DNA from: Flavicella sp. | GTDB lineage: Bacteria > Bacteroidota > Bacteroidia > Flavobacteriales > Flavobacteriaceae | Direction of reading: 5' to 3' | Assembly: GCF_029238425.1 (NCBI RefSeq) | Contig: NZ_JAQWGB010000059.1 | Location: 1-34,388 of the forward strand | DNA length: 34,388 nt | Part shown: positions 1 to 34,388 of the stretch, one piece after another | Layout of the letters: each line of letters begins with the position of its first letter | Position numbering within the stretch: position 1 is the stretch's first letter | The notes under the pieces: model-generated | What the model saw: the letters and a program-made list of their open reading frames with translations, nothing else | What the model was told of the DNA's origin: nothing | Databases searched by the model: none | Made by a program: the position numbers and the translations under genes

Positions 1-329
1 TGGGTAGGGTGTCTGTCGTTGTCTCTATCATGACAAGCCAAACATTTTTTTGTTTCTACATCAATGGATCCAAATTCTGTTCCATTTTCCCTAAGTCCCA
101 TTCCATATTGCATGTTGGATTGTACTTGTTGCCAAAGGTTCCCCTCAGCATCTGCATGACAGGTGTTACAAGAGAATTCCTCATGTCCGGAATTCATTGG
201 ACCGATACTTACGTAGCTTTCATTGGATTTTAGCGTCAGTAAAAAAAATAGAATTCCTCCAATAAGAAAACCTGATAGGATTCCTATGGCTTGTCTTTGA
301 CGTAAAGGATTGATTTGAAATTTTGACAT
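1..329 (-). CDS. Multiheme c-type cytochrome, membrane-anchored (partial, 3' end outside window)
   Basis: I translated this by eye from the ATG whose complement lies at 327-329; 109 residues are visible before the window edge. There is a short basic N-terminus, one membrane helix (about residues 14-33), then an exported part with two CxxCH heme sites (CNTCH and CLACH) about 42 residues apart. That is the look of an anchored periplasmic multiheme cytochrome; more heme sites may follow outside. It starts 2 bp after the stop of the ferredoxin reductase gene, so it is the last visible gene of the globin/reductase operon. It probably passes electrons in the periplasm. I cannot assign a family: the NapC/NrfH type is possible but not shown. 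Confidence 0.75.
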   Translation of the reverse strand, partial: MSKFQINPLRQRQAIGILSGFLIGGILFFLLTLKSNESYVSIGPMNSGHEEFSCNTCHADAEGNLWQQVQSNMQYGMGLRENGTEFGSIDVETKKCLACHDRDNDRHPT

Positions 330-331
330 GT

Positions 332-1363
332 TTAACTTGGAATTTCGATGGTAACTTGTTCTGTTTCAGGGTAGGCAACACAAGTCAGTAGTTTGCCATT
401 TTTTACTTCTTCTTCTGCCAATAAGTGACCTTTCATTAATGAAATCTGACCAGAGGAACACTCGGCCTTGCAGCTACTGCACATTCCAGATCTACAAGAA
501 TATGGAATCACAATATTATTTGACATGGCACCTTGTAGGATGGTTTTGTTTCCTGGAATTTTTATTTGATGAGTTTTCCCCTTGTATTTTATGGTGACCT
601 CACTCGTAAGGTTTTTACGGTCGATTTTGAGTTTGGGAGGTTTGAATGCTTCAATTTGAATCATTCCTACGGGTATTCCTTGGGTTTTTAAAATTTCTTT
701 GGTGTTGTTCATATAACCTGCAGGTCCACAGATCATATATTTATGCGCTTCTGAAAAAGCTACTTTATGTCTTTTAAATATTTTTTGGACAATTTCATTC
801 GTAATAAACCCTGAGAAATATTTAGGGTCTGAATTATCACTTAAAATATGTTCGAGTTGAAAACGATCTTCGTGTTGTTTTTGTAACTCTTCTAGTTCTT
901 TTAGAAAAATAATATTTTCTCTGTTTTGGTTGGCGTAGACCATGATTACCTTAGAATTTGGTTCTTCGCTTAAAACAGATTTTAATATAGAGAAGACAGG
1001 TGTGATTCCACTACCTGCTGCAAAAAGTAAATATTGTTGTTCGTTAGTTTTGTTTGGCTCTATAAAAAAACTTCCCATAGGTTTCTCTATGGCAATTTTA
1101 TCACCTTTATGAATATCGCTGTTCAGGTAGTTGGAAATAAGTCCTTTTTCAACTTTTTTCACTGTAATTCTTAAATCGTTATCCGTATATGGATTGCTGC
1201 TAAAGGAATAGGCTCTTTTTTCTACTTGACCATTTAGTGGAATTTTTAAGGTTAAAAACTGACCCGGTTTGTATGTGATCCTGTTAAAAAAACGATTGTT
1301 TTTAAAACAGACTGTCACCGCTTCTTCAGTTTCTTTGATAATATTTGTAATGGTTAACTTCAT
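332..1363 (-). CDS. Flavin reductase with C-terminal 2Fe-2S ferredoxin domain (PaaE/Hmp-reductase type)
   Basis: A 343-residue cytoplasmic NAD(P)H oxidoreductase. The FAD part carries RAYS (residues 50-53), the nucleotide part carries GSGITP (117-122) and CGP (212-214), and a plant-type ferredoxin domain has Cys290, Cys295, Cys298 and Cys328 in the CX4CX2CX29C pattern. The fold order matches PaaE/PaaK and the reductase half of flavohemoglobin plus a ferredoxin. An upstream ATG at 1474 would overlap the preceding membrane gene by 100 bp and add 37 residues unlike the family, so I use the ATG at 1363, 11 bp after that gene. Next to two globins and a membrane protein with two His pairs, it is probably the electron input of the module; its partner is inferred, not shown. 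Confidence 0.9.
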   Translation of the reverse strand: MKLTITNIIKETEEAVTVCFKNNRFFNRITYKPGQFLTLKIPLNGQVEKRAYSFSSNPYTDNDLRITVKKVEKGLISNYLNSDIHKGDKIAIEKPMGSFFIEPNKTNEQQYLLFAAGSGITPVFSILKSVLSEEPNSKVIMVYANQNRENIIFLKELEELQKQHEDRFQLEHILSDNSDPKYFSGFITNEIVQKIFKRHKVAFSEAHKYMICGPAGYMNNTKEILKTQGIPVGMIQIEAFKPPKLKIDRKNLTSEVTIKYKGKTHQIKIPGNKTILQGAMSNNIVIPYSCRSGMCSSCKAECSSGQISLMKGHLLAEEEVKNGKLLTCVAYPETEQVTIEIPS

Positions 1364-1374
1364 AAATTTATTGC

Positions 1375-1854
1375 TTATTTGTAGTAGAACACGGTTCCCA
1401 TATGAAAGAATAGTAAAACAGTAATACACATGGAAATGGCAACATGTGTGATCATCCAGCCTTTGAAAATCCAATCTTTGGTAGATTTAATCACATCTAA
1501 ATTCATGGTACCTAATAGAACATTGACTAAAAACAAATAGCAGAATAATGCCAAATATCCAAAACCAAATCTTGTGCTGTGTAGGTATAAAAGTATGGGA
1601 CTCAGTACACCTATCCATTTGTGAATATTGTTGATAGTAGCAGCTTTGGATTGAAATTTTGGGATGATTCTGCTAAAAGTTAAAAACCATTGAATCAAAA
1701 TAAAAAGAGCCATTACTAAACCAGACCATCTTTTATACATCTCTTGCTGCTGCAAAAGCTCAAGAGATGTAATTTTGATTTGAAATATTTCTTGTATTAA
1801 GTAAATACCGAAAAGACTACTACCAAGTATGGTTATGTATTTTGATTGTTTCAA
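1375..1854 (-). CDS. Small four-helix membrane protein with two His pairs (ferric-reductase/NOX-like diheme b candidate)
   Basis: A 159-residue protein with hydrophobic helices at about 5-22, 43-60, 80-112 (long, may split) and 131-155. Four histidines stand out: His78 and His92, and His137 and His151. Both pairs are 14 residues apart, the spacing that holds two stacked b hemes in the ferric reductase/NADPH oxidase membrane domain. The usual fused FAD/NAD domain is absent, but a separate FAD/2Fe-2S reductase is encoded 11 bp downstream. It is shorter than the family's usual six-helix core. I infer that it carries electrons from the reductase across the inner membrane to the c-heme proteins encoded on either side. 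Heme binding is predicted from spacing only. Confidence 0.6.
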   Translation of the reverse strand: MKQSKYITILGSSLFGIYLIQEIFQIKITSLELLQQQEMYKRWSGLVMALFILIQWFLTFSRIIPKFQSKAATINNIHKWIGVLSPILLYLHSTRFGFGYLALFCYLFLVNVLLGTMNLDVIKSTKDWIFKGWMITHVAISMCITVLLFFHMGTVFYYK

Positions 1855-1866
1855 AGGAATTGTATT

Positions 1867-2673
1867 TTATTTTAATAAAACAGCCATTGTTTCAGCAGAG
1901 GCTAATTCACGTACACTATCTAAGAATACTTCAGGGCTTGGTAAGTATTTTCCACCAGCAGATGGCCACTTTTCACCAACAACAGGCTTGTCACTTGATT
2001 TGAATGCTGCGATCTCAGCCAGGTAATCCTTGTAAACCGCAACAGTTCCGTTTCTGTATGCTTTTAGTACTGCAATTGTTGCATCGTAACTTAAAGAGTC
2101 AGTAGGATATTGCCAAGTAGTAGCTCCCATTACATCACCAAGTTTCCAATCGTCTTTAGTTGTTTGCTCGTGTTTGTTGTGACATGAGACACATGCGCCA
2201 GCACCGGCTACATCGGCAAACATTGCCGTGTATATTTTTTGATCTTCATCATAAAAATGCTGTGGTTTTCTATCCTTTTTAATTTGTTTGAATAGCTCAC
2301 CTTGTTTTCCTTCAAACTTATTGGCTTTGTTGATAGGGAAATCTGAGCCTAAATACAATCCAAGTGGTACTTCGCTTTTTCGAATATCATTGGCAATTCC
2401 TCTCAAGAATAAGGCAGGTAATGGCCCGGCTTCAACATCTTCTTTTTGCCAGTCTTCATCAAATTTTAAACCTTGTTTTTTTCCGGCTCCAACAATTGCT
2501 TTTGTGTAAAGGGTTCTAGTGATGTCATTTTCTTTAGACACCATCTCTAAAACTTCGGCAACTGAAAATTCTAATTTTTCTTTGGCAGCGGTTTTGCTTT
2601 TTTCTGGAACTCCTCCACATGAAATTAGTAACGCTGGTATTGTGATTATGATTGTGTAAATTAATTTTTTCAT
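1867..2673 (-). CDS. c-heme lipoprotein, DUF3365/Tll0287-like
   Basis: A 268-residue protein with a lipoprotein signal (Cys19 after LLIS) and one CxxCH heme site at residues 161-165, followed by the NKHEQTTKDDWKLGDVMGA stretch typical of the DUF3365/Tll0287-like domain. Members are single-heme sensors or electron-transfer domains, often in signalling proteins; here the domain stands alone and is anchored to a membrane lipid. It lies between the globin genes and the membrane gene (33 and 12 bp gaps), so it belongs to the same transcript. Likely role: periplasmic redox partner or ligand-sensing subunit of the module. The family call is firm, the role inferred. Confidence 0.82.
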   Translation of the reverse strand: MKKLIYTIIITIPALLISCGGVPEKSKTAAKEKLEFSVAEVLEMVSKENDITRTLYTKAIVGAGKKQGLKFDEDWQKEDVEAGPLPALFLRGIANDIRKSEVPLGLYLGSDFPINKANKFEGKQGELFKQIKKDRKPQHFYDEDQKIYTAMFADVAGAGACVSCHNKHEQTTKDDWKLGDVMGATTWQYPTDSLSYDATIAVLKAYRNGTVAVYKDYLAEIAAFKSSDKPVVGEKWPSAGGKYLPSPEVFLDSVRELASAETMAVLLK

Positions 2674-2706
2674 TTGTCGTTGATTTTGGGGATTGTTATG
2701 TTATAT

Positions 2707-3192
2707 TTATTCGTACGCTGCTTCGATCATTACGCCGGCCATCACTGTGTAAACTTTTGTCCATGCTTCTTTTACTTCTGGAGTAAAAGCTTCACCTAAA
2801 CCAGCTTCTAGAGTTCCTAATAATGCAGCTCCTACAGTGTCGTAATGAGATTTTTCAACTTTGTATGCAACATGTCTTTTTCCAAGATCTTGTAACACTG
2901 GGATCAATTTATCTAAGGCAGAAAGTCCTGCTACAGCACTTGCCAGCATGGTCATCAATTTGTTTCCTTGCTCAGCCATGGCTCCTTCTTTTTTTGTAGG
3001 GAAAAGCGGCTTCAATTTAGGGTCCAATTCAAAAAGTTTGGTGTAAAAAATTTCTGCAGCTGCAGGAGCAATTGGTTTTACAAGTTCAAAAGAATCTTGT
3101 ACTAATTTTGTTGTGATCAAATCAATTGGTGCTTCTTCAACTGCTGTGTCTGATTCGGATTTACTGAAAAGGTTTTTGAAAATTTTTAACAT
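2707..3192 (-). CDS. Single-domain globin (bacterial hemoglobin / flavohemoglobin globin type)
   Basis: A 161-residue globin without a reductase domain. Aligned by eye to the E. coli Hmp globin domain: B10 Tyr50 (in EIFYTKLFELDP), E7 Gln75, proximal F8 His107 (in LGKRHVAY), and the HYDTVGAALL and EAW segments. These residues fit an NO-dioxygenase or oxygen-binding heme pocket. I take the ATG at 3192; an ATG at 3270 would overlap the upstream globin gene. A 25-residue N-terminal extension, MLKIFKNLF then an acidic stretch, is not part of the globin fold and looks amphipathic. With the reductase gene nearby it could form a two-piece flavohemoglobin that turns NO into nitrate. Confidence 0.88.
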   Translation of the reverse strand: MLKIFKNLFSKSESDTAVEEAPIDLITTKLVQDSFELVKPIAPAAAEIFYTKLFELDPKLKPLFPTKKEGAMAEQGNKLMTMLASAVAGLSALDKLIPVLQDLGKRHVAYKVEKSHYDTVGAALLGTLEAGLGEAFTPEVKEAWTKVYTVMAGVMIEAAYE

Positions 3193-3224
3193 GATTTTTG
3201 TTTTTAGAGTTCGTAAGAATTGAT

Positions 3225-3632
3225 TTATAATTGTATTGTTTGTGATATTTTTTGGAAATATTGAAACCACGCAAGTTCCACTTCAAGGGTGAAATCTTCC
3301 TGAAGACTATTGGATAATGACGCCATGAATGCAGTCCCAATAAAATCAAAAAAGGTTGGTTTTAATTGTTTGGATTGAATGACTTTTCCCAAGTTGTACA
3401 AAATTGGTTTCAATTGTTTGAAGTTGTCTAGGTAAGAAACCGTAGTTGCAAGGATATTCATAAAAGCCGCACCAAATTCTTGAATCGATTCCTTAGAATT
3501 TGAGAAATAAAGTCCTTTTAAACCTGGATCAAGCTCCAATAGTTTATCGTAAAAATAAGTCGCAGTTCCTTGTCCTAAAGGTTTTAATTTCTTAAAAGAA
3601 GATTGTACTAAAAGTATGGTGTTGGTTTCCAT
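3225..3632 (-). CDS. Divergent globin paralogue lacking heme-ligand residues
   Basis: A 135-residue protein clearly related to the next gene: YFYDKLLELDP matches EIFYTKLFELDP, and LGK, the FDFIG region and the ELAW segment align. B10 Tyr28 is kept, but the proximal F8 position is Ile85 (LGKVIQ in place of LGKRHV) and the E7 position is Phe53 rather than Gln. No nearby His can serve as the axial ligand; the protein has no His at all in that stretch. So it may not bind heme in the usual way, and could be a sensor, chaperone or partner of the normal globin. The reading frame is intact, against simple decay. First gene of the operon, 32 bp before the normal globin. Confidence 0.8.
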   Translation of the reverse strand: METNTILLVQSSFKKLKPLGQGTATYFYDKLLELDPGLKGLYFSNSKESIQEFGAAFMNILATTVSYLDNFKQLKPILYNLGKVIQSKQLKPTFFDFIGTAFMASLSNSLQEDFTLEVELAWFQYFQKISQTIQL

Positions 3633-3828
3633 TTTGAATGTAAAAGCGTTGCTTTAATTATGTAATTTTATACTTGTAAAAGTAAATCGAATGGATGATT
3701 TGTTTTATGAGATGTAACAAGTGAAAAGGTCTTTTTATTCAAGTTAAACACGGGGTAACTCCTTATAATTTACTGATAAAAAGCATGTTTGAGGTTTTTA
3801 GAAACTAGAGAGAGTATTATTATTTGCT

Positions 3829-4272
3829 ATGAATGGACCAAAAGAAAGCTTGACTAATATATATGTCAAAAAGTTAAATGGAGAATCTATTGATTTGTTG
3901 GAGGAATATAGTGGACAAGCTCTGTTATTGCTGTTTTATAACAATCAATGTTTGGGCTGTACTGGTAGAGCGATTCCTTTAGCCTATGAATTTAGTTTAG
4001 AGTTTAAAAACATTCAAGTTGTAGGAATTCATTCAAATTTTTCAGGTGAAGTAGTTTCTGAAAAAGAGATCAAAAGTATTTTTACGTCAGGCGAAGTTCC
4101 TTTTCCCATTTTCTTGGATGACCAACATGAATTGTATGATTTTTTTCTATCGGAAGGAACTCCTTATTGGGTGTTGATAGATAAAAACGCTCAAGTGTTT
4201 CGATCCATTTTTGGATCCCAAAGCAATTCTAAAAATAGATTGTATTATGCTTTGGAAAATTTAGCTTCTTAA
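3829..4272 (+). CDS. Thioredoxin-like / AhpC-TSA family protein
   Basis: A 147-residue protein with a thioredoxin fold: strand ALLLLFYNNQ, redox motif CLGC (Cys41, Cys44), and a cis-Pro loop at GTPYWVLID (Pro112). It lacks a signal peptide, so it should act in the cytoplasm, reducing or forming disulfides or reducing peroxide. It is read away from the globin operon, sharing a 196-bp upstream region, and converges on the porin gene with a shared terminator after its stop. The link to the globins rests on position only. Substrate unknown. Confidence 0.78.
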   Translation: MNGPKESLTNIYVKKLNGESIDLLEEYSGQALLLLFYNNQCLGCTGRAIPLAYEFSLEFKNIQVVGIHSNFSGEVVSEKEIKSIFTSGEVPFPIFLDDQHELYDFFLSEGTPYWVLIDKNAQVFRSIFGSQSNSKNRLYYALENLAS

Positions 4273-4286
4273 AATTTAAGCAAAAA

Positions 4287-4310
4287 AAAACCGCTTCGAA
4301 AAGCGGTTTT
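4287..4310. terminator. Bidirectional terminator between thioredoxin-like gene and porin
   Basis: A perfect 10-bp stem, AAAACCGCTT pairing with AAGCGGTTTT, with loop CGAA. It has A runs on the left and T runs on the right, so it can work in both directions. It lies between two convergent stop codons. Confidence 0.88.
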
Positions 4311-4338
4311 TTATTGTTTGATTTCTATTTTGTTTTTC

Positions 4339-5616
4339 TTACAAAAACTTTGGTTGTATAATTAACATTAACCAAGCCCAGTTCTGAGTGTCTTTTCCAA
4401 CAACTTCACTAGGTTCGAAGAATTGAGAGTATCCACCAACTAGTTTAAATTCTTTGAATTGTTTAGCTAGTACTAAGTCCAATTCAGAACCTAAATCCTT
4501 TCCTGCTAGTCCAACTGCTCCTGTGTTTATTCCTGGTGCGCTTGCAACATCTTCAACTTCTGTAAAGTAGTGTCCTGTTAATGTAACAGCAATACCAGAA
4601 ACTTTAGTAGAAAGAGATACTTGTAAGTCATTTAAACCACCTGCATTACCATGATTTCCAACATAGAATCTATCCATTAAACCATTGAAGGCATGGTTTG
4701 TTCCGTATAATGGGAAGAATGCTGCAGAATCATCAGTTCTACCAGATATAGTTTCGTATCCTGCACCTAAAGTTAACTTGTCTGAGAATTTGTATTTAGC
4801 AAGTACACTAGCTAAGTATGCTCCTTTTACGTCTAAAACTGCTCCTGTTGGAGGGGCTAATCTTTGACCTTCTTGGAAATATAAGTTTGCTGTTAAGTTT
4901 AATCCACCAGTTTTATATCCTGCGTGAAAACCTCCTGTGAACAATGTAGCTTTTGGGTCTCCAGCTACTCTACCATCTTGGTATGTGTTTACTAAAGCTA
5001 AAGCAGATATATTCAATTTACCATATTTTTTATTAGCTCTTAATAACCCCATGTCTCTGTATGTGAAAAGAGTAGAGTTGTTGTAAACAGGTCCTGTTGA
5101 TGCGTTTGTATTCAAAGCTCCACCTAAATCTAAGCTGTATCCATTGTTTAGGTATTTAAGAATCGCAGCATCGTGCGTTCTTGCTTGCTGAGCCCAACCT
5201 AGACCTCCTAAGATTCTTTGATCGTCATAAGAAATTGGTTGACGTCCAACTTTTAAGCTTGTAGATTCAGCCAATTTAATGTCAGCCCAAGCTTCTTGAA
5301 TTCTTAAGTTTCCATTACCAGCAGCAGAAATTTGCTGACGATCTCCGAATAAAAACACTTCTTGTAAACTTGTATATAAAGTGTAAGTTTCAGCCTTGTA
5401 AGTTGCTTTTATAGCTGCTCTTACAGAAGTAGAAATAAATCCTTCTTGACCTTCAACTGCTGTAGTAGAAGGCAGGGTTCCGGGTGCCTTCGTAAAGTTT
5501 CCTCCGTTTCCAAAGTATTCTGTTCTAGGTCTAAATTCTCCGCTTAAAGAAAATTGGGCCATTAAAGATGATGTCGCTAACATCAATAAGGCTACTAGGG
5601 TAAATTTAATCTTCAT
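4339..5616 (-). CDS. Outer-membrane porin, alginate-export family type (probable nitrate/nitrite porin)
   Basis: A 425-residue protein with a Sec signal peptide (cleavage after SSLMA, near residue 20), then FSLSGEFRPRTEYF and many alternating strands typical of a 16-18 strand barrel ending in a C-terminal aromatic. The start and pattern (GEFRPR, KVGRQPISYDDQRILGG) match the alginate-export porin family, which in Bacteroidetes often sits beside nitrate transport genes. It is downstream of nrtD but has its own gap of 142 bp and a -7 box. Probable role: passage of nitrate or nitrite through the outer membrane. The substrate is inferred from the neighbours. Confidence 0.82.
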   Translation of the reverse strand: MKIKFTLVALLMLATSSLMAQFSLSGEFRPRTEYFGNGGNFTKAPGTLPSTTAVEGQEGFISTSVRAAIKATYKAETYTLYTSLQEVFLFGDRQQISAAGNGNLRIQEAWADIKLAESTSLKVGRQPISYDDQRILGGLGWAQQARTHDAAILKYLNNGYSLDLGGALNTNASTGPVYNNSTLFTYRDMGLLRANKKYGKLNISALALVNTYQDGRVAGDPKATLFTGGFHAGYKTGGLNLTANLYFQEGQRLAPPTGAVLDVKGAYLASVLAKYKFSDKLTLGAGYETISGRTDDSAAFFPLYGTNHAFNGLMDRFYVGNHGNAGGLNDLQVSLSTKVSGIAVTLTGHYFTEVEDVASAPGINTGAVGLAGKDLGSELDLVLAKQFKEFKLVGGYSQFFEPSEVVGKDTQNWAWLMLIIQPKFL

Positions 5617-5673
5617 CTTTTTTTAATTTTAATAGTTGATTATTTCGATTTTTGTTTCATTAGATTTATAAGG

Positions 5674-5681
5674 CAAATCTA
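5674..5681 (-). promoter_or_regulatory. -7 box before the porin gene
   Basis: On the minus strand this reads TAGATTTG, a full match to the Bacteroidetes -7 consensus TAnnTTTG, 58 bp before the porin ATG. A TACGTA hexamer (the motif seen before nirB) lies further upstream at 5746-5751. A weak CAT-N5-ATG dyad is centred at 5708. Confidence 0.45.
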
Positions 5682-5758
5682 TGCGTTTGATAACTTCTAA
5701 AACATGATTTATGGCAGTTTTTAACCTCTTTTTGTGTCGTTAAGTTACGTAAAAATAC

Positions 5759-6565
5759 TTAGTGTTCTAAGAAGTCAATCATGTGTTTACGGTATTTGTA
5801 GTAATCGTCATGTGCCAGTACTGCTTTTCTTGATCTTGGACGCTCGAACTCAATAGGTAATATGTCTCCAATTTTTGCTCTTGGTCCACTAGTCATCATT
5901 ACAACTCTATCTGACAAGAAAATTGCCTCATCTACATCATGAGTAATCATGATAGCAGTAATTTTTTCTTTATTCCAAATTTCAATTAGTACATCTTGCA
6001 ATTCCCCTCTGGTAAGAGAATCTAGCATTCCAAAAGGTTCGTCTAATAATAAAACTTTGGGTTTGATGGCAAAGGCACGTGCAATACCAACTCTTTGTTG
6101 CATTCCTTGAGATAACTCAGAAGCTCTTTTGTGAAAAGACCCGTCCAATCCAACTTTACTTAGGTAGTATTTGCAGATGTCTTCTTTTTCTTTTTTACTT
6201 CCGTGAGGAAATACTTTTTTAACACCAAGCATTACATTTTCCATTGCGGTCATCCAAGGCATTAAACTTGGAGCCTGAAAAATAACACCTCTATCTGGTC
6301 CTGGACCTTTGATAGATGATCCCAATACTGATATTTTTCCTCCAGATATTTCGTTTAAACCAGCAATCATTGAAAGCATAGTAGTCTTACCGCAACCAGA
6401 GTGTCCAATGATGGTAATAAATTCTTCTTTTTTTACTTGTAAATTTAAATCTTCCAAAACTACATAGTCACCCTTTGGAGTAGGATACACTTTTTTCAAG
6501 TCCTTTAAGTCTAGCATTACATCCTTGCTAGCAAATTTTTCTTGTAATATCGTTTTTGTTTCCAT
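5759..6565 (-). CDS. nrtD: Nitrate ABC transporter ATPase, NrtD-like
   Basis: A 268-residue ABC ATPase of the nitrate/sulfonate/taurine group. It has Walker A GHSGCGKTT (54-62), Q-loop FQAPSLMPW, signature LSQGMQQR (151-158), Walker B VLLLDEP (171-177) and switch His209 in ITHDVDEA, so all catalytic residues are present. It lies 18 bp after the sister ATPase gene and is the last gene of the nrtABCD run. The signature has Q in place of the first G, which is tolerated in this group. Powers nitrate (or nitrite, cyanate) import with NrtB. Confidence 0.9.
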   Translation of the reverse strand: METKTILQEKFASKDVMLDLKDLKKVYPTPKGDYVVLEDLNLQVKKEEFITIIGHSGCGKTTMLSMIAGLNEISGGKISVLGSSIKGPGPDRGVIFQAPSLMPWMTAMENVMLGVKKVFPHGSKKEKEDICKYYLSKVGLDGSFHKRASELSQGMQQRVGIARAFAIKPKVLLLDEPFGMLDSLTRGELQDVLIEIWNKEKITAIMITHDVDEAIFLSDRVVMMTSGPRAKIGDILPIEFERPRSRKAVLAHDDYYKYRKHMIDFLEH

Positions 6566-6583
6566 TTTTAAAGTGCTTAATGT

Positions 6584-7441
6584 TTATTTTGGAGCTCTAA
6601 AGTCCCATCTTAAATCTTTTGGTTGTAAGTCTGGTAATTCATAATTTGTTTCTGAATTTCCAGATCTTTCGTTTCCGATGTCCATTAGATATTCAATAAT
6701 GGCATTCCTAGTTTTTTTGTATTCTGGATTGTCATTCAATTCAGTTTTATCTCTAGGTCTGTCAATGTTAATTTTAAACTCAGGACCTAAAGTCGCTTTC
6801 GGACCTGGTCTAAGAGGAATAATTCTATCCGCCATATAAATACCTTCGTCAACATCGTTGGTAATTAATAGGGCTGTTCTTTTGTTTTTATTCCAAATAT
6901 TTAAAATCTCATCTTGAAGATTTCCTCTGGTCAAAGCATCTAATGCTCCTAATGGTTCGTCCATGATAATCATTTCAGGATCCATAGCTAATGCTCTGGC
7001 AACCGAAACTCTTTGACGCATTCCTCCGGATAACTCTTTAGGTCTTTTATGAGTGGCATGACTTAAGCTTACCATGTCAATATATTCCTTGATGCGTTTG
7101 TCTAAAAATGAATTGTTTTCTTTTGGAAACGCCTCTTTTACTGCCATTTCAATGTTTTGATAAACAGTAAGCCAAGGTAAAAGAGAATAGTTTTGGAAGA
7201 TAACACCACGTTCATGACTAGTATCTTCTACTGGTTTCCCTTTAAATAGTACTTCTCCTGAAGTTGGTTTGTCTAATCCATTGATTAGGTTTACCAAAGT
7301 TGTTTTACCACTTCCGGTAAATCCAACAATTGCTACAAATTCACCCTCTTCAATATGTAAATTTATGTTGTCTAAAACCTCGGTAACATTTTCGTTGCTT
7401 CCGAAAGATTTTGATATGTTGTTTAGTTCTAAATAGGCCAT
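6584..7441 (-). CDS. nrtC: Nitrate ABC transporter ATPase, NrtC-like, with Asn at the switch-His position
   Basis: A 285-residue ABC ATPase: Walker [10 protein letters not shown] (40-48), Q-loop FQNYSLLPW, signature LSGGMRQR (137-144), Walker B MIIMDEP (157-163). The switch position reads ITNDVDEG, with Asn195 where active ABC ATPases have His. It lacks the C-terminal NrtA-like domain of cyanobacterial NrtC; instead there is a short tail of about 60 residues after PGPKATLGP. With NrtD it likely forms a mixed pair in which one ATP site is degenerate. The gap to nrtB upstream is 64 bp. Confidence 0.88.
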
Positions 7442-7505
7442 TTGCTTTATTTTAAAGTTTGAATGTTTGTTGAGTTTGTTTGATCAAATCAACTTTTACG
7501 CATTC

Positions 7506-8642
7506 TTAAATTCCTTCGTTTTTATCGAATGAAATAAATTTTTGAATGGTTAACATTATTCTGTCTAATAAGAAACCAATGAAACCGATGACGAACATGG
7601 CAACAATAATTTTTGAATTTGAATCCATGGCTCCGTTTTGGAATTCTTCCCAAACGAAAGAACCAAGTCCTGGACTCTGTGCTAATAATTCAATTGCAAT
7701 TAATACCATCCATGCTACAGAAAGTGTAATTCTTAAACCGGTAAAAATCAACGGTAAAGAGGCTGGTAAGATTACTTTGAATATCTTTTGGAAAGTACCA
7801 AGTTTTAAAACTTTTGCTACATTTAAATAGTCTTGGTCTACTGTAGATACTCCCATGGCAGTGTTTACCAAAGTTGCCCACATAGAACATAAACCAACAC
7901 TGATAAATGAAATTACAAAAGAAGTGTCTCCTGTAGAATCTTTTGTAAGTGTTTTTACAATCATAAAAACAAGTAACAACCAAACTACTGGTGATACAGG
8001 TTTTAAGATTTGAATCAACCAGTTGAAAGAAGTTCTAAGCGTGTCGCTTAGTCCAATGATAATTCCGATTGGTGTTGCAATCAATAAGGCTAATAAAAAA
8101 CCGGCAAAAACGGTTTTGATACTTGTTTTAATTTGATCAACAAATGAAGGTCTACCAGTATAGGTAATAGGGTCTTTCCCTTGAGCAACTCTTTTTTCAT
8201 TTAAAGTGGCTGTTTTTTCTTTAAAAGCAGCTTTGTCTTTACTGATTTCTTTATGGTCTTCTAGTAAAACTAAGAAAGAGGCCCAAACTTGAGAAGGAGA
8301 GGGAAGTGTATTTGGCTGGCAAGATGAATCTCCAGATTCAATACATGCTTTCACTTTATCTGCTTCAGCTTGTCCTTGGTCTTTTAATGTTTTTTCAATC
8401 TTATAGTTTGCTTCTGTGTTGTATAAAGACTTAGAACCAGTATACCATACCCCTAGAAATAATAAAACCGATGCAATCGGTGCAATTATTTTTTTTAGTA
8501 CTTCTATGGTGTTTTTTTTAGAATCTTCTCCACTAGCAAGACGTACTAGAGGCTCTAGAAACCCAAGACCTATGAATCGTAATACTTTTATGATAGAATC
8601 TTTCATTTTGTTGTCGTTTAATTTGTTGAAACTTTGTTTCAA
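7506..8642 (-). CDS. nrtB: Nitrate ABC transporter permease, NrtB-like
   Basis: A 378-residue inner-membrane permease with one N-terminal helix (about 52-68) and a C-terminal core of five or so helices (from about 168). The EAA loop that docks the ATPase is near residues 275-305 (VAKVLKLGTFQKIFKVILPASLP). The family is usually near 280 residues: here about 100 residues between the first helix and the core are enlarged, with a possible disulfide pair (Cys100, Cys108) and a charged helix. Another in-frame ATG at 8606 would drop 12 residues. A strong hairpin separates it from nrtA, which may set the ratio of binding protein to permease. Confidence 0.88.
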   Translation of the reverse strand: MKQSFNKLNDNKMKDSIIKVLRFIGLGFLEPLVRLASGEDSKKNTIEVLKKIIAPIASVLLFLGVWYTGSKSLYNTEANYKIEKTLKDQGQAEADKVKACIESGDSSCQPNTLPSPSQVWASFLVLLEDHKEISKDKAAFKEKTATLNEKRVAQGKDPITYTGRPSFVDQIKTSIKTVFAGFLLALLIATPIGIIIGLSDTLRTSFNWLIQILKPVSPVVWLLLVFMIVKTLTKDSTGDTSFVISFISVGLCSMWATLVNTAMGVSTVDQDYLNVAKVLKLGTFQKIFKVILPASLPLIFTGLRITLSVAWMVLIAIELLAQSPGLGSFVWEEFQNGAMDSNSKIIVAMFVIGFIGFLLDRIMLTIQKFISFDKNEGI

Positions 8643-8653
8643 ATGATTTTTTG

Positions 8654-8696
8654 AAAACTAACACTTGAAAGAATTGTTGTTTCAAGTGTTAGTTTT
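8654..8696 (-). terminator. Strong intercistronic hairpin between nrtA and nrtB
   Basis: A perfect 17-bp inverted repeat (AAAACTAACACTTGAAA and its complement) with a 9-nt loop, in the 69-bp gap between nrtA and nrtB. On the minus strand the 3' arm ends in TTTT, then C and A residues, so it is a weak or partial terminator rather than a full stop. It may protect the 3' end of nrtA mRNA and lower expression of the membrane and ATPase genes. Confidence 0.75.
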
Positions 8697-8711
8697 AAAT
8701 ATTGTAATAGA

Positions 8712-10091
8712 TTATTTGCTGTCTTTATTACCAATTTTAAAGCTGTTGATGTATCCAATAGGATCTTTTGCATCGTAGGTTTTTCCATCAATAAAGTCAG
8801 TAGTTGCAGGCTTGTATCCGTCAGTTGAAGGAATATCTGTTGCTGGGATTTTACCTTCTTTAGCTAATAAGTTAGCAGCTTTCAACCAGATATCTGGACG
8901 GTAGATGTCTTTAGCTTTCTCAGCATACCATGCAGCTGGTTTTTCTGTTGGGATTTGTCCCCATCTTCTCATTTGAGTTAAGAACCATACAGCATCTGAA
9001 TAGAATGGGTAAGTTGCATTGTATCTGTAGAATACGTTAAAGTCCGGCATTTCTCTTTTGTCTCCTTTTTCAAATTCAAATGTACCTGTCATTGAGTTAG
9101 CTAATACTGCTTCATCAGCACCAACGTATTGAGACATTGCAAGAATTTTTACAGCTTCTTTTCTGTTTCCTGGAGTATCTAACCATTTTCCAGCTCTAAT
9201 TAAAGCTTTTGTTACAGCTACCGCAGTGTTAGGGTATTTCGCTACAAACTCTTTAGTCATTACAAATACTTTTTCTGGGTTGTTTTTCCAGATGTCATAG
9301 TTTGTAGTTACTGGAACACCAATTCCTTTAAATACAGCTTGTTGGTTCCATGGTTCTCCAACACAGTATCCGTAAATAGTACCTGCCTCTAAAGTCGCTG
9401 GCATTTGTGGCGGTGGCGTTACAGATAGTAATACCTCTGCGTCAATTTGTCCTTGGATATTGTTAGCAGAATACATTCCAGGATGGATTCCTGCAGCTGC
9501 CAACCAATATCTAATTTCATAGTTGTGCGTTGATACGGGGAATACCATTCCCATTTTAAATGCTTTACCATTGTTTTTGTAATCAGTAATTACAGGCTTT
9601 AAAGCTTCCGCGCTAATTGGATGTACGGGTTTACCGTCAGCTCCTTTTTTTACATGAGGCTTCATTCCTTCCCAAACATTATTAGATACTGTAATTCCAT
9701 TTCCGTTTAAGTCCATAGAGAAAGGAGTTACTAATTCAGCTTGACGTCCAAATCCAGCTCCAGCTGCAATAGGTTGACCTGCTAACATATGAGAACCGTC
9801 TAATTGTCCGTCAATAACTCGATCTAAAATGTTTTTCCAATTTGATTGTGCTTCTACAGAAACAAATAATCCTTCATCTTCAAAAAATCCTTTTTCTTTG
9901 GCGATGGCTAAAGGTGCCATATCCGTTAATTTGATAAAACCAAAAGTCAATTGTGGTTTTTCAATCTCTAAGCTTGCAGTTTTTGCTTGTGGTTGAGCAG
10001 TTGTTTCCTTTTTCTTTGTGTCTTTCCCTCCACATGAGATTGCAAGAATCATACTCGCAAAGGCTGTAATTTTAATGGCTGTTTTTTTCAT
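8712..10091 (-). CDS. nrtA: Nitrate-binding lipoprotein, NrtA-like
   Basis: A 459-residue substrate-binding protein with a lipoprotein signal (Cys20 after LAIS). The mature part starts with a flexible [13 protein letters not shown] linker, then the NrtA/CmpA fold: [41 protein letters not shown], and [28 protein letters not shown], which are typical of the nitrate/bicarbonate branch. It captures nitrate in the periplasm for NrtBCD. First gene of the operon; a -7 box and an upstream palindrome (10150-10194) form its promoter. Nitrate rather than bicarbonate is favoured by the narK and nirBD neighbours. Confidence 0.92.
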
Positions 10092-10149
10092 GTTTTCTAT
10101 TTAATGAATGATTATTTTAATCTGTGTTTGTGTATGTTTGAATACATGA

Positions 10150-10194
10150 CAAAGATAGATTCAGTGGTCGATTCAAACTGTGCGAATGCACAGT
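10150..10194 (-). promoter_or_regulatory. nrtA promoter with Crp-like palindrome
   Basis: On the minus strand there is a -7 box TATCTTTG (10150-10157), a TTTG -33 element (10174-10177) 16 bp upstream, and directly above it the perfect dyad ACTGTGC-N4-GCACAGT (10177-10194). It contains TGTG-N6-CACA, the core of a classical Crp site. The dyad centre is 28.5 bp from the -7 box, so close to -42 from a likely start, where class II Crp/Fnr activators bind. Binding by the Crp/Fnr protein encoded upstream is inferred. Confidence 0.65.
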
Positions 10195-10291
10195 GGTTAA
10201 TAATCTTTTATACGTGATATCTTTGGTGTAAACGCAAAATATAAACTGCGTTATCATAGTTTTGCAGGTGTTTATTTAGGTGTTTTAAAGA

Positions 10292-10332
10292 AAAAAACTG
10301 CGCTTTCTTATAAAGGGAAAGCGCAGTTTTTT
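10292..10332 (-). terminator. Terminator of the first Crp/Fnr gene
   Basis: A perfect 16-bp stem (AAAAAACTGCGCTTTC with its complement) and 9-nt loop, ending in a T run on the minus strand, 25 bp after the stop of the regulator gene. It separates the regulator from the nrtA promoter. Confidence 0.88.
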
Positions 10333-10357
10333 GGTGCATAGAACGGGGGTAGTAACA

Positions 10358-11056
10358 TCAAGAGTTTAATGTGTGTTTAGAAATTTCATTTTTAAGAGAA
10401 TCTAAATTTTTAATTCCTAGTTTTCTTCCTTTAGCGTTGATAAGGTTTTGTTTTTTAAGACCAGAGAGGATTCTAATGACTTGTTCTTCTGTGGTTCCGG
10501 AGTATTCCGCATATTCTTTTCTACTTAAGGATACGTTAAATAAACCATCTTTAGAACCAAATTTCTTATCCATATAGATAAGTGAATCGATAACCCTTTC
10601 TTTTACGGACATTTGTGCTAGTTTTCGAACGCGAGTTTCACTTTCGCTAAGTTCATCAGCATAAAATAACATAAAATCAAATGTCAGTTCGGGAATGTTT
10701 AATAGAATAGATTTTAAGTCTTCTTTAGAGAAGTAGCATAAGGTAGAGTCCTCTAATGCTTGTGCAGAGATAGAGTAATATTTTGAAGAGCCGAAACCAC
10801 CTCTATGTCCTATTATGTCACCATCTTTCGCAAATCGGACAATTTGCTCGCGCTCGTCAGCTCCTGTTTTTGCTACTTTTACTTTTCCTTTATAGGTAAA
10901 AAATAATCCATGTGCAGGGGTGCCCTCCATGATAAACTGTTGAGATTTTTTACATTTAATCGTGTGTTTATTCTCTAAAACAGTTAGGATTTTATCGTTT
11001 AAACTATGTTTTTTGATAAGGCAATTTAAGTTTTCGCATTGTGTACAATCTGCCAT
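10358..11056 (-). CDS. Crp/Fnr-family regulator with FNR-like cysteines (paralogue 1)
   Basis: A 232-residue transcription factor: a cyclic-nucleotide-binding-like beta roll (about 30-120), a long dimer helix, and a winged helix-turn-helix (about 170-215, recognition helix in GTTEEQVIRILSGLKK). Cys4, Cys7, Cys12 (CX2CX4C) and Cys107 sit where E. coli FNR has Cys20, Cys23, Cys29 and Cys122 (STLCYFSKEDL aligns with FNR's Cys122 segment), so a 4Fe-4S cluster sensing O2 or NO is plausible. Cys35 is also shared with the second copy. It lies between nrtA and narK and is very similar to the protein at 21992-22696. Likely activates or represses nitrate and nitrite genes. Confidence 0.88.
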   Translation of the reverse strand: MADCTQCENLNCLIKKHSLNDKILTVLENKHTIKCKKSQQFIMEGTPAHGLFFTYKGKVKVAKTGADEREQIVRFAKDGDIIGHRGGFGSSKYYSISAQALEDSTLCYFSKEDLKSILLNIPELTFDFMLFYADELSESETRVRKLAQMSVKERVIDSLIYMDKKFGSKDGLFNVSLSRKEYAEYSGTTEEQVIRILSGLKKQNLINAKGRKLGIKNLDSLKNEISKHTLNS

Positions 11057-11084
11057 GGTTTTGGTTTTATAAATTTGTTTGCTA

Positions 11085-11129
11085 CAAAGTTAATTTGTTG
11101 CATTCGGAAAAAACATGACGAACTCATGT
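11085..11129 (-). promoter_or_regulatory. Promoter and dyad before the first Crp/Fnr gene
   Basis: On the minus strand a -7 box TAACTTTG lies at 11085-11092, 28 bp before the ATG. Upstream is a dyad ACATGA-N5-TCATGT (11113-11129), centred 29 bp from the box, the same distance as the nrtA palindrome. It may be an autoregulatory site. Confidence 0.5.
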
Positions 11130-11198
11130 GTAAATTAGTTTTTTGAACATAAGAAAAGCTGCGTTTTAGTAGGTATCGTAGAGTTGAAGGCATAAAAA

Positions 11199-11224
11199 AG
11201 CTCTTTGAAACAATTCAAAGAGCT
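11199..11224 (-). terminator. narK terminator
   Basis: An 11-bp stem (AGCTCTTTGAA with TTCAAAGAGCT), 4-nt loop, with an A/T-rich flank giving a T run on the minus strand, 25 bp after the narK stop. Confidence 0.82.
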
Positions 11225-11249
11225 CTTTATTATTTTAAGAAGTGCATTC

Positions 11250-12590
11250 TTATGCTGCTTTAGATAAAGCATCCAATCTGTTTTGTTCGTCAACAGCAGC
11301 TTTTTCATCTGCTGGCGAGAATTTAATTAAGAATCCTAAGAAACCAACTGCAGATACAATAAATCCGAAAGTAAAGAAGGCATCTTGTAAAGTTGCACCG
11401 CTACGTAATAAGTATTGTGCATACAACACGGCTCCTACATTTCCACCTGCTCCTACAATTCCAGAAACTGCACCTAAAGCTTTTCTGTTGATGAAAGGTA
11501 CTACTGAGTAAGTTGCTCCTTCTGCCATTTGAACAAATAAAGAGAAGAATACCATACTTGCAATGGCAAAACCTAATACATTCATTTGAGAGAATAATAA
11601 TAACGCAATTCCTTCTGCGATTACTACATATACTAATATTTTAACACGTCCATTCAGTCCTGAGTTTTTAGAGAATTTATCAGCGATCCATCCTCCTGTA
11701 GATCTCGCAAATAAATTCATGGCTCCAAAGAAAAGAACTACAAAACCTGCGGCTTCTTGGCTAAGGCTAAATTTTTCTTGGTAATAAGTAGATGCTTTAC
11801 CAGTAACAAATAATTCCATTCCAAAACAACCTGCATACATTGCAAATAAGATCCATACTCTTTTGTCAGAAGCGGCAGCTACGAATAAACTTTTTTCACC
11901 TTTTTTAGATTGAGGTCTTTCTTCTGGAAGATCAGAATAGTTTCCTTTAGGACAATCTGTAGTGTATTTCCAGTATAAGTATGCTACAAATAACATGATA
12001 ATTGCAGGAATGTACATTGCGATTCTCCATGATGCGGTTGCTTCAGCTAAACCGAAAGCGGCTACAGCAGATGCAATCAATGGCATCGCGGCGTTGGTAA
12101 CACCACCACCAAGGTTACCCCATCCTGCAGTTGTTGCGTTTGCAATTCCAATTACATTGGGCGCAAACATTACTGAGGTGTGGTATTGGGTGATTACGAA
12201 TGAAGCTCCAATCACACCTATCGCTAAACGAGAAAGTAAATAAGACTCCCATGAGTAAGCAAAAGAAGAACCAGCTACTGCAATAGCTCCAAATATCAAA
12301 AGGTATACATAACTTTTTCTTGGTCCGATTTTATCACAAAGGTTTCCTATTCCTAGTCTTGCGAAAATTGTAACCCCTACAGACGCGATAAAAGCAAGTG
12401 TTGTTTGTGCTTTTGTCAAATCTAAATCTGGTGCGATCGTTGATTTCATTAACGGTGCGTGAGAGAACCATCCAAAGAAACAAAGAAAGAAAGCAATCCA
12501 ACTTAAGTGGAAAGTTCTCATTTGAACGGATTTAAAATCTAATAGGTTGATTTTTGTTGCTTTTTCGTTTTGTAGCTGTACTGTTTTCAT
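11250..12590 (-). CDS. narK: Nitrate/nitrite MFS transporter, NarK/NasA type
   Basis: A 446-residue protein with about 12 membrane helices, of usual NarK length. It has the nitrate-porter glycine-rich segment GNLGGGVTNAAMPLI and a second GIVGAGGNVGAVLYAQ, plus RLGIGNLCDKIGPRK and WIADKFSKNSGLNGR loops. It moves nitrate or nitrite across the inner membrane. I use the ATG at 12590 (MKTVQLQ); an ATG at 12623 lies inside the -7 box region and would add 11 unlike residues. It has its own promoter (12621-12665) and terminator. It overlaps in role with NrtABCD: high-affinity import by ABC, high-capacity import or export by NarK. Confidence 0.92.
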   Translation of the reverse strand: MKTVQLQNEKATKINLLDFKSVQMRTFHLSWIAFFLCFFGWFSHAPLMKSTIAPDLDLTKAQTTLAFIASVGVTIFARLGIGNLCDKIGPRKSYVYLLIFGAIAVAGSSFAYSWESYLLSRLAIGVIGASFVITQYHTSVMFAPNVIGIANATTAGWGNLGGGVTNAAMPLIASAVAAFGLAEATASWRIAMYIPAIIMLFVAYLYWKYTTDCPKGNYSDLPEERPQSKKGEKSLFVAAASDKRVWILFAMYAGCFGMELFVTGKASTYYQEKFSLSQEAAGFVVLFFGAMNLFARSTGGWIADKFSKNSGLNGRVKILVYVVIAEGIALLLFSQMNVLGFAIASMVFFSLFVQMAEGATYSVVPFINRKALGAVSGIVGAGGNVGAVLYAQYLLRSGATLQDAFFTFGFIVSAVGFLGFLIKFSPADEKAAVDEQNRLDALSKAA

Positions 12591-12620
12591 TTGTGTTGGT
12601 TTTATGAAAAAATTATACGG

Positions 12621-12665
12621 CAAATATATATCGATAACTCAGTTTGTTTTGTGTTCTTAATCCAA
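12621..12665 (-). promoter_or_regulatory. narK promoter
   Basis: On the minus strand a -7 box TATATTTG lies at 12621-12628, 30 bp before the ATG. An imperfect dyad with TTG and CAA ends (12649-12665) is centred 29 bp upstream of the box. The dyad is weak on its own; the distance matches that at other promoters here. The rest of the gap to 12871 is A/T-rich and holds no gene or clear terminator that I can see. Confidence 0.4.
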
Positions 12666-12871
12666 GTTAAAACAAGTTTTATGATTGTAAAAAAACTGAC
12701 TTTTGCTCTAAAAAAAACTGCTAAAAAACATTAAATAGATGTAATTAGCTGATAGATAAGCGTATGAGATTTTGTTTACTAAAGAAATAGGTGGGTTGTT
12801 TTGTTGAGGTGGAGTTTAAAAAACGCGTAAATAAATAATTTATGCATGTTTAAATCTGAAAACCACTAGTT

Positions 12872-13882
12872 TTATTTATTGAATTCCCATCCAAAACCAC
12901 TTGAGAAAATGTAGTCATATTGATTTCCTTCAATCGCAGGTTCGTTATCGTAATTCAAAGTAAAGGAAGTTTTAATATAAAAGTCATAAGGAAGGTCATA
13001 TTTCATAGTTAAGTTGTAATCGACCCTGACCCTTCCGAATTCTGAAATAGTTGGACTGACTTTAACATCGGTTGTCAAACTTATATCTTCAAAATTATAC
13101 ATGTTTAAGTTGGCGTTGATAAAAGTTTCCGTAGAGTTTTTGTTTAAACTTTCATCAACATATGTCTCAAAGTTGAATGCTATACCTGTAGAAAGTCCTA
13201 AATATAATTTTGGAGTACTCGCTAATAATTTCCCCATACCAATATTTGGAGTATAACGTCCATGAAGCGCTTGTTCAGTATTTGATAAATATGTTAATTC
13301 ACCAATTAAATACCAGGTTTTAGAGATCAAACGTCGAATGTCTGCCTTAGCATCTGTTCTTTTTATATCTGCGACTGAGTCTTGTTGAGAGTTGAGTATG
13401 TTTAAACTACCATTGGTAACCCATAATTCACCCACATAACCGAGTGTTGCATTTACGGTAGTTTGTCTTTTATCCTGTGCTTTTGTAAAGTCGTATCCAA
13501 AATCCACACTCCCAGAAAATCTTTTTCGTCGATCTTCACTGACCTCTTGAAATGCTATTATTTCAGAAATTTTAAAAGTCTCAACAAGGTTTTTGTTAGT
13601 CTCAATAGTAACTATTCCAGGTTTTATGGTTCTTACTTTTCCAAAACGTCGTCGGCTTTTGGTCAAAGTAACAATACATTTTTTGTGTATGTAGATACTT
13701 GTAATTTTATCGAATTCTATTTTAAAGTCGGAATCACTATAGCTTGTACTAAACACCAAAACACCTATATCATAGCTTTCCACCAAACCCACTAAAATAT
13801 CTTTGTTTTTTAGTTTAAGGGTGTCCCGTTGTCCATGTGCAATTGAACTTATTAACACTAAAAATAAAAGAATGCGTTTCAT
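12872..13882 (-). CDS. Outer-membrane barrel protein, DUF481-like
   Basis: A 336-residue protein with a signal peptide (cleavage after IAHG). An N-terminal part of about 90 residues has two short beta repeats (DTLKLKNKDILVGLVESYD and KSRRRFGKVRTIKPGIVTIETN), then a DUF481-type barrel rich in alternating strands and ending in FGWEFNK. It is the last gene of the envelope operon, 21 bp after the 699-residue protein. Such proteins sit in the outer membrane; function is unknown. Confidence 0.75.
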   Translation of the reverse strand: MKRILLFLVLISSIAHGQRDTLKLKNKDILVGLVESYDIGVLVFSTSYSDSDFKIEFDKITSIYIHKKCIVTLTKSRRRFGKVRTIKPGIVTIETNKNLVETFKISEIIAFQEVSEDRRKRFSGSVDFGYDFTKAQDKRQTTVNATLGYVGELWVTNGSLNILNSQQDSVADIKRTDAKADIRRLISKTWYLIGELTYLSNTEQALHGRYTPNIGMGKLLASTPKLYLGLSTGIAFNFETYVDESLNKNSTETFINANLNMYNFEDISLTTDVKVSPTISEFGRVRVDYNLTMKYDLPYDFYIKTSFTLNYDNEPAIEGNQYDYIFSSGFGWEFNK

Positions 13883-13903
13883 GTGTATTACTAATATAAT
13901 TTT

Positions 13904-16003
13904 TTATCTACGTCTGCCGCCTCCCATTGATTGACGAGACCTTCCTTGAGATCTGTATTGATTGTAATTTGTATTTCCTCTACTACGGTTGTTGTGAGAT
14001 TTTTCTAATTGTTGCCTTTGTTGTTTTTGATAATCATTCGTCTGCGGTCTGGTTTGTGGTTTTGACTGTGGTTTAGACTCGGGCTTAGTTTGAGGTCTGG
14101 TTTGTGTTTTGTTATTAGAGTTATTGTTTCTTTTTTGTTGCCAGTTTCCGTTTTTATCCCTTTGATGAACGTTTCCTGCTTTATCTGTGTAAAGATTGTT
14201 TCGCGTATTTTTTGCTTGTGTGGGTCTATTTCCTTGCGTTTTTGCTGGTCTAGTACTTATTCCTGGGCGATTTTTACCATTTTGAGTTCTATAAACATTA
14301 TTTGAATTTCGTTTGCCATGCGCGTATCCAGCGGCATAACCGCGTCGGTAACCGTTATGGTATCCATGTCGGTAGCCATGTCTATAGCCACAAGGTCCCC
14401 AATATGCACGAGAATGGAATGACATACTCATCCATCCATAGCTGACACCAACAGAGAATCCCCAGCCTGTATATGGGTTGTAGTGTACACCAAAACCATA
14501 AGTAACAGGTCTTGGGTAATAATACATACCATACCATGGTCTGTAATAGTAGCCAGAACCATAGACAATAACTCCTCCATACATATAGGAGTGATAGTAA
14601 CCAGGCGTGTAGCCAACGTATACTACTTCAGGAGTAGATTCATAGATATATACATATTTTACATTGTAAACTGGTGAACTTGGTGGTATTTTTTCAACTT
14701 CATCAGGCCTTTTTGTTGATACGATCCAAGGTCCCTGTGCTGAGTTTGATTGAAACCAAACAGCATTGTCAACAACATAATACACATTGTTTATATATAA
14801 TACTGTACTTTCTGTATTGATAGCATAGGAAAGATTTGTTCCTTCTACTTTATCGAATTTAGGTTTTCCATCATAAGTTACCTCGGTAGTAGCTTGTTTT
14901 CTGTTTACCTCAGCTGTTTGAGGGATCTGTTGTTCATAAAGAGCTTCCTTGGCTTCATCTGTTCCGGGAATACTAACTCTTAACCCAACAACTTTTTGAT
15001 CGTCTGCTGGTATTGATAAAAATGTTTTTGGAAGTGATTTTGGTTCTACAAATTTCCATTTTTCCTCTTTTAAGGATTTGGTTGCATACCATCTTCCGTT
15101 TAATAAAAGATAATGAGTTTGACTTTCTATTTCTAACAGTAAATCACTTTCCGTGTTTCCAACTAGAAGTAAAGTAGTGTTTTTTACGGGTTCATAGGCT
15201 AAATCACCTTTGGTTACAACAAGTTCCGCAGCTTTTGTTGTGATGATAAGTTTGGGTGGATTGGAGTCGCCTTCTTCAATTTCCGGATTTTGTTGGCTAC
15301 TTACGTTTTTATCTGCTAAATTTTCAATGTCTGATGGAACTGATTTTGTTGTTTTCCATTCATTGGAGTATAAATCTTCAGTTTTGTACCAAAAATGATC
15401 TCCTTTAAGATAAAAGGTATTCTTTTTTTTAACGATAAAAAACGGAGTATTTACAATGTACTCTATTTTTTTACCATCCACCGTTTTGAATTTTGGTTCT
15501 CCGTCGATACTTACTAGAACAGTAGGTTCCTGACGAAAATATATTTTAGGAGGGGAGTTGTCTAAATTTTCCGAGATTTCTTTTTCTTCAGAAACTGTTT
15601 CTAGACTAGCAATAAGTTTGTCAATGGAAATATCAATGTTGATTTTTTCAAGGTCTTCTAGTAAAACTTCTTTTAAAACCTCAATATTGTCATCATTTTC
15701 AATATCTGGGAATTTAATTTTTAGAATATCAATGGATTCTAAGCTTGCCATTCTTGTTTCAAGGTCTGTACTTAATCTAGCATCAAACCACATGGCACCA
15801 AACAAAAGTTTGTCTTCTTTTGTTTTTACTGAAATTGCCATTCTACCTTTTAGCATGTTCTCTTCAAGGGTTTCGTATTGAGGTTGGTATAAAGTAATTT
15901 TATAGTTACCTGCTTTAATTACACGAGGCCATGTCAAGCTATTCTCTTGCGCTTGAAGCAAGAAGCTTGAACATACAAAAAGTAGAATGACAAATTTTTT
16001 CAT
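13904..16003 (-). CDS. Large secreted repeat protein with Gly/Tyr-rich middle and basic tail
   Basis: A 699-residue exported protein (signal cleaved near residue 18). After an N-terminal domain (to about 148) come three related modules (about 151-218, 249-330, 370-432) that share a pattern: P, a strand, a D/KG-x-P-F/Y core, N-T, then W/Y-x3-S-x-WK or GPW. Then PSSPVYNVKYVYIYESTPE and a Gly/Tyr/Trp/His-rich stretch (460-565, with HGYRHGYHNGYRRGYAAGY), and a basic Q/N/P/K tail (about 570-699). It resembles proteins annotated as carbohydrate-binding family V/XII in other bacteria, a label I would not trust for function. The tail is disordered; the middle may bind wall or surface polymer. The strongest candidate for a structural centre of the operon. 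Confidence 0.7.
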   Translation of the reverse strand: MKKFVILLFVCSSFLLQAQENSLTWPRVIKAGNYKITLYQPQYETLEENMLKGRMAISVKTKEDKLLFGAMWFDARLSTDLETRMASLESIDILKIKFPDIENDDNIEVLKEVLLEDLEKINIDISIDKLIASLETVSEEKEISENLDNSPPKIYFRQEPTVLVSIDGEPKFKTVDGKKIEYIVNTPFFIVKKKNTFYLKGDHFWYKTEDLYSNEWKTTKSVPSDIENLADKNVSSQQNPEIEEGDSNPPKLIITTKAAELVVTKGDLAYEPVKNTTLLLVGNTESDLLLEIESQTHYLLLNGRWYATKSLKEEKWKFVEPKSLPKTFLSIPADDQKVVGLRVSIPGTDEAKEALYEQQIPQTAEVNRKQATTEVTYDGKPKFDKVEGTNLSYAINTESTVLYINNVYYVVDNAVWFQSNSAQGPWIVSTKRPDEVEKIPPSSPVYNVKYVYIYESTPEVVYVGYTPGYYHSYMYGGVIVYGSGYYYRPWYGMYYYPRPVTYGFGVHYNPYTGWGFSVGVSYGWMSMSFHSRAYWGPCGYRHGYRHGYHNGYRRGYAAGYAHGKRNSNNVYRTQNGKNRPGISTRPAKTQGNRPTQAKNTRNNLYTDKAGNVHQRDKNGNWQQKRNNNSNNKTQTRPQTKPESKPQSKPQTRPQTNDYQKQQRQQLEKSHNNRSRGNTNYNQYRSQGRSRQSMGGGRRR

Positions 16004-16008
16004 AATGT

Positions 16009-16638
16009 TTATTTAAGTCTGTATACTAATCCACCGCTAAATCCACCGATTAAGATGTTACTTGAACCTGAAACTCCAGCACCACCGGTTCCAAAATAAA
16101 CTCCTCCCCATTGGATAGGAATCATTAAGTTACCTTGTACGTTTAAACCCCATTGTTCATTAAACATATAATTTACACCTGCTTTGATGGTACCAGCTAG
16201 ATACCATTTAGTGTCAATAGGATAATCAAAAATGTATTCATTTGCATTTTCAGAATTAAAAATAGCAGCTCCGATACCACCTCCAATAAATGGTCGCAAT
16301 TTGTCTTTGGTGATGTATTTAGAGGCACCAATAGTAATCCAATCCATATATAGATCTGTAAGACGATCCGTTTGACCATTTTCTCTTCGAGTGATGCTCG
16401 ATGAGTGACGTGTATAACTAACTTCAGTCATAACCCCTTGGAACATATCAACACCTAATGTAAAACCAAATTGATCGCTCTCATTGATTTTTACATAATT
16501 GTTGTATCCATAGTTTGATTTTGAACCAAATTGGTAACCGTATGACGCAGTCAGTTCTACAGTTTGAGCCTGAGTTGTTTCTGATATCAATGCAATCACC
16601 ATGATGCATAGTGATTTGAATAGAATTGATTTTTTCAT
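16009..16638 (-). CDS. Outer-membrane beta-barrel protein
   Basis: A 209-residue protein with a signal peptide (cleavage near TTQA) and about eight alternating strands ending in FSGGLVYRLK, like the small OmpA/OmpW-size barrels. It has aromatic girdle pairs such as FGFTLGVDMFQG. Lies 5 bp before the 699-residue gene. I do not recognise a specific family. Probably inserted in the outer membrane. Confidence 0.7.
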   Translation of the reverse strand: MKKSILFKSLCIMVIALISETTQAQTVELTASYGYQFGSKSNYGYNNYVKINESDQFGFTLGVDMFQGVMTEVSYTRHSSSITRRENGQTDRLTDLYMDWITIGASKYITKDKLRPFIGGGIGAAIFNSENANEYIFDYPIDTKWYLAGTIKAGVNYMFNEQWGLNVQGNLMIPIQWGGVYFGTGGAGVSGSSNILIGGFSGGLVYRLK

Positions 16639-16657
16639 AATATTAGATTAGAAATGA

Positions 16658-17137
16658 TTATTCTACTTTGTCAAGTTCACCAATAAACGGAACGTTTTCG
16701 TATACCGCAGTTTTAGATAAACTTAAGAAGTAGTTTTCAATTTGTAAAAACTGTGCAGCGGCTCTTGGTCCACCTGCTTTTTTCAATTTCTTGAAATATT
16801 TTTCAATATTTTTAGCGTTGTTTTTGCTTTGCTTTAAACTTCTTTTACAAAGTTCTTCAATTTTATCATTTGATAGACTTGTATAGTTTTCAGCATAGTC
16901 AGTGATCAAAGCAATTCTTTCAGAACGTAATTCTTTTCTGTCCGCTTCGTAAGCTTTGTATATTTCCCAAAAAGCATCTTTGTTTTCAGAATCAACAGTG
17001 ATAAAATCTTTTACGATTGTAAGTTTATCCACTCCAAATAAAGCTTGGAAAAAGTCGGTGTCATTAGTGTCTTGTTGTGCAAGCATAGCTAATGGAGATA
17101 AAATACAAGCGATAATTAGTGTACAGATTTTTTTCAT
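16658..17137 (-). CDS. Small secreted helical protein, unknown
   Basis: A 159-residue exported protein (signal cleaved after LAMLA, near residue 20). The mature part is almost all helical and charged, with KAYEADRKELRSERI and SKNNAKNIEKYFKKLKKAGG, comparable in style to periplasmic Spy/CpxP-like helical proteins, though I see no LTxxQ motif. Not recognised. It lies between a barrel gene and a membrane gene in the operon. Confidence 0.65.
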   Translation of the reverse strand: MKKICTLIIACILSPLAMLAQQDTNDTDFFQALFGVDKLTIVKDFITVDSENKDAFWEIYKAYEADRKELRSERIALITDYAENYTSLSNDKIEELCKRSLKQSKNNAKNIEKYFKKLKKAGGPRAAAQFLQIENYFLSLSKTAVYENVPFIGELDKVE

Positions 17138-17159
17138 GATTTCGTTTTTTTATTATTGT

Positions 17160-17663
17160 TTATTGATTTTCTTTTGTTTTAAAAAATAGCTTTGTAAGCG
17201 CTCCTTTTTCCATAGAATCTCTTATAGCGATAATTACATTGTAACTACCAAGAGAAAAAAATGAGGCAATTAAAATTAATCTAAATTGCATAGGGTCTCT
17301 ATGTTCATGTATGGATTTTATGGCTTCCATAAAATTATTGCCTTCTAGTAATGTGTGAATAAGGTTCTCTATAAAAAGGACAAAAGTCAATACCAAAGTA
17401 TAGATAATGGATTTGAACAATACATTTTTATACAAGGCTTGACGAACGTACATCTTTCCAAGAGGAGTTTTATCAAGAAGAATCACAACTTTACTCATGA
17501 CTAAGGCTCCTACTAAAGCAGCAGAAAATCCATAGAATTCGACCTCTACTTGCGCCAGGGTAAGTTTTTTAATGAGAATTAAAACTCCAAAGCACAAAAG
17601 AAAATAAGCCGTGACTAAAAGAATCTCAATGATTTCTTTTTTTAATTTTTGAACAAAACTCAT
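17160..17663 (-). CDS. Inner-membrane protein with four helices, unknown
   Basis: A 167-residue protein with four hydrophobic segments (about 13-33, 42-62, 83-106, 127-147) and charged loops, and no signal peptide. A DKTPLGKMYVRQ segment follows helix 2. It is the only obvious inner-membrane protein of the envelope operon, so it could anchor or energise the system. No channel, kinase or transport motif is visible. Confidence 0.68.
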   Translation of the reverse strand: MSFVQKLKKEIIEILLVTAYFLLCFGVLILIKKLTLAQVEVEFYGFSAALVGALVMSKVVILLDKTPLGKMYVRQALYKNVLFKSIIYTLVLTFVLFIENLIHTLLEGNNFMEAIKSIHEHRDPMQFRLILIASFFSLGSYNVIIAIRDSMEKGALTKLFFKTKENQ

Positions 17664-17670
17664 CTTTTTC

Positions 17671-18252
17671 TTATTTAGAATCTATTTTTTTCAAGGAAAC
17701 GGCGATTGCCTCTGCATAGGTTAAAATAAATTCTTGACCAATGCGCACCTTTTCTAATATTTTAGAATCTTGTACAGGGATTGTCATAAAGTTTCCACCC
17801 GGACCTCTAACGGTTGCTAGCATATAAGGCCTGTTTAAAACTTCGATAGTAACAATTGCTTTTGCAACTGCCCCCACAAGAGCACCTGGGTCTACACCTT
17901 CGGGTGCTTTACCCGCTTCAGAAATTATTTGCAACGGTGCTGCACGTTCAGCTAAAGTAGGTTCTCTAAACTCTGCCTTGATATAGGTCCAATAGTCAAA
18001 ACTGATTTTATCATCTACCGAGATTTCATCAAATCGTTTGATTTGTTCTCCTGCTTTGATGGTATTCAAGTCTCCCTCAGGCCCCATTAAGGTAAGCTCT
18101 CTAGTTTCCTTATTGATTTTTGTAACGGTACCCTCACTCGAAACGAGGTTCCATCTTTCTTTTGAAGGTTGTTCTTCTTGAATTACTTGTGCAAAAGAGA
18201 TTTGCACAAGTAATATTAAGATTGTTGAAAAGAATAAATTTTTCTTATTCAT
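17671..18252 (-). CDS. Secreted protein with duplicated beta domain, unknown
   Basis: A 193-residue exported protein (cleavage after ISFA). Two halves look alike: residues about 38-90 (GTVTKINKETRELTLMGPEG ... FDEISVDDKISFDYW) and about 128-190 (VTIEVLNRPYMLATVRGPGG ... ILEKVRIGQEFILTYAEAIA). Each runs strand-turn-strand with a GPEG/GPGG corner and ends in a V-x-D/G-x-hydrophobic strand, like an OB-fold or SH3-like pair. Similar duplicated secreted proteins of unknown role occur in Proteobacteria. Part of the operon (7 bp to the next gene). Confidence 0.65.
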   Translation of the reverse strand: MNKKNLFFSTILILLVQISFAQVIQEEQPSKERWNLVSSEGTVTKINKETRELTLMGPEGDLNTIKAGEQIKRFDEISVDDKISFDYWTYIKAEFREPTLAERAAPLQIISEAGKAPEGVDPGALVGAVAKAIVTIEVLNRPYMLATVRGPGGNFMTIPVQDSKILEKVRIGQEFILTYAEAIAVSLKKIDSK

Positions 18253-18270
18253 ATGAGTTTTCTAAAATTA

Positions 18271-18951
18271 TTACCACTCCCAGTATAAACCAGCTCCAAT
18301 GTTGATGCTTGCAAGGTGATCTATATTAAAGTAGTCGTTTTTATTTGTCGAATAGTTATAGGTAGCATAAGTAGCAATACCGAAAGTTTCATTCACTTCT
18401 AATTGCAATCCTATTTCTGGTTTTACTAAGAATCCCCAGTTACTTTCACTAACAACATAAATATTAAAGTAAGCATCTTGTTCAGAATATACAGTTCCCA
18501 ATCCTAGACCTATATAAGGTTTGATGTTTCTTTTGTATAGAAAGTAGTAACCATTAATAGCCATAGGTAAAGTGTAAATATGTCTTACCATGTCGGTATG
18601 TACCGCTCCACTACCATCAGGTCTTTCATATACTTTAGGTCCGTAATATTCATTGAAAGAGTTCCATCCTAAGGAAGCTCCGATGGCTAAATTTCCACCA
18701 TCTACAAAATGTTTGTAATCAAATCTACCACCGCTATAACTGTTTTGTCCTAAGAAGTCATTTCCAGAAGGAATAGCCATTTCCCAGTTCAATACAAACT
18801 GATCTTCTGCAGTCATAGTATAGGTGTAAATTTCTCTATCTGGACTTGGACCATCAGAAGGCCAAGGAGAAGTTACGGTTGTCGTTGTTGGTGTTTGTGC
18901 TTGTATGAAATGTCCCATACCAAACACTAAAAGAATTATAATTTTTTTCAT
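18271..18951 (-). CDS. Outer-membrane beta-barrel protein
   Basis: A 226-residue protein with signal peptide (cleavage after FIQA) followed by an unusual proline/threonine-rich leader, then alternating strands (FVLNWEMAIPSGNDFLG, YIGLGLGTVYSEQ, FLVKPEIGLQLEVN) and a C-terminal aromatic-ended strand (NIGAGLYWEW). This is typical of small OmpW-like porins. Substrate and function are unknown. 18 bp before the duplicated-domain protein. Confidence 0.7.
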   Translation of the reverse strand: MKKIIILLVFGMGHFIQAQTPTTTTVTSPWPSDGPSPDREIYTYTMTAEDQFVLNWEMAIPSGNDFLGQNSYSGGRFDYKHFVDGGNLAIGASLGWNSFNEYYGPKVYERPDGSGAVHTDMVRHIYTLPMAINGYYFLYKRNIKPYIGLGLGTVYSEQDAYFNIYVVSESNWGFLVKPEIGLQLEVNETFGIATYATYNYSTNKNDYFNIDHLASINIGAGLYWEW

Positions 18952-18962
18952 GTCAGTAGGTT

Positions 18963-19637
18963 TTAATTGTTTTGGATATATGGAGATTGATCAAATGCTT
19001 GTTCTACTCCTCGTACAGCTCTTTCTATATTGGTAGTGTCATATGTACTTAATACACCGAACATAGCAGCATTCCATGCGCTAGGAATTCTACCTACATT
19101 ATCAGGATTGGTTAAATCTCCAATTTCAATACTCAAAGTACCTGTGTCAAATTTGTAATAAGAGCAGTATGGGTAGTAATATCCACCACCTCCCCATCCC
19201 CATGGAGGCCAGTATCCTGGGTAACCACCCCACCAACCCCAGCAGGTTTGACCGGTGTTAGTTACTCGAATAATAGCCGTTGCAAGGGCGATTTCAGCAG
19301 TTCCATCATTTACATCAGAGGGCGTTATAGTTCTAGCGTACCCTCTGTCACTCATGTTGTTTTCAGTTTCTTGAATAATTTGTACTGCGGCAACATTGTA
19401 ATGTGGAGAATTGCTTGGTGTTGCAACCATAATACTATCATCCAAGATGCTATTTGTGACAATAAAAATAGTATCTGATAAATAGTATGTGTCAAAATTA
19501 GCGAAATCTACTTCTAAATCTACGTCTGTAGCAACTACAAGCTCAGAAGAAAGTCCACCAAGGTCTGGTGACTTGTAACAGGAATTCAGAAGTACTAGTG
19601 CACAAATGAATCCTAAAAATTGAATTGTTTTTTTCAT
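18963..19637 (-). CDS. DUF4136-type lipoprotein with Trp/Gly-rich insert
   Basis: A 224-residue lipoprotein (Cys20 after LLNS). DUF4136 features: VDFANFDTYYL, NMSDRGYARTIT, DVNDGTAEIALATAI and the C-terminal DLTNPDNVGRIPSAWNAAM. Where the family has a short loop, it carries a 30-residue Trp/Gly/Pro/Tyr stretch (131-160). DUF4136 members are envelope lipoproteins of unknown function. 11 bp before the OmpW-like gene. Confidence 0.78.
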   Translation of the reverse strand: MKKTIQFLGFICALVLLNSCYKSPDLGGLSSELVVATDVDLEVDFANFDTYYLSDTIFIVTNSILDDSIMVATPSNSPHYNVAAVQIIQETENNMSDRGYARTITPSDVNDGTAEIALATAIIRVTNTGQTCWGWWGGYPGYWPPWGWGGGGYYYPYCSYYKFDTGTLSIEIGDLTNPDNVGRIPSAWNAAMFGVLSTYDTTNIERAVRGVEQAFDQSPYIQNN

Positions 19638-19703
19638 TGTTTATTTATTTTGGGTGTTTCTGTAATTAATTAAATCTATATTTTAATGAAAATACTTATG
19701 ATG

Positions 19704-20429
19704 TTATTCATTCATTTTATTTTCTTTTTCTTCTCTCTTTTTCTTAGCGGCATTTGCTCCAATTGGAACATTTAGTTTTAAGAATAAACTGTTGTTTTTG
19801 GTTCCGGTTCGGTTCTTATAAACGTCAACCATACCAAAATAGTATTTAACTCCAATTGTCATGCCGTCATTTTTCATTAGTCGATAACCTGTTCCCAATG
19901 TTATTCCTGCATCAATTTTATTGATCGCATCTGAATTTGAATGTCTAATTCTGATTTCTTCATTACCATCATCATAATTAAATTCTACAAAGCCTTTTCG
20001 CATCCAGCCAATCTGTGGCCCTCCTTCAAAATAAATTCTATTTTTAAGACTGTATTTTAATAATACCGGAACTATAAAATAACTTAGTTCTTGTTTGTAG
20101 CTACCTGGTTCAGATTCTGTAGGGATCTCTAAAAAAGTTAAATCTTCTGAGCTTAAATTATTTGCTCCTAAAGTTGATTTAACGAGTACACCTGTATCTA
20201 AGTGTAATCTTTCTTTTAAGGTAATGTCAAAATAAAAACCAAGATTGTAATTTCTTACGCTGCCATCATTGTTTAAATTTGAAATATTGGCCCAGTTTAC
20301 TCCTCCCTCTAGTCCGAATTCCAAACCTTCGGAATTCAATTTATCACCAAAAATTAAACTCAACAATACCTGTGAATGCATAGCATTGCTAAATAGGAGT
20401 AATAAAAAAAGAACCTTAAGTTTTTTCAT
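19704..20429 (-). CDS. PorT-type outer-membrane barrel protein
   Basis: A 241-residue protein with signal peptide (cleavage after AMHS), then the outer-membrane beta-barrel pattern FGLEGGVNWANISNLNNDG ... YIVPVLLKYSL ... FEGGPQIGWMRKG ... GTGYRLMKNDGMTIGVKYYFGM, which fits the PorT/OMP_b-brl_2 group of Bacteroidetes. It ends with a charged tail (KKKREEKENKMNE). In the operon after a 13-bp gap. The 66 bp to the next gene is the operon's widest gap and could hold an internal start. Confidence 0.75.
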   Translation of the reverse strand: MKKLKVLFLLLLFSNAMHSQVLLSLIFGDKLNSEGLEFGLEGGVNWANISNLNNDGSVRNYNLGFYFDITLKERLHLDTGVLVKSTLGANNLSSEDLTFLEIPTESEPGSYKQELSYFIVPVLLKYSLKNRIYFEGGPQIGWMRKGFVEFNYDDGNEEIRIRHSNSDAINKIDAGITLGTGYRLMKNDGMTIGVKYYFGMVDVYKNRTGTKNNSLFLKLNVPIGANAAKKKREEKENKMNE

Positions 20430-20442
20430 GCGGTTTAAAAAA

Positions 20443-21042
20443 TTACAGCCAATTTACAACAAGTGGTTCAGCTAATTGAAAAGTACCTTCAGTCCCTTTA
20501 GGAAAATAAATTACCGTACCCGGTTTTAACATTCCAACGGCAGCACCAACGGCAGCACCTTTCCCGGCACCTTCACCACCATCAAAGGCTGCACCAACAC
20601 CAGCGCCGATAGCTGCTTTTCGCATTGTGTTTCTACCATTTCCTTCGGTTTCTACTTGTTTTCCTTCTGTTTTGCATTTCTGAACATAATTGTCAACAAT
20701 AAAACCACCAATAGTAATAGCAAACTTGCTACCACGTCTTTTTGTGTTTTCTGAAATAAGCACTTCCATTTGAACCAAAGTTCCCTTTGGGATTAAGACT
20801 TTTCCTTTTGAGGTAACATCTCTATCCAATTCTACGAAAAAATGATCCCCTGCTTGAAAGTTTTTAGCATAGATGTCTTTAGTAGCTTTTACAAAAATGA
20901 TTGTTCCGACAGGTAATGTAGGGTAGTCAACAGTTGCTGCTTCCGTTTTTGTTGTCTCTTCTGTTTGTGCTAAAGCCTTGAAGTTTTTAGTGCTGAATAA
21001 TGAGATCGCTAGAATTAGAATGTAGATGTGTGATTTGTTCAT
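20443..21042 (-). CDS. Secreted glycine-zipper protein
   Basis: A 199-residue exported protein (cleavage near ALAQ). Residues 43-120 look like a beta domain (VGTIIFVKATKDIYAKNF, KVLIPKGTLVQMEVL), followed by a glycine zipper (144-171, GAGVGAAFDGGEGAGKGAA) that can insert in membranes or self-pack, then GTVIYFPKGTEGTFQLAEPL, a second barrel-like strand pair. Similar domain order is found in pilus or secretion-related and stress lipoproteins; no specific match is certain. 6 bp after the first gene of the operon. Confidence 0.65.
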   Translation of the reverse strand: MNKSHIYILILAISLFSTKNFKALAQTEETTKTEAATVDYPTLPVGTIIFVKATKDIYAKNFQAGDHFFVELDRDVTSKGKVLIPKGTLVQMEVLISENTKRRGSKFAITIGGFIVDNYVQKCKTEGKQVETEGNGRNTMRKAAIGAGVGAAFDGGEGAGKGAAVGAAVGMLKPGTVIYFPKGTEGTFQLAEPLVVNWL

Positions 21043-21048
21043 GATATT

Positions 21049-21720
21049 TTATTTTAATGCTTTTGCTATTTCTTTTACATATTCCTCTGCAGCAGTATAT
21101 ACGGTTTCAGGATCGTCTACGGCGGAAGTTACCACAGCTACAAGTTGTTCTGTTGAGGCGAGTTCCAAATTAAAAATTACAGTTTCCAAAACAAACGATT
21201 TTCTAATGTCTGTATAGGTTTCGCTTGGGACATAACTTTGATATGTTGGATGTGAGTAAGGGTGATTGTAGTATCCGTAAAATCCACCATAATATTGTGG
21301 GTATAGTGAACTATAACTTCCTCCTGTGTAGTATCCACCGTGTTCAGTAGTTACTGTTTTTTCACTTCTTTTTTTAACACTGGTTAGGATGATGGCATTG
21401 AATCCAAGTTCTTTTATATTCGCAACAAGCTCCTTTCTCTCTTCATCTGTGTATTCTCTCTGGTCATTGAAAATTGGTATTTTCATGTAACTTGTACTTG
21501 CCTTGATTTTATTTTTCTTTAAATGAGCTACCATTTGTTCTTCAAAGGCCCCTCTTTTTTTATTGTCTTCAGTTCTAGTAATCACCAAAATATTTTGATC
21601 AACAATGGTGTTTAGTTTGTCTGATTTCCATGCGTTGATCACCTCTACACTGGATTTACATCCTGAAAGGATTACTATAAGTGAAGTAAGAAGGGTAATG
21701 TTTTTTATTTTTTGCATCAT
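21049..21720 (-). CDS. Lipoprotein with Gly/Tyr-rich loop, first gene of the envelope operon
   Basis: A 223-residue lipoprotein (Cys21 after ILSG). Residues 43-118 look like an alpha/beta domain (NILVITRTEDNKKRGAFEEQ ... KELGFNAIILTSVKK), the shape of periplasmic domains in the TolB-N or CsgG-like group. A Gly/Tyr-rich stretch (128-163) then leads into ETYTDIRKSFVLETVIFNLELAST. Function unknown. The upstream region has a -7 box at 21866-21873 and a perfect dyad at 21744-21758. Confidence 0.68.
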   Translation of the reverse strand: MMQKIKNITLLTSLIVILSGCKSSVEVINAWKSDKLNTIVDQNILVITRTEDNKKRGAFEEQMVAHLKKNKIKASTSYMKIPIFNDQREYTDEERKELVANIKELGFNAIILTSVKKRSEKTVTTEHGGYYTGGSYSSLYPQYYGGFYGYYNHPYSHPTYQSYVPSETYTDIRKSFVLETVIFNLELASTEQLVAVVTSAVDDPETVYTAAEEYVKEIAKALK

Positions 21721-21743
21721 TGTTAGGGCGCTTTATTTTGTAA

Positions 21744-21758
21744 CTGATTGTGAATCAG
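21744..21758 (-). promoter_or_regulatory. Dyad in the leader of the envelope operon
   Basis: CTGATT-N3-AATCAG is a perfect 6-3-6 inverted repeat, 24 bp before the ATG of the operon's first gene and downstream of a -7 box (TACATTTG on the minus strand, 21866-21873). It would lie in the untranslated leader: an operator or a small hairpin. The function is not known. Confidence 0.35.
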
Positions 21759-21935
21759 AGTTTGTTGTTAGGTTGTTTTCTTTTGAAAAACTAATGTAAA
21801 ATAGTAAGAATTATTTAAATACACGGAGAAATGCACCATTTTGGTTTGCAATACTTTTTTTACAGCAAATGTATTTATTATTCTAAATGATTAGGTAAAC
21901 CTAGGGTGATATTATTTCAAAGGATTTTTAAATAA

Positions 21936-21971
21936 AAACACCTCCTTTAAAAAATGATAAAGGAGGTGTTT
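21936..21971 (-). terminator. Terminator of the second Crp/Fnr gene
   Basis: A perfect 14-bp stem (21936-21949 with 21958-21971, core ACACCTCCTTT) with T-rich ends on both strands, 20 bp after the regulator stop. Confidence 0.88.
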
Positions 21972-21991
21972 GATATGTTTGTTTTTTAAGT

Positions 21992-22696
21992 TCAGCTATC
22001 TAAGAAATAATTGTGTTCAGATATTTCTTTTTTTAGTAACTCTAAATCTGCGATCCCAAGTTTCTTGCCTTTTGAAATGACAAGTTTTTCCTTTTTTAAA
22101 GATGAAATGATTCTAATAACTTGTTCTTCCGTAGTTCCTGCGAAATCTGCAAAATCTTTTCTAGGCAATTGAATATTAAAATACCCGTCTTCAGATTGTC
22201 CAAACTTTCTGTTGATATATAGAAAAGAGTCTATTACTTTTTCTCTCACGGTCATTTGGGCAAATTTTCTAACTTTCGTTTCAGATCTGTTAAGTTCCTC
22301 AGAATAGAAAAGCATCAAATCAAATGTTAGGTCTGGAATTTCATGAAGCATTTTCATCAAAATTTCATTGGTGAAATTACATAAATGTGTTTCCTTAATT
22401 GCCAAAGCTCCAATTGGGTAATTTTTTCCGCTACCAAAACCTCTATGACCAATTATTTCACCATCATGAGCAAATCTTACAATTTGTTCTCTCCCGTAAA
22501 TACCTGTTTTTACAACCTTAACTTGTCCTTTTCTAACAAAGAATAGTCCATGAGCAGGAGCTCCCTCCATGATAAATTGTTGCGATTTTTTACACTTGAT
22601 ATTGTGTTTTTCTACCAAGTATTTTTCAATATTTGGGTTTTTTATGTTTTTTTTGATTAAACAATCTGTGTTTTCGCATGTGATACAGTCTGACAT
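21992..22696 (-). CDS. Crp/Fnr-family regulator with FNR-like cysteines (paralogue 2)
   Basis: A 234-residue paralogue of the protein at 10358-11056, with the same order: N-terminal CX2CX4C (Cys4, Cys7, Cys12), Cys35, beta roll with Cys106 (THLCNFTNEIL), dimer helix, and winged HTH (GTTEEQVIRIISSLKK). The N-terminal 50 residues of the two are close to identical at the cysteine block; the dimer helix and DNA-recognition part are also well kept, so the two may bind the same sites. It is divergent from nirB, 625 bp away, and its own promoter also has TACGTA hexamers, so cross- or autoregulation is likely. Confidence 0.88.
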   Translation of the reverse strand: MSDCITCENTDCLIKKNIKNPNIEKYLVEKHNIKCKKSQQFIMEGAPAHGLFFVRKGQVKVVKTGIYGREQIVRFAHDGEIIGHRGFGSGKNYPIGALAIKETHLCNFTNEILMKMLHEIPDLTFDLMLFYSEELNRSETKVRKFAQMTVREKVIDSFLYINRKFGQSEDGYFNIQLPRKDFADFAGTTEEQVIRIISSLKKEKLVISKGKKLGIADLELLKKEISEHNYFLDS

Positions 22697-22723
22697 AATT
22701 GCTGTGTTTTGTGTTGTTGGTCA

Positions 22724-22766
22724 CAAAATTACGTAAAATAATTAACAAACTACGTATTAATACTTA
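22724..22766 (-). promoter_or_regulatory. Promoter of the second Crp/Fnr gene with TACGTA hexamers
   Basis: On the minus strand TAATTTTG (22724-22731) matches the -7 box and is joined to a TACGTA hexamer (22730-22735), as at nirB. A second TACGTA is at 22751-22756, inside an imperfect 16-bp palindrome (22751-22766, core GTATTAATAC) centred 27.5 bp upstream of the -7 box. Confidence 0.5.
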
Positions 22767-23240
22767 ATATGTTGTGAAAAAGAATGTTTTTTATGTCCTT
22801 AACTATGGAAATAAGTCAGTAAAAAAACAGATTGTTGCTTTTATGAGGTTTTTTTAGGTTATTGATGTTTTTGGGGGTGAAGGGTTGGTTTATCATTTTA
22901 TACTTTTCATTTGTTTCAAGGTTAGAGTCAGGACCTGGGTGTCTGTTTTCTTAAATTTAAAATAATGTTTATTTAATATGGATTTTTAATTTTTTGTAAT
23001 CTAAAAATGCTTTTTTTTGAAGTTTAATTTTTTTTGTTATTCGTTTGGTTAGAAAGTTTTTGAGAATAGGGGAGTCTCTTGTTGTTTGGTGTTTTGTTTT
23101 CTTGTGATTATTTTATGCTGACGACCAAAGCTGCGATTAAGTAGGTTTAAACTATGCATTATACAATATTGAAACCTGTTTTATGTTGATTTGATAAAAT
23201 CTCAATACATAAATTAAGAACAATGAATAATTTAGTTTCT
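22767..23240. other. Intergenic stretch without a visible gene
   Basis: About 470 bp of T-rich sequence between the second Crp/Fnr gene and the nirB operator array. I see no open frame with coding character, no RNA gene and no strong hairpin. The only feature I note is GGTTTAAACTATG at 23144-23156, which recurs nearly intact 111 bp downstream, next to the nirB promoter. Confidence 0.5.
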
Positions 23241-23295
23241 TACGTAAAATTAATGGTTTAAACTACGTATGGTTACGTAATTTTACGTAGTTTTG
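23241..23295 (+). promoter_or_regulatory. nirB promoter with phased TACGTA array
   Basis: A -7 box TAGTTTTG lies at 23288-23295, 26 bp before the ATG. TACGTA hexamers start at 23241, 23264, 23274 and 23284; the last three are exactly 10 bp apart and form a symmetric array centred at 23276.5. The last pair makes the palindrome TACGTAATTTTACGTA, whose end overlaps the -7 box. A perfect GTTTAAAC dyad at 23256-23263 is centred 28.5 bp from the -7 box. So repressor-like and activator-like sites may both be here. The bound proteins are not known. Confidence 0.6.
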
Positions 23296-23321
23296 CTGTG
23301 TTAATAATAAACACATAGAAT

Positions 23322-25838
23322 ATGAAAACGATTTTAGTTATAGGTAACGGTATGGTAGGGTACAAATTTTGCGAAAAATTTGTGGCGAAAGCAGATCTAA
23401 CTGAATTCAAATTGATAGTATTCGGAGAAGAGCCTAGACCGGCATATGATAGAGTGCACTTGAGTGAATATTTTGCAGATCAAAATGCAGAACGTTTGAG
23501 TATGGCTCCAAGATCTTGGTATGAAGAGAATGGAATCGAGTTGATCACAAACGAACGTGTAACAGATATTCATAGAACGAATAAAACAATAACTACGATT
23601 AGTGATAAGGAGTATTCTTATGATTATATCATTTTAGCAACAGGGTCTTCTGCCTTTGTTCCGCCAATTCCTGGTGTGGAGAAAGATGGGGTTTTTGTGT
23701 ACAGAACCATTGAGGATTTGGATGCAACAATGGCTTATGTTGAGGAAATAAAAAAACAAAAGCCTGATGGTAAAGCTGCTATTTTGGGTGGTGGACTTCT
23801 TGGATTGGAAGCAGGTAAGGCAATTATTGATATGGGACTTGATGTTTCTGTAGTTGAATTTGCGCCTAGATTGATGCCAAGACAGTTAGATAATGATGCT
23901 AGTAAAGTACTTCAAGGGAAATTGGAGGATTTAGGAATTGGTATTCTTTTAAATAAAGGAACCCAAAATATTGAAGGAGACGGAGCAATTACAGGAATGA
24001 AGTTTTCTAAAGATGAAACTTTGCCTGTGGATATGTTATTAGTTTCTGCTGGTATTCGTCCAAGAGATGAATTGGCAAAAACATGTGGATTGGAAGTGGG
24101 AACAAGAGGAGGGATTCTTGTGACCAACGATATGAAAACTTCTGATGATAATATTTATGCTATTGGAGAATGTGCTTTATTGAACCAAATGATTTATGGT
24201 TTGGTGGCTCCTGGATATGATATGGCTGGTGTAGCTGTGGATCAGATCTTGGGAGAGATAGAAGCTTCAATGCCAACGTCTATTGATATGTCAACAAAAT
24301 TAAAGTTGAGTGGTATTGATGTAGCAAGTTTTGGAGATGCATTAAATGAAAGCAAGGAAGGGATTAGTATCGTATACGAAAATAAATTCCAAGGAATATA
24401 CAAAACAATCAATGTGTCTAAGGATGGGAAATCATTGTTAGGAGGTATTTTGGTTGGAGATGCAAGTGATTATAATATGTTGCATCAAATATTTTTAAAC
24501 GGATTGGCTATTCCGGAAAACCCAGAGGATTTAATATTAGGTTCTAGAGGTGGAGAAGGAGTAAGCATGGGGTCTGTTTTAGATTTACCAGATGAAGCGG
24601 TGGTTTGTTCTTGTGAGTCGGTTACGAAAGGAGCTATTTGTTGTAAAATTGAAGAAGGAGTAGATACTTTAAAAGGATTGGCTGCGGATACGAAAGTGAC
24701 AACAGGTTGTGGAGGTTGTAAACCAATGGTGCAAGATATTCTTGATGAAACTTTGAAAGCTTCTGGTAAAACAGTGAAGCAAAATATATGTGAGCATTTT
24801 GATTATTCAAGACAAGAGTTGTTTGATATAATTACTATGAAGGGAATCAAATCTTACGATGAGATGTTAGATTCACATGGAAAAGGAAATGGTTGTGAGA
24901 TTTGTAAGCCTGCATTGGCTTCCTTATTTGCAAGTATCTATAATGAAACAGCAAATGAACAAGAAACTATTCAGGATTCAAATGATAGATTTTTGGCAAA
25001 TATTCAAAGAAATGGTACTTATTCCGTTGTTCCTCGTGTAGCGGGTGGAGAAATCACACCGCAACAGTTAATCGTATTAGGGGAAATTGCTAAGAAATAT
25101 GACTTGTATACAAAAATTACAGGGGGGCAACGTATTGACATGTTTGGAGCTCGTTTAGATGAGTTGCCAAAAATTTGGAAAGACCTAATTGATGAAGGTT
25201 TTGAAAGTGGACATGCGTACGGGAAGTCTTTAAGAACTGTAAAAAGTTGTGTAGGATCTACTTGGTGTCGTTACGGAATGGATGAGAGTGTGAGTTTTGC
25301 TATTGAAGTAGAAAATAGATACAAAGGAATCCGTTCTCCTCACAAATTTAAAGGAGGAGTTTCAGGGTGTATCCGTGAATGTGCAGAAGCCCGTTGTAAA
25401 GATTTTGGAATGATCGCTGTTGAAGGTGGTTGGAATTTATATGTTGCAGGTAATGGAGGAGCAAATCCTAAACATGCTGAGTTGTTGGCTGAAAAAATCG
25501 ACAATGAAACGGTTGTGAAATATGTAGATAGATTCTTAATGTTTTACATCAAAACAGCATTGCCGTTGCAAAGAACTGCTGCTTGGTTGGATAAATTAGA
25601 AGGAGGAATAGAATACCTAAAAGATGTCGTTATCAACGATAGTTTAGGAATCTGTGAAGATTTAGATAAAGAAATGGCAGGTTTGATTGATACTTATAAA
25701 TGTGAGTGGAAACAAGCCATAGAAAATATTGAAATACAAAATAGGTATAGTCATTTTGTAAACTCTGAGGAAATTGACGAAAATTTAAATTTCGTTCCTC
25801 TAAGAGAGCAAAAAATGCCTGAATTGTGGAATGCATAA
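23322..25838 (+). CDS. nirB: NAD(P)H nitrite reductase, large subunit
   Basis: An 838-residue cytoplasmic enzyme that reduces nitrite to ammonium with six electrons. Order: FAD domain (GNGMVG at 8-13; second dinucleotide fold AAILGGGLLGLEAG at 152-165), BFD-like 2Fe-2S site (Cys429, Cys431, Cys463, Cys466), ferredoxin-like half-domain and the siroheme/4Fe-4S domain with Cys643, Cys649, Cys683 and Cys687 (CVGSTWC, CIREC). Length is as usual for NirB. All cluster ligands are present. Followed by nirD after a 162-bp gap that holds a large hairpin. It may serve nitrogen assimilation or low-oxygen nitrite use; the transporters nearby favour assimilation. Confidence 0.97.
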   Translation: MKTILVIGNGMVGYKFCEKFVAKADLTEFKLIVFGEEPRPAYDRVHLSEYFADQNAERLSMAPRSWYEENGIELITNERVTDIHRTNKTITTISDKEYSYDYIILATGSSAFVPPIPGVEKDGVFVYRTIEDLDATMAYVEEIKKQKPDGKAAILGGGLLGLEAGKAIIDMGLDVSVVEFAPRLMPRQLDNDASKVLQGKLEDLGIGILLNKGTQNIEGDGAITGMKFSKDETLPVDMLLVSAGIRPRDELAKTCGLEVGTRGGILVTNDMKTSDDNIYAIGECALLNQMIYGLVAPGYDMAGVAVDQILGEIEASMPTSIDMSTKLKLSGIDVASFGDALNESKEGISIVYENKFQGIYKTINVSKDGKSLLGGILVGDASDYNMLHQIFLNGLAIPENPEDLILGSRGGEGVSMGSVLDLPDEAVVCSCESVTKGAICCKIEEGVDTLKGLAADTKVTTGCGGCKPMVQDILDETLKASGKTVKQNICEHFDYSRQELFDIITMKGIKSYDEMLDSHGKGNGCEICKPALASLFASIYNETANEQETIQDSNDRFLANIQRNGTYSVVPRVAGGEITPQQLIVLGEIAKKYDLYTKITGGQRIDMFGARLDELPKIWKDLIDEGFESGHAYGKSLRTVKSCVGSTWCRYGMDESVSFAIEVENRYKGIRSPHKFKGGVSGCIRECAEARCKDFGMIAVEGGWNLYVAGNGGANPKHAELLAEKIDNETVVKYVDRFLMFYIKTALPLQRTAAWLDKLEGGIEYLKDVVINDSLGICEDLDKEMAGLIDTYKCEWKQAIENIEIQNRYSHFVNSEEIDENLNFVPLREQKMPELWNA

Positions 25839-25861
25839 AGATAGTTTGATTTCTATGAATG

Positions 25862-25925
25862 GAGGAGCACAATAATTCAAAAGCAATCTTTTGATAATTT
25901 AGGTTGTTTTTGAATTGTGATCCTC
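25862..25925 (+). other. Long imperfect hairpin between nirB and nirD
   Basis: The arms 25862-25889 and 25901-25925 pair over about 24 bp: a 5-bp outer stem (GAGGA with TCCTC), one mismatch, CAC with GTG, a 3-nt bulge, then 16 bp including two G-U pairs, closed by an 11-nt loop. It has no clear T run after it, so it is a processing or stability element, or a weak attenuator, rather than a plain terminator. Confidence 0.65.
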
Positions 25926-26000
25926 TTATAGAGCAGAGTCAAAGAATGTATTAAAGAGTATAAAGTAATTAATCCCAAATAGGGGTAAAAAATAAAAATT

Positions 26001-26378
26001 ATGTCAGCAGTATTAGAAAAGTATTTTACAACTAACGTTGATGAAGTAAAAGTTTGGTTTAAAGCAGCTCCAGTATCTAAATTTCCTGAAAATGGAGGTG
26101 CCTGCGTAAAATACAAGGATAAGCAAATTGCCGTATTTAATTTCACAAGAGAAAGTAAATGGTATGCTTGTCAAAATTTATGTCCTCATAAAATGGAAAT
26201 GGTACTTTCTAGAGGGATGATTGGAGACGACTGTGGGACGCCTAAAGTAGCTTGTCCTTTGCATAAAAAAACATTCTCTTTGGATAATGGAGAGAATTTA
26301 AATGGCGATTTAGACGCGATTGCAGTTTATCCTGTGAAAGTTGAAGATGGATTTGTGTATTTAGGATTTTCTGAATAG
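26001..26378 (+). CDS. nirD: Nitrite reductase small subunit (Rieske type)
   Basis: A 125-residue protein with a Rieske-like 2Fe-2S site: Cys61-x-His63 (CQNLCPHKMEMVLSRG) and Cys85-x2-His88 (CPLHKKTFSLDNG). All four ligands of the true Rieske type are present, whereas some NirD proteins lack them. It pairs with NirB. ATG at 26001 follows an A-rich leader (AAAAATTATG). Next gene is DUF4202. Confidence 0.94.
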   Translation: MSAVLEKYFTTNVDEVKVWFKAAPVSKFPENGGACVKYKDKQIAVFNFTRESKWYACQNLCPHKMEMVLSRGMIGDDCGTPKVACPLHKKTFSLDNGENLNGDLDAIAVYPVKVEDGFVYLGFSE

Positions 26379-26432
26379 ATAATTAGCCTAAGATTTTTTG
26401 TTTTAAAACACCAATAAGATCTAAATTAATTT

Positions 26433-26440
26433 TATTTTTG
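26433..26440 (+). promoter_or_regulatory. -7 box before the DUF4202 gene
   Basis: TATTTTTG matches TAnnTTTG and lies 47 bp before the ATG at 26488, so the gene could have its own transcript in addition to read-through from nirBD. Confidence 0.4.
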
Positions 26441-26487
26441 TAAAAGATTCAGCACCCATGTGTTGGATCTTTTCAATTTTTAGAACT

Positions 26488-27075
26488 ATGGCAACAGCAC
26501 AATTTCAAGAAGCAATAAAATTATTTGATTTAGCAAATAGTGAAGATCCGAACAAAGAAACTTGGGAAGGAAAAGAATATCCTAAAGAAGTTTTGTATGG
26601 AGAGCGAATGACTGCCATGTTAGAAGGGTTTGATGCTGAAGCTTCAGAAGAGGTGCAATTGGCAGCACGTTGTCAGCATATTTGTCGCTGGGAGATTCCT
26701 AGAGATTCTTATGAAATGAATAGACCGGGTTATTTGAAGTGGAGAACGGAATTGAAAAAATTTCATGCACAAAAGGCTTCAGAAATTTTAGCATCTGTAG
26801 GCTATGATAAAGATGTACAGGAGAAAGTTTCTTTTTTGTTACAGAAAAAACAATTGAAAAGAAATGAAGACACTCAAACAATAGAAGATGTTATTTGTTT
26901 GGTGTTTTTACAGTTTTATTTTGATCCATTCATAGAAAAACATTCTGAAGAGAAAATTGTTGATATAATTCAGAAAACTTGGAAAAAAATGTCGGAAAAA
27001 GGACATGATGCTGCACTACAATTAACCTATTCTGATCTAGGTTTATCGCTAGTAAAAAAAGCACTTGGTTTATAA
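26488..27075 (+). CDS. DUF4202 family protein (nirBD-associated)
   Basis: A 195-residue soluble protein. It matches the DUF4202 family: ATAQFQEAIKLFDLANSEDPN, LAARCQHICRWEIPRDSYEMNRPGYLKWR, then DVICLVFLQFYFDPFIEKH. Conserved His and acidic residues (QHICRW, EDVICLVF) suggest a metal or nucleotide pocket of HD-like style, but this is not shown. The family is repeatedly found beside nitrite reductase genes. I choose the ATG at 26488; an earlier one at 26458 would add ten residues (MCWIFSIFRT) unlike the family. No catalytic role is known. Confidence 0.85.
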   Translation: MATAQFQEAIKLFDLANSEDPNKETWEGKEYPKEVLYGERMTAMLEGFDAEASEEVQLAARCQHICRWEIPRDSYEMNRPGYLKWRTELKKFHAQKASEILASVGYDKDVQEKVSFLLQKKQLKRNEDTQTIEDVICLVFLQFYFDPFIEKHSEEKIVDIIQKTWKKMSEKGHDAALQLTYSDLGLSLVKKALGL

Positions 27076-27124
27076 GTAGTTCTTCAATTAGTAGTAACAT
27101 AAATAGAGTTGTGTTCTTTTTTTA

Positions 27125-27132
27125 TACTTTTG
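27125..27132 (+). promoter_or_regulatory. -7 box abutting the histidine kinase start
   Basis: TACTTTTG is followed by CAAA and then the ATG, so transcription should start at or within a base or two of the start codon (leaderless). The same TTTGCAAAATG junction occurs before the gene at 34331. Confidence 0.55.
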
Positions 27133-27136
27133 CAAA

Positions 27137-28480
27137 ATGCAGAAGAATAAAATTGAATACACAAATATCCCTTTACTTTTAAAAAGACTTTTGATAAGGT
27201 CTTTTCTTTTATTGGCAGGATTGCCGGTGTTTCTGTACATGCTCTTGAATTTTTTTCAAGTAGAATTTTCATTGTCCCTATTGGCTGTGTTATTTTTTGT
27301 GTTGATTATTCTTGTGTTTATCAAACAGTATTTTCAAAAAATTATTCAAATTCTTGTCAAGTCCAATATTTATAACAAAGAGCAAATTGCTGAGTTGAAA
27401 GAGCAATATGAATTGAAAGAAATTGCTTATCAAGAACTTGAAAGTTTGAATTTTGTGGTAGATAATGCAGCTCTATTTGCCAGTACCAAATTGGATGGTA
27501 CTGTACTTTATATGAGTAAAAAGTTTTCTGATTTATTAAAATTGGAAAAAAATGATATTCGTGGTTCTATTGAATTGTTGTTGACTCAAAAGGAAGGACA
27601 ACAACAAAAATTAAAAGATGTTTTTTTAACGACTCGTCAGAAAAGTTGGATGGGTGAGGTGGAGCTTACTTCTAAAACAGGAGAGATTTTATGGATGGAG
27701 ATTTCTGTGATTCCTATGAATAGATCACATGGAAAGCAAAGTTTATTTATTCTTGGAAATGATATTACTGAAAGAAAGGAGACACAAGAGGAAATAGATA
27801 GAATAAAGCAAGAAGACTACGAAAGTAAGGTGCAGCTTCAAAAAGATCAAGCCAGTCAGATTGTTGAAGCACAAGAAGGAGAAAGAAAGAGGATTGCGAA
27901 AGATATACATGACGGAATTGGTCAGATACTGACGGCATTGAAGTTTAGTGTAGAGTCCATTAACTTGGAGAATCCTGAAAAGGCAGAAGAGAAATTAGCT
28001 GATTTAAAGATTGTGTTTGGACAGTTGATTAAAGATGTCAGAGCGGTAACTTTTAGTTTGACTCCTCCAGAATTAATTGATCATGGGATTGCTCCTGCTT
28101 TGCGTAAAATGACTCAGGAAATATCTAAGCTTTCAGGTAAAAATATATTATTTGAAAATAAGACTGATTTTAATGAACGCTTTGATTCCTTGACCGAAAC
28201 GAACCTATATAGGGTTGCACAAGAAGCAACAAATAACGCATTGAAATATGCTGATTCTACCTATGTTTTAGTTTCTGTAACACATACCAAAGATCTTTTG
28301 AGTATCATGATTGATGATAATGGAAATGGTTTTGATACCAATCAGATGATCAATTCTGAAAAAGGTTTAGGAATGGGCTTGTTTTTTATGCGTGAGCGTG
28401 TTAATTATGTAAATGGTCGTTTGTTTATAAACTCTACCATTGGTGAAGGAACTAGGATCACCATAAATATTCCATTATAG
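27137..28480 (+). CDS. Membrane sensor histidine kinase (NarX/DesK-type HisKA_3) with PAS domain
   Basis: A 447-residue kinase. Two membrane helices (about 13-40 and 44-66) are joined by only about five residues, so there is no periplasmic sensor domain. A coiled-coil (70-100) leads to a PAS domain (about 103-212). Dimer region: QEGERKRIAKDIHDGIGQIL with phospho-His258. ATPase: N367 in EATNNALKYA, DDNGNG (393-398), GLGMGLFFMRER (410-421). The HisKA_3 group pairs with LuxR/NarL-type response regulators, but none is encoded in the window, so the kinase is orphan here. Position after nirBD suggests control by nitrite, redox or oxygen through the PAS domain; that is inferred. Confidence 0.92.
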   Translation: MQKNKIEYTNIPLLLKRLLIRSFLLLAGLPVFLYMLLNFFQVEFSLSLLAVLFFVLIILVFIKQYFQKIIQILVKSNIYNKEQIAELKEQYELKEIAYQELESLNFVVDNAALFASTKLDGTVLYMSKKFSDLLKLEKNDIRGSIELLLTQKEGQQQKLKDVFLTTRQKSWMGEVELTSKTGEILWMEISVIPMNRSHGKQSLFILGNDITERKETQEEIDRIKQEDYESKVQLQKDQASQIVEAQEGERKRIAKDIHDGIGQILTALKFSVESINLENPEKAEEKLADLKIVFGQLIKDVRAVTFSLTPPELIDHGIAPALRKMTQEISKLSGKNILFENKTDFNERFDSLTETNLYRVAQEATNNALKYADSTYVLVSVTHTKDLLSIMIDDNGNGFDTNQMINSEKGLGMGLFFMRERVNYVNGRLFINSTIGEGTRITINIPL

Positions 28481-28519
28481 TCTGAGTATTATGGTGGTTT
28501 TGTTAGTTGTCGTTTTATA

Positions 28520-28547
28520 ACAGTTAACCTTTAGAAGGGTTAACTGT
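28520..28547. terminator. Hairpin between the kinase gene and the short peptide gene
   Basis: A perfect 10-bp stem, ACAGTTAACC with GGTTAACTGT, and an 8-nt loop, 39 bp after the kinase stop. It contains the stop codon of the short opposite-strand peptide gene. It lacks long T runs, so terminator strength is uncertain. Confidence 0.5.
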
Positions 28548-28655
28548 TTGTGTTATCGATCCTCCTACACCAGGCGAAGCAGATAGTGATGGTGTTTGAG
28601 CCGATAGGAATCCGCTAATTATCGTGATAATGAAAAAAGTAATTTTTTTAATCAT
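28524..28655 (-). CDS. Short secreted peptide (43 residues)
   Basis: Too short for usual gene finding; I read it by eye from the ATG at 28655. It begins MIKKITFFIITIISGFLSAQ, which is a textbook Sec signal: basic start, long hydrophobic core and an SAQ cleavage site near residue 19. The mature part is about 24 residues, Ser/Thr/Gly/Pro-rich (TPSLSASPGVGGSITQTVNP) with stop in a hairpin stem. It may be a real small exported peptide (signal, antimicrobial or envelope factor), or a remnant of a longer lost gene. No -7 box matching the consensus is visible upstream. Low certainty. Confidence 0.45.
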   Translation of the reverse strand: MIKKITFFIITIISGFLSAQTPSLSASPGVGGSITQTVNPSKG

Positions 28656-28743
28656 AAGTATGGTTTTAAGTGGTTAGTTGGGGAGATAGTAAATTATTTT
28701 CACCCATGCAATAAAAGGTTTTTTTGAATGTATTTTCGAAAAG

Positions 28744-28765
28744 TCCCATATATCATAATATGGGA
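28744..28765. promoter_or_regulatory. Dyad between the peptide and lipoprotein genes
   Basis: TCCCATAT, six bases, then ATATGGGA: a perfect 8-bp inverted repeat in the 224-bp divergent region (start codons at 28655 and 28880). It could be an operator shared by both genes. The other parts of this region hold no gene I can support. Confidence 0.4.
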
Positions 28766-28879
28766 AAATATTTTGTAGGTTGTTTCGTTAAGCGTTATAT
28801 TTACATTTAATAAAATTGAATGCTATCGTTTTTTTTGAAATGACTTTAGTGTTCGCTTAACTTAAACCTATTAAATTGT

Positions 28880-29695
28880 ATGAAAAAATTAAAATTATTA
28901 GCTGCATGGCTTGTAGCTGTGCTTGTGTTTGCATCTTGTTCTGAAGATAGTGGAGAGGAGCTGGATCCAATGATTTTTAGTGGAATAGAAGTTTCAAAAG
29001 AGATGACTTTTACGGACGAGACGATTGAATTAACGATTGATGCTTCTGGTTACTCTGATGTTGAAATTACATCGAATAAGTCTTCTCAAATTAAATTTGA
29101 AAGAATCGCTAATGGACGATATGAAATCAGTGCTGACGAATCTGTTTACGGGAAAGTATATGTAGCATTAAAAGATGCGGAAGGAAATTATTCTGATGAT
29201 GTGAAAACGGTCAATGTTGGTTTTTATAAACATGGAGTTCAGGATGGAAAGGTAATTGAAGGAATTAAGATTGATGTTGATAAGGCTGAAAAGATCACTA
29301 AATTGTTGGGTGAGCCTCTATTAGTGAGTGCGACGGATGGAAACCCATATGAATTTTGGTCTTACCCTTCTAAAGGAATCAGTTTTGGAGTCGTTAAAAG
29401 TACGGATGTAGTTTTTTACATTTCTTTGTATAGTTCAAACTACTATGTTATAACTGAAAATGGTAATGTTCCATATATTGATTATCCATATGATTTACCA
29501 CATGGATGGAGAGTTAATAGCTCAACGATGAATAGTGTAATCGATGAGCTTGGACAGCCGAACTCTAAGAGTAGCACCGAAGGATCGACTTTAAGGTCTT
29601 ATAGGTACGATAGTTTAAATTCATGGGTTAGATTTTATAGTGATACCGAAGATGGTTATTTTGGTAAGATTATTAAGTCTTGGTCGATGTACTAG
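28880..29695 (+). CDS. Lipoprotein, unknown function
   Basis: A 271-residue lipoprotein (Cys20 in FASC) with an acidic start after the Cys (SEDSGEELD), which in Flavobacteriia can signal transport to the cell surface. The middle (about 30-105) is beta-rich and has a VYVALKDAEGNYSDDVKTV stretch like an Ig-type domain. The second half (about 125-271) has an EFWSYPSKGISFGVV region and a late STEGSTLRSYRYDSLNSWV segment, which could be a repeated beta module. Not recognised. It is monocistronic, with a terminator 15 bp downstream. Confidence 0.68.
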   Translation: MKKLKLLAAWLVAVLVFASCSEDSGEELDPMIFSGIEVSKEMTFTDETIELTIDASGYSDVEITSNKSSQIKFERIANGRYEISADESVYGKVYVALKDAEGNYSDDVKTVNVGFYKHGVQDGKVIEGIKIDVDKAEKITKLLGEPLLVSATDGNPYEFWSYPSKGISFGVVKSTDVVFYISLYSSNYYVITENGNVPYIDYPYDLPHGWRVNSSTMNSVIDELGQPNSKSSTEGSTLRSYRYDSLNSWVRFYSDTEDGYFGKIIKSWSMY

Positions 29696-29709
29696 TTAAA
29701 ATAAAAATT

Positions 29710-29740
29710 AAAAAGGGACTACAAATTGTAGTCCCTTTTT
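29710..29740. terminator. Bidirectional terminator between lipoprotein and DUF4954 genes
   Basis: A perfect 14-bp stem (29710-29723 with 29727-29740, core AGGGACTACA) with A and T runs at the ends and a 3-nt loop. It lies between two convergent stop codons. Confidence 0.9.
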
Positions 29741-31798
29741 TTATGCTAATTTTTGAAGTTGTTGTATAATATCGTTCGATAATTTCGTTTTCTTATCGAC
29801 ATGATTTAGAATTTCTTTTACTGTGGAGTTGCTTTTAAAATCACCACGTACGCTGGCAAAATCTTTGGCTCTTTCCTTAAGATTTCCATCTACTCCAAAA
29901 CCAACTTGCGTTGATAAAGAGAATTCTTTTTTCGCATCTTCGTATAATAAATTGTCAAGTTCAACAACAGAGTTGATCCATTGTTTTACAATATCAATTA
30001 CATTTTCTGGAGTTATTTTGTCCAATTCAACTTTGAAATGTTTTTCTAAGAGGGTACTCGCCCAATTCCATTCATATTCGTAATAGTTGTTGTGAATTTC
30101 TTCAAGTGCTTTCTGTGCCTTATCAAGACTATCAATTGATTTGTTTTCTATATTGTTTAGAAATGAATCTAAAGATTCAATAGGACAAATCATTCCACTT
30201 ACATCCAACCATTTTCCTTTCCCAATGGTAGAGTTTGGTTGAAGAATTGCAATAAGTTCTTCTTTGTTCTGGATAGTATTGTTTTGGATTCTACTAATGA
30301 TCGAGTTTCCAAGAAATTTGTTGATGACAATAGTATAAATATTGATTCCTTTTTTCAAAGAACTCGCTTTTATTTTCATGCCGGCATAATTGTATTCCTT
30401 AGCACTACTTCCTGATAGGGATTCAAGATCTTTCAAAATCTTTAATCCACCATCAACTTTGTGAATTGTAAATGGACTTAATAGATTAAAATTAATGATA
30501 TCTATTCTGTGGTTCTCGTTACGAGTGTCACGTTTTGGCCATTTTTGAGCATCTCTTACTGTTCCGACACTTCTTAAATTGATTCCCGGAATTAGAATAC
30601 TGTCATTCTTAGATTCAATCAAATAAGAAAAAGGAAGGTTTGAAGAGTCTACGTTTTTATAATGTCTACCAGAAACCAACGTAAAAGCTCCCACTTTAGA
30701 AGGCCATAAAATGTAGGAATTACTGGTTGTTTTAGCTCCTCTTTCCAGAATACCTTGATGAATTGGACCTAATTTATACATGTGATTACTTTGGTTGGAT
30801 CCACTACCGGCATTCATAAATGAAAACATTCCAGCAATCAGTAAAGTGGATTTATGATGCGTAACCGTATAAGGACCTGCAAAAATAGAACAGGCTTCAC
30901 CATTAAATCCTTGGCTATTTGCAAAAAATAATGAGTGTTCTGCAGAATAATGTTTGTCCAAGATACAACCTTGTCCAACAAAGCAATTAGAAATGATCGT
31001 AGCGTTATCCACAGAGCTATTACTTGAAATGATAAAATTCTCTGCCATTACCTCTGATCCAACGTAAACCGGTGCGTCTTGATAAGAATTGATACTTCCA
31101 TTCTTCAAACTTGCGACACCTTCCAGTTTTGCATTTTCTCCTATGTTGGTGTTTTTAATGGCTTTACAATTTAGGATTCTAACATTGTCTTTTATAGTAC
31201 CAATATTAGATTCAATAGAGCTGGTATAGTCACTAATCATTTCCTTTAGATTGTCGATTAGGTCATCTCTGTGTCTGTATAAAGCAAGTATGTATGCTAT
31301 CTGAGCAGATAGGTCGTCGTAAATAGGTATTTCTCTACCACCTCCTTCGTTGATGGTTTCTACAATCGTTCCATTTCCGAAAGTAGAGGTTTCATTCACG
31401 GCAATATGTCCTACATTTTCAATGATCACATTAGCGCCAATGATATAGTTTGCAATATAATTCTCAACGTTTTTTATAAAAGGATTGTCGCCTATATTAC
31501 AATTGTGCAAATGCGCATTGTAAATTCCATTATCTCTAACAACTCCTCCAAAAGCCGTATTTTCACCACTGATAGCTCCAATTTTTACATCACTACTAAA
31601 GGTAACCTGTTGTATTTTTGAAAGGTCAGTTTTTTCAGTAATCCAAACTGTGTCCCAACACTTAGAGGAACAGCCTTGAGATTTAAGTTGAGAAATTTGT
31701 ACTTCAGTTAGATTAAGATATAAATGATTGTCAGTCATTTCTTTTTGAATATTATTCAAAGATAATGAGGTCATGTTGTTTGGTTTGAGCGAATTCAT
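29741..31798 (-). CDS. DUF4954 family protein (left-handed beta-helix type)
   Basis: A 685-residue cytoplasmic protein. The N-terminal third to half shows many hexapeptide-like strands (NVIIENVGHIAVNETSTFGNG, IGENAKLEGVASLKNGSI) as in acyltransferase beta-helices, then the family core NGEACSIFAGPYTVTHHKST, SFMNAGSGSNQSNHMYKLGP and LRSVGTVRDAQKWPKRD. The last 200 residues are helical. I recognise it as DUF4954, a Bacteroidetes family of unknown function that may act on sugar nucleotides or similar substrates. An in-frame ATG at 31774 is another possible start. No link to the nitrate genes is shown. Confidence 0.85.
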   Translation of the reverse strand: MNSLKPNNMTSLSLNNIQKEMTDNHLYLNLTEVQISQLKSQGCSSKCWDTVWITEKTDLSKIQQVTFSSDVKIGAISGENTAFGGVVRDNGIYNAHLHNCNIGDNPFIKNVENYIANYIIGANVIIENVGHIAVNETSTFGNGTIVETINEGGGREIPIYDDLSAQIAYILALYRHRDDLIDNLKEMISDYTSSIESNIGTIKDNVRILNCKAIKNTNIGENAKLEGVASLKNGSINSYQDAPVYVGSEVMAENFIISSNSSVDNATIISNCFVGQGCILDKHYSAEHSLFFANSQGFNGEACSIFAGPYTVTHHKSTLLIAGMFSFMNAGSGSNQSNHMYKLGPIHQGILERGAKTTSNSYILWPSKVGAFTLVSGRHYKNVDSSNLPFSYLIESKNDSILIPGINLRSVGTVRDAQKWPKRDTRNENHRIDIINFNLLSPFTIHKVDGGLKILKDLESLSGSSAKEYNYAGMKIKASSLKKGINIYTIVINKFLGNSIISRIQNNTIQNKEELIAILQPNSTIGKGKWLDVSGMICPIESLDSFLNNIENKSIDSLDKAQKALEEIHNNYYEYEWNWASTLLEKHFKVELDKITPENVIDIVKQWINSVVELDNLLYEDAKKEFSLSTQVGFGVDGNLKERAKDFASVRGDFKSNSTVKEILNHVDKKTKLSNDIIQQLQKLA

Positions 31799-31891
31799 AG
31801 GAACGGAAGTAATTCCGTTCAGGGACTAAATTTACAATTTAATTATAACAAATTAGTTAAAGAATAACCGTGTTTTATAATAGAGGATATT

Positions 31892-32776
31892 TTATTCTTT
31901 GTGAATAGCTTTGCTAAAGGTTGCTTTTAGCCTTTTATTAATGAAATGCTGAGGTTTTGTAGATGTGTTGTAATACAATTCCGAAAAAGCAACAATATCG
32001 TTATAACAGATGAAAATATGCTTGTCGGAACCTTCGTATACCAAAAGTTTTTGACAAAACGCATCCAATCCAATTTTAGGAGTGGTTACCATCGCTTTTC
32101 CTCCAGGAGCAGGCCCTCCAAAAAGCAATAATTTAGTCGGTCTGATGTCAATATTCAAATCTTTAGCTTCCTTTTGAAAATCGATATCGGCAAACCACTG
32201 AGTGTCATTTTGTGACATGACAATATTTTTTAAATTGGTGACCGTTGTTTCAAAGTTGAAATCGGATTTCAGAGTTACGATTCCAAAGTTTTTAGAGATG
32301 TCTTTTGTGTTTGTATTGGAAATTAAATTGGTAGGTAATTGGGCTAGAGTTTGATTCATGGCCTGGTTGTATCCTTTGAGATGATTTAAAGGGATTTCAT
32401 GACGTTTTGAAATAAAATCACCTGAGGTATATGCGATATTTACACCAGTTGTGTCCTTCTCAGCATAACAAAGGATTTTAAAAGGTAAATCAAGAGCAAC
32501 TAACTGATTTTCTTTTATCAAAGCAGTATTTATTTCGGAAGATGAAAAAATAGTAGCGATGGAAGGTGGAGTATAAACACCTGCCTCTTTTGCCATCTGA
32601 TGGTGGTCTAAATTTGTTATTAATTTATATTCACTGATGTTATTATGGAGTGTTTGTGAAGTAGCACTTACTTTGTTAGAGATGTAGTTTTTGTTTTTTT
32701 TGGGTTTTGTGTCTTTGCAAGAGAACAAGCAAACAATTAAACCAGAGAGCATAAGTTGTTTTATGAGTAAAGTCAT
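31892..32776 (-). CDS. Lipoprotein with two DUF302-like domains
   Basis: A 294-residue lipoprotein (Cys20 after CLFS). The second half (about 165-260) has the DUF302 pattern: NFETTVTNLKNIV, then LLLFGGPAPGGKAM and LDAFCQKLLVYEG. The first half has a partial, more diverged copy (about 52-125: HHQMAKEAG, SIATIFSSSEINTALI, ALDLPFKILCYAE). So it is a tandem-domain form of a family of unknown function. Monocistronic, on the minus strand, divergent from hemN (134 bp apart). Confidence 0.78.
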   Translation of the reverse strand: MTLLIKQLMLSGLIVCLFSCKDTKPKKNKNYISNKVSATSQTLHNNISEYKLITNLDHHQMAKEAGVYTPPSIATIFSSSEINTALIKENQLVALDLPFKILCYAEKDTTGVNIAYTSGDFISKRHEIPLNHLKGYNQAMNQTLAQLPTNLISNTNTKDISKNFGIVTLKSDFNFETTVTNLKNIVMSQNDTQWFADIDFQKEAKDLNIDIRPTKLLLFGGPAPGGKAMVTTPKIGLDAFCQKLLVYEGSDKHIFICYNDIVAFSELYYNTSTKPQHFINKRLKATFSKAIHKE

Positions 32777-32849
32777 AGCGATTCATTTTAATGTTTAGTA
32801 AATCTTGCCTTAAATTAGTGAATTTTTCAATGTTACTAAACAAATAAAG

Positions 32850-32892
32850 TGATATTTGTCATCAATATTTTTAGGGGTCATGTTTAATTTTG
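32850..32892 (+). promoter_or_regulatory. hemN promoter with TGA-N6-TCA site
   Basis: A -7 box TAATTTTG lies at 32885-32892, 18 bp before the ATG. TGATATTTGTCA at 32850-32861 has the Crp/Fnr core TGA-N6-TCA, centred 29.5 bp upstream of the box, the same arrangement as at nrtA and the regulator genes. The half-sites are not fully symmetric, so binding is a guess. Confidence 0.45.
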
Positions 32893-32910
32893 CCCTTGTA
32901 AAACAATTCT

Positions 32911-34275
32911 ATGAGCGATCTTTTAATAAGAAAATACAATATTCCAGGACCTAGATATACCAGTTACCCTACCGTTCCGTTTTGGAATAAGAAGGGGATT
33001 CTTTTGAAGGAGTGGAAAAGAACTGCAAAATTATCTTTTGAGGAGTCCAATAGTTCTGAAGGAATTAGTTTGTACATACATCTCCCGTTTTGTGAAAGTT
33101 TGTGTACGTTTTGTGCCTGTCACAAAAGAATTACAAAAAGACATGAGGTTGAAAATCCTTATATAGAAGCACTTCTAAAGGAATGGCAATTGTATGTGGA
33201 TCTCTTCGAAGAAACTCCAATTATTAGAGAGTTGCATTTTGGAGGAGGCACACCAACTTTTTTTAGTCCGCACAATTTAAATCGACTTTTATCGGGTATT
33301 TTCAGCTCTTCAAAAAGACACGCGAAACATGAATATAGTTTTGAAGGGCATCCGAATAACACTACAAAAGAACACTTGCAAACTTTGTATGACTTTGGTT
33401 TTACAAGAGTAAGTTTTGGTGTTCAAGATTACAATATAAAGGTGCAAGAGGCTATTCATAGAATTCAACCTGCAGAAAACGTAGAGAATGTTACAAAATG
33501 GGCCAAGGAGATTGGTTATACTTCTATAAGTCACGATTTGGTATTTGGATTGCCTTTTCAAACACTCGAAGATGTATTATTTACCATAAATAAAACAAAT
33601 GAGTTTAGCCCCGATCGTATTGCTTTTTATAGTTATGCTCATGTACCTTGGGTAAAAGGGGTAGGTCAAAGGGGGTTTGATGAAAAAGATTTGCCAGATA
33701 ATGAAGTAAAGCGCTCTTTGTATGAGTCAGGTAAAAAATTGTTAGAAGATTGTGGTTATAAAGAAGTAGGTATGGATCATTTTGCACTGACAACGGATTC
33801 TCTATTTGCCTCCATGGAAACAAAAAAGTTGCATCGGAATTTTATGGGGTATTCTGCGAATAAAACTCAGTTGATGGTTGGGTTGGGGATGTCTTCTATA
33901 GCAGATTCTTGGTATAGTTTTGCTCAGAATGTAAAAACGGTTAAGGAGTATCAAGAACTGGTCCATAAAGGTGAGTTTCCTGTTTTTAAAGGACATTTAT
34001 TAAGCGAGGAAGACTTAATTATTCGAAAGCATATTTTAAATATTATGTGTCATTTTGAGACCTCATGGAACAATAAATCGATGCAATTTCCTGAACTTCC
34101 TGAAACATTAAAAAGATTGGAAGAGTTAGAAAAAGATGGTTTGGTTATCATTTCAGAGAATGGTTTGAGCGTTCCAGATAAAGCAAGACCTTTTGTTAGA
34201 AATATATGTATGGCCTTTGACTTGTTACTTCAGAGAACTGGAACAAAAAATAATTTGTTTTCTAAGACGATCTAA
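32911..34275 (+). CDS. hemN: Oxygen-independent coproporphyrinogen III oxidase
   Basis: A 454-residue radical SAM enzyme with the 4Fe-4S motif C61-x3-C65-x2-C68 in YIHLPFCESLCTFCAC, GGGTPTF (111-117) and the HemN pattern VSFGVQDYNIKVQEAIHRIQP. It makes protoporphyrinogen from coproporphyrinogen for heme when oxygen is low, so it supports the globins and c cytochromes of the window. Length fits HemN rather than the shorter HemW. Its promoter may be under Crp/Fnr control. Confidence 0.95.
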   Translation: MSDLLIRKYNIPGPRYTSYPTVPFWNKKGILLKEWKRTAKLSFEESNSSEGISLYIHLPFCESLCTFCACHKRITKRHEVENPYIEALLKEWQLYVDLFEETPIIRELHFGGGTPTFFSPHNLNRLLSGIFSSSKRHAKHEYSFEGHPNNTTKEHLQTLYDFGFTRVSFGVQDYNIKVQEAIHRIQPAENVENVTKWAKEIGYTSISHDLVFGLPFQTLEDVLFTINKTNEFSPDRIAFYSYAHVPWVKGVGQRGFDEKDLPDNEVKRSLYESGKKLLEDCGYKEVGMDHFALTTDSLFASMETKKLHRNFMGYSANKTQLMVGLGMSSIADSWYSFAQNVKTVKEYQELVHKGEFPVFKGHLLSEEDLIIRKHILNIMCHFETSWNNKSMQFPELPETLKRLEELEKDGLVIISENGLSVPDKARPFVRNICMAFDLLLQRTGTKNNLFSKTI

Positions 34276-34318
34276 ATAATTCAAAAATTTGGGAGGTAAT
34301 TTCAAACGCTAGTTTGCT

Positions 34319-34326
34319 TATCTTTG
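34319..34326 (+). promoter_or_regulatory. -7 box abutting the last gene
   Basis: TATCTTTG followed by CAAA then ATG, so near leaderless transcription is likely, as at 27125. A dyad CAAAC-N4-GTTTG (34303-34316) covers the -33 area. Confidence 0.5.
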
Positions 34327-34330
34327 CAAA

Positions 34331-34388
34331 ATGCAAGAATTACGTTTGTCAAGTTGGTTGCCAACAACCAATAAGGAGGTTAAGTTAA
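34331..34388 (+). CDS. Start of a YgiQ-family radical SAM protein (partial)
   Basis: Only the first 19 residues are visible (MQELRLSSWLPTTNKEVKL). This short start resembles the Bacteroidetes YgiQ-type protein N-terminus, which continues into a B12-binding/radical SAM enzyme. Too little is seen to be sure. It follows hemN by 55 bp with its own -7 box. Confidence 0.5.
   Translation, partial: MQELRLSSWLPTTNKEVKL

Follow-up and report, generated by a model that had tools for sequence, protein, structure and literature searches.

Conserved globin, reductase and heme-protein genes of Flavobacteriaceae as a candidate nitric oxide module of nitrate metabolism

What could join two globins, a c-heme lipoprotein, a membrane protein with paired histidines, a reductase and a multiheme cytochrome in one row of genes? 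The question is raised by the window, the whole stretch of 34,388 nucleotides analysed here, which is an entire contig (G000:C7) of a Flavicella sp. genome. Six genes, all on the minus strand, span positions 3–3632 and are separated, from glbA to cyt, by 35, 33, 12, 11 and 2 bp; an earlier note on this DNA gave gaps of 2–33 bp instead of 2–35 bp, a difference of start-codon choice. Gene calls and domain matches confirmed that the parts described there are real and lie on separate genes (Pfam cut-offs: PF00042, 22 bits; PF11845, 24.1; PF01794, 28):

3225–3632, minus strand: glbA, 135-aa globin paralogue (PF00042, 30.9 bits)
2707–3189, minus strand: glbB, 160-aa single-domain globin, ATG start (PF00042, 72.1 bits)
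1867–2673, minus strand: tll, exported lipoprotein with one CxxCH c-heme site (PF11845, 35.5 bits)
1375–1854, minus strand: mem, 159-aa membrane protein, TTG start (PF01794, 23.3 bits)
332–1363, minus strand: red, NAD(P)H reductase, its FAD and NAD domains followed by a C-terminal 2Fe-2S domain, ATG start
3–329, minus strand: cyt, multiheme cytochrome c with a membrane anchor, cut by the contig end after its first 109 residues

Conservation of the gene set

The order globin-tll-mem-red-cyt was kept in 15 of 15 relatives, and the four-gene core was intact in 80 of 80 loci (the best 80 of 109 relatives), with a globin directly upstream in 76 of them; the two sets overlap and include several identical contigs, the locus maps omit short unlabelled open reading frames (<120 or <110 aa), and the gene labels are those of the best BLAST matches. 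This conserved gene order is far beyond chance, and the six genes look like a conserved operon. The earlier note had held that rare adjacency of the families in other genomes would speak against its module; adjacency proved strongly conserved. Four of the 80 loci (best 80 of 109) hold the core without an upstream globin, three of them with a tandem globin further downstream, encoded on the opposite strand, and one with no globin within the stretch examined. Among 395 genomes of the phylum, the Tll profile found the own genome, one remote 402-aa frame and no others, and the Mem profile found the own genome and three weak places, two of which represent a distant parallel, the third (L116) being dropped for stop codons in frame. 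Many genomes of the same family in this sample also lack the module.

The cytochrome of the window ends after 109 residues, with two of five CxxCH motifs left. As the window is a whole contig, the gene is cut by the contig end, and a search of the assembly did not find the rest. The fragment is 77% identical to residues 1–109 of a 237-residue Flavicella marina protein, and full-length relatives (232–249 aa) carry five CxxCH motifs in 80 of 80 cases (best 80 of 109). Because of this truncation, the cytochrome c Pfam matches of the fragment all fall below cut-off. In the comparison with NapC/NrfH, profile A1 weakly matched NrfH (2j7a, E 0.0016).

Domains and cofactor residues of the encoded proteins

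GlbB carries Tyr B10, Gln E7 and His F8, as does the globin domain of flavohemoglobin (Hmp), where we take these residues to have their customary roles, and it matches the NCBIfam model of NO-inducible flavohemoprotein over residues 26–157 with 79.5 bits, under the whole-protein cut-off. Its 160 residues leave no fused reductase, red being a separate gene. By alignment, GlbA has Y in place of Phe CD1, F in place of Gln E7 and I in place of the proximal His F8, so that the "globin pair" of the earlier note, although two globin genes are indeed present, is a special case of one canonical globin and one diverged paralogue. Among 86 globin domains of module loci (best 80 of 109; tandem globins split at residue 145 for these counts), Tyr B10 is present in all 86 and the canonical CD1, E7 and F8 residues in 84, being absent from two. 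A close relative (L033) holds a similar residue-lacking glbA copy; the upstream globin copy of Flavicella marina (L032) retains all three residues.

With Hmp the module shares this type of globin domain and an FAD/NAD reductase; it differs in its separate chains, in the C-terminal 2Fe-2S domain added by Red and in its extra membrane and c-heme partners. A role as plain replacement of Hmp was rejected, since Hmp-like globin frames, defined by length only (a globin match in a frame of at least 400 aa), are commoner in carriers of the module (3 of 16) than in non-carriers (8 of 183; p 0.047). The globin might instead be an oxygen carrier or buffer, placed near the membrane arm by nothing more than shared low-oxygen regulation. 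The four loci (best 80 of 109) that keep the core without an upstream globin would fit this, but the flavohemoglobin-like Gln E7/Tyr B10 heme pocket and the adjacency of the globin in 76 of 80 loci (best 80 of 109) make it improbable.

Mem shows the motifs H78-X13-H92 and H137-X13-H151, located in predicted helices 65–83/85–92 and 127–157 of a protein with five long predicted helices, and the four histidines are invariant in 81 of 81 sequences (best 80 of 109 loci included). This corresponds to the four heme histidines of the ferric reductase (FRD)/NOX group, which has six transmembrane helices and spaces the histidines H-X12/14-H in TM3 and TM5. In YedZ/STEAP proteins the first of them is replaced by Arg, according to the part of the source consulted (PMC3591440); all 81 Mem sequences (best 80 of 109 loci included) keep His, unlike YedZ/MsrQ. 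Helix order and histidine spacing resemble SpNOX (8qta: Z 8.5, rmsd 2.9, 113 aligned residues, 18% identity), with many helical bundles reaching higher Z. Placement by fold was given up: the VIA second look ranked talin and other helical bundles above diheme proteins, so fold alone cannot place Mem. Foldseek against the PDB returned no Mem match at E 0.001 or better, and profile A3 matched no PDB sequence at E up to 10. Mem is predicted, from motif and modest fold similarity, to be a transmembrane electron carrier with two b hemes, a short four-histidine ferric reductase/NOX-like domain; the "diheme-like" label of the earlier note is borne out by the bis-histidine pattern to that extent.

The reductase matches FAD_binding_6 (PF00970), NAD_binding_1 (PF00175) and Fer2 (PF00111), each over cut-off, in a PaaE/Hcr-like order, the PaaE and NADH oxidoreductase models themselves matching below their curated cut-offs; its cofactor motifs are present in 80 of 80 relatives (best 80 of 109). 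Mem and Red thus share with NOX/FRE/SpNOX and MsrQ-Fre the H-X13-H pairs in the third and fifth long helices and the FNR-type donor, and with MsrQ-Fre also the split into separate chains. They differ in that Mem is short (157–189 aa), keeps all four histidines, stays under the Pfam cut-off for Ferric_reduct, has no fused dehydrogenase (red is separate in 80 of 80 loci, best 80 of 109) and has conserved c-type heme partners. These resemblances to SpNOX and, below cut-off, to Ferric_reduct would also suit a system that reduces Fe(III) or O2 beyond the inner membrane, which could be of use since assimilating nitrate takes much iron; the conserved five-heme cytochrome and c-heme lipoprotein, and exact operator sites that lie mostly before nitrate-cluster genes (see below), render this very unlikely.

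Tll has a lipobox (LLIS-C, read by eye) and a stand-alone Tll0287/sCache_heme domain, with PF11845 over cut-off and one CxxCH in 80 of 80 sequences (best 80 of 109). The mature chain has no cysteine beyond the lipid Cys and the CxxCH in 80 of 80 (best 80 of 109), and the axial Cys of the sCache_heme redox subgroup is not present. For a model of low confidence (pLDDT 68), the top second-look match was Tll0287 itself (5b82: Z 7.2, rmsd 4.1, 133 aligned residues), followed mainly by sensor domains that we take to be of the Cache type. No Tll match was returned by Foldseek against the PDB at E 0.001 or better, and profile A2 matched no PDB sequence at E up to 1. While Tll resembles the Tll0287/sCache_heme proteins in profile, single CxxCH, stand-alone form and best structural match, it differs from those described in the consulted part of a preprint (PMC12889525) in being a lipoprotein, in lacking the axial Cys and in its place within an apparent electron-transfer operon. 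A heme with no Cys for the sixth position makes Tll a plausible periplasmic NO site. In the same part of that preprint, a Cys-less Tll0287 relative releases NO slowly, stand-alone Tll0287 proteins are given redox functions in place of NO functions, and one of them still releases NO rapidly after its Cys is changed to Ala, so that a missing Cys alone would make no NO site.

Nitrate genes and a shared palindrome

The module belongs to nitrate metabolism. The window also contains the following genes and operator-like sites:

4339–5616, minus strand: Alginate_exp-type outer-membrane porin of the nitrate transport cluster (PF13372, 34.0 bits; same neighbour in many relatives)
5759–10091, minus strand: ABC nitrate-type transporter by domain matches, substrate inferred from context (ATPases 5759–6565 and 6584–7441, permease 7506–8642, NMT1_2 binding protein 8712–10091)
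10358–11056, minus strand: CRP/FNR-family regulator (PF00027, PF13545) with an N-terminal C-x2-C-x4-C...C motif
11250–12623, minus strand: NarK-like MFS transporter (PF07690, 107.3 bits; NarK name from context)
21992–22696, minus strand: second CRP/FNR-family regulator (domain matches)
23322–25838, plus strand: nitrite reductase NirB, named from its domains (NIR_SIR, Pyr_redox_2, Fer2_BFD)
26001–26378, plus strand: NirD-type Rieske protein, named from its domain (Rieske_2)
5746–5761: operator-like palindrome TACGTAAAAATACTTA (sequence read), about 130 bp ahead of the start of the porin gene
22751–22766: operator-like palindrome upstream of the second CRP/FNR regulator (pattern match)
23264–23289: two operator-like palindromes that overlap each other, ahead of the nitrite reductase gene (pattern match)

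NasA occurs in 15 of 16 carrier genomes and in 30 of 183 non-carriers (Fisher p 3.5e-10, as in all Fisher tests from counts taken by hand). Three candidates were scored per genome and only full-length matches of at least 64% were counted, giving 45 NasA-positive genomes, one with an internal stop; a partial 43% match (G067) was left out. Ten loci (best 80 of 109) have no labelled nitrate gene. The seven of their genomes that were checked hold a full-length NasA in five cases, a partial one in L086 and only a 36% match in L079, the remaining L064, L067 and L077 lying outside this check. The 30 NasA-bearing genomes without a tll match indicate that nitrate assimilation does not need the module; in one genome without a tll match (G180), a globin lies about 0.1 kb ahead of NasA. 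NirK was dismissed as the NO supply driving the module, as it shows no association (2 of 16 carriers, 35 of 183 non-carriers). The link to a nitrate regulon had been absent from the earlier note.

Full-length NrfA is found in 11 of 16 carriers (16 of 183 non-carriers; p 1e-7) and a NapA-type protein of 777–793 aa in 11 of 16, seven of these scoring above the cut-off of the model; 13 of 16 carry one type or both, the own genome having both, as a possible alternative electron acceptor. A NapA-type operon or nrfHA even lies directly upstream of the module in part of the loci. The module might then be a supply line, partly independent of quinol, in which NAD(P)H electrons pass through Red, Mem, the pentaheme cytochrome and Tll to periplasmic Nap/Nrf, the globin only guarding against leaked NO. 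MsrQ, a ferric-reductase domain feeding a periplasmic molybdoenzyme, offers a precedent in the parts of the sources consulted (PMC5676040, PMC11031084). However, three of the 16 carriers (G110, G173, G177) lack NrfA and, NasA apart, any NapA-type match, and the one Nap operon examined (L018) brings its own DsrO/DsrP-like quinol module. We regard this route as doubtful.

In many relatives the genes for the globin, the nitrate transporter, NasA, NarK and an FNR-like regulator share an upstream palindrome, TAAGTA-N4-TACTTA. Of 77 regions, taken from 76 loci and the window, 54 have it ahead of the globin, centred 36–57 bp before the globin start, against at most 4 in 20 shuffled sets. The 80 loci (best 80 of 109) contain 130 exact sites, 117 of which are nearest to five nitrate or globin gene types (globin 54, NrtA 31, Crp 19, NasA 8, NarK 5), and 26 of the 80 have no exact site nearest the globin. 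The window has 4 matches to TAMGTANNNNTACKTA, with 0.02 expected; upstream of the globin itself, no operator-like site was seen in Flavicella, the window included. The shared palindrome thus suggests that globin and separate reductase are co-regulated with nitrate assimilation, a suggestion it leaves unsupported upstream of the Flavicella globin.

In 56 of 80 loci the first globin has a CRP/FNR gene as its immediate upstream neighbour, and 60 of 60 Crp-labelled proteins carry the 4-Cys motif (both in the best 80 of 109). Together with the occurrence of Tll0287 domains in sensor proteins, noted in the consulted part of PMC12889525, this could point to a sensor in which Tll binds NO and the cytochrome-Mem-Red chain reports the periplasmic redox or NO state inward, with the FNR-like regulator. 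Such signalling has a low probability in our judgement: Tll has no signalling domain, and its conserved partners are electron carriers, not transducers.

A tentative role in nitric oxide handling

The explanation we favour, though tentatively, is that a split NO dioxygenase and a transmembrane relay from NAD(P)H to c hemes limit the NO arising from nitrate and nitrite reduction, as one operon of the nitrate-to-ammonium regulon of Flavobacteriaceae. The operon would handle the NO and redox stress of these reductions. In the cytosol, the single-domain GlbB would serve as one half of a split flavohemoglobin, the NO dioxygenase that turns NO and O2 into nitrate, with Red returning NAD(P)H electrons to it. 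Red would also, or mainly, feed Mem, whose two histidine-pair b hemes may pass electrons through the inner membrane to the N-anchored pentaheme cytochrome outside; this cytochrome would keep the c heme of Tll ferrous for NO binding or turnover. We infer a single transcript, this direction of electron flow and the pairing of Red with both GlbB and Mem; transfer from cytochrome to Tll and NO as the substrate are likewise presumed. The NO role put forward in the earlier note fits the globin sharing its operator and the genomes with nitrate assimilation, its NO chemistry and terminal acceptor being conjectural. A search of the literature for biochemistry of the module parts found none. A bolder version, a previously undescribed two-compartment NO defence, is unlikely; there, one reductase would power both the cytosolic globin and, via the split NOX-like Mem and the pentaheme cytochrome, a periplasmic open-site c-heme lipoprotein that captures or turns over NO during nitrate-to-ammonium reduction.

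That no described system has this set, as the earlier note stated, holds for the full set in the literature searched, but half of it has a published analogue. In the part of PMC4724949 consulted, the single-domain globin and separate flavoprotein of Bradyrhizobium narK-bjgb-flp-nasC protect against NO from nitrate assimilation, and Bjgb-Flp is, on that part, the closest known system. It shares an Hmp/Vgb/Cgb-type single-domain globin, a separate NAD(P)H flavoprotein, NarK and ABC nitrate transporters and a nitrate reductase in one region; that text mentions no membrane b-heme protein, Tll0287 lipoprotein or pentaheme cytochrome, and control is by NasS-NasT, whereas here palindromes adjoin a CRP/FNR-like gene. 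Campylobacter NssR-Cgb shares with the module a CRP/FNR-family regulator, a single-domain globin for NO and an FNR-like 5-4-5 palindrome; its half-site is TTAAC, and the consulted parts mention no reductase or membrane arm (PMC1274295, PMC4724949). According to the consulted part of a 2024 paper (PMC11031084), no prokaryotic FRD protein but MsrQ has a clearly identified physiological role.

If true, the favoured explanation would give a short four-histidine FRD protein a physiological role, and the module offers a natural setting in which to see whether NO is bound by stand-alone sCache_heme proteins that lack the Cys. The palindrome that these genes share is a handle on a nitrate regulon in Bacteroidota. 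Flavobacteriaceae abound in marine particle and algal-bloom communities, and 13 of 16 carriers show no flavohemoglobin-sized globin frame. Many marine flavobacteria carry this fixed gene set, which appears to be switched together with their nitrate-use genes and seems to couple an NO-removing globin to a chain of electron carriers that leads from inside the cell, across the membrane, to external heme proteins; if so, it would explain how Flavobacteriaceae deal with the NO that nitrate assimilation and nitrate-to-ammonium respiration produce.

Conservation and gene order of the module

The draft assembly of this Flavicella sp., a MAG, consists of 215 contigs, one of which (C7) is entirely covered by the window. 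The six genes of the module lie on the minus strand, separated by successive gaps of 35, 33, 12, 11 and 2 bp.

Module genes in order of transcription
glbA and glbB, minus strand: globins
tll, minus strand: Tll0287-type c-heme lipoprotein
mem, minus strand: membrane protein
red, minus strand: reductase with FAD, NAD and 2Fe-2S
cyt, minus strand: multiheme cytochrome

The cyt gene, the first in the window, is cut by the contig end and 109 residues are left, which share 77% identity with residues 1–109 of the Flavicella marina protein (237 residues). No further match to the remaining part was found in the own assembly. An AhpC/TSA-type redoxin gene (3829–4272, plus strand) is placed divergently from glbA. 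The GC skew is positive from about 22 kb to 34388, except at 30–32 kb, and roughly tracks the change of gene strand.

Within the family, 16 of 199 genomes matched tll (the carriers); nearly every genus is represented in this sample by a single genome. A scan of named contigs gave 109 relatives, and the counts out of 80 rest on the best 80 of these 109 loci; 79 of them bear titles of Flavobacteriaceae or of genera that we take to be members, and one that of a Bacteroidia bacterium. The neighbourhood search proposed in the earlier note recovered the families together: the core four (tll-mem-red-cyt) are present on one strand in 80/80 loci, and the order globin, tll, mem, red and full-length cytochrome is kept in the neighbourhoods of all 15 other carriers. 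Of 395 genomes sampled from the phylum, the own genome alone matched the Tll or Mem profile strongly.

A globin gene lies directly upstream of the core four in 76 of the best 80 loci. Three of the other four are Aquimarina-type and hold a tandem two-domain globin downstream of the core, on the opposite strand; no globin was seen within the stretch examined of locus L106.

Tandem two-domain globins of Aquimarina-type loci (one chain, ending WWKFW)
L057, 6941–7822
L065, 14308–15186
L073, 14400–15275

Several Aquimarina loci also carry, directly after cyt, a gene for a small monoheme c lipoprotein-like protein (e.g. L096, 13168–13536), together with ResB/ResC-type cytochrome c maturation genes. 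Two further families of the phylum show a distant parallel (L118, 5224–9288; L119, 5616–9714), with a cNMP-binding/ferredoxin-like protein (read by eye) and a membrane protein with H-X13-H helices, followed by an N-anchored decaheme cytochrome and FHA-, NAD(P)-binding- and kinase-like genes. Comparison by hhalign gave a prob of 88 for the Mem profile (31 columns) and of 97 for the cyt profile (142 columns), and the parallel is possibly a wider donor/b-heme/multiheme-c conduit.

Predicted heme and flavin sites

Tyr B10 is invariant in the 86 globin domains of the window and the best 80 of 109 loci. Of these, 84 keep Phe CD1, Gln E7 and His F8; the two that do not are glbA of the window and, in L033, the first globin. 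The upstream globin copy of Flavicella marina (L032) keeps the CD1, E7 and F8 residues, and a single globin is present in L034 (F. sediminum) and in L035. Thus, glbA is a lineage-specific paralogue whose heme site is being lost or has changed, and GlbB is the core globin. The globin pair of the earlier note stands as two genes, but not as two equivalent globins, given the divergence of glbA at these positions.

The histidine pairs H78-X13-H92 and H137-X13-H151 of Mem are invariant in 81/81 sequences (window plus best 80 of 109 loci) and fall within predicted helices 65–83/85–92 and 127–157. The NOX/ferric reductase domain has the same layout, with H-X12/14-H in its third and fifth helices (PMC5676040). 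A second look with VIA placed Mem 37–159 against SpNOX 28–150 (Z 8.5, rmsd 2.9, 18% identity). The heme ligands of SpNOX are reported as H69/H129 and H83/H142 (PMC11564096), with H82 given instead of H83 in PMC11031084; an 8–9-residue offset would put them on the Mem histidines. Since talin and designed bundles outscore SpNOX in this second look, Mem scores under the Pfam cut-off and a Foldseek search by itself gave nothing significant, the diheme placement of Mem comes mainly from the histidine pattern. Mem retains all four histidines, unlike the reviewed short bacterial FRD proteins, in which one or two of the four are mostly missing (PMC3591440).

The same 80 loci show, without exception, all the FAD, NAD and 2Fe-2S motifs sought in Red, five CxxCH motifs in Cyt and a single CxxCH in Tll, whose mature chain has no cysteine besides the lipid cysteine and those of the motif. 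The structure model of Tll is poor (pLDDT 68); its top VIA match is Tll0287 (5b82, Z 7.2), and most of the next-ranking ones are sensor domains of the Cache type. A 2026 preprint (PMC12889525) describes a slow-NO-release relative that likewise lacks an axial cysteine. Its authors nevertheless expect a redox function for stand-alone members, and NO release from one of these was not slowed by removal of the cysteine. Being stand-alone yet naturally devoid of this cysteine, Tll falls between the two classes of that preprint and would test them well.

Nitrate genes and a shared palindrome

In the window, the module has as neighbours an ABC nitrate-type transporter, a porin, a NarK-like transporter, a CRP/FNR regulator and NirBD. 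The genes next to it in relatives are Nap-type, NrfHA, NasA, transporter or molybdenum-cofactor genes; going by the best BLAST labels, 70 of the best 80 loci contain at least one of NapA, NasA, NirB, NirD, NrfA, NrtA and NrtB. A DUF4202 gene (26458–27075, 262.8 bits) directly follows NirBD; several relatives have an unlabelled gene of similar size (195–204 aa) between NirD and a histidine kinase. The Nap-type operon of L018 (13266–19774) includes two multiheme cytochromes and a DsrO/DsrP-like quinol module, with DsrP over the cut-off (NF045798) and DsrO slightly below.

NasA, counted at ≥64% identity over the full length, was found in 15/16 carriers versus 30/183 non-carriers (Fisher p 3.5e-10). 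The sole carrier lacking it is the own genome, which is incomplete; its contig stops at the point where LuxR and NasA are found in the Flavicella-type loci L032, L033 and L035. Full-length NrfA followed the same trend (11/16 versus 16/183, p 1e-7), whereas NirK over the cut-off did not differ significantly (2/16 versus 35/183). Thus, the module follows nitrate-to-ammonium reduction and not NirK denitrification. The 30 NasA genomes without it indicate that nitrate-to-ammonium reduction does not require it. One genome with no tll match (G180) has a globin (45% identity) some 0.1 kb before NasA in the same orientation, so a globin-nitrate link can exist without tll.

The main alternative to a split NO dioxygenase with a transmembrane relay is that the module supplies electrons to Nap or Nrf. 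A NapA-type protein was found in 11 of the 16 carriers searched (7 over the model cut-off), and the own genome has NapA on C132 and NrfA on C90. Such a supply is possible in 13/16 carriers, but not in the other three (G110, G173 and G177).

Palindromes of several sizes were sought within 250 bp upstream of the first globin in 77 regions (the window and 76 of the best 80 of 109 loci). TAAGTA-N4-TACTTA was present in 54/77, whereas no 6-mer exceeded a count of 4 in any of 20 shuffled sets; its centre lies 36–57 bp before the globin start. The best 80 loci (1.57 Mb) contain 130 exact sites, 128 of them outside ORFs; one shuffled control had none.

Nearest downstream gene of the 130 exact sites
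Globin, 54
NrtA, 31
Crp, 19
NasA, 8
NarK, 5
tll, 2
Porin, 1
Unlabelled, 2
No gene within 350 bp, 6
Inside ORFs, 2

In whole genomes, the relaxed pattern TAMGTA-N4-TACKTA clusters in the nitrate region (6/8 sites in G159, 5/7 in G152 and in G177, 6/11 in G061), with 5/10 sites of G002 within C12 1588–1608 kb, around NasA and NirB; the reversed-pattern control gave 2–5 sites per genome. The own genome has 4/8 in this region, all within the window, where 0.02 are expected by chance. They lie upstream of the porin, of the second CRP/FNR gene and of NirB. No site was found before glbA in the window, nor upstream of the globin in L032–L035 at up to two mismatches; the Flavicella module may therefore be read from elsewhere or differently controlled. 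With its 5-4-5 spacing, the palindrome resembles FNR sites (compare TTGACnnnnGTCAA, PMC1274295). In 56 of the best 80 loci, the gene immediately before the first globin, in the same orientation, encodes a CRP/FNR protein. An N-terminal four-cysteine motif is present in 60/60 Crp-labelled proteins of the 80 loci, and this regulator is a candidate binder of the palindrome.

Proposed electron routes

For a split NO dioxygenase with a transmembrane relay, a single NAD(P)H reductase (Red) would serve two branches, one to the globin and the other, by way of Mem, to the exported c hemes. The first resembles what is proposed for Bradyrhizobium, where Flp would serve Bjgb (PMC4724949); FNR-like proteins are also suggested as donors for single-domain globins in Gardner's review (PMC3820574). 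The second is like the reductase-to-membrane route proposed for Fre and MsrQ (PMC5676040, PMC11031084).

The earlier note knew of no described system of exactly this composition. This holds for the full gene set among the titles and abstracts listed by searches of open-licence PMC literature; half of the set has a published analogue in Bjgb-Flp. The module is of interest for its strict conservation, its clean putative regulon and its membrane arm.
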